A program made the position numbers and the translations under genes. 64,000 bases of DNA, taken from Leptolyngbya boryana PCC 6306. GTDB taxonomy: Bacteria; Cyanobacteriota; Cyanobacteriia; Leptolyngbyales; Leptolyngbyaceae. This document shows, piece by piece, positions 1-64,000 of the stretch; the stretch's first letter is position 1, and every line of letters begins with the position of its first letter. Below the pieces are notes generated by a model. The model ran no database searches. It was not told where the DNA came from and saw nothing but the letters and a program-made list of their open reading frames with translations. The DNA is taken from NCBI RefSeq assembly GCF_000353285.1, contig NZ_KB731324.1:4234577-4298576 (forward strand). The letters run 5' to 3'.

Positions 1-121
1 TTAGGTCTTCTAGAGAATAGTGACGCGACGGCAGGCGACCCGATGCCTGAATGCCGATCATCTCTCCCATAATCGCGCCCATCATTGTTGCTTGAAATCG
101 ATAGAGAAGTGCAGATTGCAT
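1..121 (-). CDS. ADP-ribosylglycohydrolase-like protein, N-terminus only (runs off the window)
   Basis: An open frame starts with ATG at 121 and reads leftward without a stop to the window edge, giving 40 codons. The N-terminus contains RFQATMMGAIMGEMIG, which matches the pattern RFxGxLLGxxxGExLG typical of the start of ADP-ribosylglycohydrolase-fold proteins (seen motif; family assignment is inference). The next gene is divergent, so the roughly 100 bases between them probably carry both promoters. The catalytic metal-binding residues would lie outside the window, so activity cannot be judged. It could be a chance frame, but the motif and clean divergent spacing argue for a real gene. Confidence 0.5.
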   Translation of the reverse strand, partial: MQSALLYRFQATMMGAIMGEMIGIQASGRLPSRHYSLEDL

Positions 122-239
122 GATTATTTTCCGAAACCTAGTGTAGAATTCTCGCTGATTTGGTTCATTTCTCACCGTTTTTATTCTGCAACTTTAGCTC
201 CTCGCCATGCGTCCCATGATTCGTCTTCAACTTCTTTCT

Positions 240-827
240 ATGATGCCAACCCGATTTATCAAATCGCTGTTTCTCTTCACACTCGCGATCGCTCTTACGG
301 CTACGATTATCCATCCTGGATTGAGCCAGACTCCAGCCCGAAACATTATCCGCCTAGGAAGCCAAGGGGCAGATGTCACCGAATTACAAAGTACCTTAAA
401 GCTATTGGGCTATTATGGCGGCTCGGTCAATGGTGTATTTGATGAAAGCACTGCTCAAGCCGTCCGACGCTTTCAACAAGTCGCTGGACTGGATGCAGAT
501 GGCATTGTTGGCGCTGCGACCTGGAATCGCTTATTTCCCTCCAATGAACCTGTCGCGCCCCCAGCGAATCCTGATCCCACTGCGCCACGTCGGGTTGAAA
601 CTACTGCACCCGCTTCCACCGAGTTTCCAATTTTAAGACGCGGAGCCACGGGTGAAAGTGTGCGGGGATTGCAGAGTCGATTAAGAGCGATCGGCGTTTA
701 TGACGGTGAAGTCGATGGGGTCTTTGGAGCCGGAACCGAGGAAGCGGTAAAAGCGGCACAGCAGAAGTTTGGACTCGAAGCGGATGGTATTGTCGGCGGC
801 GCAACTTGGGCAGCGATTTTGCGGTAG
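240..827 (+). CDS. Secreted protein with two peptidoglycan-binding domains
   Basis: About 195 residues. A signal peptide follows the start: basic MMPTRFIK, a hydrophobic stretch, then a likely cleavage near GLSQT. Two PG_binding_1 repeats follow, at about residues 40-100 and 130-195. Each has the family pattern with a GxxGxxVxxLQxxL helix, the GVFDxxT or GVFGxGT turn, and the DGIVGxATW end. A Pro/Thr-rich linker joins them. There is no catalytic domain, so it probably anchors to the wall non-covalently in the periplasm. An earlier in-frame ATG at 207 would add an unusual extra N-terminus; the start at 240 places the signal peptide first and is preferred. Confidence 0.85.
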   Translation: MMPTRFIKSLFLFTLAIALTATIIHPGLSQTPARNIIRLGSQGADVTELQSTLKLLGYYGGSVNGVFDESTAQAVRRFQQVAGLDADGIVGAATWNRLFPSNEPVAPPANPDPTAPRRVETTAPASTEFPILRRGATGESVRGLQSRLRAIGVYDGEVDGVFGAGTEEAVKAAQQKFGLEADGIVGGATWAAILR

Positions 828-1447
828 GTTGAGAGAAATATTGCGATCGGTAACATGGAGTGAACTTTAGTAAAACAGGTGCGCGACTCGAGGATGAGGA
901 TGCTACTTTATATTCAAGACACAAGAGAAGTTCAAACCCTTCTCCCAAGCCGATTAAAGCCCGTGTCTCCCGCTTTAATCCCTCGCAAATCCTGAAAGAT
1001 ATTTCACCGATCGAACTTCACCTTAGTCTCAACTGCACTCAAGATTCTCACTTCAATTCCGCTTTATTTGAGTCGCAAATTTGAACTAGCGAAAACTACA
1101 GCCTGGTTCGGCTGATTCGGGGAGATTGTTGATTAGACTGTTTGCGATTTTGTCCACCTTATTTGTTGTTTGTTCGATACACCTTGACAACTTAAGTGAC
1201 CACCATTTTTTCAGGGTTTGGCGACTTGCCAGACCCTTTGACATGTTTACCGCAGTTCGGCTTCGCGCGTTTCTAGCTGTTCACTACAAATAAAGCTGGT
1301 AGAGAGTGATCCGCGTCTGGATTCTCCCCATCTCCCCAGGGCTTTTTCATAGATTACTTTTAAAACATTCTCTCAGGCTGGAGCTTCACCAACATGAGAA
1401 GCGGTCACCCAAGATGTTTTAATCGACTAGCACGACAGGACTCCGTA
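828..1447. other. Intergenic stretch without a supported gene
   Basis: About 620 bases between convergent genes. A 74-codon frame at 860-1084 has no ribosome site or recognisable protein and is not called. A hairpin GGGTTTGG/CCAGACCC around 1216-1238 may act as a terminator. A C-rich element (CTCCCCATCTCCCC) near 1324-1338 resembles the dispersed repeat found elsewhere in the window. Nothing else is evident. Confidence 0.5.
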
Positions 1448-3484
1448 CTAACGAGTCTTAATATCTGAGATAGCATTGCGCGCAACTCCTGCGATCGCGG
1501 CATCTGAGGCTTTCGGCAAATGATGATATTTTCCGCCTGCTTGCTTCGCCAACTCTTTCGCGAATCCAGTTGAGATAAATTTATTCTCGGTGTCAATGAC
1601 GAGCAACTGAATCCCCAAGGCGCGAATTTTTGCGGCAAGCTCTAACAGTTCACCTTTGATATCCGGCTTTTCACCTTCAGGCAAAGTTTCACCGAGCGAT
1701 CGCGCCAGCGGAATATTGCCTCGACCATCGGTAATTGCCACAATCACGACTTGTCCAATATCGCCGGACTGTTTTGCATTCAATCCGACTCGAACTGCCT
1801 GGGTTAAGCCATGTGCTAAGGGAGAACCGCCGCCGCACGGTAAGCGATCGAGTCTGCGTTTTGCGGCTTCAATTGATCGCGTTGGCGGTAATAAGACCTC
1901 AGCTTGCTCACCTCGGAAAGGAATCAGCGAAATTTGATCTCGGTTCTGATATGCCTCAGTGAGTAAGCGCAATACTGCACCTTTGGCAGCATTCATCCGA
2001 TTCAGTGCCATTGAGCCAGATGCATCGACCACGAATACAATCAAGGCTCCAGCCTTTCGAGCCAGTCGTTTCGCCCGAATGTCACTTTCTTCAACGAAGA
2101 CTCGCTTACGGCCGGGTAGGACTTGATCCGCGCGTTGTCTTCTCGATCGCTGATAAGGAGCCGCAGTTCTCAAAGTCGCATCAACAGCAATCCGACGCAC
2201 TTTGCCTTTGGGCAACATCGGTTTGATATATCTGCCTCGATCTTCTGAAAATACGATCGTGCGACTTCCCGATTTTCCTTGCCGCGTTGCCATTTGAGCA
2301 AAATAGAGCACTTCCGGATCGAGAATTACTCCTTCAGGATCAAACACGAACTCTTCGGGAATGTTCGGTGTGTCTTGTTCGGGTTGATCTTCCGATTCGT
2401 CTTCTGGATCGTCTTGGTCTTCTTGCTGGTCTTGCTCTTGATCCGACTGATCTTGAGGCGGGGGAGGGGGAGGAGGCGCTTCTTCAGGGGGAGCTTGTTG
2501 AACGATCGTCGATCGCGGAATGATCACTAATTCAACTGCTTTTCTCAAATCCTCAGCATTTACAGCAGTGCGCCCGTCTAAAGCGGCATGAGCTTTTGCC
2601 ACTCTTAGAGCAAACAATTCGGCTCGATGCCCTTGCACACCGCCTCGCACGGCTTCAGTGACTAAATATTCAATCTGCTCTGCACTAATCTGCACATCTT
2701 TCAGCCATTCGCGAGCCAAAATAATCTGCGTTTTCAGTGCGTCAATATCTTCGGTGTACTGCGTTAAGAAAGCCTGAGGCGAATCAGAATAGCGGGTGGC
2801 TTGTTCGACGGCTTGAATGCGATCGTCTAATCCCAACACCATGTCGGCTGAAAGTGAGATAGCAATGCGATCGAGTAAATGCTCTCTTAAATTCCCTTCT
2901 TCCGGGTTGTAAGTTGCAATCAACAAAGGTCGGCAAGGATGTTGAAAGCTAATGCCTTCGCGCTCAATCTGATTGCGCCCATCGGTCAGAACAGAGAGCA
3001 ATAAATTAGAGATTTGATCATCTAATAAATTAATTTCATCGACGTACAATACGCCTCGATTTGCTTCAGCCAACAACCCAGGCTGAAAAACCGTTTCACC
3101 TTGCTTAATTGATTGGCTGACATCAACTGAACCGAGCAACCGATCTTCAGTGACCCCCAAAGGAATCTGCACAAAGGGTGCGCGAATAATTTCAGTCGGC
3201 ACTTCTTCAGTGCTGCCGTATTTCTCCAGCGTAAGATCATCCCACTCGGAGATCGCATTAGGTTCACAGTTACTAATCGAATCTTGAACCACTTCGATCG
3301 GGGGCAATAAGGCATGAATCGCGCGTGCCATGACGGATTTTGCTGTGCCGCGTCGTCCAGCAATCACCACGCCACCTAAGCCTGGATCAACCGCTGCCAG
3401 CAGCAGCGCTAATTTGATCGCTTCCTGCCCGACAACGGCAGCAAGAGGAAAAGCAGTCACTTGGGAGTCGATCGTAGAAGGCAT
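1448..3484 (-). CDS. chlD: Magnesium chelatase ATPase-like subunit D (ChlD)
   Basis: 678 residues, the usual length for cyanobacterial ChlD. With ChlI and ChlH it inserts Mg2+ into protoporphyrin IX, the first committed step of chlorophyll synthesis. Three parts are visible: an N-terminal AAA+ domain (about 1-330) with a Walker-A-like [12 protein letters not shown] and the [10 protein letters not shown] region; a long proline stretch followed by an acidic Asp/Glu/Gln-rich linker (about 330-390); and a C-terminal von Willebrand A domain with the MIDAS motif DASGSM (about 480-678). ChlD's AAA+ part is known to be weakly active or inactive as an ATPase in the family. The gene stands alone here with no other chl gene nearby. 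Confidence 0.97.
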
Positions 3485-3593
3485 TGAAATTTCGGATATT
3501 TATCTTGATCCACAATACCAAGATCCGGGAAGTTACGCGAACTCGCCCGGTCAGGTAATCCGATCAGGTGAAGTCTTGGATCGCGAAACTTTT

Positions 3594-3599
3594 TATAGT
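3594..3599 (+). promoter_or_regulatory. Possible -10 box for the leader/sRNA upstream of the 3769 gene
   Basis: TATAGT lies where a -10 element would put a transcript start near 3606. The matching -35 is poor: TGAAGT sits 19 bases upstream. This is inference from sequence only. Confidence 0.3.
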
Positions 3600-3605
3600 G
3601 AATCG

Positions 3606-3753
3606 AGAAGGACTGCCCCGAAGCAAGGGCTAAGAGCCTCCTGGAAATCGTAAAGACTGTTCGTCATTGCACGACAACTGCTCGTACAGTGATCTGTACA
3701 CGAATCAAGAAAATACCTCTTTACAGCAGCGACATGATGTCGCTGCTTTTTTT
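3606..3753 (+). ncRNA. Candidate structured leader RNA or sRNA ending in an intrinsic terminator
   Basis: No coding gene on the plus strand precedes the strong terminator at 3725-3753, so something non-coding must be transcribed into it. The interval folds locally: AGGA (3609) with TCCT (3639) enclosing a GCCC/GGGC stem, then GTACAG/CTGTAC (3684-3699), then the terminator. The next gene starts only 16 bases after the T-run, which is the arrangement of an attenuator or riboswitch-type leader; a free-standing sRNA of about 150 nt is the alternative. It does not match the cobalamin, TPP, SAM, glutamine or fluoride consensus elements as I remember them. Confidence 0.4.
3725..3753 (+). terminator. 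Rho-independent terminator
   Basis: AGCAGCGACAT pairs perfectly with ATGTCGCTGCT (3737-3747) and is followed directly by a run of T. It is oriented for the plus strand and stands just before the gene at 3769. Confidence 0.85.
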
Positions 3754-3768
3754 GGGCACACTGATTGA

Positions 3769-4569
3769 ATGTTTCCTGCTTTCTCCGATCGTCGAATGAC
3801 TCATCCTGCAAATGCTGATGCGATCGAAAACGTTCTCGACAAGCTACCGCCCGAAGCAAAACAGTGGGCGGAAAGTTTGCCGTGGAATCAGCGACGCTAT
3901 GTGCTTTCGCTCTGTCACTTGCTGTGTGCAGCTTCGCCAGAGGTGCAAGCTGAATTTTTAGATGAATATACGGCAAATGGACTGATTTCTAAGCTGATCG
4001 AAAATCATGAGATTCGGCAGAAAGTCAAAAATAATCTCGATCGCTTTCACATTACCACTGAGCTATCTGAACGCTTATTAAGAGGATATATTCGACAGTT
4101 CTATATTCATTCCGCTCAAGATGCGAGAAGGCAACCGGAATTAATTTTAGAATCAGCACTCCGTGTCGTCGTCAGTACTGAAGAAAGAAATAATATTTTT
4201 AACTATGTTCTAGGCTTTGAATTGGTTAAATTATTGTTTCGGATGAGCTGGTTACAACACGAAAGACTTTACAGATTGCAACATAATCAAGAAGAATTTA
4301 TCACACTGTATTTAAAACCAATTCAGCGCACTCATCGGCTTAATCAGATCATTGTGCCAAGAGACGAAAAGCTCTTTTTTGCCCGCCGTGACTACTTTGT
4401 CGAGCGACCCAGTATATCAGATAAAAAATTGATAGAACTCGCGATCGCAACGTTTACAACTGAAGCAATTATCCAGTTTGGCTTCTCTGTTATTCGGCAT
4501 CCGGATGCAGTCGTATTTGATCATGATTATATTTTCAATCGCGATTCTGAAGCAGTTTTCCCCTACTGA
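3769..4569 (+). CDS. Conserved-looking protein of unknown function
   Basis: 266 residues, soluble and mostly helical by composition, without signal peptide or membrane segment. I do not recognise a domain. Features: a Pro/Glu/Trp-containing N-terminus (KLPPEAKQWAESLPW), repeated charged helices, and a C-terminus ending DHDYIFNRDSEAVFPY. A second ATG at 3796 (MTHPANAD) is an equally good start, since neither has a clear ribosome site. The gene follows a structured leader with an intrinsic terminator, so its expression may depend on attenuation. The next gene, a porin, is 236 bases away and probably separate. Confidence 0.8.
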   Translation: MFPAFSDRRMTHPANADAIENVLDKLPPEAKQWAESLPWNQRRYVLSLCHLLCAASPEVQAEFLDEYTANGLISKLIENHEIRQKVKNNLDRFHITTELSERLLRGYIRQFYIHSAQDARRQPELILESALRVVVSTEERNNIFNYVLGFELVKLLFRMSWLQHERLYRLQHNQEEFITLYLKPIQRTHRLNQIIVPRDEKLFFARRDYFVERPSISDKKLIELAIATFTTEAIIQFGFSVIRHPDAVVFDHDYIFNRDSEAVFPY

Positions 4570-4805
4570 AAACTGTAAAGAAATTTGAATTCAAATATCA
4601 CTGTAAATTCGACTGTTCAGTCTCCAGATAGACGAAATCGTTTGCCAAAAGAAATTAATCTCAAACCTATCAGGATCACTCTCATACTTCTCATAAAGCA
4701 ACAGAGTTGGTGATCGTCATTCTGGAATTTTATTCGGTTGAAATTCAGCTTATTTTTGGTGCTGCACTTTGCTGCGGGGTCAATTTTTTACTGTGAGGAT
4801 GACTT

Positions 4806-6437
4806 GTGAAACTTCATTTATTAACCTGTGCTGTTACTGTTAGTTCACTTCTTGTTTCAGCCATTAGTGTTCGTGCTGCGGAAACCCCTAATCTTGTTGC
4901 TCAAATTCCCCCAATCGTTCCTGCAAATCCTCAAACCATTGAAAATAATGCAGGACAAGTGACCTCGGTTTCGCAGTTATCGGATGTTCGACCGACGGAT
5001 TGGGCTTTTCAGGCTTTGCAGTCTTTAGTCGAGCGCTATGGCTGTATTGCGGGATATCCCGATCGCACGTATCGCGGCAATCGGGCTTTAACCCGATTCG
5101 AGTTCGCGGCAGGATTGAACGCTTGTCTCGATCGCGTCAACGAGCTAATCGCAGCTTCAACGGCAGATTTAGTCAAGAAAGAAGACCTCGCAACGCTGCA
5201 AAGGCTTCAGCAAGAATTTGCAACTGAACTTGCAACCTTGCGCGGACGAGTCGATGCATTGGAAGCTCGCACTGGAACGTTAGAAAGGCAACAATTCTCA
5301 ACGACCACAAAACTTCAAGGTGAAGTGATCATTGCCGCTTCCAGTGTAGTCAGTGGAGACAATGCCAATGGAACCGAAGCCGAGCGAAATCCAACGCTTG
5401 GTTATCGAGTGCGGTTGAATCTCAATACCAGCTTTTCTGGGCGAGATTTGCTCACGACTCGAATTCAGGCAAACAACATTACGCCCTTGGGGCAGACGAC
5501 TCAAGATGCCACGAGTCCGACCGGAGTGCGCGGCTTAGGAGTACTCGGTACGAACATGGGGCGATTAGAATTTGATGGAGATAGTGGTGGATCAGCGAGT
5601 ATTGCACTCCTCCGCTACCGCTTCCCATTGACAGAGAGCACCGATGTTTATTTAGCAGCAACCGGAAATGGCTTTGTAGACTTGGATGCGTCTTCACAGC
5701 TTAATCCTTACTTTGATGGCGGTGCAGTCTCCCTGTTTGGCTTGCGGAACCCGATCTACAACTATTCGGGCGGAGCAGGCATTGGTGTACGTCAAAGGAT
5801 TGGGACAGCGGCTGAGGTCAACTTAGGCTATCTCGTTCCGAATGCTTCGATTCCCACTGATAAAAACGGCTTGTTTAATGGTCAATATGGGGCGCTGGCG
5901 CAGTTGATCCTTAACTTGAGTCCAAGTTCACGGATTGGGTTTACTTACATCAATGCGTATGCTCCATTTGGTGCGAATCTTCAGCCGGATGATCCGTTTA
6001 ACCTGAGTGCAACGGGAAGTAATCTCGCAAATAGTAACTTCGATAGTGCGGTGAGTATCAACGCCTATGGAATTTCTGGAAACTTCCAGGTGTCACCGAA
6101 GTTTGCGCTAGGTGGATGGGTTGGCTATGCCAATCATAATTATATTGGGCGCGGGCGTGGAGATGTTTGGAATTGGGCGGTGACTTTGGCGTTCCCTGAC
6201 TTGTTTAAGCAGGGCAATCTGGGAGGCTTATTGGTCGGACAAGAGCCAAAATTGACGCGGAGTGATTTGGGATTTCGCGATCGCGATACTTCTCTGCACT
6301 TAGAAGCTTTTTACCGCTATCGCATCAATGACAACATTTCGATCACACCCGGTGTGATCTGGGTGACGAATCCAGACTACAACGAGAATAATAACGATGC
6401 GGTGATTGGTGTTGTTCGGACAGTTTTCTCTTTTTAG
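4806..6437 (+). CDS. Outer-membrane porin with SLH domain (cyanobacterial iron-uptake porin/OprB type)
   Basis: 543 residues. Order of parts: signal peptide (1-25, ending near SVRAAE); an SLH domain at about 60-115 with DVRPTDWAFQALQSLVERYG and GYPDRTYRGNRALTRFEFA, which binds the wall-linked polysaccharide; a short coiled coil at about 120-160 (LQRLQQEFATELATLRGRVDALE); and a C-terminal beta-barrel of the carbohydrate-selective porin class ending in Phe (VRTVFSF), as outer-membrane barrels do. In cyanobacteria such porins carry small ions, including iron; a sugar role is possible because a sugar ABC importer follows directly. It ends in a strong terminator, so the two are probably separate transcripts. 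Confidence 0.95.
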   Translation: MKLHLLTCAVTVSSLLVSAISVRAAETPNLVAQIPPIVPANPQTIENNAGQVTSVSQLSDVRPTDWAFQALQSLVERYGCIAGYPDRTYRGNRALTRFEFAAGLNACLDRVNELIAASTADLVKKEDLATLQRLQQEFATELATLRGRVDALEARTGTLERQQFSTTTKLQGEVIIAASSVVSGDNANGTEAERNPTLGYRVRLNLNTSFSGRDLLTTRIQANNITPLGQTTQDATSPTGVRGLGVLGTNMGRLEFDGDSGGSASIALLRYRFPLTESTDVYLAATGNGFVDLDASSQLNPYFDGGAVSLFGLRNPIYNYSGGAGIGVRQRIGTAAEVNLGYLVPNASIPTDKNGLFNGQYGALAQLILNLSPSSRIGFTYINAYAPFGANLQPDDPFNLSATGSNLANSNFDSAVSINAYGISGNFQVSPKFALGGWVGYANHNYIGRGRGDVWNWAVTLAFPDLFKQGNLGGLLVGQEPKLTRSDLGFRDRDTSLHLEAFYRYRINDNISITPGVIWVTNPDYNENNNDAVIGVVRTVFSF

Positions 6438-6445
6438 TAGATCTC

Positions 6446-6475
6446 AAACTAGGAGCAGAGAGTGCTCCTAGTTTT
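6446..6475 (+). terminator. Rho-independent terminator after the porin gene
   Basis: AAACTAGGAGCA pairs perfectly with TGCTCCTAGTTT (6463-6474), loop GAGAG, followed by a short T-run that is partly inside the stem. Confidence 0.85.
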
Positions 6476-6495
6476 GACCTTTAGGACACACAGCT

Positions 6496-7644
6496 ATGAA
6501 CTCAATTCTCAAAGCAACTTCTAAATTTCTTCCTTTACTCGGTCTGTTGTTTTTTTCAGCTTGCAGCAATTCAAATACACCCACTGCAAATAATGCGCCC
6601 GCAACTTCAGCCAGCTTCACTGCTGCGAAAGGCTGTAAAAACATTGGAATTCTTTTGCCTGAATCAGATTCTTCAGCGCGCTATGAAGCATACGATCGTC
6701 CTTTGTTAGAGCGGGAAATCAAGAAGGTCTTGCCTGACGCAACCATTCAATATGCCAATGCGAATAACAATGCAGACACTCAACAAAATCAAGCGGATGC
6801 AGCTTTGACCAAAGGCGCTTGTATTCTCGTTGTTGATCCCAATGACAGTGAGAAAGCATCTGCGATCGTGCAAAAAGCAAAAGCAAGTCAGGTTCCAGTG
6901 ATTGCATACGATCGCTTGATTCAAGATCCAGATGTGGCTTACTATGTCTCATTCGACAATGTACGAGTCGGTGAACTGCAAGGGCAGTACATTGCTGATC
7001 AGTATCGCAAGGGAGCGTACGGCTTAAAGCGCGGCGCGAATCTAGTCATGATCAATGGCTCACAAACGGATAGCAATGCGTTGCAGTTCCGAGAAGGAGC
7101 ATTGAAAGCTTTGCAGCCATTAGTTGATAGTAAAGACTTAAATTTGGTGTTTGATCAATACACGCCAAACTGGGATAGTGCGAGAGCACAATCATTGATG
7201 GAAGGAGTGTTGACGCAGCAAAAGAACAATGTTCAAGCGGCTTATGTTGCCAATGATGGTTTAGCCAATACGGTCATTGCAGCATTGAGAGCGCAGAAGC
7301 TAGATGGAAAAGTGCTAGTCACAGGTCAGGATGCAACTTTGACGGGCATTCAGAATATTCTGACAGGCGATCAGGCGATGACGGTTTATAAGCCGATCGC
7401 AAAAGAAGCGGAGGCAACGGCGCAATTAGTTGCAGCTTTGAGCAATGGCACTGATCCAGGAAGTTTGGTGAACGGACAGACGAATTTGCAGCAGGGCGGA
7501 GGACAAGTGAAATCAGTCTTGCTTGCTCCGATCGCAGTCGATAAGACGAATGTTCAGCAGACAGTTTTTGCAGATGGATTCTTGAAGAAGGAGCAGGTCT
7601 GCAATGGGCTAAATGGGGATACAACTGGACTTTGTAGAAGTTAA
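6496..7644 (+). CDS. Sugar ABC transporter substrate-binding lipoprotein (XylF/ribose-binding type)
   Basis: 382 residues. A lipoprotein signal is seen at the start (LGLLFFSACSN, with the lipobox Cys), so it is tethered in the periplasm. The mature part is a periplasmic-binding-protein-1 fold: IGILLPESDSSARYEAYDRP, VPVIAYDRLIQDPDVAYYVSF (split here for reading), AAYVANDGLANTVIAAL and VTGQDAT are the segments typical of xylose/ribose binders. It captures a sugar for the ATPase and permease encoded next. The exact sugar cannot be read from the sequence; xylose is the closest family. Translation is likely strong relative to the two downstream genes because a hairpin follows it. Confidence 0.93.
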   Translation: MNSILKATSKFLPLLGLLFFSACSNSNTPTANNAPATSASFTAAKGCKNIGILLPESDSSARYEAYDRPLLEREIKKVLPDATIQYANANNNADTQQNQADAALTKGACILVVDPNDSEKASAIVQKAKASQVPVIAYDRLIQDPDVAYYVSFDNVRVGELQGQYIADQYRKGAYGLKRGANLVMINGSQTDSNALQFREGALKALQPLVDSKDLNLVFDQYTPNWDSARAQSLMEGVLTQQKNNVQAAYVANDGLANTVIAALRAQKLDGKVLVTGQDATLTGIQNILTGDQAMTVYKPIAKEAEATAQLVAALSNGTDPGSLVNGQTNLQQGGGQVKSVLLAPIAVDKTNVQQTVFADGFLKKEQVCNGLNGDTTGLCRS

Positions 7645-7659
7645 AAGCTGAGATCCTCG

Positions 7660-7690
7660 GAAGTTGGAGTTCTGAAAAAACTCCAACTTC
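7660..7690 (+). promoter_or_regulatory. Intercistronic hairpin between binding protein and ATPase genes
   Basis: GAAGTTGGAGTT (7660-7671) pairs perfectly with AACTCCAACTTC (7679-7690), loop of 7 bases, with no T-run after it. This arrangement commonly stabilises the mRNA of the abundant binding protein against the transport subunits; that role is inferred. Confidence 0.6.
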
Positions 7691-7726
7691 TCGTTTACAT
7701 AGAATTCTTGCAACTACAACATCTCT

Positions 7727-8545
7727 ATGAGTAACTCAGTTTTATCAACACAATCAGAAGCGTCTTCAAGCTCAACTCGGCCGACGCTAGAACTCCGCAA
7801 CATCTGCAAATCTTTTGGAGGGGTACAAGCTCTCAAGAATGTCGATTTTGAAGTCTATGCGGGCGAAGTCGTGGGTTTAGTTGGCGATAACGGGGCAGGA
7901 AAGTCTACGCTCGTGAAAACCATGTCAGGCGCTTATGTGCCGGATTCGGGTGAAATTTTTCTCAACGGAGAGCGAGTCTCGATCGCTTCACCTCAAGATG
8001 CGACCCGTCTCGGCATTGAAACGGTTTATCAAGACCTCGCGCTCTGTGACAATCTCGATGTGGTTGGCAATCTCTGGTTAGGGCGAGAAGCCTATCGCTG
8101 GTTGATTCCAGGCGTTCTCAAGGTTCTCGATGAGACTGAAATGGAGCGCCGCACGATCGAAGTTCTCAAACTCCTGGATGTGAAAATTCCATCGGTTCGC
8201 CGTCCGGTTGCTGCCTTATCAGGTGGACAACGGCAATGTATTGCAGTCGCGAAAACGATTCTGCGATCGCCGAAAGTTGTTCTTCTCGACGAACCGACCG
8301 CAGCTTTAGGTGTGGCTCAGACTCGCCAAGTCCTCAACTTGATCCAACGGCTCAAACAACAAGGCTTAGCAGTCGTCGTTATTTCGCATAACTTACATGA
8401 TGTCTTTGAAGTCTGCGATCGCGTGATTGTCATGCGGTTAGGACAACGAAGTGCAACGTTTGACATTCAGAGTTCTACATCAGAACAAGTTGTTGCTGCC
8501 ATCACAGGCGCAGAATATCGCGATCCTCAACCCGAAATATTATGA
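7727..8545 (+). CDS. Sugar ABC transporter ATP-binding protein, single nucleotide-binding domain
   Basis: 272 residues with one complete ABC ATPase: Walker A GDNGAGKSTLVK, Q-loop region around TVYQDLALCDN, signature LSGGQRQ, Walker B VVLLDEPTAALG and the switch His in VISHNLHD. Sugar importers of this class often have a duplicated ATPase of about 500 residues (XylG, RbsA); this one has a single domain, as in the FrcA type, so two copies would pair. It powers import through the permease whose start codon overlaps its stop (ATGA at 8542-8545), indicating translational coupling. Confidence 0.94.
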   Translation: MSNSVLSTQSEASSSSTRPTLELRNICKSFGGVQALKNVDFEVYAGEVVGLVGDNGAGKSTLVKTMSGAYVPDSGEIFLNGERVSIASPQDATRLGIETVYQDLALCDNLDVVGNLWLGREAYRWLIPGVLKVLDETEMERRTIEVLKLLDVKIPSVRRPVAALSGGQRQCIAVAKTILRSPKVVLLDEPTAALGVAQTRQVLNLIQRLKQQGLAVVVISHNLHDVFEVCDRVIVMRLGQRSATFDIQSSTSEQVVAAITGAEYRDPQPEIL

Positions 8546-9765
8546 AAACAGATGCGAACGATCGAGCTTCAGCGAATGCTGAAATGAGCGATCCACAAAG
8601 TTCTCGATCGAAATTTACTTTAAGTTCTCTGATGCGGGGTGATCTGGGATTTATCCCCGTTCTCGTTACGCTTGCATTGATCACGCTATATTTTCAACTT
8701 ACAACGAGTGGCATCTTTCTCCAAGCTCGGAATCTGACGAATCTGACTCAGCAGATTGTTGTGATTAGTATTCTCAGTACTGCTGCTGTTTTAGTGCTTT
8801 TACTGGGCGAAATTGATTTGAGCCTAGCAGCCGTTGCTCAAGCTTGTGCAGCCATCATGGCGACGCTTTCGGTCTATCAAAACTGGGGCGCAATTCCGTC
8901 GATTTTAGCCGCGTTAGTCGCAGGCGCAATCATTGGGTTAGTCAACGGCTTTTTTATTGCAATTCTGCGCGTCCCGTCGTTTATTGTGACCCTAGCAGGA
9001 TCGATTGGATATGCTGGATTCTTGCTATTAGTTCTAGGGCGACAAACCACGCTGATTGTTCGTGATCCTGTGATCCGATCGCTGGCTCCAACTTATTTAA
9101 ATCCGGTTTTAGGTTGGGGGATTCCGATTGTGCTCGCGGCACTTTATGCGATCGGGGTCTGGTATGAACGGCGGAAACGGCTGCAAGCAGGATTGCCTGT
9201 GAAACGATCTTCAAACCTTTTAGCTCAAGTTGCGGCAATTTTCGCGATCGTATTTCTGATCGTGTTCTTGTTCCAGACTTATCAAGGTGTGCCGCAATCG
9301 GTGATGATTTCGCTTGGGATTGTTGTTGCGCTCTGGCTAGTTCTGAGAAAAACGCTGTTTGGTCGGCATCTTTATGCGGTCGGTGGTAATGAAGAAGCGG
9401 CAAGACGGGCGGGCATTAATGTCATTGGTATGAAGATGGCAGTCTTTACATTGGCATCGATGCTAGCAGCAGTCGCCGGAATTATGCTGACTTCACGGAG
9501 TACAGCAGTCGCGACTCAGATTAGTGCAACGTTATTGTTAAATGCGATCGCGGCAGCAGTCATTGGTGGGGTTAGTTTATTCGGCGGTCGCGGCTCAGTC
9601 TGGGCAGTCATTTTAGGCGCGCTTGTGATTGGAAGTTTGGATAATGGACTAGATTTGCTCAACCAAGATCAGAGTGTAAAGAACATTGTTCAGGGAATTG
9701 TGCTAGTTCTAGCAGTGACAGCGGATGCATTAGTTCGTCGATCGAATCCGATACGAGGCAAATAG
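8542..9765 (+). CDS. Sugar ABC transporter permease (XylH/RbsC type)
   Basis: 407 residues with many hydrophobic segments, the BPD_transp_2 family. Characteristic segments are LLGEIDLSLAAVAQ near residue 95, GLVNGFFIAILRVPSFIVTL near 135, and the cytoplasmic ATPase-contact loop GRHLYAVGGNEEAARRAGI near 275. It forms the inner-membrane channel and, as a homodimer, pairs with the ATPase of the preceding gene. The ATG overlaps the ATPase stop by 4 bases. A perfect inverted repeat about 80 bases downstream may end the transcript. Confidence 0.94.
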   Translation: MKTDANDRASANAEMSDPQSSRSKFTLSSLMRGDLGFIPVLVTLALITLYFQLTTSGIFLQARNLTNLTQQIVVISILSTAAVLVLLLGEIDLSLAAVAQACAAIMATLSVYQNWGAIPSILAALVAGAIIGLVNGFFIAILRVPSFIVTLAGSIGYAGFLLLVLGRQTTLIVRDPVIRSLAPTYLNPVLGWGIPIVLAALYAIGVWYERRKRLQAGLPVKRSSNLLAQVAAIFAIVFLIVFLFQTYQGVPQSVMISLGIVVALWLVLRKTLFGRHLYAVGGNEEAARRAGINVIGMKMAVFTLASMLAAVAGIMLTSRSTAVATQISATLLLNAIAAAVIGGVSLFGGRGSVWAVILGALVIGSLDNGLDLLNQDQSVKNIVQGIVLVLAVTADALVRRSNPIRGK

Positions 9766-9845
9766 CGCTTAGACCAAAAGCTTGGTTCGTGAATTTCAAG
9801 CGATATCGATCTATCAATCCTGTTTGATGTGTAAGATCTTGCAAT

Positions 9846-9898
9846 TTGGGGGAATAGGGAAAATACTTCCCCATTCCCCCATTCCCCTATTCCCCCAA
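9846..9898. repeat. Perfect G-rich/C-rich inverted repeat (dispersed family, copy B)
   Basis: TTGGGGGAATAGGG (9846-9859) and CCCTATTCCCCCAA (9885-9898) are perfect 14-base complements. The C-rich interior CCCCATTCCCCCATTCCCC is a short tandem repeat. Related elements occur near 36738, 44267 and 61048. It may serve as a terminator for the permease gene or the opposing miniprotein gene. Confidence 0.75.
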
Positions 9899-10052
9899 CC
9901 GATTTAAGACTGCAATAGCCAAATGCTCGATCGAGCACATCCGAATGCTGATTCCGAAACATCGAGAACTTTGCGATCGCCCTAAATAAGAAATAAAAAA
10001 GAGCCTACAGACTGCAAGCTCTCTAATCTTTGAGTAAACGAAATCAAGCTAA

Positions 10053-10193
10053 CTAACCTAACAGGTAGGCAGAGCGAAGTGCCCATAAAATTAGCACGCC
10101 GATACTGCCGAGAATAAGAGCCGCAGAAATAGCAATCACAAGCGGACTGTCTGCGCCCTCGAACTTCATAATCCCACGATTTAGGTCTGACAT
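10053..10193 (-). CDS. 46-residue single-helix membrane miniprotein, unknown
   Basis: ATG at 10193, stop TAG at 10053-10055. A ribosome site ACGGAGTG precedes the start. The product begins MSDLNRGIMKFEGADSP and continues with one long transmembrane helix (LVIAISAALILGSIGVLILW) followed by ALRSAYLLG. The form, with a short polar N-terminus and one membrane helix, is that of the tiny accessory subunits of cyanobacterial photosynthetic and NDH-1 complexes, but I do not recognise it as any particular Psb, Psa, Pet or Ndh subunit. It is monocistronic. Confidence 0.65.
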   Translation of the reverse strand: MSDLNRGIMKFEGADSPLVIAISAALILGSIGVLILWALRSAYLLG

Positions 10194-10369
10194 GAGTGCA
10201 ACACTCCGTAACGTTTAGTAAAAGGTCGATGATTTTCCTTTAGGGTAATTCACAGATTTTTCTGTACCCTTCTTTCTCAAGCATTATTTTATCTTTCTGC
10301 TCAAATAAGTTTAAATAATCTCCGAATCTTAACCGAATTTTTGCATCAATTTTGCACTCAGCGGTCAAG

Positions 10370-11320
10370 ATGGTAGGGCAAATCACACACTGCCCCGGAA
10401 TGACTTGGCTCAGCATCACGATCGCGCTTCTGACCACCGTTCTCATCCTGCTCGAAATCGCCCTGAGACTTTTCTTTGGTTTTGGCGATCCGCTGCTTTA
10501 TGTCGCTGATCCTGAGATTGGCTATCTGCTCGCTCCGAATCAGTCGGTCAAGCGGTTTGGCAACCGGATCGAGACGAATCAATTTTCCATGCGATCGCCA
10601 AACTTCGCCCTGAAACCCGAAGCGAAACGAATTTTACTGCTTGGAGATTCGATCATTAACGGCGGCTGGTGGACAGATCAAAAAGATGTCATTTCCGAAC
10701 TCATGCAGCGATCGTCGGCTGCGAATGGCAAACTTGAAGTTCTAAACGCTTCCGCAAATTCCTGGTCGCCTCGGAATGAATTAGCGTATCTCAAACGATT
10801 CGGAACTTTCAATGCAGAAGTAATTATTTTAGTCATCAATACCGACGATTTATTTGGAACGCAGCCCACCTCTTTAGGAGTCGGACGCGATCGCAACTAT
10901 CCCGATCGCAAACCGATGAGTGCAATTCAAGAAGTCCTCGATCGATACCTTTTACCTGCGCCCGCCATGCCCGAAGCATTCAAAAAAATCCAGGCTGAAG
11001 GCGGCGATCGCGTCGGCTTAATCTTAGATGCGATTCGAGGAATTCGCGACCTTGCACATCGTAACAATGCAAAATTCGTCTTAGCAATGACCCCGTTGTT
11101 GAGAGAATTAACACCGCCAGGTTCGCGAGATTATGAAATTGTTGCCCGAAAACGATTAATGGATATGACTCAAACTGAGCAAATTAAGTACATTGATTTC
11201 CTAACGATCTTTGCAGGCGCAGCAAAATCAGCTCCCCCAGAAACACTTTATCGAGATCACATTCATTTAAGTCAAGGTGGGAATCAGATCGTCAGTGAAT
11301 GGCTACTTCAAGCAATTTAA
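10370..11320 (+). CDS. Membrane-anchored SGNH/GDSL-hydrolase-like protein
   Basis: About 317 residues. One N-terminal membrane helix (MTWLSITIALLTTVLILLEI) places the rest outside the cytoplasm. The SGNH fold is supported by the nucleophile block LLLGDSIINGG near residue 85 and by the C-terminal DHIHLSQGGNQIV containing the Asp-x-x-His pair near residue 300. Substrate is unknown; relatives act as O-acetyl esterases or lipases on polysaccharides or lipids. Starts possible at TTG 10352, ATG 10370 or ATG 10400; the last begins right at the membrane helix, and none has a good ribosome site. Confidence 0.8.
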   Translation: MVGQITHCPGMTWLSITIALLTTVLILLEIALRLFFGFGDPLLYVADPEIGYLLAPNQSVKRFGNRIETNQFSMRSPNFALKPEAKRILLLGDSIINGGWWTDQKDVISELMQRSSAANGKLEVLNASANSWSPRNELAYLKRFGTFNAEVIILVINTDDLFGTQPTSLGVGRDRNYPDRKPMSAIQEVLDRYLLPAPAMPEAFKKIQAEGGDRVGLILDAIRGIRDLAHRNNAKFVLAMTPLLRELTPPGSRDYEIVARKRLMDMTQTEQIKYIDFLTIFAGAAKSAPPETLYRDHIHLSQGGNQIVSEWLLQAI

Positions 11321-11408
11321 TCGATCTTTTCGATGATCTTCGGCAAGCTTGAGGAATGTTCTTGATCGATCGTGAATTTAGTACAGCAAGGTTTCAGAGG
11401 TTTGAAGA

Positions 11409-12383
11409 ATGGCTCTATTAGGGATTGATATTTCGGCTTATCAAGAAGATGTCAACTGGGCAACGGTTGCGAGCCAAAGCGTCTTTTATGGATTTGCGAA
11501 AGCGACAGAAGGTGTCACTAGTCGCGATGAGAAGTTTGCCCGAAATTGGGCAGGAATGCGATCGGTCGGAATTGTCCGCGGAGCATATCACTTCTTTCGT
11601 CCGGGTCGAGATCCCGCTCAGCAAGCCGATAACTTTTTGAAAACAGTGCAAACGATCGAAGATTTCGATTTACCTCCAGTCCTCGATCTAGAGATCAATG
11701 ATGGACAGAGTGCAAGTGTGGTCATCGATCGAGCGTTGAAATGGTTAGAAATCATTGAAGCGAAAACAGGACGCAAACCGATTCTCTACACTTATCCTTC
11801 GTTCTGGGAAGATAAACTTGGCAATACCGCCAGATTCTCGGAATACCCACTGTGGATCGCAAACTTTGGGACACCTGGAAGACCGTATATTCCCTCAGCT
11901 TGGAAGCTTTGGGTATTTCATCAATATTCGGAATCTGGAACTCTACGCGGCATTGTTGGAAATGTCGATCTCAATCAATTTAATGGGGATTTAGATGGAC
12001 TGCAAAAGCTGTTGAAAGGTCGCATTCCGTTAAGACAAGGCTGTGAAGGCAATGTCGTTCAAGAAATGCAATCTTTACTGAAAGCTCAAGGCTTTGACCT
12101 AGGCACACCAGATGGAGATTTTGGACCCAAAACGAAAGCGCAGGTTGTTGCTTTTCAGAAAGCAAAGAGCTTACTCACTGATGGCATTGTTGGAGCGGCG
12201 ACTTGGAGTGCGCTGCAAAAAACTAGCCCAAGCGTTCCTCCTGCACCGCTGCCCATCGATTTAATCAATGTCTGTAAATCCTACCGAGGTGCAGCTCATC
12301 AAGATTCATCTTTGAGATGGTTACAGAGTCAAATTCCGAAATCGACCTTGGATGAGTTTGCTAGACGGTGGAGGCAGCCATAG
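11409..12383 (+). CDS. GH25 lysozyme with C-terminal peptidoglycan-binding domain
   Basis: 324 residues. The glycoside hydrolase 25 domain (about 1-190) shows GIDISAYQEDVNW, FGFAKATEG, GAYHFFRPGRDPAQQADNFL, the catalytic-region acidic residues VLDLEINDG, and YPLWIANFG. A PG_binding_1 domain follows at about 205-270 (FGPKTKAQVVAFQ, DGIVGAATW). The enzyme should cleave the MurNAc-GlcNAc bond. No signal peptide is visible, so export would need another route or holin-type release. GH25 plus PG-binding proteins occur in both phages and bacterial chromosomes; no phage genes surround it. Confidence 0.9.
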   Translation: MALLGIDISAYQEDVNWATVASQSVFYGFAKATEGVTSRDEKFARNWAGMRSVGIVRGAYHFFRPGRDPAQQADNFLKTVQTIEDFDLPPVLDLEINDGQSASVVIDRALKWLEIIEAKTGRKPILYTYPSFWEDKLGNTARFSEYPLWIANFGTPGRPYIPSAWKLWVFHQYSESGTLRGIVGNVDLNQFNGDLDGLQKLLKGRIPLRQGCEGNVVQEMQSLLKAQGFDLGTPDGDFGPKTKAQVVAFQKAKSLLTDGIVGAATWSALQKTSPSVPPAPLPIDLINVCKSYRGAAHQDSSLRWLQSQIPKSTLDEFARRWRQP

Positions 12384-12452
12384 AATCTACCCGCAGTACT
12401 AGGGTGAATTACTCAAGAGCCAGCGCGATCGTCATCAGTCATTGAAACAAAG

Positions 12453-12485
12453 AATCCTTGCCAAACGATAGAACTGGCAAGGATT
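12453..12485. terminator. Bidirectional-looking hairpin between convergent genes
   Basis: AATCCTTGCCA (12453-12463) pairs perfectly with TGGCAAGGATT (12475-12485). It lies between the plus-strand lysozyme gene and the minus-strand frame at 12498. T-runs on either side are short. Confidence 0.65.
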
Positions 12486-12497
12486 AATCTTTGGCTG

Positions 12498-12695
12498 CTA
12501 GAAGTTTTTTTCGTCTGTTTCTTGTTGCCAACAGCGTTCTAATAGACGAACTTCTGACTGTTCCCAACAGCGTTCAAGTTTCTGCACTCGATTCACATGC
12601 CGGAACTTCTCAAAGCTCCAAATAAACGGGCGCTCGGAATCGAATAAATGTTGATTGAGATAGTCCCACCAGGGGAAATGGTTGAAGGAATTCAT
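12498..12695 (-). CDS. Small hypothetical protein, Trp-rich
   Basis: 65 residues, ATG at 12695. Aromatic N-terminus (MNSFNHFPWWDYLNQHLF) and an internal near-duplication, LERCWEQSE followed by LERCWQQET, mirrored in the DNA by two copies of CAACAGCGTTC. No ribosome site is evident. I do not recognise a family. It may be real because it sits cleanly before a terminator, but it could be a chance frame. Confidence 0.4.
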   Translation of the reverse strand: MNSFNHFPWWDYLNQHLFDSERPFIWSFEKFRHVNRVQKLERCWEQSEVRLLERCWQQETDEKNF

Positions 12696-12893
12696 GCGAT
12701 ATGTGAGTAAGCGAGGGGGCAGAAAATCGGACAGTCACCTATCCAAGGGATGAGATTGAGAAACTGCTCCCCAGTATGGCACCTCAAAATATTGTTTGAC
12801 TAAAAGAAAGCGTTAAGATGTCAGGGTTTTATTGCTTTCTTAAGCAGATTTTGATTGCACGAATTCTCGCTTACTATAGTAAAGTTACGATCG

Positions 12894-14066
12894 CTAAACT
12901 TGGACAAGTTGGCTAGTTGCTACAACTGTTTCACGTGCCCATGCGTCCGCAGCTAGAATCTCTTCAAGCGTTGGGGTTGAGCGGTTTTGAGTGGTGTAAC
13001 GATCGCAGGTTGTTTCAATCAATCGCGGAATGTCCAAGAAGCCAATTTTTTCTTCTAAAAAGAGTGCGACTGCTTGTTCATTGGCTGCATTCAAGACCGC
13101 AGGCATACAGCCACCTGCTCGACCTGCTGCATAAGCAAGCTTCATGCAAGGATACTTCGCGTGATCCGGCGCACGGAAGGTTAAGGTTCCCAGTTTCACA
13201 AGGTCTAAGCGTTCCCAGTTCGTCGGAACGCGATCAGGATAAGACAAGGAATACAACAAAGGCAAGCGCATATCTGCCCACCCCAGTTGAGCTAACACCG
13301 AAGTATCTTGCAACTCAATCAAAGAGTGAATAATGCTCTGTGGATGAATCACAATTTCGATATCGTCATAGTCCACGCCGAATAGATAATGAGCTTCGAT
13401 CACTTCTAAGCCTTTGTTCATCAGCGTGGCAGAATCGATCGTGATTTTGCGTCCCATTGACCAATTCGGGTGTTTGAGTGCATCTGCAACCGTGACCGAT
13501 GCGAGCTTTTCCACGGGCAGATCGCGGAACGAGCCACCTGAAGCGGTGAGAATAATTTTTCTCAGACCTCCCTCAGGCACACCTTGCAAACATTGGAAGA
13601 TGGCAGAATGTTCTGAATCCGCAGGCAGCATCTTCACGCCATGTTTTTTCATCAAGGGCAGCACCACAGGCGCGCCTGCAATGATGGTTTCTTTGTTGGC
13701 TAAGGCAATGTTTTTCCCGGCTGCGATCGCGGCTAGAGTCGGCAACAATCCCGCACATCCCACAATCCCGCTCACAACTGATTCTGCATCGCCGTAGCGC
13801 GCCACATCCACCACTCCAGATTCGCCAGATAAGATAATCGGCTGTGGAGTCAAGTCCGCGATCGCGTCTTTCAATTCCGTCAATTTGCTCTCATCACAAA
13901 TCGCAACAATTTCGGGACGAAAAGTGCGAATTTGTTGGGCAAAGAGTTCGACATTCCGCCCGGCCGCCATTCCGACAATGCGAAACTGATCAGGATGCTC
14001 GGATACGATATCCAGCGTTTGTGTCCCGATCGATCCGGTTGAACCAAGGAGGGTGATTGCTTTCAC
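12894..14066 (-). CDS. dxr: 1-deoxy-D-xylulose 5-phosphate reductoisomerase
   Basis: 390 residues, full family length. It converts DXP to 2-C-methyl-D-erythritol 4-phosphate with NADPH, the second step of the MEP isoprenoid pathway that feeds carotenoids and the phytyl tail of chlorophyll. Seen: N-terminal NADPH-binding [13 protein letters not shown] (residues 7-19), the catalytic-domain segments [17 protein letters not shown] and [18 protein letters not shown], the [14 protein letters not shown] segment, and a helical C-terminus. Cytoplasmic. Monocistronic, facing away from sodB. Confidence 0.97.
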
Positions 14067-14178
14067 GGGTTAGTTGTTTGACACTTCATTCCGTATTTTA
14101 CGGGCTTACGGGGATCAAAGGAAAATTCAAACCCTGACGATATGACTAACAGAAATCCTCAGCCTCGTCTTGCTTCCC

Positions 14179-14216
14179 TAAAAAAAAGAGTGAGGCAGAA
14201 AACTCACCTCACTCTT
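14179..14216 (-). terminator. Rho-independent terminator of sodB
   Basis: On the minus strand AAGAGTGAGG pairs with CCTCACTCTT and a run of eight T follows. It lies 26 bases after the sodB stop. Confidence 0.85.
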
Positions 14217-14241
14217 CATCACAATTCTGACCAATCTGTTT

Positions 14242-14841
14242 TTAAGCAGCTAAGTTCTGAGCGACAAAATCCCAGTTGACCAAATTATCCAAGAAGTTCT
14301 TGATGAAGGCAGGACGTGCATTTTGGAAATCCAAGTAGTAAGCGTGTTCCCAAACATCCAACGTCAACAAAGGCTTTTGACCATGCACCAGAGGATTCTC
14401 TGCATTCGGAGTTTTGGTCACTTTTAGCGTACCGCCATCGTCTACCAACCATGCCCAACCACTGCCAAATTGAGTTGCAGCCGCATTGCTAAACTCTTCT
14501 TTGAACTTGTCAAGGCTACCGAATGCAGCATCGATTTTGGCTGCCAGTTCACCTGTCGGTGCGCCACCGCCGCCTGCTTTCAGGCAATTCCAGAAGAAGG
14601 TGTGGTTCCAAACTTGAGCCGCATTGTTAAATACGCCCACTTTCGAGGAATCCCCAAACGACTGTTTGATCACATCTTCTAGCGATAGGCTTTCCATCGG
14701 CGTTCCTTCTACCAACTTATTCAAGTTGGTAACGTAAGCTGCATGATGCTTGCCGTAGTGATAATCAAATGTTTCTGCCTTCATGCCATATGGCTCAAGT
14801 GCATCTTTTGGAAACGGTAAAGGGGGTTGTGTGAATGCCAT
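14242..14841 (-). CDS. sodB: Superoxide dismutase, Fe type
   Basis: 199 residues, no signal peptide, so cytosolic. Metal ligands are all visible: His in FDYHYGKHH (about residue 27), His in QVWNHTFFW (about 79), Asp and His in LDVWEHAYYLD (about 160-165). The pattern NHTFFW with GSGWAWLV and a Gln-containing AATQFGSG segment fits the iron enzymes. It dismutates superoxide formed by photosynthetic electron transport. A terminator-like hairpin lies upstream on the same strand (14960-14993), so its 5' region may be more complex than a simple promoter. Confidence 0.97.
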   Translation of the reverse strand: MAFTQPPLPFPKDALEPYGMKAETFDYHYGKHHAAYVTNLNKLVEGTPMESLSLEDVIKQSFGDSSKVGVFNNAAQVWNHTFFWNCLKAGGGGAPTGELAAKIDAAFGSLDKFKEEFSNAAATQFGSGWAWLVDDGGTLKVTKTPNAENPLVHGQKPLLTLDVWEHAYYLDFQNARPAFIKNFLDNLVNWDFVAQNLAA

Positions 14842-14959
14842 GTGTCCAGTTCCTCTCTAGATCTAAAATCTGCCGTCGATTGCGGGGCAGAAACATTACT
14901 TAACCCTGAAAATTCTATCTCAAAAGCGAGGGGGCAAGGTTAGAATCACACCGAAAACC

Positions 14960-14993
14960 AAAAAAGCCCTGTCCACTAGGCATGGACGAGGGC
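14960..14993 (-). terminator. Rho-independent terminator upstream of sodB
   Basis: Read on the minus strand: GCCCT, then GTCCA in the left arm, pairing with TGGAC and AGGGC in the right arm, followed by six T. One unpaired base interrupts the stem. Confidence 0.75.
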
Positions 14994-15075
14994 AATAAAT
15001 CAGGGTGCATCTACCATTCCTTCTTCCTAGAATTTACGCTTGTTCTCCGGAGACTCTGGGTGGGAATACTTAAAG
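14960..15075 (-). ncRNA. Candidate small RNA or leader upstream of sodB
   Basis: A strong terminator (14960-14993) points along the minus strand, yet no protein gene lies upstream on that strand before the divergent CHAT gene at 15325. The preceding 80 bases contain CTCCGGAG and other self-complementary segments. Either a short RNA is made and ends here, or this is an attenuator in the sodB leader. The 5' end given is an estimate. Confidence 0.35.
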
Positions 15076-15324
15076 ATGAGACAAAGTTTTCTTGAACTTT
15101 CAGTAACGTTTAAGTAAACGTTCAGTCTACTCGTGGAGTTGTTCGTCAGGATGCCAATGACTTTGCTATCGATCGCGTCAAAATTTGCAATGCTAATAGG
15201 TGTGATCGTGTAAATTCAGAATTTTCCCTGACCGATGACGATCATGTGCGGTTATTAGAAATTAGGATCGAATTGTCTTCAGGTGGGGCAAGTCGAAACC
15301 AGTCAGGTTGACGGAGGGTGTCGA

Positions 15325-17934
15325 GTGAATCAGGAGTTCTACATTTCTGTTACGCCAGTTCGGGGCGATGAATATTTGGTGAGAACAGAGCGCGTCTCAC
15401 CGGGCGTTCCTTTGGCGGAGGAACTCGTCACTTGGCAAGTCGAAGAGTGGCTCGAACAGGCACGTCAATTGATGCACGATCCGCTGTTGGGAATTCTGCG
15501 GGGCAGAATGGGATCGCTCAGTCCATCGGCAACGGGCAGTGATGCCCTTTCTCCAAATTTAGTGGAATTGGGGCAAAAACTCTACAATGCCCTATTTCAA
15601 GGAACGATTCGAGATAGCTGGGTAACGGCGCAGGGGATTGCACAAAATCGCCGCGAAGGCTTGAGATTGAGATTAGGACTGAAAGGCGATCGCTTGCCGC
15701 GTTTGCCCTGGGAAGTACTGCACGCGGGAGCACGTCCTTTAGCCACGGGAACCGATGTCGTGTTTTCACGCTATCAGGCGGCATTTGCGCCGATGGGGAC
15801 GATTTTGCAGCCACATCGATCTGCGACGGTAATCGATGCCAATCAGCCGCTGAGAATTCTCATGGTTTTGGCGGCTCCGACGGATCAAGAAGTCTTGGAA
15901 CTCCGCCGAGAAGCGAATCATTTGCGCGATGAATTGAAAGAAGAGGCAAATGGCAAAATTGACCTGACGATTTTGGATCAGCCTGGACGTGAGCAATTGA
16001 CGCAAGCGTTGGAGCAAGGGCATTATCAGGTCTTGCATTATGCGGGTCACAGCAATTTAGGCTTGGCAGGCGGAGATTTATATCTCGTCAGCGATCGTAC
16101 TGGACTGACTGAGGTTCTCAGCGGCGATGATCTGGCTGGATTGCTTGTGAATAATGGCATTCGTATGGCAGTGTTTAATTCTTGCCGAGGGGTTTATACG
16201 GCGACCGCTGATCCGACGAATGAAACGGAGTCGAGCAATTTAACCGATGCCTTGCTGAAGCGGGGAATTCCGGCGGTTTTGGCAATGGCAGAACGCATTC
16301 CAGACGATGTGGCATTGACGCTTAGCCGCTTGTTTTATCGCAATTTGAAACAGCGCTATCCGATCGATTTAAGTCTCAGCCGAGCGCGTCAAGGATTGCT
16401 GTCCTCTTATGGCTCGAATCAGTTGTATTGGGCATTGCCGATCCTTTATCTGCATCCTGATTTTGATGGCTATCTGCAACCGACTGCGCTGCCTTCAATG
16501 ACGAATGCAGGACAAGAGCCGCAACCCGCAAATTTTGCATTTGATCCCCTCGCGATCGCAAATGATCCCGCTGATTTAGACGAGGCGGAAATGTTGTTTG
16601 ACGATTTAGAATTTGCTGATCCTGAAGATAGCGATCGTCAAGCGGTGCTCGAATTACTGCAAGAGCTGCATGAGCCAACCGAGAATCCTTTTTCTCAAGC
16701 TAGAGCCGCAGAACCATTCTTTGAACCACTCTCAGTGACGACTGACGAATCAACGCTGCAAAATCCCGAGGATTGCCTCGCAGTCGGTCGAATGCGTGCC
16801 CAAGCTGAGAATTTGACGGGGGCGATCATTGCGTATGGTCGCGCGATCGAGCTTGATCCGCACTGTGCCGAAGCCTTCAGTGAAATGGGCGTCGTCTTAG
16901 AAAAATTAGGCAGTCCAACAGAAGCGATCGTGGCTTACAAGATGGCACTTCAGCATGAGCCGAGTTTGAGCGATGCCCGTCGCAACCTGCAACGACTGGA
17001 AACCGCGCACAATTTGGGCAGTGGGAGCAATGGCGGCGCAGTACAACCGTCACCTAATCCCGTTGTGCCTGAACTGCATGTCGAGGATGTGACCTTCGAG
17101 GAGCCAATGCCGAATCGGATTTTCGGGGAGATGAAAGCGCCCTCTGCTCCGCGTCCTCGTCGTCCTTGGATTGTGGCTGGTATTTTAGGAACGGCTGTGG
17201 CGGCTGTTTTGGGAGTTTGGGGCTTTTCGACTTGGCGCGCTTCGACGACCCCTTCTCCAAGTGAGTTGATTGACAATATCAGCCAGATCAACCAATCTCC
17301 AGGCGCAAATGTCAGTCGATCGAACAATCTGGTTGCGACTGCGACGACTGCACTGGCTCAGGGAAATCTGCGTCAGGGACAAGATGCGATCGAAGAGTTG
17401 CTGAATAATGGTGAATTAGTGGCTGCGGAGACGGCGATTCAAAATGTTCCTGCCGACAAACGACGCGATAATCCAACCGCGAATTTCCTATTGGGACGAA
17501 TTGCTTGGCAATCGGTGCAGGCGAGGAAGAGCAATTACAAATTAGATGATGCTCAGCGATTTTTTGAAACCTCGCTGGCAGGGAATCGTACACCTCAGAC
17601 GCTCAATGCTTTGGGGTTTGTTTACTACGCTCAAGGTAATTTTGGTCGTGCCGGAAGAACTTGGCTCAATGCTGAGAAGCTGGCAGCACAGGCAGGAGAT
17701 GCAGGCAAACTGGATCGACGTACGGCGTTGGCTGGGTTAGCATTAGTTGCCAATAAAACAGCGCAGTCTCAGACGGGAAATCAGCGCAATCAGCTGAGAC
17801 AGCAAGCAGTAGCAACCCGCGATCGTTTACTGCGAGAAGCAGGGCAGGACTTTCAAATCAGTGGCTTGAGTAAGAACTGGCTCTGGAGTGAAGCTGCGAT
17901 CGCCGACTGGAAAGCATTGATTGCTGTGAAATAA
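15325..17934 (+). CDS. CHAT-domain (caspase-like) protein with TPR repeats and a membrane helix
   Basis: About 869 residues. The start is taken at GTG 15325 because GGAGGG lies six bases before it; the longer frame from 15283 has no such site. A CHAT domain occupies about 90-370, with the His of LHYAGHSN (about 237) and the Cys of VFNSCRG (about 285) forming the expected Cys-His dyad. TPR motifs follow at about 485-560 (GAIIAYGRAIELDPHCAEAF, EAIVAYKMALQHEPS), then one membrane helix near 612-635 and a second helical repeat region. CHAT proteases are caspase relatives linked to regulated proteolysis or cell death; the target here is unknown. It has no operon partner. Confidence 0.9.
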   Translation: MNQEFYISVTPVRGDEYLVRTERVSPGVPLAEELVTWQVEEWLEQARQLMHDPLLGILRGRMGSLSPSATGSDALSPNLVELGQKLYNALFQGTIRDSWVTAQGIAQNRREGLRLRLGLKGDRLPRLPWEVLHAGARPLATGTDVVFSRYQAAFAPMGTILQPHRSATVIDANQPLRILMVLAAPTDQEVLELRREANHLRDELKEEANGKIDLTILDQPGREQLTQALEQGHYQVLHYAGHSNLGLAGGDLYLVSDRTGLTEVLSGDDLAGLLVNNGIRMAVFNSCRGVYTATADPTNETESSNLTDALLKRGIPAVLAMAERIPDDVALTLSRLFYRNLKQRYPIDLSLSRARQGLLSSYGSNQLYWALPILYLHPDFDGYLQPTALPSMTNAGQEPQPANFAFDPLAIANDPADLDEAEMLFDDLEFADPEDSDRQAVLELLQELHEPTENPFSQARAAEPFFEPLSVTTDESTLQNPEDCLAVGRMRAQAENLTGAIIAYGRAIELDPHCAEAFSEMGVVLEKLGSPTEAIVAYKMALQHEPSLSDARRNLQRLETAHNLGSGSNGGAVQPSPNPVVPELHVEDVTFEEPMPNRIFGEMKAPSAPRPRRPWIVAGILGTAVAAVLGVWGFSTWRASTTPSPSELIDNISQINQSPGANVSRSNNLVATATTALAQGNLRQGQDAIEELLNNGELVAAETAIQNVPADKRRDNPTANFLLGRIAWQSVQARKSNYKLDDAQRFFETSLAGNRTPQTLNALGFVYYAQGNFGRAGRTWLNAEKLAAQAGDAGKLDRRTALAGLALVANKTAQSQTGNQRNQLRQQAVATRDRLLREAGQDFQISGLSKNWLWSEAAIADWKALIAVK

Positions 17935-17979
17935 AACAGCAAAACTCTCTGTTGTTCGGTTTTCTCAATCCAAACCGCA

Positions 17980-18627
17980 TTACGCTTGCCGACGGATATC
18001 CAACATTTCTGCCAAGCTGGGATCTTGCATTTCCAATGCATTCTCTTGTTCAGAAAGATGGATAGGTGGAGGAGTCGATCGCTTGAACGTTGCTTTCGCA
18101 GTTGCTGCGGCTTGTCGAGTTGGAGGCGTTGGGAGATTCGCTTGCGGAATCGGCATTCGAGGTCGGCGTGAACTGGTCATTTCGCGCAATTTTACAGGTT
18201 TCGGTTGAATGACGACAGACCTTGCCGGGGTTTTAGGGCTTGATTTCACAGGTCGCAACTGCTTCGCCAGCACGACGGAAGTCAAGGCGCAACTGCCCGC
18301 GACGATCGCTAATAGTCCAAATGAGCTGGCAGGAGTCGGGATGTGCGAATTGGCTTGTGGAGCTTTGGCAGTGGCTTGAGGTTTGGGTGTTTCAAGCGGA
18401 GCGGAATTGGTGTAGGTCAGTCCCCGAGCAGCAAGCCAGCCAAAGTACAGAATTGCACCCCAAGTTGCAAATAAGCAGATGAAGGGATGGCGTTGGGCAA
18501 AGTGCAGCAAGAAGCGAGAAGTCGATCGTTTTGCAGTAGATGGCGGCTTCACAGCTTTTTGACGTGCAGATTGTCTCACAGGGTGTGGGCGGGTGACAGA
18601 TTTCAGGGTGTTGGATGGATTGCCCAT
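17980..18627 (-). CDS. Basic two-helix membrane protein, unknown
   Basis: 215 residues. A basic, Ser/Pro-rich N-terminus of about 40 residues, a membrane helix near 45-70 (FICLFATWGAILYFGWLAA), a Pro/Ala linker, a second helix near 100-125 (FGLLAIVAGSCALTSVVLA), then a long basic Pro-rich tail with RPRMPIPQANLPTPPTR. No catalytic motif is visible and I do not recognise the family. It converges on the CHAT-TPR gene, 45 bases away. Confidence 0.7.
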   Translation of the reverse strand: MGNPSNTLKSVTRPHPVRQSARQKAVKPPSTAKRSTSRFLLHFAQRHPFICLFATWGAILYFGWLAARGLTYTNSAPLETPKPQATAKAPQANSHIPTPASSFGLLAIVAGSCALTSVVLAKQLRPVKSSPKTPARSVVIQPKPVKLREMTSSRRPRMPIPQANLPTPPTRQAAATAKATFKRSTPPPIHLSEQENALEMQDPSLAEMLDIRRQA

Positions 18628-18788
18628 ATTGAGTATCTTGCGTTCAACGTCAACAGTCGGTTTGAAATTGTACTACAGAAAATTTCTTTATTTGGCTAAT
18701 AATGCCCGATTCAGCGATCTCGCGCAACCCATCTAAAGACATAAACTGTATAGTCTTATTCGATCAGAGATGATCCCGTCAGAATGAT

Positions 18789-21320
18789 CTAGGAAACAAT
18801 AATTAACTTCCACAATCCCGAACCAAGAATCACCAGTGCAAAATGTTGAGGCAGTAAGTTTTGAATGGGTTGTCGCGCAATCTTTTGGGTTAAAAATACG
18901 CTGCACCAAAATGATCCAATGAGTGTTACTGCTTGTAAAAATTCAATCACAGCAGGATGAGCAACTGCGATCGGTAATGTTGCAATCAGTTCTGCGTTTC
19001 CTCCAAAAGTTGCTGCGGTGACGGGTAAAATTTGTCCCGCTTCGGTTAAACCTAGATGTAAGTAATGCGCTAGACTCACGCCCAGAACCAGTGGCAGATA
19101 GCCATAAGCAAGTTCGAGAAAGGGACGAGATCGCCGATTTAACAATCGCAGAATTTGGTGAAAGAGCAGTGAAATTGCTGCGGGAAACATCAGAGCAAGC
19201 ATTGAAACGATCGTATGAATCCCAAAGTGGTCTAAGTGTAGATTGATGCCGAAAAGTTGTTCAACTTGAGGCAGGCGATGTAAAAAAACGGCTCCAAAGA
19301 GAAGAAATAGTAAGCACACTTCCGAATAAGACGGATGATGTGTTGTCCATAGCTCGATTCCAGGTGGACGAAGGTTAAGTTCGACAGATCGATGCGGACA
19401 GGCTTTGAGGCAAGTCATACACAATACACAGTCTTTGTTGTCTTGCAGTTGGGCGGGGTGTGAATAGATCGGACAGCCTCCAGTTTCCATGCCTTCGCCT
19501 TTTTGAGGACCGCCTTTGTAGCATTGGTAAGTTGTGCAAGTTGCGGAACAGATGCCTTGTTGCGCTCTGAGTTCAATCATAGAAAGCTTTGCAAATAGAC
19601 CATTCATGCCACCGATCGGGCAAAGATATCGACACCAAAATCGCCGCTCAAATAGCACTGAAAAGATCACGGCTCCGGCTGTGATCAAAAGTAATAGACA
19701 TCCAGATAAGTAAGCTGTGTTTTCTAAGTTCCAGAGTTCTTCCCATAGCAAAATCAGGGTGAACAGTCCGAACAAAAACCATCCCCCCCACTTTTCGGCA
19801 GATTGTCTTGCCCAAGGTTGAAGCTTACGGGGAAAGAGCCAGAGCGAGATTTTTTGTGCGAGTTCTCCATAAATCATAAATGGACAGATTGCGCACCAAA
19901 GCCTGCCGACAAAGGGGAAGGAGATGAGAATCAGCATCCACCACCATGCCCAAAACAGATTTAAAGCAAAGTTGCGATCGCGCGTTTGCGGAGCAGCAAA
20001 TAGCACAACAACTACGACTGCAAACAATCCCAAAGTAAACCCATAGTTAATCCGATCTGGCCACCAAGAACTTCTGAGAAACTGGCGGAGCTTTGGATAA
20101 GCGTTGAGTAGGTTGACTCGAAAGCGTCGATTTTTATCTCCGGCTGACCAGAAGACTTCTTCGGTAAGTTCTCTGCCTTCGGCTTGGGTAATGGCTCGGT
20201 TGAGTAAGTTTTCTAACTCTACATAATTGCCTGGAAAGTCATAACCTTGAAGTCGGCGCAATGCTTCTGGAGTAATTTTGGGTTTTGCAATGCCTCGCGA
20301 TTTTGTTAGTAAACTCAGGTAGTAATCTGCTTGCAGTGCAATGTCTGATTTTCTGACGCGCAAGGGTGGGACTTTGATCACATGCGTAATCAGTTTGCAT
20401 TTCTCAAGTTGCGGCAGGACTTTTTCTGAAGTCATGATCAACCGCGCTTCATACGATCGCGGTTCCGGTTCGGGTTCTCCTTCGCGCGCGATCGGGGTAA
20501 ATTGCCCGGTTTTGAGCAGTTGTACGAGCTTTTCTTCAAATTCGGGTGAGATGTCTTCGAGATTGTTCAGCATGAGTGTGCCGCGCCCAATCCAATCGAG
20601 CAATCCAGGTTTGCCCACTCGTCCAAAAAGCTCAGCCCCATTCGGTTGCATGGTGTTGCAATTGATTTTGATCAAAGGTTCTTTACGATCGCTCGAACCA
20701 AAATGAATCAATGCGGCTGAATTATCTTTTTCCAGTCCCGGCTCTCCGAAAATCAGCACCGAACCGCGATCGCTGGATGCCTTTTTAATTTCCTGTCGCA
20801 GTCGGGTTGCATATCGGCTTGTGCCAACAATGCCGCGTTTTACTTTCGGCACAAGGTAAGGTCGCAATGCGATCTGTTTTTCTCGCTCGTATGCGAGTTC
20901 TGCTTCGGCTTGTTCGAGTTGGGTTGCCAATTGCCGCGAAATGGCTTGCCCTAGTTCGGGAAATTGTTGAGCGATCGCGATAAATTCCTCGCGTGGAATT
21001 GTCCAAATCGTGCAATCGTCCAGTGTAATGACGGTTTCTTCTGCGACTTCATCTAAGAGTAATTCTTTGAGATAGACGATCGCGCCTGGAAGCAGGCTAG
21101 TTGCTTTGGCAGCACTGGTTTTACTAGTGCGATAGCTCTCTAGATGCCCGTTGTAAAGAATGTAAAGGGCGGCGGGCTGAGTGTCTTCAAGTCCGATGCG
21201 GCGATTTTCTTGGATTTCTTGTTCTTGGATCGATTGTGCGATCGCTAAAAGTGCTTTTTCACTCAATCTTCCCAATTCCGTGCTGAGTTTTAGCCAGTTC
21301 ACTCGCTCTGAAACGTCCAT
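18789..21320 (-). CDS. cNMP-binding / degenerate AAA+ (sigma54-activator-like) / 4Fe-4S membrane fusion protein
   Basis: 843 residues. Residues about 10-140 are a cyclic-nucleotide-binding-type domain (LLPGAIVYLKELLLDE). About 160-390 resemble the central AAA+ domain of sigma54 activators, but key motifs are degraded: the Walker-A position reads GEPGLEKDN, the Walker-B position reads LMLNNLED, and the GAFTGA loop is missing. From about 430 on there are several membrane helices of the NapH/NosR polyferredoxin type with Cys clusters CRYLCPIGG (about 563), CSATCTTYQC (about 590) and CVLCMTCLKACPH (about 635), enough for 4Fe-4S centres. Cyanobacteria have no sigma54, so the AAA+ part probably serves as a scaffold or sensor. 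A membrane redox sensor or electron-transfer protein is the likeliest role. Confidence 0.88.
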   Translation of the reverse strand: MDVSERVNWLKLSTELGRLSEKALLAIAQSIQEQEIQENRRIGLEDTQPAALYILYNGHLESYRTSKTSAAKATSLLPGAIVYLKELLLDEVAEETVITLDDCTIWTIPREEFIAIAQQFPELGQAISRQLATQLEQAEAELAYEREKQIALRPYLVPKVKRGIVGTSRYATRLRQEIKKASSDRGSVLIFGEPGLEKDNSAALIHFGSSDRKEPLIKINCNTMQPNGAELFGRVGKPGLLDWIGRGTLMLNNLEDISPEFEEKLVQLLKTGQFTPIAREGEPEPEPRSYEARLIMTSEKVLPQLEKCKLITHVIKVPPLRVRKSDIALQADYYLSLLTKSRGIAKPKITPEALRRLQGYDFPGNYVELENLLNRAITQAEGRELTEEVFWSAGDKNRRFRVNLLNAYPKLRQFLRSSWWPDRINYGFTLGLFAVVVVVLFAAPQTRDRNFALNLFWAWWWMLILISFPFVGRLWCAICPFMIYGELAQKISLWLFPRKLQPWARQSAEKWGGWFLFGLFTLILLWEELWNLENTAYLSGCLLLLITAGAVIFSVLFERRFWCRYLCPIGGMNGLFAKLSMIELRAQQGICSATCTTYQCYKGGPQKGEGMETGGCPIYSHPAQLQDNKDCVLCMTCLKACPHRSVELNLRPPGIELWTTHHPSYSEVCLLFLLFGAVFLHRLPQVEQLFGINLHLDHFGIHTIVSMLALMFPAAISLLFHQILRLLNRRSRPFLELAYGYLPLVLGVSLAHYLHLGLTEAGQILPVTAATFGGNAELIATLPIAVAHPAVIEFLQAVTLIGSFWCSVFLTQKIARQPIQNLLPQHFALVILGSGLWKLIIVS

Positions 21321-21349
21321 CTTTGCCTCTAGCGTGTGTTGATAGAGGA

Positions 21350-21457
21350 TTGATCATAGAACGATCGCATTTCTTCTCACCCGGAGTATGTCTGTTCAGC
21401 CCGAAAATGAGAAATTTGTTTACAGCGGGTACAAGATTGAGTGTTGATCATAGAACG
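21350..21457. promoter_or_regulatory. Two 14-base direct repeats upstream of divergent genes
   Basis: TTGATCATAGAACG occurs at 21350-21363 and again, identical, at 21444-21457. A third, inverted partial match (CGTTCTA) lies near 21498. The TTGATCA core resembles half of a CRP/FNR-family site (inference). The position, between the gene for a cNMP/FNR-like sensor and the NACHT locus, suits an operator. Confidence 0.4.
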
Positions 21458-21604
21458 CTCTGTGTTTGAGATGGAAATTTGAATCTTTAGGATAAAACGT
21501 TCTATCTTTTACGCTCAATGTTGGGACTTTCTACAGAAACATTGATAATTTCTGGAACAACTTTCATTCTTGGAGTAGAAAAGATACAGCCCCTACACAG
21601 AATC

Positions 21605-21985
21605 ATGAGCATGGAACCGATGACGTTTACAGCAGCAGCGATCGCGACTCTAGTTTTTAGCGAAACGTTCAAAGAAGTGGGTAAAACTTTGGGAAAAGGA
21701 ACGTTAGATGCGGGAGGAAAATTGGCAAAATTGCTGTGGGAGAAGCGACCAGGGGCAGCGAAAGCATTGGCGGCAGGCGAGGAAGCGCCAGAATATAAAG
21801 ACGCGATCGTTGAAGTGGAGACATTAGCGCAACAGGATACGGAAATTGCAGCAGCGATTCGTGCAGTGATTGAGGTAATGCAGGCTCAACCGCAATCGCA
21901 GCAGATTGTGAATTCGTTTGTGCAGAAAGCGGCGAATGTAGTTCACGGAACACAGATAATTGCGAAGCAAGAAAATATTTTTTGA
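21605..21985 (+). CDS. N-terminal adaptor-type helical protein, probably the broken 5' part of the NACHT gene
   Basis: 127 residues from ATG 21605 (a longer frame begins at ATG 21518, but the family-like sequence starts near MEPMTFTAAAIATLVFSE). Small, Ala-rich and helical; the C-terminus NVVHGTQIIAKQENIF looks like the tail of N-terminal modules found on cyanobacterial signalling NTPases. It ends at TGA 21983-21985. The NACHT frame that follows is in the same reading frame, and the 36 codons after the TGA stay open with coding character. So this is either a separate small protein or the N-terminal domain cut off by a nonsense change. Confidence 0.65.
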   Translation: MSMEPMTFTAAAIATLVFSETFKEVGKTLGKGTLDAGGKLAKLLWEKRPGAAKALAAGEEAPEYKDAIVEVETLAQQDTEIAAAIRAVIEVMQAQPQSQQIVNSFVQKAANVVHGTQIIAKQENIF

Positions 21986-22093
21986 CTCCATTCGTCGGCT
22001 TCCGGCTCCGACAAAGTAACGCCGTTAGAAATTGACTGGTTTGAAATTACCCGAACCCAATTAGCAACGCAATTTAAGCTGACGACTAATTTT

Positions 22094-24085
22094 TTGATCA
22101 GAAATGAGGGGGTCGCTCATGATTTACGAGAAGTTTACATTCCTTTATCTTTAGTAGAGTATAAAAAGCCCTTCAGACGGCAACCGTCTACTGATGTACC
22201 AGAAAAAACAATCCAACCTCAAGCTTTTCAATATGAGCAGTTTTTAGAGCAAGTATTGCGAAAAAAACACAGTCCAGCCAGTAATGGTCGGCGAATTGCA
22301 CTTATTGGAGAACCAGGCGCAGGCAAGACAACGTTGCTGCAACAGATCGCACAGTGGATCATTCAAGAAGTTCAGCAACCTGCCATCTGGGTTTCGCTTT
22401 CCGCACTAGAGGGACAAACTCTAGAAACATTTCTGTTGAAGAAATGGCTCAAGAACGGGTTACAGGTTGCAAACACTTCCTTAGAGCAAGAAAACGCCTT
22501 CGTCGAATGGGTTAAAAGCTCTAAACCCTGGTTGATGTTAGATGGCGTAGATGAAATGGCAGTTGGCTCGAATTCTCCGTTACAGGTGATCGCAGATCAA
22601 ATTGGAGGTTGGATCGCTGAAACTCGAATTGTCTTAACTTGTCGGGTAAATGTTTGGGAAAGTTTGGTTCGCCGTTTGGATAGCTTCGATGTCTATAGTC
22701 CCCTAGAACTTTCTTACCCGCATCAAGTTGAAGACTTCATAGGTAAATGGTTTACAACCGTCGCTAACACAGATAAGATACGGAGCGAGCGCTTATGCAG
22801 TGCATTACGCGAACCAGGGCGGGAAAGAATTCAGGAATTAGTGCAAAATCCCTTGCTTCTTACGCTCTTGTGTATGGATTGGTATATTCGGGAGGGTGAA
22901 CTTCCAGAAACGAGGGCTGATTTGTACGCACAACTTGTCGAAGACTTTTATACCTGGAAGCAGAGTGAGCTTCAAATACCTCTAGAAAAGTATCAACAAC
23001 TCACTACCAAATTGAGTGATCTGGCGCTAGAAGCGATCACGACGAAATCGAGTAAATTCTGGTTATCCTATGACCTTGCCAATCAGCTTTTAGGCGATCC
23101 ATCAGATAGTGAGTCATTATTTTATTTGGCATTAAAGCTAGGTTGGCTGAATAAAGCGGGTGTCGATGCCACTAATCCGAGAAAGCCTGTTCATGCTTTC
23201 TTACATCGCACGTTTGAGGAATATTTTGCAGCTTTGGGGATTGCAAAACAATTCAATCAAGGAACCTTATCGCTTGAACAGCTACAAAATGAGATATTTC
23301 AGCAACATTGGCAAGACGAAGCTTGGTATGAGGTTTTGTTGTTGATTTGCAGCTTGATTGATTCAAAGGCTGTAGGAGAATTTGTCAAGTATCTAACAGA
23401 TTTGGCGGAAGCCCAAAGAGGCTCTTGTGATGAGCTTTGGGAGAAGGATGAAGAATACTGGGATGAAAACTTCACTGATATTGATGACTATTTGGTAAGA
23501 GTTGTTGGAATCGATAAATTATTGTTTGCAGCAGATTGTATTAGCGAGATGCGGAATCGTCATGAACTTCCTTCTGTTTTGGGTAATCTTCTCGATAGCC
23601 TTGACAGTATTACTAATGTTGTAGAACGTTTCGGGTCTGAGTCACTTCATGGACTTGTTCACACGGGTATCTCTTTGATCGACAGGATCGCTTACACATC
23701 GCGAGGAAACTTAGTGGGTTATGAATGGCTTAAAAGAGAAGCAATGTACGGCGATAGATTACAAGAGTACTGTGTAGCGGCAATTCTTGGACTGGAAAAA
23801 TATTGGTTATATGCACCTACGTTTGTCGATGACCTTATTCAGATTGTCTATAGAAACGAATTTGATTCAATGACCGATCCAGATGACTTTTCAGACGAAT
23901 CAATTGATTACACAGATAGCCCTCGTCAAGCTGCAATGAAAGTGTTGTCAAACCACTTTTCTGATCACCCTGAAGTAGTTGCTCTTCTTCGAGATCGGGC
24001 TACTAATGATACAGATGAGCAGATGCAACGGTGGGCAGCGAATCAACTTAACAAACAGCGGAAGATGAACGATAGAGAGGTATAG
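22094..24085 (+). CDS. NACHT-family NTPase (STAND protein), 5' end uncertain
   Basis: 663 residues from TTG 22094, but the open frame continues upstream to the TGA at 21983 and that part encodes IDWFEITRTQLATQF, which looks like genuine NACHT-protein sequence. NACHT domain at about 65-300: Walker A LIGEPGAGKTTLLQQIA, Walker B WLMLDGVDEMA, sensor-region LTCRVNVWE, and a winged-helix-like part with NPLLLTLLCMDWY. A helical C-terminus ends in a HEAT-like repeat. Such STAND NTPases oligomerise on sensing a signal and several act in anti-phage defence. There is no ATG or GTG between the TGA and 22094, so a broken single gene is likely. Confidence 0.85.
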   Translation: MIRNEGVAHDLREVYIPLSLVEYKKPFRRQPSTDVPEKTIQPQAFQYEQFLEQVLRKKHSPASNGRRIALIGEPGAGKTTLLQQIAQWIIQEVQQPAIWVSLSALEGQTLETFLLKKWLKNGLQVANTSLEQENAFVEWVKSSKPWLMLDGVDEMAVGSNSPLQVIADQIGGWIAETRIVLTCRVNVWESLVRRLDSFDVYSPLELSYPHQVEDFIGKWFTTVANTDKIRSERLCSALREPGRERIQELVQNPLLLTLLCMDWYIREGELPETRADLYAQLVEDFYTWKQSELQIPLEKYQQLTTKLSDLALEAITTKSSKFWLSYDLANQLLGDPSDSESLFYLALKLGWLNKAGVDATNPRKPVHAFLHRTFEEYFAALGIAKQFNQGTLSLEQLQNEIFQQHWQDEAWYEVLLLICSLIDSKAVGEFVKYLTDLAEAQRGSCDELWEKDEEYWDENFTDIDDYLVRVVGIDKLLFAADCISEMRNRHELPSVLGNLLDSLDSITNVVERFGSESLHGLVHTGISLIDRIAYTSRGNLVGYEWLKREAMYGDRLQEYCVAAILGLEKYWLYAPTFVDDLIQIVYRNEFDSMTDPDDFSDESIDYTDSPRQAAMKVLSNHFSDHPEVVALLRDRATNDTDEQMQRWAANQLNKQRKMNDREV

Positions 24086-24393
24086 CAACGATTATAGTGA
24101 GAGAGCAGAGCGTACAAGAGATACTCTATCGTTTTGGCAAAAAGCGCCGTTCATCGTGCGAGGGCTGCGGAAAATTAGAGCCATAATTCGGAAAATTTTG
24201 AGGGCGTTGCCTGATCGTTAAAAGCTGAATTGATCGATTTCATGGTCGATCGTAGAAAGAATGGGAAAGGCTTGTACGATCGCTGAACTGTAAAATCTTT
24301 TCAATCGATAGCGCCAACTCCTTTCATCCAGAAAGTGATTCAAAGAATGCAATTGAGATTGCTGATCTATGATGAGCAAGAGGAGATTTGCCA
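24086..24393. other. Intergenic stretch between NACHT gene and xisI
   Basis: About 300 bases. I looked for a XisH gene, which usually precedes XisI, and saw none. One frame stays open for about 40 codons after 24090 (containing FWQKAPFIVRGLRKIRA) but has no start codon; it may be a remnant. GATCG-rich palindromes are present. Nothing else is evident. Confidence 0.4.
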
Positions 24394-24726
24394 ATGGATA
24401 AACTAACCCAATATCGAGAAATCGTCCAAACAATTCTGACTGAATACAGCGATCGACGTTCCGATGCAGAAGTTGATTCTCAATGTATCTTTGACACTCA
24501 ACGGGATCACTATCAAGTTGTGAATGTAGGTTGGTCAAATCGCGGCCGGATCTACGGGTGTGTGATGCATCTTGATCTCAAAGATGAAAAAGTTTGGATT
24601 CAATACAATGGAACTGAGATCGACCTTGGGCAAGAACTCGTTGATCGAGGTGTGCCGAAAACGGATATTGTTCTCGGGTTTCAATCGCCTTTTCGCCGTC
24701 AATTTACCGACTACGCTGTCAGCTAA
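24394..24726 (+). CDS. XisI-like protein (fdxN element excision controlling factor family)
   Basis: About 110 residues. ATG 24394 is preferred because GAGGAG lies about nine bases upstream. The sequence MDKLTQYREIVQTILTEY, then QVVNVGWSNRGRIYGCVMHL, KVWIQYNGTEIDLGQELV and DIVLGFQSP follow the XisI family closely. The family was named for control of excision of a Nostoc fdxN DNA element but is widespread, usually paired with XisH, and its general role is unclear. XisH is missing here. A VapXD-like or nuclease-linked role has been suggested for the pair; nothing in this sequence decides it. Confidence 0.88.
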   Translation: MDKLTQYREIVQTILTEYSDRRSDAEVDSQCIFDTQRDHYQVVNVGWSNRGRIYGCVMHLDLKDEKVWIQYNGTEIDLGQELVDRGVPKTDIVLGFQSPFRRQFTDYAVS

Positions 24727-24771
24727 TCATCGCTTCAAAGTGTTGCTATGGATTCAGAGTTAAGCGATCGC

Positions 24772-25626
24772 TTAACGATGTGTTGGAGTCGTCGATTTGA
24801 TTAAATGATCGAGATCCTTTTGCATTTGCAGACGCACCTGCTGATAACACGCTTCCACATAAGCGTGATCGTTTGCAGCATCTCGTCCATATCGTTCAAA
24901 TCGAATCGGAGCGCAAACTTGAGTATGAATCTGTATTGGAAAAGGAATGTTCGGCAGTGGGCCGATCGCTAAACCCCAAGGCAATCCCAGATAAATCGGA
25001 AACACGATCGGATCAATCCCAAACAGCCAAGGCATTCCCCAACGATGCAGTTGTTTCACAAGCGCATAGTAATCTTCGAGAACAATTAGCGTATCGTGAG
25101 CACCCCAAGAAATCGCAGGAACGATCGCCACCTTCTCCCGCAAAGCAAGCTTAATAAATGCTCGGTTCTCCTCTAAACAAATACGATCGCGTAATCGATG
25201 TGGACGAAAAACATCATACGGGCCACCCGGATAGACCAGCACATTCGCACCACTCCGCAAAGCCGCGATCGCCATCTTAGGATGAGCCTGAACCGCACCC
25301 ACTTCAGCCGCTAATTTTGTCAAAGGTGGCGGTAATACGTTCCACATCTGCGGGTGCATCAATCCATAAATTCGGCGATCGTAGCCAAATCGTTGAAACC
25401 AGTCATACATCATCATGATCATGTCTGGTGCTGCCATGCCGCCATTGTGCGAACCGACAATCAAAACAGGCTCTTCAGTGGGAATCAGTTCCCAACCGCT
25501 CGTCTGAACCCGAAAGTAATGCTCGTAAAACCATCCAAATATCGGGACGAGCGATTGAATGACTTGTGGATTACGGAGATCTAATGACCATCCGGGTTCC
25601 CTAGACGAATGGGACTGTAAAACCAT
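24772..25626 (-). CDS. Lysophospholipid/diacylglycerol acyltransferase-like protein (LPLAT superfamily)
   Basis: 284 residues. The acceptor motif is SHNGGMAAPD, where the usual HX4D is stretched as in the TMEM68/DGAT-like and plant phytyl-ester-synthase branch. The second block VLVYPGGPYDVFRPHRLRD and the third AIVPAISWGAHDTLIVLEDYY (two parts of one region) also fit that branch. It probably transfers an acyl group to a lipid or phytol acceptor at the membrane; the substrate is inferred only from family likeness. No membrane helix beyond amphipathic segments is evident. Divergent from the hydrolase at 25720. Confidence 0.85.
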   Translation of the reverse strand: MVLQSHSSREPGWSLDLRNPQVIQSLVPIFGWFYEHYFRVQTSGWELIPTEEPVLIVGSHNGGMAAPDMIMMMYDWFQRFGYDRRIYGLMHPQMWNVLPPPLTKLAAEVGAVQAHPKMAIAALRSGANVLVYPGGPYDVFRPHRLRDRICLEENRAFIKLALREKVAIVPAISWGAHDTLIVLEDYYALVKQLHRWGMPWLFGIDPIVFPIYLGLPWGLAIGPLPNIPFPIQIHTQVCAPIRFERYGRDAANDHAYVEACYQQVRLQMQKDLDHLIKSTTPTHR

Positions 25627-25719
25627 GTTGCTGATTACGACGAGTTGAGAAGCAAATATAATCCTAGAGAGCAGGATAAACCATTAGGTCGCTTGTAAGA
25701 AATTGAAACCTCAATTGAG

Positions 25720-26334
25720 ATGAAACTACTTTTGATTCATGGGCTGTCTCGCAGCCCGTTTTCTCTATTCACTTTAGAACGGCGGTTACAACAAGCGGGA
25801 TGGACAACAGAACAGTTTGCTTACGCTGCTGTTCTAGAATCCTATGATCAAATCGTGGAACGTCTGCGATCGCGGTTAGAGACGATCGCAGATCGAGAAC
25901 CTTACGGAATTGTCGCGCACTCGCTCGGTGGATTGTTAACGCGATCGGCATTGGGAAAAATCCGCTCAGCGTTGCCCAAACAGATTGTGATGCTCGGAAC
26001 TCCCAATCGTCAGCCTCGGCTCGCAACCTTCGCGAATCAGATTCCTCTGTTTCAATGGTGGACAGGTCAGTGTGGCGCAAATCTCGCAGATCCAGCCTTT
26101 TTTGACAAATTGCCTCCGCTCACGTCGTCCTATACCATCATTGCCGGAACCAGCGGTCTTAGAGGAGCATGGAGTCCCTTTGGAACAGATGTGAACGATG
26201 GCATTGTGGCATTGAATGAAACTTATCTGTCGAGCCGCGATCGCGTGATTACTTTCCCGGTGTATCACACGTTTATGATGAACGATCAACGCATTCAAGA
26301 AACCGTGGTTCAAGCATTCGATGGGCGTGTATAA
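25720..26334 (+). CDS. Small alpha/beta hydrolase (lipase-like)
   Basis: 204 residues. It starts with LLIHGLSRSPFSLFTL, which provides the oxyanion-loop HG, and has the nucleophile elbow VAHSLGGLLTRSAL (Ser near residue 68). The Asp is probably in GTDVNDGIVAL and the His in YHTFMMND near the C-terminus. The family includes lipases and esterases without a signal peptide, so it is likely cytosolic. Its 3' end overlaps the convergent PaaK-like gene by 25 bases. Next to the acyltransferase, it suggests a lipid-ester function, but that is inference. Confidence 0.85.
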   Translation: MKLLLIHGLSRSPFSLFTLERRLQQAGWTTEQFAYAAVLESYDQIVERLRSRLETIADREPYGIVAHSLGGLLTRSALGKIRSALPKQIVMLGTPNRQPRLATFANQIPLFQWWTGQCGANLADPAFFDKLPPLTSSYTIIAGTSGLRGAWSPFGTDVNDGIVALNETYLSSRDRVITFPVYHTFMMNDQRIQETVVQAFDGRV

Positions 26335-27815
26335 CGATGCTTCACACCGGGAGGAAAATACTCTGGATCACCTGTTGTTTTTAGGGTGATTTGAGGAAGT
26401 TGATAGGCTTGAGGAACATAGTTCGCAAATTCACTATTCAGCCGTTGTAACTGCTGCAAAATTGCGATCGCGATCGCTTGCTGCTTCTCTTCACTTGCAC
26501 TAACGTTGGGTGCTAGCTCTACGACGATCGAGAAAATAGAATTACGATCGTCATCCTCTTTTACTTGCATGACAAACTTACCAGTGACCCAGTCACAAAT
26601 CGGAGATTGTTCGAGTCCGACACTGACATTTTCCGGATAGACATTTGCTCCAAAGTAAGACACAGTAAATGCCGATCGACCAAAGACATAGACAAATGGG
26701 AGAGGGTGCACGCCTCGATCGCCTTGAAGTTCCTGAATCGGATCAAATCCTTGTGCTGCGAGAAACTCGATCATTTGCTCGTATGTGAGCACTCCTCCAT
26801 TATCTGCAATGTGGTAGCGAATCAGCGGCAGTCCACTATCGCCAGAAAACAACAATGTTCCATCTTGGACTTCAAAAAATCGGCTCAACGGATCATACTG
26901 AGCTAAAGTCGGTAAACGAGATTCCCCAAACAATTCGCGAGCAGCATCGGGATGGTCTGCTAGCCAGCGACGAATACAAATACTCAAAGGCGTTTCATTT
27001 CCTAGCACACCTGCATCCGCAGTTCCATACAAGCTCGCAGAATCATAGTTAATATTCGTCGAGCCAATCCGTTGCCCAACCAGCGATCGCCAAGCTTCAC
27101 TAAACACTTCCCCCGCCGATACCCATTTGATGTGATAGTTCTGCCAAGGAATCCCCTGAGCAATACCACTATCAATCACATCTTTGAGAAAGGGCGGGTA
27201 TCCGAGTAAAACAACTTGCTCAAATTCTGGTGCTAATGCTTCTAGCACTCGAAAAATCTCAGCCTTTTGATTGCCAGGAGTAATCACGGTGATTGGATAG
27301 CCTTTACTTGCAACATGCCGACAGCAGCTTGCAGTAAACATTCCTCCGACCCAAGTTCCTAGCGCAAAACATACGATCGCGAGTGTACGTTTCTGATCGG
27401 CTTGAAAGCTATCGTGAAAAATCTGTTCAAATCGAGTAGCAATTTGAAATTCATCTGAGAGCGATCGAGGAAAAAAGCTCGGCTGTCCAGTTGAGCCAGA
27501 AGAGATTGCAATCATATCACAAGCTTCTAACTTGCCATTGCGGCAAAGTTGAGCCAGTGAATAACGTTTGAGGTAAGAAGATTTAGTTGTGAGTGGAAGG
27601 GTCTGAAAATCAGCAAAAGTTTGAATCGATGCTGAATCGATGTTGTGTTCTTGCAAAAACGATCGATAAGCCGGGACATGAGCTGCAACCGTCTGAAACA
27701 GCCGAACAACCTCTGTTTCTGCTTCGCCTGGAGTCGAGCGAAGCCGATCGCTCAGCGGAGTTGTGAGAAAGGATTGAAGCGAGGAAAGCATTGATTGTGA
27801 TGGTGAAGAGTCCAT
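26310..27815 (-). CDS. Phenylacetate-CoA ligase-like AMP-forming enzyme
   Basis: About 501 residues. The phosphate-binding loop ISSGSTGQPSFFPRS near residue 105, the YGTADAGVLGNETPLS segment and RYHIADNG near residue 330 are those of the PaaK branch of ANL adenylating enzymes. It should activate a carboxylate to an acyl-adenylate; whether CoA is the acceptor is unknown. No other phenylacetate-degradation genes are present. Starts possible at ATG 27893, 27848 or 27815; the last begins 17 bases after the SulP stop and is used here. The two genes form one transcription unit. Confidence 0.85.
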   Translation of the reverse strand: MDSSPSQSMLSSLQSFLTTPLSDRLRSTPGEAETEVVRLFQTVAAHVPAYRSFLQEHNIDSASIQTFADFQTLPLTTKSSYLKRYSLAQLCRNGKLEACDMIAISSGSTGQPSFFPRSLSDEFQIATRFEQIFHDSFQADQKRTLAIVCFALGTWVGGMFTASCCRHVASKGYPITVITPGNQKAEIFRVLEALAPEFEQVVLLGYPPFLKDVIDSGIAQGIPWQNYHIKWVSAGEVFSEAWRSLVGQRIGSTNINYDSASLYGTADAGVLGNETPLSICIRRWLADHPDAARELFGESRLPTLAQYDPLSRFFEVQDGTLLFSGDSGLPLIRYHIADNGGVLTYEQMIEFLAAQGFDPIQELQGDRGVHPLPFVYVFGRSAFTVSYFGANVYPENVSVGLEQSPICDWVTGKFVMQVKEDDDRNSIFSIVVELAPNVSASEEKQQAIAIAILQQLQRLNSEFANYVPQAYQLPQITLKTTGDPEYFPPGVKHRYTRPSNA

Positions 27816-27831
27816 AGGTAAGATTGAATCG

Positions 27832-30060
27832 CTACTGTTGCTCAACATTGGAATGGGTCGATGAAAATAGACGCTCTGCCAAAAGATGAGCAATGAATTG
27901 GTGGAATGCAGCCGCTAGCTGAGGATGATTTTTCTGCATCGCTTGTAAGTTTTGTTTGGAAAGACAATATAGACTGCTTCCTTTATCTGCGATCGCGCTC
28001 ACCAAGCGAACACTATCTTGATAAAACTCAACTTCTCCTAGCACCGTACCAGAACTCAAAGTCCGCACCCGTTTAGGTTCTCCAGAGGTAGACTGGCTCA
28101 AGAGGCTCATCTGACCATTCTCTAAAAAATACAGCGTGTCTGCTGCTGCTCCTGGGGTAAATAAGATGTGATTTTCTGGGATCTGAAGTGGCTCAAGATA
28201 GCTCATAAATTGCCGAGTCTCTTCCTTTGAAAGCATCAAAAGCTCTGGGATTTGCAGAGTCAGAGGCAGAAATCGCCTTCTTCTCAATTGAATTGCTTTG
28301 AGAATCTGTTCTTCGCACCACTCAATTCCTCGATCGAGGTCAGGAAATCGACGACAGATCGGATCATCTTCGACTTTCAAACAATCATTCTGAATGAATT
28401 GCCGCTCAAGTTCAGGCGGAAGATGCGTAAAGACTAAATGTAAATCTTGTTGCTGGGCAAAGCGGCGGAGTTTGACAAAGCTAGAAACAGCAGATGAATC
28501 CAATCCATTAATCAGGTGAAAATCAAAGACGAGATAACGAATGGGCGTTTTCGCGCGTGCCAAGACATCTCGCACATGGTTGAGGAATGTATTCGATGTG
28601 CCAAAAAAGATATATCCGCGAAGACATAAGATATAAATTTGCTGCCCTTGCTGACGCAGAATTCGCTGTTGTTGAAACGATCTCTCAAAATTACTAGGGC
28701 GATTGTTGCCAAACATCTCAGAATGGATTAAAGGCGTACGGCTATAGTTCACAGCAAAGATGAGACAGGCAATCACAAGTCCAGCCCCGACTCCTTGCAG
28801 AAAACCTGATCCAGCAATAATCACCAAAATCAAGATAATCAGCGTGTACTCGATCGTCGGTAATCTCTTCCGAGCGTTGTAGAGCCATTCAATCAAGGAG
28901 TTGAGACCAATATAGAACAGGAGTCCTCCCAACAGTGGCTTCGGAACAAAGGCAATCACCTCAGTTCCTAAAAACAGAAATGCAGCGCAAAACAGGCTAG
29001 CAACGATGCCTGATAATCGACCAGTCGCCCCGGCAGAACGATTCAAAACACTGCGATTAAAAGACAGAAAGCCGACCATTCCGCCTCCAATTCCGGCTGC
29101 TAAGTTCGCAACGCCACAGGTTTTCAGTTCTCGATTGATATCAATGTCTTGTTGGCTGATGAGTTCTAATCCTGTAGCATTCAGCAGTGTTGAAAGTGCC
29201 AGGACGCACATCATTGCGAGTAGGCTGGGAATCTCCTTCCACAAAACCCGCCAATCAATCTGCAACACACTCGGCAATCCAGTAAAAGACTCCTGCTGGT
29301 TGATGCTGGACGCTGAAAATAACCAATCTTCAGCTCTTGCTTGTTCTAAAGAAATTCCCATACTTCCCAGCACGAGATAGGTCAGCACAAATCCTGCAAG
29401 CAAAAATGCAGGAACGACAAGATAGTGGTTATACCGACTAAGAACGAGTTTGAGCAGCAGCGCAAATCCCGCAGCAGATAGCCAATGAAGCAAATGGCTC
29501 AAGTGAAATAAGGCGCTAAAATTTTCAAATTCTAAAGCTATCCCAGTCGTGACAACAAATCCACCGCGAATGATCAGCCAACCCGCTCCAGCGAGGAATC
29601 CGCCAATCACAGGGTAAGGAATAAAGCGAACAAATTGTCCTAGCTGTAAATAGTTCAGTCCGATTAAGAAAATACCAGACACAATAGAACTGATCACCAG
29701 CATTGTCCAGACAGTTGGTAAAAGACTGGGTGCATTGCTTAACTGAGATGCAATTGCGCTTGCCATCAGGGCGAGAATGGCAGAGGTATTAGAATCTGGC
29801 CCTGCGATCGCGCAGGTAAAAGAACTCTTCAGCGCAACCGCAATCCCAACGATCGTGGCACTAATCAGAGCACTATAAATGCCAGCAGACAGATGAGTGC
29901 TCAGACTACCAGAGAAAATCAGCGCTGCGAAGGATAGACTATACGTAACACACACTAACCCAGAAATTAGCCCTGCCAGAATGTTCGGAAAAACAGGCGA
30001 CTGGACGGAGCGGTTAAAGTATTTAGAAATCATCAGAGAAGCTTTGTCTTGAAAGTTCAC
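27832..30060 (-). CDS. SulP-family anion transporter with STAS and cyclic-nucleotide-binding domains
   Basis: 742 residues. About 20-440 is a multi-helix SulP membrane domain (AGPDSNTSAILALMAS, LGGLLFYIGLNSLIEWL). About 460-575 is a STAS domain (FGTSNTFLNHVRD, FDFHLINGLDSSAVSSF). About 600-735 is a cNMP-binding domain (GAAADTLYFLENGQMSLL, SGTVLGEVEFY). SulP proteins carry sulfate, bicarbonate or other anions; in cyanobacteria the BicA bicarbonate carrier belongs here, but BicA lacks the cNMP domain. The fused sensor domain suggests gating by a nucleotide or redox signal (inference). Substrate unknown. Confidence 0.92.
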   Translation of the reverse strand: MNFQDKASLMISKYFNRSVQSPVFPNILAGLISGLVCVTYSLSFAALIFSGSLSTHLSAGIYSALISATIVGIAVALKSSFTCAIAGPDSNTSAILALMASAIASQLSNAPSLLPTVWTMLVISSIVSGIFLIGLNYLQLGQFVRFIPYPVIGGFLAGAGWLIIRGGFVVTTGIALEFENFSALFHLSHLLHWLSAAGFALLLKLVLSRYNHYLVVPAFLLAGFVLTYLVLGSMGISLEQARAEDWLFSASSINQQESFTGLPSVLQIDWRVLWKEIPSLLAMMCVLALSTLLNATGLELISQQDIDINRELKTCGVANLAAGIGGGMVGFLSFNRSVLNRSAGATGRLSGIVASLFCAAFLFLGTEVIAFVPKPLLGGLLFYIGLNSLIEWLYNARKRLPTIEYTLIILILVIIAGSGFLQGVGAGLVIACLIFAVNYSRTPLIHSEMFGNNRPSNFERSFQQQRILRQQGQQIYILCLRGYIFFGTSNTFLNHVRDVLARAKTPIRYLVFDFHLINGLDSSAVSSFVKLRRFAQQQDLHLVFTHLPPELERQFIQNDCLKVEDDPICRRFPDLDRGIEWCEEQILKAIQLRRRRFLPLTLQIPELLMLSKEETRQFMSYLEPLQIPENHILFTPGAAADTLYFLENGQMSLLSQSTSGEPKRVRTLSSGTVLGEVEFYQDSVRLVSAIADKGSSLYCLSKQNLQAMQKNHPQLAAAFHQFIAHLLAERLFSSTHSNVEQQ

Positions 30061-30772
30061 GACAAACTGAGAGAAGGATCTGAACTTGATAGGCTCGTCA
30101 AGCCTTCCTGACGAATAGACTGTTGAGCGTCACAATCTATAAGGGTTTGAGCCATGAATACTAGTCTTCAACTGCTCTCTACTCTACAATTTGGTTGTCG
30201 TGGAAGGATCATAACATCATTATTTCCTCCAATTTACTACGGAATCGATCGGCTAACTTGAACTTAGTCAGTTGTCAACTGCTCGATTTCTAGCCCAATG
30301 CGAAAGAGGTCAAACAATGCTTTCGTCTTCAAAACAGGAAGCCAAGGGTACACCTGTGATTGCAAGTCTCACTGCTGGGCTGATTCTCGGGATCATCAAA
30401 CAGCAATGCTTTCGTACTATCTGTTGAATGAAGCCGGATTGCTGGTTCTGGAATTGCCGAAAGTGATCTGGCAAAAAGTCTAAGAGAATAGGCAAAACTC
30501 AATCACTACGCACGAAAGCCTGGCGACTAATGGATAAAGTCGAGCTTAGGAACTTAGTACAAGTATATTTTCCTTGAATATAAACCCTACTAAAGTAAAT
30601 CTGCTTTTAAAGGGTTTAATTGTATCTCAGGGAACAATTTGAATTTGTTCGCTGATGTTGTGTTTTCGACTTCAAACGCTCCTGATGTCGTTATGATCAG
30701 GGTTTGCAACACTGAATCTTGAGAGAACCTGTGTTTGCATTGGTTAAAAAATGTAGTGAGGGCTTTGAACTC
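30061..30772. other. Intergenic stretch, possibly with a small or decayed gene
   Basis: About 700 bases between divergent genes. A 36-codon frame at 30317-30427 (MLSSSKQEAKGTPVIASLTA, ending in a hydrophobic patch) is followed in another frame by MLSYYLLNEAGLLVLELPKV to 30483; a 12-base direct repeat CAATGCTTTCGT (30315-30326 and 30404-30415) starts each. A hairpin TAAACCCT/AGGGTTTA lies at 30581-30618, before the rarA promoter region. No other feature is seen. Confidence 0.35.
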
Positions 30773-32935
30773 GTGAACTTATTTGATCAGCGTGATTCCG
30801 CCGCACCGCTTGCTGCAAGAATGCGTCCAAGAACGATCGATGAATTTGTTGGACAAACTGCGATCGTGGGTCAAGGACGCTTACTCCGTCGTGCAATTCA
30901 AGCTGATCAATTGTCATCGCTGATTTTTTACGGACCTCCTGGAACTGGAAAAACAACGCTTGCTCAAATTATTGCGAACACAACGCAAGCTCACTTTATT
31001 GCGATTAATGCTGTTCTTGCCGGGATTAAAGATATTCGCGATGCCATTGCAACTGCGCAAGAACGGCGCAAAACCTTCAATCAACGCACAATCTTATTCG
31101 TTGATGAAGTTCATCGATTCAACAAAGCTCAGCAAGATGCATTGCTGCCTTGGGTTGAAAATGGAACAGTTATCCTCATCGGTGCAACAACCGAAAATCC
31201 CTATTTTGAGGTGAATAAAGCTTTAGTTAGTCGATCGCGTCTTTTTCAACTAAAACCGTTGAATTCAGAAGATTTAAAGCAAGTCGTTGAACAGACCCTT
31301 CACGATTCGGAGCGAGGATATGGAAGCCTGAAGATTCAGATAGATGCCGATGCGATCGCTCATCTGGTTAACATTGCGAATGGCGATGCTCGATCATTGC
31401 TCAATGCTTTAGAGCTTGCAGTTGAAACTACCCCACCGAATCAGCAAGGTATCATTCACATCACGGTTGCCATTGCTGAAGAATCCATTCAGCAACGAGC
31501 CGTGCTTTACGACAAAGAAGGCGATGCCCATTTCGATACGATTAGTGCTTTCATTAAAAGCTTGCGCGGTTCTGATCCGGATGCTGCGCTGTATTGGTTA
31601 GCTCGAATGATTTATGCCGGAGAAGATCCGCGATTTATCTTGCGCCGTATGTTGATTTTAGCGAGTGAAGATGTGGGCTTAGCAGATCCGAATGCAGTTG
31701 TCACAGTCAATGCTTGTGCAGAGGCATTCGATCGAGTGGGAATGCCCGAAGGACGTTATCCCCTAGCTCAAGCAGCGCTCTATCTAGCAAACGCGCCAAA
31801 ATCGAATAGCGTCATGGGTTTCTTTGATGCACTGTCAGCAGTAGAACGAGAACGCGAATCAGATGTCCCTCTGCATTTGAGAGATCCGAATCGAGATAAA
31901 GAAGGCTTTGGACATGGTGCGAACTATCTCTATCCACACTCATATCGCGAACATTGGGTCGCACAGCAATACTTACCCAGTAGCTTGCAAGGGCAAGTCT
32001 TTTATCAACCTTCAGATCAAGGCTTTGAAGCAACGATTCGAGATAAAGTCCAGCGCGATCGCGAAGCGCAACTCGCAGCTTTAGTTGAAGGAATCGGGGA
32101 AAGACTGACGACGAGTCCGAAGAATTCGAGCTTAGATCGATGGCTAGCTCGATCGCTGAGCCAAGTTGGAGAAAGATTGGGAACTGTACGCGATCGCATT
32201 TTTGCACTAGCACATCTTCAACGTCATCATCTCGTTCTCGATTTGAATGCAGGCAGTGGATTATTACTTTGGGAGGCAGTTCGCCAAGTTCCTGAAGGAG
32301 GAGTATATGGCCATGTAGGAACCGAAAAAGAGTTCGCAGCTCTTAATGAACAAATACAATCCTTACCCGAACTCTCTCGCCCGATTCTCGTTCAAGCGTT
32401 ACCTCAACCTCTGAAGTTCGATCGCATCATCGGGCGCAATGCACTCTATGCGGAATCGGATAAAGTTAGCGCGATTGCAGCTTTGTCTGCATTACTTGAA
32501 TCTCATGGTCAAATTGTTTTAGCAGAATCGATGCCAAGGGCTGCCCAACGGTTGTATCAACTTGCTGATCCACTCTGGTTGAAGCCGAAACTATACGATC
32601 GCTGGCAACAAGCCGAAGAAGCAATTTATCTGAATCCAGACGATCCAAAACTGAATTGGTCAATTGAAACGTTGCAAGCTAATTTTGAGCAAGCAGGGTT
32701 TGAGGTTGAAGTGCAGACTGAGCAGACCCAAACTGAAGTGTATTTATCGCGATCGCTTTTCGATCGCTGGTTCACATCCGGTTCTGATCAACTCACCTAT
32801 GCTGAACACTTAGCGCAATCCTTGAAGCCTGCGGAAGTAGCGCAGATTCAACAGCTTTTCTCAACTCGCTTGCTCAATCAAACGGTGAAGTGGAAAAGCA
32901 GCACTTTATGGCTGCAAGCGAAAAAGCGCCCTTAA
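30773..32935 (+). CDS. rarA: RarA/MgsA-type AAA+ ATPase fused to a methyltransferase-like C-terminus
   Basis: About 720 residues from GTG 30773 (VNLFDQ, the usual family start, with GAGGG about ten bases upstream; a longer frame begins at TTG 30719). The first 430 residues are RarA: Walker A FYGPPGTGKTTLAQ, Walker B ILFVDEVHRFNKAQ, IGATTENPYFEVN, and the C-terminal oligomerisation part. RarA acts at stalled or collapsed replication forks. The remaining 290 residues resemble a Rossmann-type methyltransferase, with VLDLNAGSGLLLWEAV as a partial SAM-binding motif I. The fusion is the unusual point; the second half may not be catalytic, since later methyltransferase motifs are not clear. Confidence 0.92.
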   Translation: MNLFDQRDSAAPLAARMRPRTIDEFVGQTAIVGQGRLLRRAIQADQLSSLIFYGPPGTGKTTLAQIIANTTQAHFIAINAVLAGIKDIRDAIATAQERRKTFNQRTILFVDEVHRFNKAQQDALLPWVENGTVILIGATTENPYFEVNKALVSRSRLFQLKPLNSEDLKQVVEQTLHDSERGYGSLKIQIDADAIAHLVNIANGDARSLLNALELAVETTPPNQQGIIHITVAIAEESIQQRAVLYDKEGDAHFDTISAFIKSLRGSDPDAALYWLARMIYAGEDPRFILRRMLILASEDVGLADPNAVVTVNACAEAFDRVGMPEGRYPLAQAALYLANAPKSNSVMGFFDALSAVERERESDVPLHLRDPNRDKEGFGHGANYLYPHSYREHWVAQQYLPSSLQGQVFYQPSDQGFEATIRDKVQRDREAQLAALVEGIGERLTTSPKNSSLDRWLARSLSQVGERLGTVRDRIFALAHLQRHHLVLDLNAGSGLLLWEAVRQVPEGGVYGHVGTEKEFAALNEQIQSLPELSRPILVQALPQPLKFDRIIGRNALYAESDKVSAIAALSALLESHGQIVLAESMPRAAQRLYQLADPLWLKPKLYDRWQQAEEAIYLNPDDPKLNWSIETLQANFEQAGFEVEVQTEQTQTEVYLSRSLFDRWFTSGSDQLTYAEHLAQSLKPAEVAQIQQLFSTRLLNQTVKWKSSTLWLQAKKRP

Positions 32936-32983
32936 TGTGAGTTTGATAGAATCAGAGCGAAAGTAAAAGCAATGGAATTCGCT

Positions 32984-33445
32984 ATGCTCTCTACTCCTCA
33001 ACCTTCCACCGTTTCACTAGCGGGCTGTCTGCGTGAAGTTCATCATCTCGCGTTGAACGTCAAAGATTTACAAGTCGCGCGGCATTTTTATGGCACGGTT
33101 TTAGGACTGCACGAACTGACCGGGGCAGAAGTGCCTGAGACGTTAAAGGCGGAAGTGGAAGCAGGAAAAATTGCCAATTTCAAAACCCCCGACGGAACGA
33201 TTATCGATTTATTTTGGGAGCCAGAACTATCGCCACCCGATTCTGACCCGAAACAGCAATTTACTCGAATGAATCATTTTGCATTTGATATTGCGCCCGA
33301 ATTATTCGATCGAGCCGTTGAAGTGCTCCATCATTACAACGTGCTCATCGATCACGGACCTGTTTCTCGCCCAACCGGACGCGGAATTTATTTTTACGAT
33401 CCCGATGGATTTATGTTAGAAATTCGCTGCAATCGCCAACCGTAA
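32984..33445 (+). CDS. VOC-family protein (glyoxalase/dioxygenase fold)
   Basis: About 153 residues. One VOC domain: VHHLALNVKDLQVARHFYG at the start with a metal-ligand His, NHFAFDIAPELFDRA in the middle and IYFYDPDGFMLEIRC with the final Glu. The family covers glyoxalase I, ring-cleaving dioxygenases and resistance proteins; the substrate cannot be read here. The ATG at 32972 is an alternative start. It converges on the 33451 gene, with only five bases between stops. Confidence 0.85.
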   Translation: MLSTPQPSTVSLAGCLREVHHLALNVKDLQVARHFYGTVLGLHELTGAEVPETLKAEVEAGKIANFKTPDGTIIDLFWEPELSPPDSDPKQQFTRMNHFAFDIAPELFDRAVEVLHHYNVLIDHGPVSRPTGRGIYFYDPDGFMLEIRCNRQP

Positions 33446-33450
33446 CTCGC

Positions 33451-34041
33451 TCAACTCAAATCCCCAACATTCTCTGGTAACTTCACCGTTACCCCGAACT
33501 TATCTGCTAAAAATCGTGCATCCTCAACAAAGGCATCAGCCCTTCCTGTTTGCTGAATCGCAGGCAATGCCGTCCCCAACAACGCTAAAAAATACGCCTT
33601 AATCCGCTGTGGCTTTCGACGGTATGCCACTTTCATCTCATTCTGCAAATCTTCTAGATACACACAAGCAATCTCGGCTCGATCGCTCGGCAACGCCTCC
33701 ACAATCGGCTGAACTCGGTCTAACGCCTGAATAATCAACTCCATCTCATTCGATGCGGTCGGAGCTACGGTCTGCTCGATCGTCTGCACTACTGCATCTG
33801 GAGCCACCTTGACCAGTGCCGCCTTGCCTTTATCAGTCAAATACGCGCGTACCACCTGAAACTCGCGTGTCGCATTATCGTAAACCTTCGCCACCTTGAG
33901 ATAGCCATCTTCAGCCAGCGTATCCAAGTAATAGCGAATCATCTGCATCGAAGACCCGATCTCATCTGCAATCCCCTCGCCTGTTGTATGTCCGGCATCA
34001 ATAATCGACAAGATTCGCTGCTGCTTCTCGTTCAATAACAT
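33451..34041 (-). CDS. Winged-helix DNA-binding protein, unknown regulon
   Basis: 196 residues. The first 75 form a winged helix: EKQQRILSIIDAGHTTGEGI, then SMQMIRYYLDTLAEDGYLKV and a beta wing ending YLTDKGKAAL, an ArsR/MarR-like layout. The rest (about 95-196) is helical, with the segment AEIACVYLEDLQNEMKVAYR, and resembles helical modules seen in cyanobacterial regulators of unknown partners. Probably a cytosolic transcription regulator; no ligand-binding Cys or metal motif is visible. Confidence 0.75.
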   Translation of the reverse strand: MLLNEKQQRILSIIDAGHTTGEGIADEIGSSMQMIRYYLDTLAEDGYLKVAKVYDNATREFQVVRAYLTDKGKAALVKVAPDAVVQTIEQTVAPTASNEMELIIQALDRVQPIVEALPSDRAEIACVYLEDLQNEMKVAYRRKPQRIKAYFLALLGTALPAIQQTGRADAFVEDARFLADKFGVTVKLPENVGDLS

Positions 34042-34190
34042 AGAGGGGTCTATTCTAAGAAAGGTTTACACTTTAGCAAATTTTAAGTCGCTCTCCTCCT
34101 TGTGTTTGCAAACTTTTAGAAGCTCGCGAAAAAGTGCGGAGATTCACTAAACTTAAATAGATTTGTCATCGACAGAGTTCAGGAGGACTT

Positions 34191-35762
34191 GTGCGCTTGT
34201 TCACGACCGTTGCGGGATTGCGGTGCTATCTAAAATCGGTACAGAAAAAACAGCCCGTGGCGACGGATTCAGCAGAATCGACGATCGGGTTCGTCCCCAC
34301 AATGGGTGCACTCCACACCGGGCATCTGAGCTTAATTGAGCGCGCACGTCAAGAAAATCAAATCGTTGTTGTCAGCATTTTCGTCAATCCATTGCAGTTT
34401 GGCGTGAACGAAGACTTTGGACGGTATCCTCGAACTCTGGAGCGCGATCGCGCTTTGTGCGAACAAGCTGGAGTCGATGTCATCTTTGCTCCTACTGTCG
34501 CTGAAATGGCGACAGTTCCCCCGATTCAAACTCGGGTTCAACCCCCGGCTGAAATGATGTCCGGTTTATGTGGGGTCGTGCGTCCTGGGCACTTTGAAGG
34601 GGTGGCGACAATTGTGACAAAATTCTTTAATTTAGTTCAGCCCGATCGCGCTTATTTTGGTCAGAAAGATGCCCAACAGCTTGCCATTCTTCAACAAGTC
34701 GTTCGAGATTTGAATCTGCCCGTTACGATCGTGCCTTGCCCGATTGTCCGTGAACCAAGCGGTTTAGCGCTGAGTTCCCGGAACCAATATCTTAGTGATG
34801 AAGAAAGAATAAAGGCAAGTGCGCTTTATCGAGGATTGTCACAAGCTGAAAAACTATTTCGATCTGGGGAGCGTGTAAGTGCTACCTTAGTGCAGGCAGT
34901 TAAACAGGAACTCGAAAAAGTCCCGTCACTGCAACCGGAGTATATCGAACTTGTAGATCCGATGACGCTGAAATCTTTAGACACCGTAACTGATGAGGGC
35001 TTGCTTGCATTGGCGGCGCGCCTGGGTTCGACCCGCCTGATCGACAACACAATCTTGCGCGATCGTCGTCCTATTATTGCGATCGATGGACCAGCAGGTG
35101 CAGGCAAATCGACCGTAGCACGCAGCGTAGCGAAACAATTGGGACTGTTTTATCTCGATACAGGCGCAATGTATCGGGCGTTAACCTGGTTTGTACTCGA
35201 AGCTGGAGTCGATTTGCGCGATGAGCCAGCCGTTGCTGAGTTGGCGCATCAGTGTGAGATCGATTTTCAAACCGATACGGCAATTCCAGTTGTATTGGTG
35301 AATGGACAGGATGTAACCCAAGCAATTCGGACTCCGGAAGTGACGGCGCATGTTTCGACGATCGCGGCGCAGGCAGCCGTGCGTGAGGCATTGGTCAAAC
35401 AGCAGCAAAGTTATGGTCGGCGCGGCGGCATCGTAGTAGATGGGCGTGACATCGGAACGCATGTTTTTCCAGATGCAGAAGTCAAAATTTATCTGACAGC
35501 TTCAATTCAGGAACGGGCGCGACGCAGACAGCTTGATCTCAAAAGTATGGGTCAACCTGCGGCGAATCTCGCAGATTTAGAGCAGGCGATTTTTGAGCGC
35601 GATCGCAAAGATAGCACTCGCACAATTTCACCTTTGAGAAAGGCATCAGATGCGATCGAGATTCAATCCGATGCAATGAGTGTAGCGGATGTGCTGAATA
35701 CGATCGTCAGCCTGTATCAAGAGAAAACTGCTTCTCTCAGCTTAGACTCCTTAGAAATCTAA
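34191..35762 (+). CDS. panC/cmk: Bifunctional pantothenate synthetase / cytidylate kinase
   Basis: 523 residues from GTG 34191, preceded by AGGAGG. Residues about 1-285 are PanC (PTMGALHTGHLSLIERAR, with the HIGH-like motif as HTGH; FGQKDAQQLAIL; SSRNQYLS), which joins pantoate and beta-alanine for CoA synthesis. About 295-515 are cytidylate kinase (IDGPAGAGKSTVARSVAK, LDTGAMYRALTW, VDGRDIGTHVFPDAEVKIYL), which phosphorylates CMP and dCMP. The fusion is the normal state in cyanobacteria. A tandem duplication right at the stop codon and a strong terminator follow. Confidence 0.97.
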   Translation: MRLFTTVAGLRCYLKSVQKKQPVATDSAESTIGFVPTMGALHTGHLSLIERARQENQIVVVSIFVNPLQFGVNEDFGRYPRTLERDRALCEQAGVDVIFAPTVAEMATVPPIQTRVQPPAEMMSGLCGVVRPGHFEGVATIVTKFFNLVQPDRAYFGQKDAQQLAILQQVVRDLNLPVTIVPCPIVREPSGLALSSRNQYLSDEERIKASALYRGLSQAEKLFRSGERVSATLVQAVKQELEKVPSLQPEYIELVDPMTLKSLDTVTDEGLLALAARLGSTRLIDNTILRDRRPIIAIDGPAGAGKSTVARSVAKQLGLFYLDTGAMYRALTWFVLEAGVDLRDEPAVAELAHQCEIDFQTDTAIPVVLVNGQDVTQAIRTPEVTAHVSTIAAQAAVREALVKQQQSYGRRGGIVVDGRDIGTHVFPDAEVKIYLTASIQERARRRQLDLKSMGQPAANLADLEQAIFERDRKDSTRTISPLRKASDAIEIQSDAMSVADVLNTIVSLYQEKTASLSLDSLEI

Positions 35763-35778
35763 TGTTAGAAATCTAATG
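35751..35778. repeat. 14-base tandem duplication spanning the panC/cmk stop codon
   Basis: TTAGAAATCTAATG occurs twice head to tail (35751-35764 and 35765-35778). The first copy holds the stop TAA at 35760-35762. It looks like a recent slippage duplication. Confidence 0.85.
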
Positions 35779-35781
35779 GCA

Positions 35782-35836
35782 TTCCCTCTACTTTCTCTGC
35801 CGCAGAATTTGCCAGACAAAGTAGAGGGAATTTTTT
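35782..35836 (+). terminator. Rho-independent terminator of panC/cmk
   Basis: TTCCCTCTACTTT (35782-35794) pairs perfectly with AAAGTAGAGGGAA (35818-35830) and is followed by six T. Confidence 0.9.
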
Positions 35837-35917
35837 GCAGAATGATTCTGAATCTTCTATGCTCGAACAAACTACGGGCGCAAACCTGTTTTACACTTAG
35901 CGTCTCTTCGTCTCGTT

Positions 35918-35955
35918 AACTTTCAGCAATTTCGGGAACTTTCAGCGATTTCGGG
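35918..35955. repeat. Two 19-base tandem repeats upstream of the clp cluster
   Basis: AACTTTCAGCAATTTCGGG at 35918-35936 is followed directly by the same sequence with one change (A to G) at 35937-35955. It lies about 90 bases before the first clp start and could be a regulator site. Confidence 0.75.
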
Positions 35956-36046
35956 ATTCCCATCCTCCGGTGACTGCATTATTCCTCGTCTCACGCGCTA
36001 CCATGAATAAACCGCCACTTTAGGCAATTGTTTCAGGCAAGCTGCT

Positions 36047-36733
36047 ATGGAATCACCGATTAAGGCTGTTCAGTCCTCGACTTACTATGGCGATGCGTCT
36101 TATCGCACGCCCCCTCCAGACCTCGCATCTTTGATGCTGAAAGAGCGCATTGTATATCTCGGTGGACCTCTGCACTCGATCGATGAATATCGCAGAAACC
36201 CCAACCAAGACTACACTCGTCTGATCATCGCACAACTCTTATATCTGCAATTCGACGATCCCGAAAAACCGATCTTCTTCTATATCAATTCCACCGGAAC
36301 CTCGTGGCAAGGAGAAACGATTGGGTTTGAAACCGAAGCGTTTGCAGTCTGTGACACGATTAATTACATCAAACCTCCCGTTCACACGATCTGCATCGGT
36401 CAAGCAGTCGGAACGGCGGCAATGATTCTCTCTGCCGGAACCAAAGGCTTCCGAGCTAGTCTTCCTCATGCCACGATCGTGCTCAATCAACCCAAATCGG
36501 GCACACGCGGACAAGCGACAGATATTCAAATTCGAGCAAAAGAAGTCCTCGACAACCGCGCGGCAATCCTGGACATTCTTTCTAAGAACACCGGACAGTC
36601 GATCGAGAAAATCATCAAAGACACCGATCGCACCTTCTATCTAACTCCGCAAGAAGCAAAAGAATATGGGCTAATCGATCGGGTTCTCGAAAGCACCAAG
36701 GAATTACCCAAACCTGTTGCTGCCTTGACATAA
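36047..36733 (+). CDS. clpR: Clp protease subunit of ClpR type (catalytic Ser and His absent)
   Basis: 228 residues with the ClpP fold. Where active ClpP has the nucleophile in GLAASMGA, this protein has GQAVGTAAM; where active ClpP has the catalytic His in MIHQP, this has VLNQP. There is also an insertion after the first glycine loop (STGTSWQGETIGFETEAF). These losses define the ClpR group, which occurs in mixed rings with active ClpP subunits in cyanobacteria and chloroplasts. First of three tandem clp genes. Cytoplasmic. Confidence 0.85.
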   Translation: MESPIKAVQSSTYYGDASYRTPPPDLASLMLKERIVYLGGPLHSIDEYRRNPNQDYTRLIIAQLLYLQFDDPEKPIFFYINSTGTSWQGETIGFETEAFAVCDTINYIKPPVHTICIGQAVGTAAMILSAGTKGFRASLPHATIVLNQPKSGTRGQATDIQIRAKEVLDNRAAILDILSKNTGQSIEKIIKDTDRTFYLTPQEAKEYGLIDRVLESTKELPKPVAALT

Positions 36734-36737
36734 TTCG

Positions 36738-36798
36738 AGGAATAGGGGAATGGGGAGAATTTAAACGGATTCCCCACTCCCCCCACTCCCCACTCCCA
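36738..36798. repeat. G-rich/C-rich palindromic repeat between clp genes (copy C)
   Basis: GGGGAATGGGGAGAAT on the left and ATTCCCCACTCCCC on the right form an imperfect palindrome; the C-rich arm is itself a tandem repeat of CCCCACT. Same family as the element at 9846. Confidence 0.65.
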
Positions 36799-36818
36799 CC
36801 TTCTACTTCTTTTGCCCT

Positions 36819-37445
36819 ATGCAAGTTCCTTACCGCCTCCCCGGCAGTCAAATGGTGCAGTGGGTGGACATTTACACCCGCATGGCATTCGAGCGAATCA
36901 TTTTCCTCGATGACGAAATCGACGACAACAACGCTAATGGGATCGTTGCACTCTTGCTGTATCTCAATTCAGAAGACGCAACCAAACCCATTTATCTCTA
37001 CATCAACTCTCCTGGTGAAGCCTTTGGAGGAGTCTCGTCGCTCGCGGCGAGTATGGCAATTTACGACACGATGCAATACATCAAAGCACCCGTTCATACG
37101 ATTTGTATGGGAATGGCAGCGAGTAGCGCCGTCTTGTTATTGTCGTCCGGTACAAAAGGCTCAAGGCTGAGTTTGCCGAACGCTGAAATTGTGCTGTCTC
37201 CGCAATACGGGCGATCGCGCGGTCAAGCCACAGACATTCAAGTGGATGCGAAAAAGGTACTTGCCGATCGCGCAACGTTCCTCGAAATTCTCTCGATGAA
37301 TACGGGGCAATCAGTTGAGAAACTGACCAAAGATCTCGATCGCAGATTCTACCTCACTGCTCAAGAAGCAAAAGACTACGGACTCATCGATCGAGTCCTA
37401 GAAAGCCCCAAAGAGTTACCCAAGCAAATTCCCGCTTTAGTTTAA
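36819..37445 (+). CDS. Clp protease subunit with Ser but no catalytic His
   Basis: 208 residues of ClpP fold. The nucleophile region reads [11 protein letters not shown] and so keeps a Ser, but the His position reads IVLSPQ instead of MIHQP, and the early loop is [15 protein letters not shown] instead of SPGGSVTAG. By these changes it should be inactive or severely impaired, that is, a second ClpR-like subunit. It starts at ATG 36819 ([19 protein letters not shown]), parallel to the next gene product. It lies between the ClpR-type gene and the active clpP. Confidence 0.82.
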
Positions 37446-37465
37446 TTAACAAAAGAGACTGTCCT

Positions 37466-38059
37466 ATGCCAATTGGAACTCCCAAAGTCCCGTATCGTTT
37501 GCCAGGTAGCTCCTATGAGCAATGGATCGATATCTATCAGCGCTTAAGCTTAGAGCGCATCATTTTCTTGAGCCAAGACGTAGATGACAATATCGCTAAC
37601 CAAATCGTGGCGATCATGCTCTACCTCGACTCTGAAGATCCGACGAAACCGATTCAGTTGTATATCAATTCCCCCGGTGGCTCTGTCACAGCAGGGATGG
37701 CGATCTACGACACCATGCAGCACATCAAATCTGAAGTGATCACCATTTGTGTGGGTCTAGCAGCCTCAATGGGTGCATTCTTACTTGCCGCTGGCAGCAA
37801 AGGCAAACGGGTTGCACTACCGCACACCCGGATCATGATTCACCAGCCGTTAGGGGGAACCGGTCGTCAGCAGGCAACCGACATCGAAATCGAAGCGAGA
37901 GAAATCATTCGGATGCGTCGGCAACTGAATGAAATGCTGGCTGAGCGTACAGGTCAACCGCTGGAGAAGATTGAGCGGGATACCGATCGCGATTATTTCA
38001 TGTCTGCTGCTGAAGCAAAAGAATATGGATTAATCGATCGCGTGATCGAAACCGTTTAA
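37466..38059 (+). CDS. clpP: ATP-dependent Clp protease proteolytic subunit, active type
   Basis: 197 residues. The catalytic triad is complete: Ser in [14 protein letters not shown], His in [10 protein letters not shown], and Asp in the DTDRDYFMS region. It would supply the peptidase activity to a mixed Clp ring with the two upstream gene products and an AAA+ partner (ClpC or ClpX) encoded elsewhere. The start is 21 bases after the previous stop, so the genes are cotranscribed. Confidence 0.95.
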
Positions 38060-38192
38060 TGATGATTTGCAGTGTGCTCTAGCAAATTTTGTTCGCTAGA
38101 GTGAATGATTCAGCACGATTCGTCAAATCTGCGATACACCAAATACAAAAACAAGTGGCAGAATGCAAATAGTTCTGCCCTTTTTTGTATTC

Positions 38193-38792
38193 ATGAACAT
38201 TGCTGATTCTTATCGACTCTTAGGATTGAGGGCAGGAGCGACCTACGAAGACATCAAAACTGCTTATCGTCGGCTCGCCCGTCAACTGCATCCTGATCTG
38301 AATCCAAATGACGATCGCGCAAAAGAACGCTTCATCCGCATCACTGAGGCATATCAATTTTTGCTGAGCATTCTGCCTGCTGAAGTGTCACCCCAAGATC
38401 CCCCTGTTGCAGCAGAACCCGCAGAAATCAAAGTCAAAGTTCATAAAGTCGCACAGAATCCCGATGCGCCAGAACTCTCATTGGTCGATCGCCATCTTCT
38501 ACAGTCATCCTATGAGCAACTGCAAGACTTATTCAAACAAAAGAAATTCCCGCGCGCAATTGCTTTAGCAGAAGGATTAGCGCAACGCTTTCCTGATCAC
38601 CCCGATGTTCGACAATGGCAAGCGATCACTTATCACCGTTGGGGACAACATCTGATTCAAGATCGCGATTATGAAAAAGCCCGGAATTATTTGAAAAAGG
38701 CGCTCCGTACTGATCCCCACAATCGCAGACTTTGGGCAGAAATCGAACAAGACTTTCGTCGTCTTGAAGAAAAAATTTATCGACAGCGCTAG
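38193..38792 (+). CDS. J-domain protein with TPR-like C-terminus
   Basis: About 199 residues from ATG 38193 (an in-frame ATG at 38163 would add a hydrophobic leader that is not typical). The J domain is at 1-65, with the HPD motif in RQLHPDLNP, which stimulates DnaK-type ATPases. The C-terminal half carries TPR-like helices (FPRAIALAEGLAQRFPDHPD, YEKARNYLKKALRTDPHNRR). It probably recruits Hsp70 to a client or complex. It lacks the zinc-finger and client domains of full DnaJ. Confidence 0.85.
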   Translation: MNIADSYRLLGLRAGATYEDIKTAYRRLARQLHPDLNPNDDRAKERFIRITEAYQFLLSILPAEVSPQDPPVAAEPAEIKVKVHKVAQNPDAPELSLVDRHLLQSSYEQLQDLFKQKKFPRAIALAEGLAQRFPDHPDVRQWQAITYHRWGQHLIQDRDYEKARNYLKKALRTDPHNRRLWAEIEQDFRRLEEKIYRQR

Positions 38793-39079
38793 CTGCAATT
38801 CAGCCAAAAAACGTACTCCGAGGCGCGTATTTTGGTATAGGATGAATGTAGAAGGCTACATTGAGCAAGCTTGCTCTGCGTAGTTTCATATAAATTTTCG
38901 ACTTTATATAACTCGTTGCCAAGACTTTCACATTTAACAGATTGGCAGTAAAGGTAGATAAAAACTTCACGGTTCTTCAATCATTTCTGACTCGGTTTTT
39001 AGAAGTAACCAAACGTTCCCAGGTGCGATTGCTGAATGATCGGTATGTTGATCCATTTGAAAGCAACGGGGTTTTCTGA

Positions 39080-39532
39080 GTGATTGCGATGTCTCCTCGT
39101 CCGGTTGGGCGCAATTGGAACACAGTCAGCTTCCCATCGACGCTGTATCTGATTCCGATTTTGGATCTTCTCCTCTCAAAAGTTCCTAGCCGCTGGCGGG
39201 CTGAGGTGCGGTTAGGACTCCAAGAAGCTCTTGTCAATGCCGCAAAACACGGGAATTGCCTTGATCCTGGCAAAAAAGTTCTAATTCAGTTTTCAATGGT
39301 CGCTGATGAGTATTGGTGGATCATTTCAGATCAGGGATGCGGTTTTGATGCTCCGGTCTGCTGTTGTGAAGAAGAAGTTGAAGGTCAACTCCCTTGCTAC
39401 GAAGGTGAATCAGGGCGGGGATTGTATATCTTATATCAGGTTTTTGACCAAGTTGAATGGAACGAAGAAGGAACGGAATTGCGACTCTGTAAGCAAATTC
39501 GGAATTCTGCTCGCTTGCCTTTAGTAGTTTAG
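39080..39532 (+). CDS. Anti-sigma regulatory factor (RsbW/SpoIIAB-type serine kinase)
   Basis: 150 residues from GTG 39080 (ATG 39089 is the alternative). A GHKL ATPase domain: N box EALVNAAKHGN near residue 55, G1 box DQGCGFD near 92, G2 box GRGLYIL near 113. Such kinases bind or phosphorylate anti-anti-sigma partners in stress switches. A Cys-rich patch (VCCCEEEVEG) follows the G1 box and is unusual. No partner gene is adjacent. Confidence 0.85.
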   Translation: MIAMSPRPVGRNWNTVSFPSTLYLIPILDLLLSKVPSRWRAEVRLGLQEALVNAAKHGNCLDPGKKVLIQFSMVADEYWWIISDQGCGFDAPVCCCEEEVEGQLPCYEGESGRGLYILYQVFDQVEWNEEGTELRLCKQIRNSARLPLVV

Positions 39533-39717
39533 TACTAATGTTCTTTTACGTCAATTGAATTCTGTCAGAAATAACTCTTTAGGCCTTTTGATCTGGGTTC
39601 TTTAGCATTCCTAGAATTGTCTGTACGTTTCGACTTCTGCAATGTAGACGAGTCATTGCGGTATTTTTTTGCTATCTTGGCAGAGCAGATTGCCCGATCG
39701 CGGATTATTTAAGTGCA

Positions 39718-39909
39718 ATGAAAACGAAACGGTTAGAGCTATTTTTGTTGGCAGGTTGTTCGTGTCTGATTACATTGTTGACCCAACCGATTGCGAGTGC
39801 GATCGCATCTCCTCCAACGTTGCCCCATCTTCAAGCACCGAGACCTGTAGCAGGAGCATTCTGCGGGATCAAGGAAAAAAAACTTCAGGCACAGACAACA
39901 CTCAACTAG
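39718..39909 (+). CDS. Small secreted protein candidate
   Basis: 63 residues. A plausible signal peptide (MKTKRLELFLLAGCSCLITL, ending near IASAIASPP) precedes a short polar tail. No ribosome site is evident and no family is recognised. Possible chance frame. Confidence 0.3.
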   Translation: MKTKRLELFLLAGCSCLITLLTQPIASAIASPPTLPHLQAPRPVAGAFCGIKEKKLQAQTTLN

Positions 39910-40039
39910 ACGCTAAGTTTAGAGGCTAAGTTGATAGGATCCTAAAGGATGTAGGCATTTGCATCAATCTTAAGTAAGATCTTATCAAGGATGCCTACCC
40001 GATCATCCTTGCCTGAAAATTGATTGAGTGAGGTTTGAG

Positions 40040-40189
40040 ATGTTAGAGAAGCTTCTCCAGGCGATCGCCATCACAGTACTCTTAGCACTGCTCGCTGGGA
40101 TTGGTATGCCTAAACCTAAAGAAACATCTAGCCCACTCTTTCATGCTCTCTTCTCATTTCCGATGCGAGAATGGGGATCGATCAATTGA
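40040..40189 (+). CDS. 49-residue membrane peptide overlapping the DUF952 gene
   Basis: ATG 40040, TGA 40187-40189, with GAGG eight bases before the start. N-terminal hydrophobic stretch LLQAIAITVLLALLAGIG, then a polar tail. It overlaps the next start (40171) by 19 bases in another frame, as coupled genes do. Not recognised. Confidence 0.4.
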   Translation: MLEKLLQAIAITVLLALLAGIGMPKPKETSSPLFHALFSFPMREWGSIN

Positions 40190-40518
40190 TTTTGCACATT
40201 ACGACTCGCGATCGCGCCGAAATTGCACAGCGAACCGGAGTTTATCGCGCTGATTCTTTGGATACGGAAGGGTTTATTCACTGTTCAACTCAGGATCAGG
40301 TGATTTGGGTTGCCAATCAGTTTTACGCAGGACAGCGTGACCTCGTTTTACTCTGCATTGATCCTCAAAAGGTGAATTCAGAGATTCGATATGAAGCAGT
40401 TGAAGGCGTTGGAACTTTTCCGCATATCTATGGTGAATTGAATGCAGATGCGATCGTCAAAATTCTCGACTTTCCACCCCATGCAGATGGGACATTTTTG
40501 CTTCCAAATAATCTGTAA
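40171..40518 (+). CDS. DUF952-family protein
   Basis: 115 residues. Matches the DUF952 pattern: LILHITTRDR at the start, DSLDTEGFIHCSTQDQVIWV with the conserved FIHCS, LLCIDPQKVNSEIRYE and FPHIYGELNADAIV. Single-domain, cytosolic; family function unknown. A leader hairpin and the ABC-F gene follow. Confidence 0.88.
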   Translation: MGIDQLILHITTRDRAEIAQRTGVYRADSLDTEGFIHCSTQDQVIWVANQFYAGQRDLVLLCIDPQKVNSEIRYEAVEGVGTFPHIYGELNADAIVKILDFPPHADGTFLLPNNL

Positions 40519-40533
40519 CTAAAAATCCGAAGT

Positions 40534-40570
40534 GGTTAGGTTTTGTTAAGATTTTAAAACTTGCCTAACC
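40534..40570 (+). promoter_or_regulatory. Hairpin in the ABC-F gene leader
   Basis: GGTTAGG (40534-40540) pairs with CCTAACC (40564-40570), with TTTT/AAAA pairing inside. It ends 12 bases before the ABC-F start (ribosome site GGAG). It may be the terminator of DUF952 or an attenuator. Confidence 0.45.
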
Positions 40571-40582
40571 CTGGAGTTTTTT

Positions 40583-42301
40583 ATGTTGCGCCTCGAACAC
40601 GTTAGTAAGATCTATCCCACTGGCGAAGTCCTAAAAGACATTAACTGGGAAGTCAAACCGGGCGATCGCATTGGGCTAGTCGGTGTGAATGGCGCAGGCA
40701 AATCGACGCAGCTCAAAATCATTGCAGGCGAAATTGAACCCACCGATGGTGAAGTGATTCGTCCTGCGAGTCTGCATATAGCCTACTTGACGCAAGAATT
40801 TGAAGTCGATCCCACGCGCACTGTCCGGGAAGAATTTTGGCGTGCCTTCAAAGAGGCAAACGAGGTGCATGAAGCGCTATCTAAAGTGCATGTGGCGATG
40901 GAATCCGCAACGCCAGAAGAGTTAGACAAGTTGCTGAACAAAATGGATCGGCTGCAGCGGCAATTCGAGGCGATGGATGGGTATGGGCTAGAAACTCGGA
41001 TTGAGAAAATTCTGCCTGAAATGGGATTTGATTCTGATGATGGCGATCGTTTGGTCAGCGCTTTCAGTGGCGGCTGGCAGATGCGGATGAGTTTGGGCAA
41101 GATTCTCCTTCAATCGCCTGATCTCTTACTCCTTGACGAGCCGACGAACCATTTGGACTTAGAAACGATCGAATGGTTAGAAAACTATCTCAAAGACCTT
41201 TCTACTCCAATGGTGATTGTGTCTCACGACCGAGAATTTCTTGATCGACTCTGCACCCAAATTGTGGAAACTGAGCGCGGTGTATCGACCACGTATCTCG
41301 GCAATTACTCCGCTTACTTGCAGCAGAAGCAGGAACAGCGAGACGCACAAATGAGCGCATTTGAGCGGCAGCAGAAAGAATTGGAGAAACAACAGGCATT
41401 TGTCGATCGCTTCCGTGCCAGTGCGACTCGAAGCACGCAGGCAAAGAGCCGCGAAAAACAACTCGATAAAATTGAGCGGATCGAAGCGCCCGATTCTGAT
41501 GTGAGAACGCTGCATTTTCGATTCCCGCCCGCACCCCGAAGCGGACGCGAAGTGGTGATCATTGAAGATCTCACGCATATGTATGGCGACAAAATTCTGT
41601 TCTTAGGCGCAGAGTTGCTGATTGAACGTGGGGATCATATTGCCATTCTCGGACCCAACGGAGCTGGAAAATCAACCCTGCTGCACCTCATGACCGGAAG
41701 TGAACAGGCAGTCGAAGGCACCATTAAGTTAGGGGATCACAACGTGATTCCCAGTTATTTTGAGCAAAATCAGGCGGAAGCGCTGGATTTGAATAAAACC
41801 GTCGCCGATACAATTCACGATGAAGTCCCAGATTGGAAAAATGAGGAAGTTCGCACACATTTAGGGCGATTTCTGTTTAGTGGTGATACCGTTTTCAAGA
41901 AGGTAGAATCACTCAGCGGAGGAGAAAAAGCGCGGTTGGCATTAGCAAAAATGCTGCTTCAACCCGCTAATTTGCTGATTCTGGATGAGCCAACGAATCA
42001 TTTAGATATTCCTGCCAAAGAAATGTTAGAAGAAGCGATTCAAAATTACGATGGCAGTGTCGTCATCGTGTCGCACGATCGCTACTTTATCTCTCGAACT
42101 GCCAACAAAATCGTCGAGATTCGAGACGGCGAACTCCGCTTGTACCGGGGAGATTACCACTACTACCTGGATAAAATCGCTGAGGAGAAAGAGAAAGCCA
42201 GATTAACCGCGATCGAGGCTGAAAAAGAAGCGAAAGCTGCCGAAAAACGCGCGAAGCAGAAAGAAAAAGAAAAAACGAAAAAAGCTCAAAGAAGCGCGTA
42301 A
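40583..42301 (+). CDS. ABC-F family ATPase (translation factor type)
   Basis: 572 residues with two ABC domains and no membrane part. First: Walker A GVNGAGKSTQLK, signature FSGGWQMRMSLGK, Walker B LLLLDEPTNHLDL. Second: GPNGAGKSTLLHL, LSGGEKARLALAK, LLILDEPTNHLDI. A charged linker between them (QQKELEKQQAFVDRFR) matches the P-site-tRNA interaction motif of the family, and the C-terminus is a Lys/Glu-rich coiled coil. Family members bind the ribosomal E site and relieve stalling. Closest to the Uup/YdiF group by layout. Confidence 0.93.
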   Translation: MLRLEHVSKIYPTGEVLKDINWEVKPGDRIGLVGVNGAGKSTQLKIIAGEIEPTDGEVIRPASLHIAYLTQEFEVDPTRTVREEFWRAFKEANEVHEALSKVHVAMESATPEELDKLLNKMDRLQRQFEAMDGYGLETRIEKILPEMGFDSDDGDRLVSAFSGGWQMRMSLGKILLQSPDLLLLDEPTNHLDLETIEWLENYLKDLSTPMVIVSHDREFLDRLCTQIVETERGVSTTYLGNYSAYLQQKQEQRDAQMSAFERQQKELEKQQAFVDRFRASATRSTQAKSREKQLDKIERIEAPDSDVRTLHFRFPPAPRSGREVVIIEDLTHMYGDKILFLGAELLIERGDHIAILGPNGAGKSTLLHLMTGSEQAVEGTIKLGDHNVIPSYFEQNQAEALDLNKTVADTIHDEVPDWKNEEVRTHLGRFLFSGDTVFKKVESLSGGEKARLALAKMLLQPANLLILDEPTNHLDIPAKEMLEEAIQNYDGSVVIVSHDRYFISRTANKIVEIRDGELRLYRGDYHYYLDKIAEEKEKARLTAIEAEKEAKAAEKRAKQKEKEKTKKAQRSA

Positions 42302-42551
42302 TTTCCAGAAAAAACCGCTAAGATTCAAAGCATTAGAATTCGAGAAAACGATTTGTGAGCAATCTTTGACTTGATCGCAAATCGTTGATTCTTCTGAGTA
42401 GTTTTCCTAGCAAGATTTAAGAAGTAAATCAACTTGTTAAGAAATTGTTAACAAAAGAGCGAAGTTGATTTTTATATGCAGGGAAAACGCGAAGGATTAC
42501 TGAGCAATGCTATGATTTGCGGAGAATATTTCAGTGAAAGGGCAGAAAAAT

Positions 42552-44150
42552 ATGGGGCAAGCGCCTGTTTCTCCTGTGGTGCTTATTATTCTGGATGGCT
42601 GGGGCTACCGCGATAGTCGCGATGGCAACGCGATCGCGCAGGCGAAGACTCCGGTGATGGATAGTCTGTGGGCAGCGTATCCGCACACGTTAATTCGGAC
42701 TTCTGGTCGAGATGTCGGATTACCCGATGGGCAAATGGGCAATTCAGAAGTCGGACACCTGAACATCGGGGCAGGGCGCGTCGTCCCTCAAGAATTGGTG
42801 CGGATTTCTGATGCAGTCGAGACTGGAACGCTGTCACAGAATCCAAAGTTAGTCGAAGTTTGTCAAACTGTGCAGCATCGGAAGACGAAGTTGCATCTAG
42901 TTGGGTTATGTTCGACGGGTGGCGTTCATTCTCACATTTCTCACTTGGTTGGATTGCTCAACTTAGCGAAGTCACAAGGGCTGGAAGAAGTTTATATTCA
43001 TGCGATCACGGACGGTCGCGATACGCCTCCAAAGGCTGCAATTCAAGAAATCCAGCACTTGCAAGCTGAAATCGACCGCGTCGGGATTGGCAAGATTGTC
43101 ACCATTAGCGGTCGCTATTACGCGATGGATCGCGATCGCCGTTGGGATCGCGTTGAAAAGGCTTATCGGACGATGACCCAACCCGGAGAGGGCACGGGAC
43201 AAAGTGCGATCGACGTGCTGAAACAGTCTTACGAAGCTGGCGTGACCGATGAGTTTGTTGAGCCGACTCGACTGGTTGCGGGAGCGATTGAACCTGGCGA
43301 CGGCATTATTTTCTTTAACTTCCGTCCGGATCGCGCCCGGCAATTGACGCAGGTGTTTGTTGATCCTGCGTTTAACGGATTTGAGAGAACCCTGATCTCT
43401 CCGCTGGCATTTGTGACGTTTACCCAATACGATCCCTCGCTTTCGGTCAAGGTCGCCTTTGAGGCGCAAAACTTCAACAACATCTTAGGCGAGGTGATCT
43501 CTCGTCACGGATTGCGGCAACTGCGCACGGCTGAAACTGAGAAATATGCTCACGTGACTTACTTTTTCAACGGGGGGCTAGAGGAGCCTTTCCCAGGAGA
43601 AGATCGCGAGTTAGTTCCGAGTCCAATGGTACTGACTTACGACAAAAAGCCTGCGATGTCGGCGGAAAAAGTCACAGCAGGCGCGATCGCGGCTGTGGAA
43701 AAGCGCATCTATTCCATGATTGTGATTAACTATGCCAACCCGGATATGGTGGGGCATACGGGACAAATGGATGCGACGGTAGAAGCGCTAGAAACCGTCG
43801 ATCGATGTTTAGGGCAATTGCTGGAATCGATTAATCGAGCAGGTGGAACAGCCCTAATCACAGCCGATCACGGCAATGCAGAGGTAATGTGGGATGAAAA
43901 CCACAATCCTTGGACAGCGCATACGACGAATCCGGTTCCTTTCATTTTGGTGGAAGGAGAGGGCTTAAAGATTCCGGGGCATGGAACTGAAGTTTCTTTG
44001 CGAGATGACGGAAGGTTGGCGGATATTGCGCCGACAATTTTGGATATCTTGAAGTTACCGATCCCGGAAGAGATGACAGGTCGATCGCTGATCGAGAAGG
44101 CGGAGTTTGATGTGAGAGCAAATCGCACACCTGTTAAGATTGCGCGCTAG
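42552..44150 (+). CDS. gpmI: 2,3-bisphosphoglycerate-independent phosphoglycerate mutase
   Basis: About 532 residues from ATG 42552 (a GTG at 42534 would extend it). It interconverts 3- and 2-phosphoglycerate in glycolysis and carbon fixation outflow. Seen: VVLIILDGWGYR with the metal-binding Asp, catalytic Ser in GQMGNSEVGHLNIG, ITDGRDTPP, FNFRPDRARQL, and the metal-site segments NYANPDMVGHTG and ITADHGNAE. In many cyanobacteria secG follows this gene; here a terminator follows instead. Confidence 0.97.
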   Translation: MGQAPVSPVVLIILDGWGYRDSRDGNAIAQAKTPVMDSLWAAYPHTLIRTSGRDVGLPDGQMGNSEVGHLNIGAGRVVPQELVRISDAVETGTLSQNPKLVEVCQTVQHRKTKLHLVGLCSTGGVHSHISHLVGLLNLAKSQGLEEVYIHAITDGRDTPPKAAIQEIQHLQAEIDRVGIGKIVTISGRYYAMDRDRRWDRVEKAYRTMTQPGEGTGQSAIDVLKQSYEAGVTDEFVEPTRLVAGAIEPGDGIIFFNFRPDRARQLTQVFVDPAFNGFERTLISPLAFVTFTQYDPSLSVKVAFEAQNFNNILGEVISRHGLRQLRTAETEKYAHVTYFFNGGLEEPFPGEDRELVPSPMVLTYDKKPAMSAEKVTAGAIAAVEKRIYSMIVINYANPDMVGHTGQMDATVEALETVDRCLGQLLESINRAGGTALITADHGNAEVMWDENHNPWTAHTTNPVPFILVEGEGLKIPGHGTEVSLRDDGRLADIAPTILDILKLPIPEEMTGRSLIEKAEFDVRANRTPVKIAR

Positions 44151-44178
44151 GTAATTTTCGAGAGTCATGTTTGAACTG

Positions 44179-44212
44179 TCCCCTAGGTGAAAATTTGCCT
44201 GGGGGATTTTTT
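44179..44212 (+). terminator. Rho-independent terminator of gpmI
   Basis: TCCCCTAGG (44179-44187) pairs with CCTGGGGGA (44198-44206) with one G-T wobble, then six T. Confidence 0.85.
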
Positions 44213-44266
44213 GTGCAAGGGAAAAGAGTGTGGGTCGGTTTGTTGTGCAGCACAATCAATCTGATA

Positions 44267-44303
44267 GAGGAAGTGGGGAGTGGGGAGTGGGGAGAATCCA
44301 GAC
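44267..44303. repeat. G-rich short tandem repeat (copy D)
   Basis: GTGGGGA repeated three times followed by GAATCC; the same unit as the C-rich arm of the element at 36738, in the opposite orientation. It lies between the gpmI terminator and the 3' end of the large unknown gene. Confidence 0.6.
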
Positions 44304-44378
44304 TCAGAGGACTGACTTTAAAAGAAAAAGATAGAAGCTGGTAAGGCTTCTATCTCCTCTCAAATCTGATGATCTCAA

Positions 44379-47300
44379 TCAAACTGATATTTCTGCTGCA
44401 ACTCCTCCAATTGACGTTAAGAAGGCTAAGAGTTTTGAGGTTGTGCCAGCGGCGAGCAAAGCTAACTTCACTTGAGCTTTTGCTAGTTCTGCACTTGCAA
44501 ATAAAGTCGAGCCACCTTGATCAAACAAGCCCGCGACCCAGATAAACGAATCTGGTAACTGCCGTTCGCGAACATCATGATTGCTCGATCGACGTGCATC
44601 ATCGATCACAATACTGTACGCGACCGTTTGCAAGAGGAAATGACTTGGATAGAGGACAGTTTCTAATCCAGCATTTGCCTTTTTGACTGTGCCTACGTCC
44701 CTTGCCCCTTTGACTTTTGCTAGAATTGCCGCTGAGGCTCCTTTCATTGCAATCCAACCTGAAATCGCAATCATTGACCACTGTAATGCTTCGACTGCTG
44801 TTCGCAACGCTGCTGGCAAGCTAGACACGTCCCGACGACCCATGATTTCTGCTGCAAGCCCAATTCCGCCAAAAGCAGAAGCGAGTCCAAGTGCGACTTC
44901 GGGTGGAAAAGCAGGTTCTTCTTCTGAAGCTGCTGAGGCACTTTGATAAAGCGAGATCGCTGATTTCGCAAATGCACCGACGAGTGTGCCAATCCAAGCA
45001 TATCGCTTGATGTCTGCAACACCAGACTGTACGGTCATAGGAGTGTTAAAAGGCAGAATCAACTTCTCTCCTTTTTTGAGTGGAGCTTCTCGGAAAAACA
45101 CTTTGTAGCTGAGTGTGCCGGGGATCGCGAATAGTAACATCAAGGCATCAATTAACCGGAATGAAGTATCGACTTTTACACCCGGAAGCACCAGATTGAC
45201 CAACTTCTCAATGAAGGGAAATCGCACTTTGAGGAACAAAGTATCTCGAAGTACTCCGATGATGTCTTTCATCAATTCGAGCGATCGCATTAACAGATCT
45301 CGTAAGGTCTGTAGCAAGCCAGACAATGCTTCTGCACCGACTGCAATTAAGACATTCCGAATCAATTGAAAATTCAAGTCTTTGCCTGTTGGGATCTGAT
45401 GGTTAAACAGTGCAGACAAGTCAGCTTCAATCTGCTGCCAGCACGCGAATAGATTGTCCGCTGTATCTGAAAATAGTCCTTTGATAAAAGATTCCGCAGC
45501 TTCGGTTGCTTCAGTTATAGGATTTGGACTTTCGATACTGATAATTTGCGAGCCAATATCTTTGATACGCTCATTGATCCAAGCAACTACACTGTTGCCA
45601 GTCGCTCGATCAATCAATGTTTGAATCGGAGCTGTGATCGATTGCAAGTCATCCAAAATACTTGCACCAGGAGCGATAGGTGCTAGCTTTTTCGGAGGCA
45701 CTCCTGATTCTGTCCGCCAATCTTCGAGTTGATTCAATGCTACATCAAACCCTTTATCGACATGAGTTTTGAGAGTAGAAATCGAAGCTTGAAAATAGCG
45801 GAGGGCTTCATCTGTTGCCTCGACCATCGCATCGCGCACGTACAGAATATCATTCCAGTCAAAGAGAAGCTTCAGGTGTTCCCAAACCCACTCAGCTTTG
45901 ATTTTCACTTGTTCCCAGAGCCATTTGAAGAAAGATCCGACTTCTTCGAGGGTCTTGATAGCAAATCGCTTAATTTTGTCTCCCAGTTGGCAAATAAACT
46001 CATAGGCTTCTCCAGCTTTTTGAATCACAAACACTGCGCCTTTGTAAATGAGGTCGCCCACTCCCTCAAAGAAATCTGCGATCGTATCTCCTAAGTTCGT
46101 AAAAAACTCGCCTGCACTCTTGGATTTGACAAGCCGATCGACATCACTCTGCAACGCTGCCTTTAAGCCTTTAGCTGTAGCGATGATCCCCCACTGATAC
46201 CCTTGTGGTACGGTGTCCGATCGTAATTCAGAACTGTAAGCTGCATTGGGTTCGACGAGCCGCACTCCTGGAGCAACGGTGGTGGTTGAATCAGTGAGTT
46301 TTGCGACTTGATTTAATGCAGCCGAGATCGCATCGACTTGAGTCCGATTCGCTCCAGTACGGAAGCTTTCGGATAACAGTGAAAACGTGCCTTCTGGAGT
46401 TGTAAAGGTTGCCGATCGCAGATCATCCGCAGTCATCGTTTTGAATCGTTGATGCACACTTGCAGCAGGATTAACTTCGATCGCTTTATCAATCGATTCG
46501 ACTGAGAAACGATAAATCGCAGGAGTCAGCGATCGCACTGCATCAAATATGCTCACAGCGCCATTGGCATCCGTTTCCGTCTCGATTGACACATTAGGAC
46601 TGAGAAAGACGGTTTCATTGTTCATCACTACGCTACACAGTACGGATGCTGAAACAGTTACTTTGCGATTCGGTTGGGGTGTTCCTACTGCATCAAGCAC
46701 TCGAAGTGAAGTGCCATAGCAGGGAATCCGAGTTAGCTCACCCGCATCTACAACGAGAATCGGAGTTTCTTGCCAAACGCCCGTTCCTGCATCTTGCCAA
46801 AGATAGCTAGCACGACTATTCGTGTAAACAATCAATAGCGAAGTTGTTGCATAGTCATCTCCTTGGATCGGTGCAATCTCTTGTACATCCGTGCGCAGGC
46901 GTAACGGCGCACTCCAGCCATTCGTCGATCGCTTTACAATGTTCAAGTCACCATTTTGTAGCAATGTCCAAACTGCGATCGTTCCGTCTGCATTATCTCC
47001 GATGACTAAATCTTCAACATTTGGTGCTAATTCTACGGGCACAATTGCTTCAACTTTTGCTTTCGCGGCTTGATCCTGCTCATCGGCTGAGATGAACTGA
47101 GTGCCTTGTCCTGCAATGTAGAGATCGCTAGCACCGTCGCGAGTCACAGTTGATTCGAGAACCGTTGCTCCTGCTGGACAAGGTAAAACAACTACAGGTG
47201 GAGTCGATACAATCTGTCCTGTCTTGTCATAGGTTGGGAATGGACGGAAAGAAAGCACACGCTTCCCTCCACTTGTTCCGAGGACATGCAAGCCACCTCC

Positions 47301-47969
47301 AAAGACAGGATGTACTCCAACTTCAAAGTCAAAGATTTCTTGCAAAGTCACGGCTGGATTGAAGACAAAAGCTTGATTAAACTTCTGTCCTGGTCTTAAC
47401 AAGTAAACGGCTTCATTTGCACCTTGATTTCCTGCTAGGACAATTGTCCAGTGATTGCCATCATCCAAGACGCGAATTGCAGCGAGTCGCATCATGGCGC
47501 GAGTTCCACAATCAATCCAAGGAATGTTATCCCAATCGGTATGTTGGCTGCTGAGATCATAAGCAACAAAGACGCGGCTGAGCGAAGGTTGAACGGGATC
47601 GCTGACTGCAACGGAGATCGTAATGCGATCGTCATCTGTCCAGGCAGCACCCAAAGCATGAACTTGAGAATTTCCGAAAGCACGATTGAGATCAAATCGT
47701 TTCCAGCCTGAGCTATCTTGGCGAACGAGCGAGAGTTGGTTGCGATTGCCGATCGTTAGCACCATTGGCGTAAGGACAGTAGAACGTCGATCGGGAATCG
47801 CAATGACTCGACGTTGGAAGCGTCCTTGTTGTTGTGGATCAGCGAGATCTTCTCGTCCAAAGGTGCGAGCAGATGCCATGTAATCGATGATATCGGTTGA
47901 AACTGTGAAGCGGGTGGATTGTCCTTGCTGGTCGAGAGTGGAAAAGCTAGTAACGTTTGGAGTGTTCAT
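44379..47969 (-). CDS. Large uncharacterised protein: beta-rich N-terminus, helical hydrophobic C-terminus
   Basis: 1196 residues, no signal peptide. Residues about 60-420 read as repeated beta segments with Trp and Asp/Gly turns (WKRFDLNRAFGNSQ, SYLWQDAGTGVWQETP), like a beta-propeller. About 425-520 resemble an Ig or carboxypeptidase-regulatory-like unit (DANGAVSIFDAVRSLTPAIY). From about 530 the protein is helical, with an amphipathic Trp-rich stretch near 680 (FFKWLWEQVKIKAEWVWEHL). Four hydrophobic segments lie near 943, 995, 1030 and 1065. I do not recognise a characterised family. The layout would fit a pore-forming or membrane-inserting protein, but that is inference. It follows the 536-residue gene on the same strand. 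Confidence 0.85.
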   Translation of the reverse strand: MNTPNVTSFSTLDQQGQSTRFTVSTDIIDYMASARTFGREDLADPQQQGRFQRRVIAIPDRRSTVLTPMVLTIGNRNQLSLVRQDSSGWKRFDLNRAFGNSQVHALGAAWTDDDRITISVAVSDPVQPSLSRVFVAYDLSSQHTDWDNIPWIDCGTRAMMRLAAIRVLDDGNHWTIVLAGNQGANEAVYLLRPGQKFNQAFVFNPAVTLQEIFDFEVGVHPVFGGGLHVLGTSGGKRVLSFRPFPTYDKTGQIVSTPPVVVLPCPAGATVLESTVTRDGASDLYIAGQGTQFISADEQDQAAKAKVEAIVPVELAPNVEDLVIGDNADGTIAVWTLLQNGDLNIVKRSTNGWSAPLRLRTDVQEIAPIQGDDYATTSLLIVYTNSRASYLWQDAGTGVWQETPILVVDAGELTRIPCYGTSLRVLDAVGTPQPNRKVTVSASVLCSVVMNNETVFLSPNVSIETETDANGAVSIFDAVRSLTPAIYRFSVESIDKAIEVNPAASVHQRFKTMTADDLRSATFTTPEGTFSLLSESFRTGANRTQVDAISAALNQVAKLTDSTTTVAPGVRLVEPNAAYSSELRSDTVPQGYQWGIIATAKGLKAALQSDVDRLVKSKSAGEFFTNLGDTIADFFEGVGDLIYKGAVFVIQKAGEAYEFICQLGDKIKRFAIKTLEEVGSFFKWLWEQVKIKAEWVWEHLKLLFDWNDILYVRDAMVEATDEALRYFQASISTLKTHVDKGFDVALNQLEDWRTESGVPPKKLAPIAPGASILDDLQSITAPIQTLIDRATGNSVVAWINERIKDIGSQIISIESPNPITEATEAAESFIKGLFSDTADNLFACWQQIEADLSALFNHQIPTGKDLNFQLIRNVLIAVGAEALSGLLQTLRDLLMRSLELMKDIIGVLRDTLFLKVRFPFIEKLVNLVLPGVKVDTSFRLIDALMLLFAIPGTLSYKVFFREAPLKKGEKLILPFNTPMTVQSGVADIKRYAWIGTLVGAFAKSAISLYQSASAASEEEPAFPPEVALGLASAFGGIGLAAEIMGRRDVSSLPAALRTAVEALQWSMIAISGWIAMKGASAAILAKVKGARDVGTVKKANAGLETVLYPSHFLLQTVAYSIVIDDARRSSNHDVRERQLPDSFIWVAGLFDQGGSTLFASAELAKAQVKLALLAAGTTSKLLAFLTSIGGVAAEISV

Positions 47970-47999
47970 GATTTTATGTTGAAGAGTTGAAGTGGTTTA

Positions 48000-48023
48000 G
48001 GGATCTGAGATCCAACAGATCCC
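48000..48023 (-). promoter_or_regulatory. Intercistronic hairpin between the two large unknown genes
   Basis: GGGATCT (48000-48006) pairs with AGATCCC (48017-48023); 10-base loop, no T-run. It lies in the 69-base gap and may set different mRNA levels for the two genes. Confidence 0.5.
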
Positions 48024-48038
48024 GAATTGCAAGTAGAA

Positions 48039-49649
48039 CTAAGGAGCTTGATAGATTACATCCATGAGCAGATCGCCCGTTTGATCGGAGAAGTGGAGAT
48101 TCTGAAACGTAAATACACCGCCGCCCGGAGGAATGAATTGATGCTTCGAGAGATCAATATCAATTCGAGACAGCACGCCCTGGAGAACTTGGCTGATTTG
48201 ATTGACTCGATCTTGTGCAGCATTCCCTAGTTCTGTTTCCATATCTTTGATCCCGAAAAGCTTTTGGAAAGCTTTCGTTACTTCTGCAAAACCATCGGTA
48301 TCACCGGAAATCTGAATGGGTGAAAATTGAGGATCGTTGAGATCGGGATGAATACTAAACTCAGTTCCAATTCCTTCAGCAGTTAGTGTAATAGAAGCAC
48401 TGAAAGTTCGAGTTCCTGAACCATTCACAGATAGGCTCGGCAATCCATCTTTATTAACTAGGGTAGGGAGAGTGCGCTCTCGATATGTCCGAGAGCTAGA
48501 AATTTGACCAGAGATACTCAGAGTATTCGTGCCTGGTACGAGCGTAATACTCACGGCATAACTATCACTGGAATCGAGAATCCGTTGGACGATGTCTTTG
48601 CGTCGATCGCTTCTAGAATCCGACTTGGAGTAAGTCCGAGTATTCCCGTTGACCATTGGAGAAAAGCCAAACTGTTGAGTAAACAGAGGAATTAAATATT
48701 CATCAAAAAACTTCTCTTTGCGAATCGCCATCACGCCGGAAATCGTCGAGGTTTGACCATTGATTTGATCAGGGCGAATCCAATCATCTTTGAGATTAAT
48801 GCGTGCTCCATTACGATCGCTCGGCAGAGCACGATCCGAGAACATCCCTAAATAGCTCAAAGTACTTGCTTCCGGAGCGATCTCATTCGGATCGACATGG
48901 AAGATAAAGTCGGTCATCGCAAACGTTGGCGTTGCTTGTTCACGGTTTCGTCGCACCACGGTTCCGAGCATAAATTCGCCCATCTCGCCTTGCAGCAATA
49001 GATTCAGAGATTCAAGTGCTTTCGTTTTTGCAGCTTGTGGAACTTCCGCAGGGATCTGAATCTGTTGTCCGCCAGAAAGTAGGAGATCAACAGTTGTAAA
49101 CTTCAGGAATAAATATTCGATCGAGAAAACGGATTCGGGTAGACCCGACTTTGAGATTGTTTCACTTGCAAGATTTTTAGCATCGGGATCAATCGCTGCT
49201 AAGGTTTTGAGATCGACAGGTTTCTTGTCGAGATCGACTACAACTCCAATGCTCCAATCTTCGATCGGATAGGTAGCTTTATCTTCCGCTTCTTCATCGT
49301 AGTAAGTTACTACTCCTGACTGTAGATGCAGAGTAACATTGACTTGCCCCAGTTTGCCGTTCGGAACATTAAAATCAATGGTAATGGGTGCCAGTTTTGT
49401 ACGAATGCCGTAAGTTGCAGGAACTTGTTGACCATTTTTATTCAGTTTAAATTTAGGAAGAACAATTTCACTTTCAATGTTTTTGCGGCGTACCCATGCT
49501 TTCCAAGCGTATTGAAGCTGAGTGTTGATTGCTTGTTGCGTCAAGGCTAATGCCATATCAAAATCAGTGAGGGCATTTTTACTATCACCCCGTTTTGCTA
49601 CGCTCCGAACTTCATTTGCGCGTAGAATAGCTCTGTTTTTTAGAAACAT
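48039..49649 (-). CDS. Uncharacterised beta-rich protein upstream of the 1196-residue gene
   Basis: 536 residues, no signal peptide or membrane helix. The N-terminus FDMALALTQQAINTQLQYAW is an amphipathic helix; the rest alternates beta strands such as PITIDFNVPNGKLGQVNVTL and AVSITLVPGTNTLSISGQIS. Segments IEYLFLKFTTVDLLL and SASITLTAEGIGTEFSI continue the pattern. The helix-plus-curved-sheet rhythm recalls TULIP/P47-like lipid-binding proteins of toxin clusters; this is a visual resemblance only, with low certainty. First gene of a two-gene unit with the 1196-residue protein, and divergent from a subtilase. Confidence 0.85.
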   Translation of the reverse strand: MFLKNRAILRANEVRSVAKRGDSKNALTDFDMALALTQQAINTQLQYAWKAWVRRKNIESEIVLPKFKLNKNGQQVPATYGIRTKLAPITIDFNVPNGKLGQVNVTLHLQSGVVTYYDEEAEDKATYPIEDWSIGVVVDLDKKPVDLKTLAAIDPDAKNLASETISKSGLPESVFSIEYLFLKFTTVDLLLSGGQQIQIPAEVPQAAKTKALESLNLLLQGEMGEFMLGTVVRRNREQATPTFAMTDFIFHVDPNEIAPEASTLSYLGMFSDRALPSDRNGARINLKDDWIRPDQINGQTSTISGVMAIRKEKFFDEYLIPLFTQQFGFSPMVNGNTRTYSKSDSRSDRRKDIVQRILDSSDSYAVSITLVPGTNTLSISGQISSSRTYRERTLPTLVNKDGLPSLSVNGSGTRTFSASITLTAEGIGTEFSIHPDLNDPQFSPIQISGDTDGFAEVTKAFQKLFGIKDMETELGNAAQDRVNQISQVLQGVLSRIDIDLSKHQFIPPGGGVFTFQNLHFSDQTGDLLMDVIYQAP

Positions 49650-49730
49650 GTTGCGGTTCCTCGGATAGGTTTGTGGTGTCTTGTTGAAGACTCTTTTACG
49701 ATATGGGAACTGCTTAGGTCAGTCGATAAT

Positions 49731-49750
49731 GGAAAGTTATGGAAAGTTAT
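49731..49750. repeat. Tandem 10-base repeat in the divergent promoter region
   Basis: GGAAAGTTAT occurs twice in a row (49731-49740, 49741-49750), followed by GGAG. It lies between the 536-residue gene and the subtilase and may be an operator shared by both. Confidence 0.65.
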
Positions 49751-49816
49751 GGAGTTGAAAATAGAGTGCTGAATGGTGGTTTTTAATAGGATGAGAGTGG
49801 TTTCAGAGAGGTGCTT

Positions 49817-50572
49817 ATGCAATCATCGAATCTCATCAGTGTGGCTGTGATCGATACGGGTGCTGATCCTGAGCGAGTGAATGCTGCTCACTTGCTGCCC
49901 GGATTAAATTTGAGTGATGAAGGCGATCGCAATGAAACCATCGACTATGGAACGCACGGAACCGCAATTGCTCAAACGATTCTACAGATCGCGCCAGAAG
50001 TACGGATTGTTCCGATTAAAATCGTGAATCGGCAAGGGATTCTTCGCAATCTAGAAGCAATGTCGATCGCATTTGAATGGATTCTCGAACATCACGATCG
50101 ACTGAATATCCGAGTCGTGTGTGCTGCGATCGCAGATATAACCTGTTCTGAATCCGATGAGTACTATGCTGAGCATCCTTTGCGTCCTTTGATTTCTCAG
50201 CTCCGAAATTCACAAGTTGCAACGGTTGCAGCAGCCGGAAATGGGTATGCACATCATCATCGGCAAGGCATGGCATTTCCAGCAATTTTGCGAGAAGTGA
50301 TCAGTGTTGGAGCGATCGCACAAACGCCAGCCGGATTGCAACTCGCAAACCATTCACAACGGCTACATCCTAGTACTGGAACAGGTTGCCATACCACATT
50401 TTTTGTAGAACCGGGTGCGCCCGGAGACACGAGCGGAGCCGCCGCAACTGTTGCGGGTCGTCTGGCAAAATTAGCTCAGTCTCAAACAACGATCAATGAA
50501 TGGATTGATCAGTTAGAACAGTCTTGTCAAATCGTGCGCGATGAGGATGGATTAGAGTGGGAAATCATTTAG
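49817..50572 (+). CDS. Compact subtilisin-like serine protease (S8)
   Basis: About 251 residues from ATG 49817 (GAGG just upstream; GTG 49811 is the alternative). The triad is readable: Asp in VAVIDTGAD (residue 13), His in DYGTHGTAIAQ (about 51), oxyanion Asn in VAAAGNGYAHHH (about 140), Ser in PGDTSGAAATVAGRLA (about 215). There is no signal peptide or propeptide, so it probably works inside the cell. The Ser motif DTSGAA differs from the usual GTSMA. It is divergent from the unknown two-gene unit and may process one of those proteins (inference from position only). Confidence 0.88.
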   Translation: MQSSNLISVAVIDTGADPERVNAAHLLPGLNLSDEGDRNETIDYGTHGTAIAQTILQIAPEVRIVPIKIVNRQGILRNLEAMSIAFEWILEHHDRLNIRVVCAAIADITCSESDEYYAEHPLRPLISQLRNSQVATVAAAGNGYAHHHRQGMAFPAILREVISVGAIAQTPAGLQLANHSQRLHPSTGTGCHTTFFVEPGAPGDTSGAAATVAGRLAKLAQSQTTINEWIDQLEQSCQIVRDEDGLEWEII

Positions 50573-51051
50573 CTTGCTGCAAACAATGCTGATGCAATGA
50601 GTGCTGCAATTGTCCGAATATGGTTCCAGAATGTCCAATTCGTCAAATATCTTGCCCAGAGATTCGCACCTTCCGTACTCTCTGGTTTGACAACTGCTAA
50701 TGCATCATTTAGCGGAACATTGAATACGATTGTTACTCCAACTGCGCCAATGAGATAAAGTAATCCGCCTGCTAGAAGAAATGCCGTGCGCGATTGATTC
50801 CAGTTCAGCAATGCAGCGATCGCGAGCAGTAGACAAACTGCTGCTGTACCGAAGATCGCAAACATAAAGAACGGATTAATCGCTTTGATGTTGATGGATT
50901 GCATGGCTGCAATACCTTGAGCAGGTTGCAGGCTCTCCAGAGCAGGCATCACAAAGGTTGAAAACGCAAAGAAAACACCCCCAACTAATCCACAGCCAAG
51001 GGCAGCAAAAAGCTTGAATGAAAACAGCGACGAATTGAGCAATGTCATCAT
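50569..51051 (-). CDS. DUF1772 (anthrone oxygenase-like) membrane protein
   Basis: 160 residues with four hydrophobic helices. Pattern of the family: CGLVGGVFFAFSTFVMPAL near the start, INPFFMFAIFG, VGVTIVFNVPLNDALAV in the third helix, and WTFWNHIRTIAALIASALF at the end. Members are small membrane proteins, some related to noranthrone monooxygenase; substrate unknown. It converges on the subtilase gene with a 4-base overlap of ends and follows the rhodanese gene by 18 bases. Confidence 0.88.
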   Translation of the reverse strand: MMTLLNSSLFSFKLFAALGCGLVGGVFFAFSTFVMPALESLQPAQGIAAMQSINIKAINPFFMFAIFGTAAVCLLLAIAALLNWNQSRTAFLLAGGLLYLIGAVGVTIVFNVPLNDALAVVKPESTEGANLWARYLTNWTFWNHIRTIAALIASALFAAS

Positions 51052-51069
51052 GTGCCTATGACAGCAGTT

Positions 51070-51402
51070 TTAGTATCGGGGAACTGAGCGATCGACTACG
51101 ATCGAGTAAGCATCAATTCCACCTGAGATATTTTTTACATTGGTAAATCCTTGCTGGGTGAGCCAGTGGCACATCTGCGCTGATCTCACGCCATGATGAC
51201 AAAGCACTAATGTTTCCGTTTCAGGATCAAGCTGGCTGTAGATTTGCTCAGCCCATTCCGAAAATTGGCTGAGTGGAAGATTTTGAAACGGCTTTAGAGA
51301 AGCCATTTCAACTTCCCAGGGTTCGCGCACATCGACAAATTGGATATTTGGATTGTCGAGGCATTGAGCCAAGTCTTCAACAGTGATTTGAGAAAAGGAC
51401 AT
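51070..51402 (-). CDS. Rhodanese-like domain protein
   Basis: About 110 residues from ATG 51402. A single rhodanese domain: FVDVREPWEVEMASL, then the active-site loop VLCHHGVRSAQM with the catalytic Cys, then YSIV near the end. It should transfer sulfur to a nucleophile such as cyanide or thioredoxin. Part of the minus-strand run that starts at folK. Confidence 0.93.
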   Translation of the reverse strand: MSFSQITVEDLAQCLDNPNIQFVDVREPWEVEMASLKPFQNLPLSQFSEWAEQIYSQLDPETETLVLCHHGVRSAQMCHWLTQQGFTNVKNISGGIDAYSIVVDRSVPRY

Positions 51403-51449
51403 AGCGATCAAAAATCAGGGTTAGAGCTAGTTTACGCGATCGCTTCTGA

Positions 51450-52886
51450 TCAATCACCCCCACTCTCTCCGGTTGTCGCCTTCTGCGCTGCATACCGTTC
51501 CTTAAAAACTCGTTGCTGCACCGCGTGATCAATGATCGGCTTTGGATATCCGGCTCGATCGCGCTCTGCTGCCGAAATCTTGCCCGAAATCAAATCTTGC
51601 GTCTCTACACTTCGCAATTCTGGCAACCATTCGCGAATATATTCGGCATCTGCGTCAAACTTCTTCGCCTGACTCGCTGGATTAAAAATTCGCAACGGCT
51701 TTGGATCCATTCCGCTCGAAGTACTCCACTGCCAGCCACCATTGTTTGCCGACAAATCGCCATCATACAATCGCTGCATAAAGTACTTCTCACCGAGCCG
51801 ATAATCGACCAGCAAATCTTTCGTCAAAAAGCTTGCCACAATCATGCGACAGCGATTGTGCATCCAAGCGGTTGAATTCATCTGTCGCATCGCTGCATCA
51901 ATGATCGGATAGCCCGTTTTGCCTTCGCACCAAGCCTGAAAATACTTCTCGTTATTCTCCCAAGGAAAATCCTTGAGAACTTTGCGGTAAGCGCCGTCTG
52001 CTAATTCAGGAAAATGATACATCGCATGTTGATAAAACTCGCGCCAAGCAAGCTCCTGCCGCCAAACTCGAATATCATCACTTTCTCCGCGATTCTCGGC
52101 TATCTCAACGGTCGCTGCCCAAACCTTCCGAACTCCAATCACGCCAAATTTCAATGCAGCACTGAGTAAAGACGTTCCAGACTGAGCCGGAAAATTCCGT
52201 TGTTCTTGATACGAGTAAATTGCACTAGCGCAAAATTCTTCGAGTCTTTCCTGGGCTGCTTTTTCACCCGGATCAAGTAGGAGAGGCTGATCCCAAACGT
52301 ACCCAAGTTCCTTTTCGGTTGGTAGCTCGATCGTGCCTTCTGCTTGCTCTCGCTCTGAATCAGTCAATCCTTCTACACCTGCGAGATCCGGTGCGGGGTC
52401 TTTTTTCTTCTGGAGGCTCCAATTTTTCCAAAATGGAGAATACACCGTGTAAGGTGTGCCTGATCCTGATTTGATTTCTTCAGGTGAATGCAGCAATTGA
52501 TCCCAGAATGTCTGTACTTCAATACCCAGATGATTCAGAGCAGCAACTACAGATTGATCGCGATCGCGTCCATACGGTTCCACATCTTGATTGAAAAACA
52601 CAGCCGCAGCATTCAACGATCGTGCTAATTTCGGAATTCCCTCTTTCGGATCGGCTTGAATGATCAGCAATTCGCTGCCTGCCTCTGCATATCTTTTCTG
52701 CAAAGACTGCAAGCTTCCGATCAAATACTTCACTCGTGCAGGAGCCACATCATCGCGATCGAGAATCAAGGGGTCAAGACAAAATACACCAACAATTTTG
52801 CGCGATCGTGCCCGCGCCGCAGCCAAACCAAGATTGTCAGAAATCCGCAGATCCCGACGATGCCAAAACAAAATCAAATCAGACAT
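51450..52886 (-). CDS. phr: Deoxyribodipyrimidine photolyase, class I
   Basis: 478 residues. N-terminal antenna-chromophore domain (FWHRRDLRISDNLGL) and the C-terminal FAD domain with WRQELAWREFYQHAMYHFP, WMHNRCRMIVASFL, GDLSANNGGWQWSTSSG and FNPASQAKKFDADAEYIREW. The Trp-rich electron-transfer path and FAD-binding residues are in place, so light-driven repair of cyclobutane pyrimidine dimers is expected. The NUDIX gene ends only three bases before its start. Confidence 0.96.
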   Translation of the reverse strand: MSDLILFWHRRDLRISDNLGLAAARARSRKIVGVFCLDPLILDRDDVAPARVKYLIGSLQSLQKRYAEAGSELLIIQADPKEGIPKLARSLNAAAVFFNQDVEPYGRDRDQSVVAALNHLGIEVQTFWDQLLHSPEEIKSGSGTPYTVYSPFWKNWSLQKKKDPAPDLAGVEGLTDSEREQAEGTIELPTEKELGYVWDQPLLLDPGEKAAQERLEEFCASAIYSYQEQRNFPAQSGTSLLSAALKFGVIGVRKVWAATVEIAENRGESDDIRVWRQELAWREFYQHAMYHFPELADGAYRKVLKDFPWENNEKYFQAWCEGKTGYPIIDAAMRQMNSTAWMHNRCRMIVASFLTKDLLVDYRLGEKYFMQRLYDGDLSANNGGWQWSTSSGMDPKPLRIFNPASQAKKFDADAEYIREWLPELRSVETQDLISGKISAAERDRAGYPKPIIDHAVQQRVFKERYAAQKATTGESGGD

Positions 52887-52889
52887 AAC

Positions 52890-53444
52890 TTAGGAATCGG
52901 ACAACAAAGATCGGGCTAAAAAGAAGCTAGAAATCGACTTAGAATCTGCAAGATCTCCGGCGTGGATTGCCGCTTCTACCTCTTGCGCAGACATTAACAC
53001 AGTTTCAATATCCTCATCGTCATCTTGAGGAGGAGGTTGATCCACAATCGTCACGTCTGTTGCGAGAAACGCATAAATCACCTCATCCGAATAGCCCGGA
53101 GCTAAGAAAAACTCTCCCAACTTCTTCCAATTCTCTGAGGTATATCCTGTCTCTTCCTGAATCTCACGTTGCACAGTTTCGAGCGGATCTTCTCCTTTCT
53201 CGACTGTCCCCGCTGGAAACTCATACAATCGACGCTGCACGGCAAATCGATATTGCTTCACCAGCACCAACTTTCCATCGGGCGTAACTGGAATCACTAA
53301 AGCACCGCCCGGATGCCGAATACATTCCCAGTCGCCCTCTGCCCGATTCGGCAGCCGCAAATGATTGACTTCAAAGTTAAACTTCCGCCCTTTGTACAAA
53401 AGGCGTTGTTTGAGGAGTTGAGGAGGTTCTGATCCCAGAGACAT
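52890..53444 (-). CDS. NUDIX hydrolase (ADP-ribose pyrophosphatase-like)
   Basis: 184 residues. The NUDIX box is GTVEKGEDPLETVQREIQEE followed by TGY, an exact GX5EX7REUXEEXGU match. The preceding QYRFAVQRRLYEFPAG and the Glu/Asp-rich helix near 150 fit the ADP-ribose pyrophosphatase (NudF) group, cleaving ADP-ribose or similar nucleotide sugars. Three bases separate it from the photolyase gene. Confidence 0.95.
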   Translation of the reverse strand: MSLGSEPPQLLKQRLLYKGRKFNFEVNHLRLPNRAEGDWECIRHPGGALVIPVTPDGKLVLVKQYRFAVQRRLYEFPAGTVEKGEDPLETVQREIQEETGYTSENWKKLGEFFLAPGYSDEVIYAFLATDVTIVDQPPPQDDDEDIETVLMSAQEVEAAIHAGDLADSKSISSFFLARSLLSDS

Positions 53445-53474
53445 GACTCTTACAGGGTGAAGGTGAATTGAAGC

Positions 53475-53945
53475 TCAGAGCTTTCTGACACCAGAGCCAT
53501 CGACGAATTGAGCCAGTTCAGCGATCGAACGATTCAATTGGGGATGTCTCCAATCGGGGGCGATTTCGGCTAATGGCACCAGCACAAAAGCGCGATCGCT
53601 CATCCGAGGATGTGGAATGCAGAGCGTCTTGGTTTGGAATACTACATCATCAAACAGCAAAATGTCCAAGTCAAGCGTGCGAGCATCCCATTTTTGGTGT
53701 CGAATTCGTCCAAACTCCGCTTCAATTTGCTGAAGTTTTGCCAAGAGGTCAAGGGGTTCTAATGAAGTTTCGAGAATGGCGCACCCGTTGAGATAGTCAG
53801 GCTGAGGGGGGCTATCGGGTAAGGTGACGGCTTTGGTCTGATACCAAGACGATCGCGCAATCACAGTTTCTAATCGACCGAGCGCAGATTCTAGAATGGC
53901 TTGAGAATCTCCTAAGTTACTGCCAAGTGCGATCGCGTATTTCAT
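53475..53945 (-). CDS. folK: 2-amino-4-hydroxy-6-hydroxymethyldihydropteridine pyrophosphokinase
   Basis: 156 residues. It transfers pyrophosphate from ATP to hydroxymethyl-dihydropterin in folate synthesis. Seen: ALGSNLGDSQAILESAL, GCAILETSLEPLDLLAKLQQ, and the diagnostic WDARTLDLDILLFDDVV. The C-terminal part PHPRMSDRAFVLVPLAEIAP is also typical. First gene of the folK-NUDIX-phr run. Confidence 0.96.
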   Translation of the reverse strand: MKYAIALGSNLGDSQAILESALGRLETVIARSSWYQTKAVTLPDSPPQPDYLNGCAILETSLEPLDLLAKLQQIEAEFGRIRHQKWDARTLDLDILLFDDVVFQTKTLCIPHPRMSDRAFVLVPLAEIAPDWRHPQLNRSIAELAQFVDGSGVRKL

Positions 53946-54283
53946 CAGATGAGGTTTATGGTTGGGCGATCAATTATAGTCAACGGAATCGGCGCACATT
54001 CAATCGACTTGAATGACGAGAGTTTGATCATCGTGAGAGATGTTTGAACGATCGAGCACGATACAAATTGATTCACGCGAGATGTTCTAGGGATTTGCAT
54101 GAGATGCTCTGAGTGTCGTGCGTGAATGTTTGAGCATGGCGGGCGAATGTTGGATGAGCGATCGCGATGCTCTGATCTTGACGCTCGAAGTTTAAAGTCT
54201 GGTGAGCGGTGAGCGATCGTGCAATTTCAGACTCCATCAGATTAAGATTTATCCTATAGCTGTAGAGTGGCTCTTTCTGCCCT
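53946..54283. other. Intergenic stretch between folK and the TIR gene
   Basis: About 340 bases between divergent genes. Several degenerate copies of a GAATGTT word and HIP1 sites are seen. No coding frame, terminator or repeat that I can support. Confidence 0.4.
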
Positions 54284-55318
54284 GTGTCGAATCTCACGCC
54301 GGAACCAATTGAGGTGTTCGTCTCGTATTCACATCGAGACGAGTTGTTGCGGGATGAATTGGCAAAGCATCTGAGTATTCTGAAGCGTCAGGGCGTGATT
54401 AAAGAGTGGCACGATCGAGAAATTAGCCCAGGATCAGAATGGAAAGGCGAGATCGATTCTCATCTGAATTCGGCGCAGATTATTTTGTTGCTGATTAGCG
54501 CAGATTTTTTGGCTTCAGATTATTGTTATGACATTGAATTGACAAAAGCGTTGGAGAGGCACGACCGCAAAGAAGCCTGCGTCATCCCGATTATTTTGCG
54601 CCCTGTCGATTGGAATGACGCTCCGTTTGGAAAACTCCAAGCGCTACCTGAGAATGCTGTACCTGTGACCAAATGGGAAAATCTTGACGATGCTTTTCTC
54701 AGCGTGACGCGGGGGATTCGTCAGACGATAGAACGATTGAAACAAGCACATCACGATAAGCTAGAACAACCAGAGAGAGAACGACAAAACTCACCAAAAC
54801 TAGGTCAAATTAAAGAACATCAGGAAAGACAGCAGCAAGCTGTGCAACAGCCATCTGAGCAAGACACCCCTCAGCAAAATAATAAACAAGTCAGAAAGCA
54901 TGATTGTCTAGTCAAAAGACTACCTTGGAGTCCGCTAATCTGCCTTGTATTAGGGTATGGTCTGTTAGGCTTTTTACTATCCGTATCTGCTGCTGAGATT
55001 CGAGTGTGGGCTTTGACTTTGGCTGGGGTTTTGATTGAGGCTGGAGCTTGGGTTTCGGTGAAGGCTTGGGCTTGGGCTTGGGTTCTCGTTGGAGCGTGGG
55101 CTTTGTCTGGAGCTTTATATGGAGCTTTAGGTAAGGTGTTAAATGGATCTGGTGCTAGTGTTGCAGTTGGAATATGGACTTTGGTTTTTGCTGGGGTTTG
55201 GGCTGGGAAACAGCTTTTGGAGTCGTTCAGTAGAATTGATACATGTTTTATTTTGGCTTTCACTTCAACGATCGGTTTAGCACTTGGAGCTTTAACCTAC
55301 TGGATCACTCATCGCTGA
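54284..55318 (+). CDS. TIR-domain protein with a Trp/Ala-rich membrane C-terminus
   Basis: 344 residues from GTG 54284; no ribosome site, so translation may be leaderless. A TIR domain at about 5-150: EVFVSYSHRDELLRDEL, KEWHDREISPGSEW, IILLLISADFLASDYCYD, then the helix with IELTKALERH, whose Glu is at the position of the catalytic Glu of NAD-cleaving TIRs. A Gln-rich linker follows. The last 130 residues hold several membrane segments with a repeated Val/Trp/Ala rhythm (VKAWAWAWVLVGAWALSG). TIR proteins can hydrolyse NAD+ in defence. Membrane fusion forms suggest sensing or effector action at the membrane. Confidence 0.9.
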   Translation: MSNLTPEPIEVFVSYSHRDELLRDELAKHLSILKRQGVIKEWHDREISPGSEWKGEIDSHLNSAQIILLLISADFLASDYCYDIELTKALERHDRKEACVIPIILRPVDWNDAPFGKLQALPENAVPVTKWENLDDAFLSVTRGIRQTIERLKQAHHDKLEQPERERQNSPKLGQIKEHQERQQQAVQQPSEQDTPQQNNKQVRKHDCLVKRLPWSPLICLVLGYGLLGFLLSVSAAEIRVWALTLAGVLIEAGAWVSVKAWAWAWVLVGAWALSGALYGALGKVLNGSGASVAVGIWTLVFAGVWAGKQLLESFSRIDTCFILAFTSTIGLALGALTYWITHR

Positions 55319-55441
55319 CCTCTCAACTCTAAGATTCAACCGATAGCTTCAGAAATCATTTGGGTTTTCGTCGATCGAGTTCCTAAATTTTTCCTGTTAT
55401 AGTCGATAGTCGAACAATATCGCCGCATTCTAGACAAGCTA

Positions 55442-56002
55442 ATGGTACATCCTGCGTTCACCGAGATTACCGATGAAGAACTAATGCAGATGAGTTCTAA
55501 GAATCCTGAACTGCGATTCGAGCGGAATGCAGACGGGAGTTTAGTCACCATGCCACCAGTTGGTGGCATTTCGAGCAATCGAGAAATTAAAGCAGGGGCT
55601 TATCTTCTGATTCATGTCGAACAAAATGATTTAGGCGAAGTCTTCAGCTCAAGTGGTGGCTTTCGATTGCCAAATACTGCTGTGCGATCGCCTGATGCAG
55701 CGTTTGTTGCGAAGGGTCGATTGTTTGAAGATTGGGATCAACAAGAAGATAAATTTATTTCGGTTGTGCCTGATTTCGTTATTGAAATTCGCTCCAAGTC
55801 TGATTCGCTTGAAGGCTTGTAAGAAAAGATGCAGGAATATATTGAAAATGGGGTGAAGTTGGGATGGTTAATCGATCGTCAAAATAAAACTGCTTACGTC
55901 TATCGTGCTGATGGATCAATTACTCAATATCCTGAATCAGCGACTTTAAGTGGAGAAGATGTCGTTCCAGGGTTTACTCTAGCGCTCAAAGTTCTGCTGT
56001 AG
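55442..56002 (+). pseudogene. Uma2-family (DUF820) gene broken by an in-frame TAA
   Basis: The frame encodes a normal Uma2 protein except for one stop. Codons 1-126 end with PDFVIEIRSKSDSLEGL, TAA follows at 55820-55822, and the same frame then continues EKMQEYIENGVKLGWLIDRQ to TAG at 56000. Family members read through GLxxKMQEYIENG here, so the break is a nonsense change, such as CAA or AAA to TAA. The truncated protein lacks the last part of the PD-(D/E)XK-type core. It overlaps the convergent intact Uma2 gene by 24 bases. Confidence 0.85.
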
Positions 56003-56572
56003 GGGGAATACGATCGATAAATCCAGCTCCAAATCCGATAACTGGGGCAGCTTCACTACCTCGTTTGGTAAAGCAATCCGCTTCACTCGATAACCAAATT
56101 CTGAATCTGACTTACCATACGGTTCGCTATACATTTCTAAAACGCGATCGAGGAGATTGAAAATCCAATAATTTTGAATTTTATCCTCCGCATACATCTC
56201 TAATTTCGTCTCTTGATCGTAGGTGAGAGACAAATCTGAAATTTCAATTACGAGTAAAATATCTTCCGGTCTAGGATGTCCTGAAAGATAATCATCCGGG
56301 CGATTCTGAACAATTGCAAGATCAGGTTCTGGTTCACTATTGTTCGCTAAAGTGATTGGAGATTGATTTTGTATCGTTGCTTGATCTTCTAACAGATCTA
56401 TCAATTGCCGAGTCAGACGAGTATTACACGCTGAGTGCGCAGTGCTTTTCTGTATCTTGTGAATTAACTGCCCCCGAATCAATTCAATACGATCGTCTTC
56501 CTGGAAAAATCCCAACTTGATTAAGCGGTGATATTCCTCGATCGTGAACCGTTTTAGCGTTGGCACATTCAT
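55979..56572 (-). CDS. Uma2-family putative endonuclease (DUF820)
   Basis: 197 residues. Typical Uma2 layout: FTIEEYHRLIKLGFFQEDDR, then IRGQLIHKIQKS, the acidic segment EPEPDLAIVQNRPDDY, LLVIEISDLSLTYD with the conserved Glu, and YWIFNLLDRVLEMYS. The fold is a restriction-endonuclease-like PD-(D/E)XK core; the family is amplified in cyanobacteria and its role is unclear. Its start overlaps the stop of the gene before it by 4 bases, so it is the last of three coupled genes. Confidence 0.92.
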   Translation of the reverse strand: MNVPTLKRFTIEEYHRLIKLGFFQEDDRIELIRGQLIHKIQKSTAHSACNTRLTRQLIDLLEDQATIQNQSPITLANNSEPEPDLAIVQNRPDDYLSGHPRPEDILLVIEISDLSLTYDQETKLEMYAEDKIQNYWIFNLLDRVLEMYSEPYGKSDSEFGYRVKRIALPNEVVKLPQLSDLELDLSIVFPLQQNFER

Positions 56573-56979
56573 TGCACGACTGGATGTAATTGAGTTTGGT
56601 TGAGATATTCTAGCAACAGTAATCTTAGATAATCTTGCGCTTCTACATAGCGTTTGAGTTGCGTGTAGTCATTGTTTTCAGCGAAATACCAATCTGAAAA
56701 ATAATCAATCTCAAACAGTTTGATTGATTTGAGATGTTGAATCGTTTCCTCGATCGTCGATCGCATGTTTTGGCTCAAAATCTGATGAGCATAGCCTTGA
56801 ATTTGAGTTGTGAACATTTCAATTTCGCCCAAGATACTGAAGGTTTGATCCTCTTCCCATTCTGCGAGTTGATGCCGCTCGGATTTGAGCGCTTGGTAAT
56901 CTATGTTGAGTTGTTCAATCCGTTTGCGAATGTGAACGAGTTCAAGGTCAGACGAACGAGATAGAAGTTGCTCACTCAT
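56569..56979 (-). CDS. Coiled-coil protein, unknown, middle gene of a coupled trio
   Basis: 136 residues, mostly helical: HIRKRIEQLNIDYQALKSER, then HQLAEWEEDQTF and IEETIQHLKSIKLFEIDYFS suggest a long coiled coil. Rich in Glu, Gln and Leu, no membrane segment. Not recognised. Both ends overlap neighbours by 4 bases (ATGA), so it is translated with the 106-residue protein before it and the Uma2 protein after it. Confidence 0.75.
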   Translation of the reverse strand: MSEQLLSRSSDLELVHIRKRIEQLNIDYQALKSERHQLAEWEEDQTFSILGEIEMFTTQIQGYAHQILSQNMRSTIEETIQHLKSIKLFEIDYFSDWYFAENNDYTQLKRYVEAQDYLRLLLLEYLNQTQLHPVVQ

Positions 56980-57296
56980 AATTCGTTAATTCTCTCCATA
57001 TGAGATGATTTCCCCGATCGCTCAATCAAAAATTCAAATCCTTTGTTCCATCTTATTGCGCCATCCGCTAAAGTCTTCTGTTTCGCGCTCTTCTTGTTGA
57101 AATTCTTAGCCTTGCGGAGATAGCGCAAATAATTGCCAGAATATCCATGTCGTTCAGCGTGGTCAACGATACTATGAGCAAGAGTCTCATAAGTCGCCTG
57201 ATCCCAATCTGCTAGGAGTGCTTCAATCTCTAAAGCCTCCGCTTCTGTGTAGTTTGCAAATAAAATTTGTTCATACGGATCAAGCGGATTTACCAT
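56976..57296 (-). CDS. Small basic-tailed protein, unknown, first gene of a coupled trio
   Basis: 106 residues. Acidic helical N-terminal half (YTEAEALEIEALLADWDQAT) and basic C-terminal half (YLRKAKNFNKKSAKQKTL, then WNKGFEFLIERSGKSSH). The charge split could suit a nucleic-acid-binding partner or antitoxin-like protein (inference). Not recognised. It is divergent from the cysteine desulfurase gene; the start codons are 18 bases apart. Confidence 0.7.
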   Translation of the reverse strand: MVNPLDPYEQILFANYTEAEALEIEALLADWDQATYETLAHSIVDHAERHGYSGNYLRYLRKAKNFNKKSAKQKTLADGAIRWNKGFEFLIERSGKSSHMERINEL

Positions 57297-57314
57297 TTAC
57301 CCCCTCATTCGCTC

Positions 57315-58436
57315 ATGCGTCCCATTTATCTCGATAATCATTCAACCACACGAGTAGACGATCGCGTTTTAGCCGCAATGCTTCCCTACTTCACTGAGCA
57401 TTACGGCAATCCTGCGAGTGTGACTCATGCGTACGGATGGGAAGCAGAAGCCGCTGTCAAACAAGCACGAGAAATCATCGCCGATAAGATAGGCGCAACT
57501 CCAGAAGAAATTATTTTTACTAGCGGTGCAACTGAAGCAAATAATTTAGCCATCAAAGGCGTTGCAGAAGCTTACTTTAGCCAAGGACGACATATTATCA
57601 CGGTTCAAACTGAGCACAATGCAGTATTAGATCCTTGCCGGTATTTAGAATCGCTTGGATTTGAAGTGACTTACTTAGGAGTCGATCGCTTTGGCTTAAT
57701 TGATCTAGAAGAACTCGAAAAAGCCATGCGAGAAGATACAATTCTAGTCTCGATTATGGCTGCAAATAATGAAATCGGAGTCATTCAACCGATTGATCAG
57801 ATTGGCGAACTTTGTCATAGTCGCAATGTCCTGTTTCACACCGATGCAGCACAGGCCATTGGTAAAATTCCCCTGACTGTGAAAAATATTGATCTCATGT
57901 CGATTACAGGGCACAAGCTCTATGCACCTAAAGGCATTGGAGCTTTGTATGTTCGGCGCAAAAATCCGCGAGTTCAACTCTCTGCCCAGTTACATGGAGG
58001 CGGACATGAGCGAGGAATGCGATCGGGAACACTGTACACGCCTCAAATTGTCGGACTCGGTAAAGCGATCGAGCTTGCTGAACCAGAAGAAAAAATTCGA
58101 GTCCTGCGCGATCGCTTATGGCAGCAGTTGAACATTGAAGGCATCCATCTCAACGGACATCCCACTCAACGTCTTCCCGGAAACCTAAATATCAGCATTG
58201 AGAATGTCGATGGACAAGCTCTCATCCTCGGAGTGCAATCCACGATCGCGGTTTCATCCGGTTCTGCTTGTACCTCTGCAAAAATTGAACCTTCCCATGT
58301 TTTAACCGCGATCGGTGTCCCTGATGAATTAGCCTTTGCTTCGATCCGATTTGGCATTGGCAGATTCAATACAGAGGCAGACATTGATCAAGCAGCACAA
58401 TGTGTTTTGCAGACTGTCAAAGCGTTACGAAGCTAG
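57315..58436 (+). CDS. Cysteine desulfurase (NifS/IscS type)
   Basis: About 373 residues from ATG 57315 (MRPIYLDNHSTTRVD, the family start; the longer frame from 57267 is not needed). A PLP enzyme that removes sulfur from cysteine for Fe-S clusters and thio-cofactors. Seen: HTDAAQAIGKIPL, the PLP Lys in SITGHKLYAPKG, the HGGGHERGMRSGTL loop and the catalytic Cys in SSGSACTSAKIEPSHVL. The active-site loop is of the long, IscS/NifS type. Confidence 0.95.
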   Translation: MRPIYLDNHSTTRVDDRVLAAMLPYFTEHYGNPASVTHAYGWEAEAAVKQAREIIADKIGATPEEIIFTSGATEANNLAIKGVAEAYFSQGRHIITVQTEHNAVLDPCRYLESLGFEVTYLGVDRFGLIDLEELEKAMREDTILVSIMAANNEIGVIQPIDQIGELCHSRNVLFHTDAAQAIGKIPLTVKNIDLMSITGHKLYAPKGIGALYVRRKNPRVQLSAQLHGGGHERGMRSGTLYTPQIVGLGKAIELAEPEEKIRVLRDRLWQQLNIEGIHLNGHPTQRLPGNLNISIENVDGQALILGVQSTIAVSSGSACTSAKIEPSHVLTAIGVPDELAFASIRFGIGRFNTEADIDQAAQCVLQTVKALRS

Positions 58437-58443
58437 CACTCCT

Positions 58444-59091
58444 TCAAATTGATAATTGGCTCAAGCTGTAATCGAGTTTTTCCGCGATCGCACTCACCCA
58501 ATTTTCATCTTGCTTGGTAAAGCTTCGAGGTGCATTCGCTCCTAAAATCAAAACGCCTTCTTTACCGATGGGCTGACAAATCACACCCTGCGTATTTTCG
58601 GGCAGATAGTCAAACTCAATCTTGCCAGGATAAACATTGAGTGCGACGAGATAAATCGGTTTTTGCTTCTCGAGAACTCGCGCTAAGATTGCGCCCGGTT
58701 TTACCTCTTTCACAGGGCTAAGAATGCCACGACGCAGCAGCACTTTGCCGCGATAGAAAACAATCAGCGATCGCGTTACCGTATTCGTCAGCAGAATATG
58801 AGAAGCCCATGCTAACTCAGTCTTTACAGCTTCCGGTAAGTCTGGATCGAGATCAAACCCTTCTTCACCGATTAATTCGACACTATCAGGTGTACGAGGC
58901 TGGATTTGCTGCCAGATTAAGCCCGTCAAAATCAGAATCGCGCTCAAAATCACACCCAAGGCATCCGATCGCGCTTGAGAATCAGTGAGAGCAGGGGTGA
59001 GAATTCGATTCGTAAACAACAAACTTCCACCCAAAACGCCAACTGCGATCGGTAAAAGGCGTAAAATTCGATTCGGATCAGACTTTGCCAT
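58444..59091 (-). CDS. Cofactor-assembly-of-complex-C (CCB)-like membrane protein
   Basis: About 215 residues from ATG 59091. The longer frame to 59235 would overlap the divergent gene and adds 48 atypical residues. Two membrane helices near the N-terminus (LPIAVGVLGGSLLFTN and LGVILSAILILTGLIW) precede a soluble domain with ELIGEEGFDLDPDLPEAVK and ICQPIGKEGVLILGANAPRS. This is the pattern of the CCB2/CCB4-type factors that attach heme ci to cytochrome b6. Cyanobacterial relatives are annotated as cofactor assembly of complex C subunit B. Confidence 0.85.
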   Translation of the reverse strand: MAKSDPNRILRLLPIAVGVLGGSLLFTNRILTPALTDSQARSDALGVILSAILILTGLIWQQIQPRTPDSVELIGEEGFDLDPDLPEAVKTELAWASHILLTNTVTRSLIVFYRGKVLLRRGILSPVKEVKPGAILARVLEKQKPIYLVALNVYPGKIEFDYLPENTQGVICQPIGKEGVLILGANAPRSFTKQDENWVSAIAEKLDYSLSQLSI

Positions 59092-59137
59092 AGGACTTAG
59101 TTGAGCAATATTCTTTAACCGTACAGGAGGATGTGAT

Positions 59138-60418
59138 TTGCTGGATCTGTTGAGTGCAGGATTACTGTCAGGGTGGCTGAAAATGGCGGGATTACCCACC
59201 TCATTTGATCCGAGCGAAATGCTCGATCGCGTCACGGTTCAGACTCCATTCTGGCAGGCGAGCGATCCAGATGCAGAAAAAGTGGTCAAAGATTATCTGA
59301 AATTCCTCAACAGCCAAGGATTAAAGGCGAATGAGCAAGGAATTTGGCTGCAATCTGGCGCGAATCTGCTGCTTAGCAATCAAGGTACAACTCCTGTGCC
59401 AGCAGCTTCTCTGACCAAAGTTGCAACTTCGCTGGCAGCCTTACAGACTTGGGGAGTCGATCACCAATTTGAGACGCTGATCGGTACAACTGGAGCCATT
59501 GAAAATGGTGTGTTACAGGGGGATTTAGTCATTCAAGGTGGTGGTGATCCTCTGTTTGTCTGGGAAGATGCGATCGCGCTTGGCAATGCCTTAAATCAAC
59601 TTGGAATTACTCGTGTGACAGGAGATTTAGTTATCACAGGTAGCTTTATGCTCAACTTTCGAGAGAGCACTCTGCAGTCCGGTGAACTGCTCAAACAAGC
59701 ACTCAACTCAAAAACGTGGGATTCTGACATTCGTGATGAATTTGGGGAAGTTTCAGGAAAACGTCCAACCATTGAAATCAAAGGAAAAGTCAGAACTGGA
59801 GCGGCTAACCAACCGACTATTTTGTTAAAACATCGATCGCTACCTTTAGTGCATGTGCTCAAACATCTCAATGTTCATAGCCAAAATGAGATGGCGCAGA
59901 TGCTAGCAAATAACTTAGGAGGCGTGAAGACTGTGATTGAAAAAGCATCTTCAGCCGCAAACGTTTCACCCAATGAACTCTTGCTAGCAAATGGGTCTGG
60001 ACTCGGAGTTGAAAATCGCATCTCTCCTCATGCAGCTTGTGCCATGTTTGCAGCCCTCGATCGTACTCTGTATCCATTAAACTTGTCGATCGCTGATTTC
60101 TTCCCGGCTTCCGGTATCGATCGCAACGGAACCCTAGAAGATCGCTCAGTGCCAGAACACGCCGTCATTAAAACCGGAACTCTCAGAGAAGTGAGCGCTC
60201 TAGCAGGAGTGTTACCAACTCGCGATCGCGGTTTGATCTATTTCGCGGTGATCAATCGCGGCACTGACATTCTGGAACTGCGATATCAACAAGATTTACT
60301 CCTGCAAGCTTTGCAGAAAGTATGGGGTGCAAACATCGATGCAACTGTGGTTCAGCCGAGTCCGTGGTTAAAGAAAACGCCATCAGCACAACGCATTGAG
60401 GTCGTTCAGCGAGGGTAA
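59138..60418 (+). CDS. dacB: D-alanyl-D-alanine carboxypeptidase/endopeptidase, PBP4-type (S13)
   Basis: 426 residues from TTG 59138, backed by AGGAGG eight bases before. Penicillin-binding motifs are complete: SxxK as SLTK in PAASLTKVATS (near residue 90), SxN as SQN in NVHSQNEMAQMLANN (near 248), and KTG in AVIKTGTLREVSALAG (near 348). It removes or cuts peptide bridges in peptidoglycan outside the membrane. The inserted middle domain is short for the family, and the N-terminus lacks a clear signal peptide. Confidence 0.92.
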   Translation: MLDLLSAGLLSGWLKMAGLPTSFDPSEMLDRVTVQTPFWQASDPDAEKVVKDYLKFLNSQGLKANEQGIWLQSGANLLLSNQGTTPVPAASLTKVATSLAALQTWGVDHQFETLIGTTGAIENGVLQGDLVIQGGGDPLFVWEDAIALGNALNQLGITRVTGDLVITGSFMLNFRESTLQSGELLKQALNSKTWDSDIRDEFGEVSGKRPTIEIKGKVRTGAANQPTILLKHRSLPLVHVLKHLNVHSQNEMAQMLANNLGGVKTVIEKASSAANVSPNELLLANGSGLGVENRISPHAACAMFAALDRTLYPLNLSIADFFPASGIDRNGTLEDRSVPEHAVIKTGTLREVSALAGVLPTRDRGLIYFAVINRGTDILELRYQQDLLLQALQKVWGANIDATVVQPSPWLKKTPSAQRIEVVQRG

Positions 60419-60578
60419 ACCCAACCGCTTCGACGGTTCACCGTACCTGTGAATTTTATCCGTGGCGGCAACCCCAACCTTTGGCTTCCGGTTTGCCCCA
60501 ATGCGCCTAACCTTGATTCCTCCTAAATTAGAAACATCGAAACACAGAACGCTACTCTCTCTAAACAAGGTAACCGCC

Positions 60579-61037
60579 ATGATGACTTCTACTCGTTTGC
60601 AAGAAATGGAAATGGCACGTCGTCAGTTTAATCAACTCTTCAGCGAACTGATGCCGACTCGCGAAACCACTTGGTCGCCTGCGATCGAATTCACTGCGAC
60701 AGAAGCCGAATTCATCCTTCGTGCTCAACTTCCTGGTATCGCTGCCAAAGACGTTGATGTCCAAATCGGACAAGACACCGTTTCGATCTCAGGCGAGCAC
60801 AAATTAGAAGCGACAGAAGCCAAAGGACTCCGTTCTGAATTCCGTTATGGCAAATTCCGCCGCGTGATTTCGCTGCCTGCACCTGTGCAAAACGATCAAG
60901 CCAAGGCTGAATTGAAAGACGGTATCTTGACCCTCACCCTACCTCGTCTACAAGCCGTGAAACCCACGATCGTCAAACTCAATCTCGTCGAATCAGAAGC
61001 GCAAGCTGAAGAAACGGCAGACGTTTGGAACTCCTAA
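60579..61037 (+). CDS. Small heat-shock protein (Hsp20/alpha-crystallin)
   Basis: About 152 residues from ATG 60579, with AAGG eight bases upstream. The alpha-crystallin domain runs from about 30 to 130 (WSPAIEFTATEAEFILRAQL, then LPGIAAKDVDVQI, YGKFRRVISLP and LKDGILTLTLPR). It holds unfolding proteins for DnaK. The 160-base upstream region probably carries heat control (an RNA thermometer is known for Synechocystis hsp17), but no clear pairing of the ribosome site is visible. Confidence 0.94.
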   Translation: MMTSTRLQEMEMARRQFNQLFSELMPTRETTWSPAIEFTATEAEFILRAQLPGIAAKDVDVQIGQDTVSISGEHKLEATEAKGLRSEFRYGKFRRVISLPAPVQNDQAKAELKDGILTLTLPRLQAVKPTIVKLNLVESEAQAEETADVWNS

Positions 61038-61339
61038 AGGTGGGCTTGGGAGACAGGGAGATAGGGAGCAAGAAGCGCAATTTTGATTCTCCCCATCTCC
61101 CCACCCCCCACTCCCTACTCCCCCTCAACCGTCCCCGAAATGGTTCGGTAGGTACGGTAAATACCCCTTCATGGAACGCCAGAACCCGAACAGTATATTA
61201 GGTAGGGGATGGAATGCTTTGGTGGCACTGAACTGAAAATTACCCGTTTGAGTCCCGCCGCCCCGATATAAATTCTGGCACTTGCGCCAGTCCCCTACCC
61301 CGAACCGCATTGATTAAGTGATGGAGCCGAAGCACCCAT
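61038..61339. other. Intergenic stretch with palindromic repeat copy E and the dnaK leader
   Basis: About 300 bases. Positions 61048-61125 hold GGGAGACAGGGAGATAGGGAG on the left (as two overlapping short words) and CCCCATCTCCCC plus CTCCCTACTCCCC on the right, an imperfect palindrome of the dispersed family. The dnaK leader follows; no CIRCE element (TTAGCACTC-N9-GAGTGCTAA) is seen. Confidence 0.55.
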
Positions 61340-63241
61340 ATGGCAAAAGTTGTTGGAATTGACTTAGGAACGACAAACTCGTGTGTCGCTGTGATGGAAG
61401 GTGGTAAACCCACTGTAATCGCAAACGCGGAAGGATTTCGCACGACCCCCTCAGTCGTCGGTTACGCAAAAAATGGCGATCGCTTAGTTGGTCAAATTGC
61501 CAAGCGCCAAGCCGTCATGAACCCAGAGAATACGTTCTACTCGGTCAAACGGTTTATCGGTCGCAGATTTGACGAAGTGACCCATGAAGCAACAGAAGTT
61601 GCTTATAAAGTCCTGAACGTTGGCGGAAACGTTAAACTCGATTGCACCGCCCAAGGCAAGCAATTTGCACCGGAAGAAATCTCTGCTCAAGTCCTCCGGA
61701 AGCTGAAAGAAGACGCAAGTAAGTACCTCGGCGAAGATGTGACCCAAGCGGTGATCACAGTTCCCGCTTACTTTAACGACTCTCAGCGACAGGCAACCAA
61801 AGACGCAGGGAAAATTGCAGGTCTAGAAGTGCTCCGAATTATTAACGAGCCGACTGCTGCATCTCTCGCATACGGTCTTGACAAGAAGAGCAACGAAACA
61901 ATCCTCGTGTTTGACTTAGGTGGTGGTACGTTTGACGTATCGATCCTCGAAGTGGGCGACGGTGTATTTGAAGTACTCGCAACTTCTGGAGACACTCACT
62001 TAGGTGGAGACGACTTCGATAAAAAGATCGTAGATTTCTTAGCTGATGGTTTTGCCCGTGCAGAAGGCATTGACCTCCGCAAAGATAAGCAAGCACTTCA
62101 GCGTTTGACTGAAGCGGCTGAGAAAGCAAAAATCGAACTGTCGAGCGTGACTCAAGCGGATATTAACCTCCCGTTTATCACTGCAACTCAAGATGGGCCG
62201 AAGCACCTCGATACCACGTTGACTCGTGCGAAGTTTGAGGAATTGTGTGCGGATCTCATCGATCGCTGCCGCATCCCGGTTGAAACTGCACTCCGCGACT
62301 CGAAGCTCGACAAGAGCAAGATCGATGAAGTCGTCCTCGTCGGAGGTTCGACCCGGATTCCCGCAGTCCAGGAAGTTGTAAAACGCGTCTTGGGCAAAGA
62401 TCCGAACCAAACCGTGAACCCAGATGAAGTGGTTGCAATTGGTGCAGCAATTCAAGCAGGTGTCTTGGCAGGTGAAGTTAAAGACATTCTCTTGCTCGAC
62501 GTATCGCCGTTGTCCTTGGGTGTTGAAACCTTGGGCGGTGTGATGACCAAAATCATTCCTCGCAACACCACGATTCCGACCAAGAAATCGGAAGTATTCT
62601 CAACCGCAGTCGATGGACAAAGCAATGTAGAAATCCATGTGCTGCAAGGTGAGCGCGAAATGTCGAACGACAACAAGAGCCTTGGAACCTTCCGTCTGGA
62701 TGGAATTCCTCCCGCTCCCCGTGGCGTTCCTCAAATCGAAGTCACCTTCGACATTGATGCGAACGGTATCTTGACTGTCTCTGCGAAAGATAAGGGCACA
62801 GGTAAAGAACAATCGATCAGCATTACCGGAGCTTCAACCTTACCGAAAGATGATGTTGAACGGATGGTACGCGATGCTGAGCAAAATGCTTCGACCGATA
62901 AAGAACGTCGTGAGCGGATTGATCTCAAGAACCAAGCAGATTCCTTGGCATACCAAGCTGAGAAGCAAATCAGCGAGCTAGGCGATAAAGTCCCTGCCGA
63001 TGATAAGACTAAAGTTGAAGGATTGGTCAAGGATCTCAGAGATGCGATCGCTGCTGAAGACTTCGACAGAATTAAGTCTCTCCAGACCGACCTGCAACAG
63101 TCCTTATACGGCATTAGCCAAAACCTCTATCAGCAAGCAGGCGGCGAAGCTCCTGGCGCTGATCCAGGTGCAAGTGCTGGCGGTGGTTCGACCTCGGGTG
63201 GCGATGATGTCATCGATGCTGACTTCACCGAGTCGAAGTAA
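61340..63241 (+). CDS. dnaK: Molecular chaperone DnaK (Hsp70)
   Basis: 633 residues. ATPase domain at 1-385 ([68 protein letters not shown]), linker [15 protein letters not shown], substrate domain to about 540 and a helical lid with a Gly/Ser-rich tail ending [14 protein letters not shown]. Folds and protects proteins with J proteins and GrpE. The genome probably has further dnaK copies, as cyanobacteria do. A J-domain gene is in the window at 38193 but not adjacent. Confidence 0.98.
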
Positions 63242-63266
63242 GTTCTCGAGTTGATTGAGAAATGAG

Positions 63267-63303
63267 GCTGGTAGTTCCCTTTGCTGGAGCTACCAGCTTT
63301 TTT
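63267..63303 (+). terminator. Rho-independent terminator of dnaK
   Basis: GCTGGTAG (63267-63274) pairs with CTACCAGC (63290-63297), then a T-run. Confidence 0.88.
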
Positions 63304-63353
63304 ATAGCTTGAGCTGACCTCTTGTATAATGCAGATAACATTGACATAAGCTT

Positions 63354-63554
63354 ATGCAAGATTCTCCTCGTCGATCAATGCCAGTTGTAAAGACAAGCAT
63401 GAGAGCGCCAAACCAAGATATTGCTTATTGGCAAACTCAATCTTTTCAGGCGAGAATCAATGCATTAGAAGAGATTCGTCGAGAGTACCATCTCTGGAAA
63501 TACGGTGATGCTGAACCAAGACTTCAGAGAGTTTATACAATCATTAAACGATAA
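63354..63554 (+). CDS. Small protein, likely partner of the following nucleotidyltransferase
   Basis: 66 residues, basic with a helical middle (YWQTQSFQARINALEEIRRE). The pattern of a short basic protein just before a nucleotidyltransferase recurs in cyanobacterial toxin-antitoxin-like loci (established for MNT-type systems in general; assignment here is inference). It overlaps the next gene by about 47 bases in another frame, so the two are coupled. Confidence 0.65.
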   Translation: MQDSPRRSMPVVKTSMRAPNQDIAYWQTQSFQARINALEEIRREYHLWKYGDAEPRLQRVYTIIKR

Positions 63555-63954
63555 TCAGGTTCGATATCTAGTTGTGGGCGGCTATGCAGTTGCAATTTAC
63601 GGGCATCCTCGCTACACAAAGGATTTGGATGTCTGGATTGAGATGACCCAGGAGAATGCAACTAATATCATGCAGGCATTGCAACAGTTCGGTTTTGGTT
63701 CCCTGAATTTAACCGTTGAAGATTTTCTAACTTCGGATCAAGTGATTCAACTCGGATATCCACCCAATCGGATTGATATGATTACAACGCCAGATGGTGT
63801 GGATTTTGCGACTTGTTTTCGTACAAGGTCTGAAATCGAAGTTGATGGAGTCATAGTCAATTTTATCGACTTGGAGAATCTGAAGCGGAATAAGAAAGCA
63901 TCAGGACGGTTACAGGATTTAGCTGATTTGGAAAAGCTTGAAAGTGGAGACTGA
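63508..63954 (+). CDS. Nucleotidyltransferase-fold protein (DUF6036-like)
   Basis: About 148 residues from ATG 63508 (GTG 63505 is the alternative). The start VRYLVVGGYAVAIYGHPRYT contains the GG of the nucleotidyltransferase fold, and KDLDVWIEM follows with the paired metal-binding Asp residues; later segments are PPNRIDMITTPDGVDFATCF and FIDLENLKRNKKASGR. Relatives form toxin-antitoxin pairs in which one protein modifies a tRNA or another protein. The pair lies just after dnaK, at a strong terminator, as an accessory insertion might. Confidence 0.85.
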   Translation: MLNQDFREFIQSLNDNQVRYLVVGGYAVAIYGHPRYTKDLDVWIEMTQENATNIMQALQQFGFGSLNLTVEDFLTSDQVIQLGYPPNRIDMITTPDGVDFATCFRTRSEIEVDGVIVNFIDLENLKRNKKASGRLQDLADLEKLESGD

Positions 63955-64000
63955 TTGAAGAACATTTATGATTTCTACGAATCAGGCAAGCCTTCAGAAA

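Follow-up and report, generated by a model that had tools for sequence, protein, structure and literature searches.

A linked gene set of a modular large protein, its partner and a leaderless subtilase in a Leptolyngbya-type cyanobacterium, tentatively read as a membrane-inserting effector system

The three genes and their parts

The window, that is the whole stretch of 64,000 nucleotides analysed here, sits on a 6.26-Mb contig of a Leptolyngbya-type cyanobacterium. Its reverse strand carries the open reading frame of a large protein of 1196 residues (LP; 44379..47969) and, 69 bp upstream on the same strand, that of its partner, of 536 residues (SP; 48039..49649), the two being probably an operon. 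On the forward strand, a leaderless subtilase of family S8 is encoded at 49811..50572; its 253 residues are counted from a GTG, and translation more probably begins at the ATG at 49817, which is preceded by a purine-rich stretch. The three reading frames lie exactly where the initial annotation of this DNA had placed them. The same annotation held that LP and SP fall outside characterised families, and so they do, since neither has a Pfam match above cut-off (the best being at E 0.058 for LP and 0.16 for SP) nor any hit in NCBIfam up to E 1. That they are not mere chance reading frames is shown by their orthologues: LP and SP are 74% and 80% identical to their counterparts in a genome of the same genus (G022, locus L009), and 46% each to those of Methylocystis (locus L012). 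The composition of the region is unremarkable, and scans for promoters and terminators gave no excess over shuffles.

From the N-terminus onwards, LP comprises four parts, all on the reverse strand: a propeller-like head (residues 63-411, 46737..47783, from a profile of eight relatives), whose last part (about residues 320-405) resembles the repeats of the PLL2 lectin; an Ig-like beta region (about residues 412-530, 46380..46736, from an HMM of nine relatives), which opens the C-terminal module shared by the family; a helical core (residues 619-975, 45045..46115) with the motifs F-x-W-x-D-I (703-708) and AIPxT (948-952); and a hydrophobic tail (residues 976-1196, 44382..45044). No signal peptide is visible by eye at the N-termini of LP proteins. 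The AlphaFold2 model of LP, made with two sequences, has a mean pLDDT of 30.5, too low for the model to be of use.

The subtilase matches the Pfam family Peptidase_S8 (PF00082) at E 4.5e-13, with 49.6 bits against a cut-off of 21.8. Its catalytic residues are intact, Asp15, His49 and Ser208 as well as the oxyanion Asn144 being invariant in all three orthologues. It had been described as a small protease without signal peptide, and none is indeed seen by eye; by length and alignment it has no prodomain either. Among solved structures it is closest to CylA, a lantibiotic leader peptidase, and to intracellular proteases, followed by forms of subtilisin BPN'; the best NCBIfam model, QhpE, scores 52 bits where its cut-off is 165.

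Between the starts of SP and the S8 gene lies a 10-bp tandem repeat of 2.5 copies (49729..49753; 25 bp); no other perfect period-10 run in the window reaches 22 bp. The repeat between the divergent genes is real; the joint control that had been proposed across it finds no backing, for the equivalent gap at the nearest orthologous locus has no such repeat by eye, and the protease gene of Methylocystis is situated behind LP.

A constant C-terminal module under exchanged heads

A profile of the LP core matched 24 of the 388 genomes of the class, of which the 18 at E 2.7e-39 or better were treated as real, a patchy distribution; six genomes at E 8.4e-7 to 2.9e-4 and a contig-end piece of G566 (C52) were left out. 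Together with plasmid records and a search of the phylum (five matches among 386 genomes, the own genome included and one judged false), this profile yielded 28 LPs, six of which come from a plasmid collection searched on purpose. They are spread over cyanobacteria and three proteobacterial plasmids. Not retained were a protein of G236 (L025), LEA-like and repetitive by reading though it scored 35.7 bits, a 102-aa match at L059 that reads as an ArsR-type HTH, and L008, which shares its contig with L009. Plasmids pB and pA of Kovacikia minuta carry LP-type genes (L014, L027), and L072 is probably a third one in that same strain.

The heads of these proteins differ. The propeller-head profile was built on eight LPs, and the other 20 of the 28 do not match it. 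In the PDB it retrieves PLL2, a beta-propeller lectin of Photorhabdus, at E 0.0012 for the whole chain; with a profile of the whole LP, PLL2 comes out at E 0.0059 and PHL, a related lectin, at E 4.6. The likeness is confined to one stretch of the head (profile positions 274-353 of 368), which can be aligned to PLL2 at four places in succession, weakly in each case (12.6 bits and i-E 0.53 for the best). The label "propeller-like" given to this region from the sequence is thus weakly supported by that stretch, the remainder of the head having no match.

Fifteen of the 28 LPs were scanned with Pfam. LamG domains are found above cut-off at L026, L028, L059, L063 and L068, accompanied at L028 by PQQ repeats and at L068 by DUF7910, also above cut-off, as are the DUF7910, FRG1 and fascin matches of the paralogue in the own genome (L011); crystallin matches in LP relatives stay below it. 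At L071 (3315-8945), nine VHL-beta stretches are recognised at E 3.3e-100, domains which to our knowledge are unusual in bacteria. Because the HMM of the Ig-like region and the core recur under different heads, the constant part of LP is taken to be the Ig-like region, the helical core and the hydrophobic tail, the head being the part that is exchanged.

Some loci show further irregularities. Upstream of the LamG-headed LP of L063, a gene at 3524-6499 begins with an apparent decayed copy of the LamG start of LP, and continues with a signal-peptide-like stretch, an inverse-autotransporter match below cut-off and a beta helix; at L060, too, the gene in front of LP encodes a beta-helix protein. 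At L023 (8406-12339), behind a transposase-like gene, a 937-aa LP-like gene precedes a frame of 351 aa that contains hydrophobic stretches, and the locus looks rearranged.

The HMM of the Ig-like region, built on nine LPs, recognises the region in 17 of the 19 LPs outside the build, with E-values that refer to the 28-protein set, and misses L026 and L071. The unit first described as Ig-like is accordingly a conserved region, for which no solved Ig fold was matched. The two core motifs both occur with variants among the relatives. The 85 residues before the first of them form an amphipathic stretch in every one of the 12 members tested among the 28, the mean helical moment exceeding in each that of all 500 shuffles. 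They contain one to four tryptophans, so that of the "Trp-rich amphipathic stretch" the amphipathic half is upheld and the richness in tryptophan is not. Likewise, the hydrophobic tail is present and its count of four segments is not confirmed: the window LP has one transmembrane-like segment at the usual cut-off and eight behind the motif at a relaxed one. The sequence is compatible with a membrane-inserting LP, as had been suggested.

Searched against the PDB, the helical core finds generic helical proteins, led by a designed bundle at E 0.0026 and including, weakly, apolipoprotein A-IV at E 0.015. This last match, and the amphipathic helices of all 12 members tested, lend themselves to another account, on balance somewhat unlikely, according to which LP and SP attach to membranes or lipid bodies within the producer, as a coat or in the manner of apolipoproteins, and the subtilase turns both over. 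LP proteins do look cytosolic, that of L071 has a weak ApoLp-III match (E 3.9e-4, below the Pfam cut-off), and in genome G001 (L010) two lipoxygenase genes (14863-16740 and 16840-18639) lie behind SP-LP and an AAA-like gene. However, lipoxygenases are found at one locus only and helical matches of this kind are generic, and heads of the LamG and lectin types would be odd for lipid work within the cell.

Linkage of LP, SP and the protease

The initial annotation had made its case depend on whether the three genes are linked in other genomes. They are kept together in two phyla, and three more distant relatives of LP likewise have a subtilase next to them. The nearest relative carrying LP, SP and S8 is Leptolyngbya sp. 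Prado105. In G022 (L009) the same three genes stand in the same order, the subtilase being 68% identical to that of the window, beside the 74% of LP and 80% of SP; none of the other window genes tested matched at that locus, and the flanks differ. The set's neighbour in the window, gpmI, is on another contig in G022, with no set in the surrounding 9 kb. An ABC-F-like gene (by reading) and gpmI are adjacent in five of six other genomes of the genus (G021 left out), and the stretch examined in those five contains neither LP, SP or S8 nor any of the six tested genes that lie to the right of these.

Outside cyanobacteria, a plasmid of the alphaproteobacterium Methylocystis sp. MJC1 (L012) bears SP, LP and S8, the latter 43% identical to that of the window, LP and SP 46% each. 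Here the S8 gene is behind LP on the opposite strand, relocated yet still adjacent. A tree built on the shared core groups the Methylocystis LP with the two Leptolyngbya-type LPs, fully supported, to the exclusion of the other cyanobacterial LPs; the set must therefore have crossed phyla in some way. The differing flanks of the two Leptolyngbya-type sets would also suit three genes that are neighbours merely by inheritance of one mobile stretch, with no joint function. That view is very improbable, for the linkage of the protease survives rearrangement and recurs in distant LP relatives, and none of the searches turned up an SP without LP. The three genes belong together.

The dependence of SP on LP is observed throughout. 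A profile of six SPs matches four of the 388 genomes of the class, in all four directly upstream of LP, and two further cases are on plasmids of Methylocystis and Stanieria, so that six out of six SP finds are directly upstream of LP; in these genomes and the plasmid records no SP without LP was found. Conversely, SP is present at six of the 28 LP loci, and all six are among the eight LPs with the propeller-like head. As for the two propeller-headed LPs without SP, the contig of L058 ends 109 bases upstream of LP, and the gene upstream at L023 reads as a transposase. At the remaining 20 of the 28 loci, no SP is seen in the stretch examined, some of these stretches being short.

What kind of protein SP is was first judged from a rhythm of helix and curved strands reminiscent of TULIP and P47 proteins. 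An SP of this fold would turn the set into a toxin helper complex of the orfX-p47 kind, which appears distinctly improbable. An N-terminal motif of some SPs resembles, as we presume, that of P47 proteins, and the order of helix then strands is found in the AlphaFold2 model of SP (two sequences, mean pLDDT 35.2), where an N-terminal helix is followed by beta strands with low confidence; both count for a TULIP protein. On the other hand, the six SPs have no P47 match in Pfam up to E 10, nor any Pfam match to speak for a TULIP protein. The P47 profile (PF06597) finds nothing at the six SP loci at E values up to 10, its one match there being off-locus, on another contig of G022, at E 0.72, while four of 14 control genomes match at the same threshold, Bacteroides ihuae above cut-off; in a wider scan, one of 292 genomes matches, below the family cut-off. 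Against the PDB, the SP profile yields a pilin at E 0.2 only and no P47 or OrfX chain, assuming that these are in the PDB set. The sequence of SP, in Pfam, PDB and P47 profile searches alike, therefore does not bear out the TULIP assignment. These negatives speak to the sequence of SP, not to its fold, because remote TULIP relations often escape sequence comparison (PMC6791001), a point that counts for the TULIP reading. So does the presence of lectin domains in P47 proteins of some clusters (PMC7020563).

Subtilase genes stand beside LP or SP-LP at six of the 28 loci (the window, L009, L012, L011, L068 and L071). At three of them the S8 gene immediately follows LP in the same orientation, overlapping it by 8 bp at L011 and by 4 bp at L068, and separated from it by 12 bp at L071; a 113-aa frame at L068 was dropped, being the end of its protease. 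The other 22 loci showed no adjacent subtilase; some of these stretches are cut short by the end of the contig. In the own genome, S8 matches number nine over 7.26 Mb, or roughly one per 800 kb, yet each of its two LP loci has a subtilase: next to SP in the window, and next to LP at L011 (contig C1, first 16 kb), where the LP paralogue at 7492-11703 is overlapped by a 399-aa S8 gene at 6300-7499. Under simple spacing, the chance that both loci would have one is estimated to be of the order of one in ten thousand.

A protease and a putatively membrane-active protein in one set, patchily spread, might also serve internal defence by altruistic death, infection firing the subtilase and thereby freeing a membrane-breaking tail, as in bacterial gasdermins. 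Along the same line, PADLOC recognises the S8 protein with a general subtilase model (E 1.5e-7). TIR genes occur near a Kovacikia homologue and in the window, where a TIR protein with a hydrophobic C-terminal part (54284-55318) has a strong match to the ThsB model (PADLOC, E 2.7e-62), and the Undibacterium stretch includes an Avs1c gene. Yet no PADLOC model matches LP, SP reaches just E 0.039, the neighbours of SP-LP are, as far as annotated or recognised, mostly genes of metabolism, transport or signalling, and the binding heads are of an external type. Altruistic death is less supported than the lipid account, and improbable.

A tentative reading and its relation to known systems

The explanation that we prefer, tentatively, is that LP is a glycan-targeted, membrane-inserting effector with an exchangeable head, made without a leader and processed by the protease. 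Its beta-rich head, here propeller-like with lectin-type repeats, would serve recognition, and the Ig-like region would join it to a conserved tail of amphipathic and hydrophobic helices that is probably membrane-active. The adjacent cytosolic subtilase most likely would process LP, or SP, leading to maturation or activation, and the propeller subtype may require SP as its dedicated chaperone or as a second component. LP might be released on lysis or by some other route and act on grazers or competing cells. Glycan binding, membrane insertion, the processing of LP or SP, release and another cell as the target are steps that we infer. An outside target is favoured because the heads are lectin- and LamG-type, and an ordinary secretion route is disfavoured because no signal peptide is visible.

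Two other origins were considered and rejected. The payload of an eCIS or phage tail is one, since the genome has no match to the sheath gene PF04984 (three of 14 control genomes match) and hence no injector of that type. The other is a phage or virus, LP being without match in phage records; in viral contigs no match was confirmed by one scan with SP and three with LPs, of six short peptide patterns each. A tail-tape-measure match of LP (PHROG, E 1.5e-7) was taken as generic helix similarity.

A wider and more doubtful proposal is that LPs constitute a hitherto undescribed class of leaderless effectors that insert into membranes and occur across phyla; swapped heads would retarget a constant tail, a dedicated subtilase would arm it, and SP would be obligate in the propeller subtype. 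The openly accessible journal literature, searched by title and opening of the abstract, showed no description of the LP family. The modular family and the three-gene set are defined here from several independent loci, with LP and SP unmatched by Pfam and NCBIfam. If the effector reading is true, cyanobacteria and plasmid-bearing proteobacteria share an unrecognised membrane weapon that can be retargeted.

Among known systems, P47 and OrfX resemble SP in size and in the impression of helix then strands only, and differ in that SP matches no profile of theirs. CylA, QhpE and intracellular serine proteases share with the subtilase the S8 family, the catalytic residues and the lack of a signal peptide by eye, whereas the window protein has only 253 residues, no prodomain and a score far below the QhpE cut-off. 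In polymorphic toxins, domains are swapped around a conserved module; LP has domain exchange in common with them but swaps the head and keeps the C-terminal module, and no immunity gene was recognised. The last part of the LP head weakly matches four places of PLL2; the PLL lectins of Photorhabdus, PLL2 and PHL, are stand-alone lectins, whereas LP extends about 800 residues further. Bacterial gasdermins are encoded with adjacent proteases, and the pairing of a membrane-active protein with a protease would be an analogous arrangement in the LP set; no shared fold is apparent, and LP is far larger, with binding heads of an external type.
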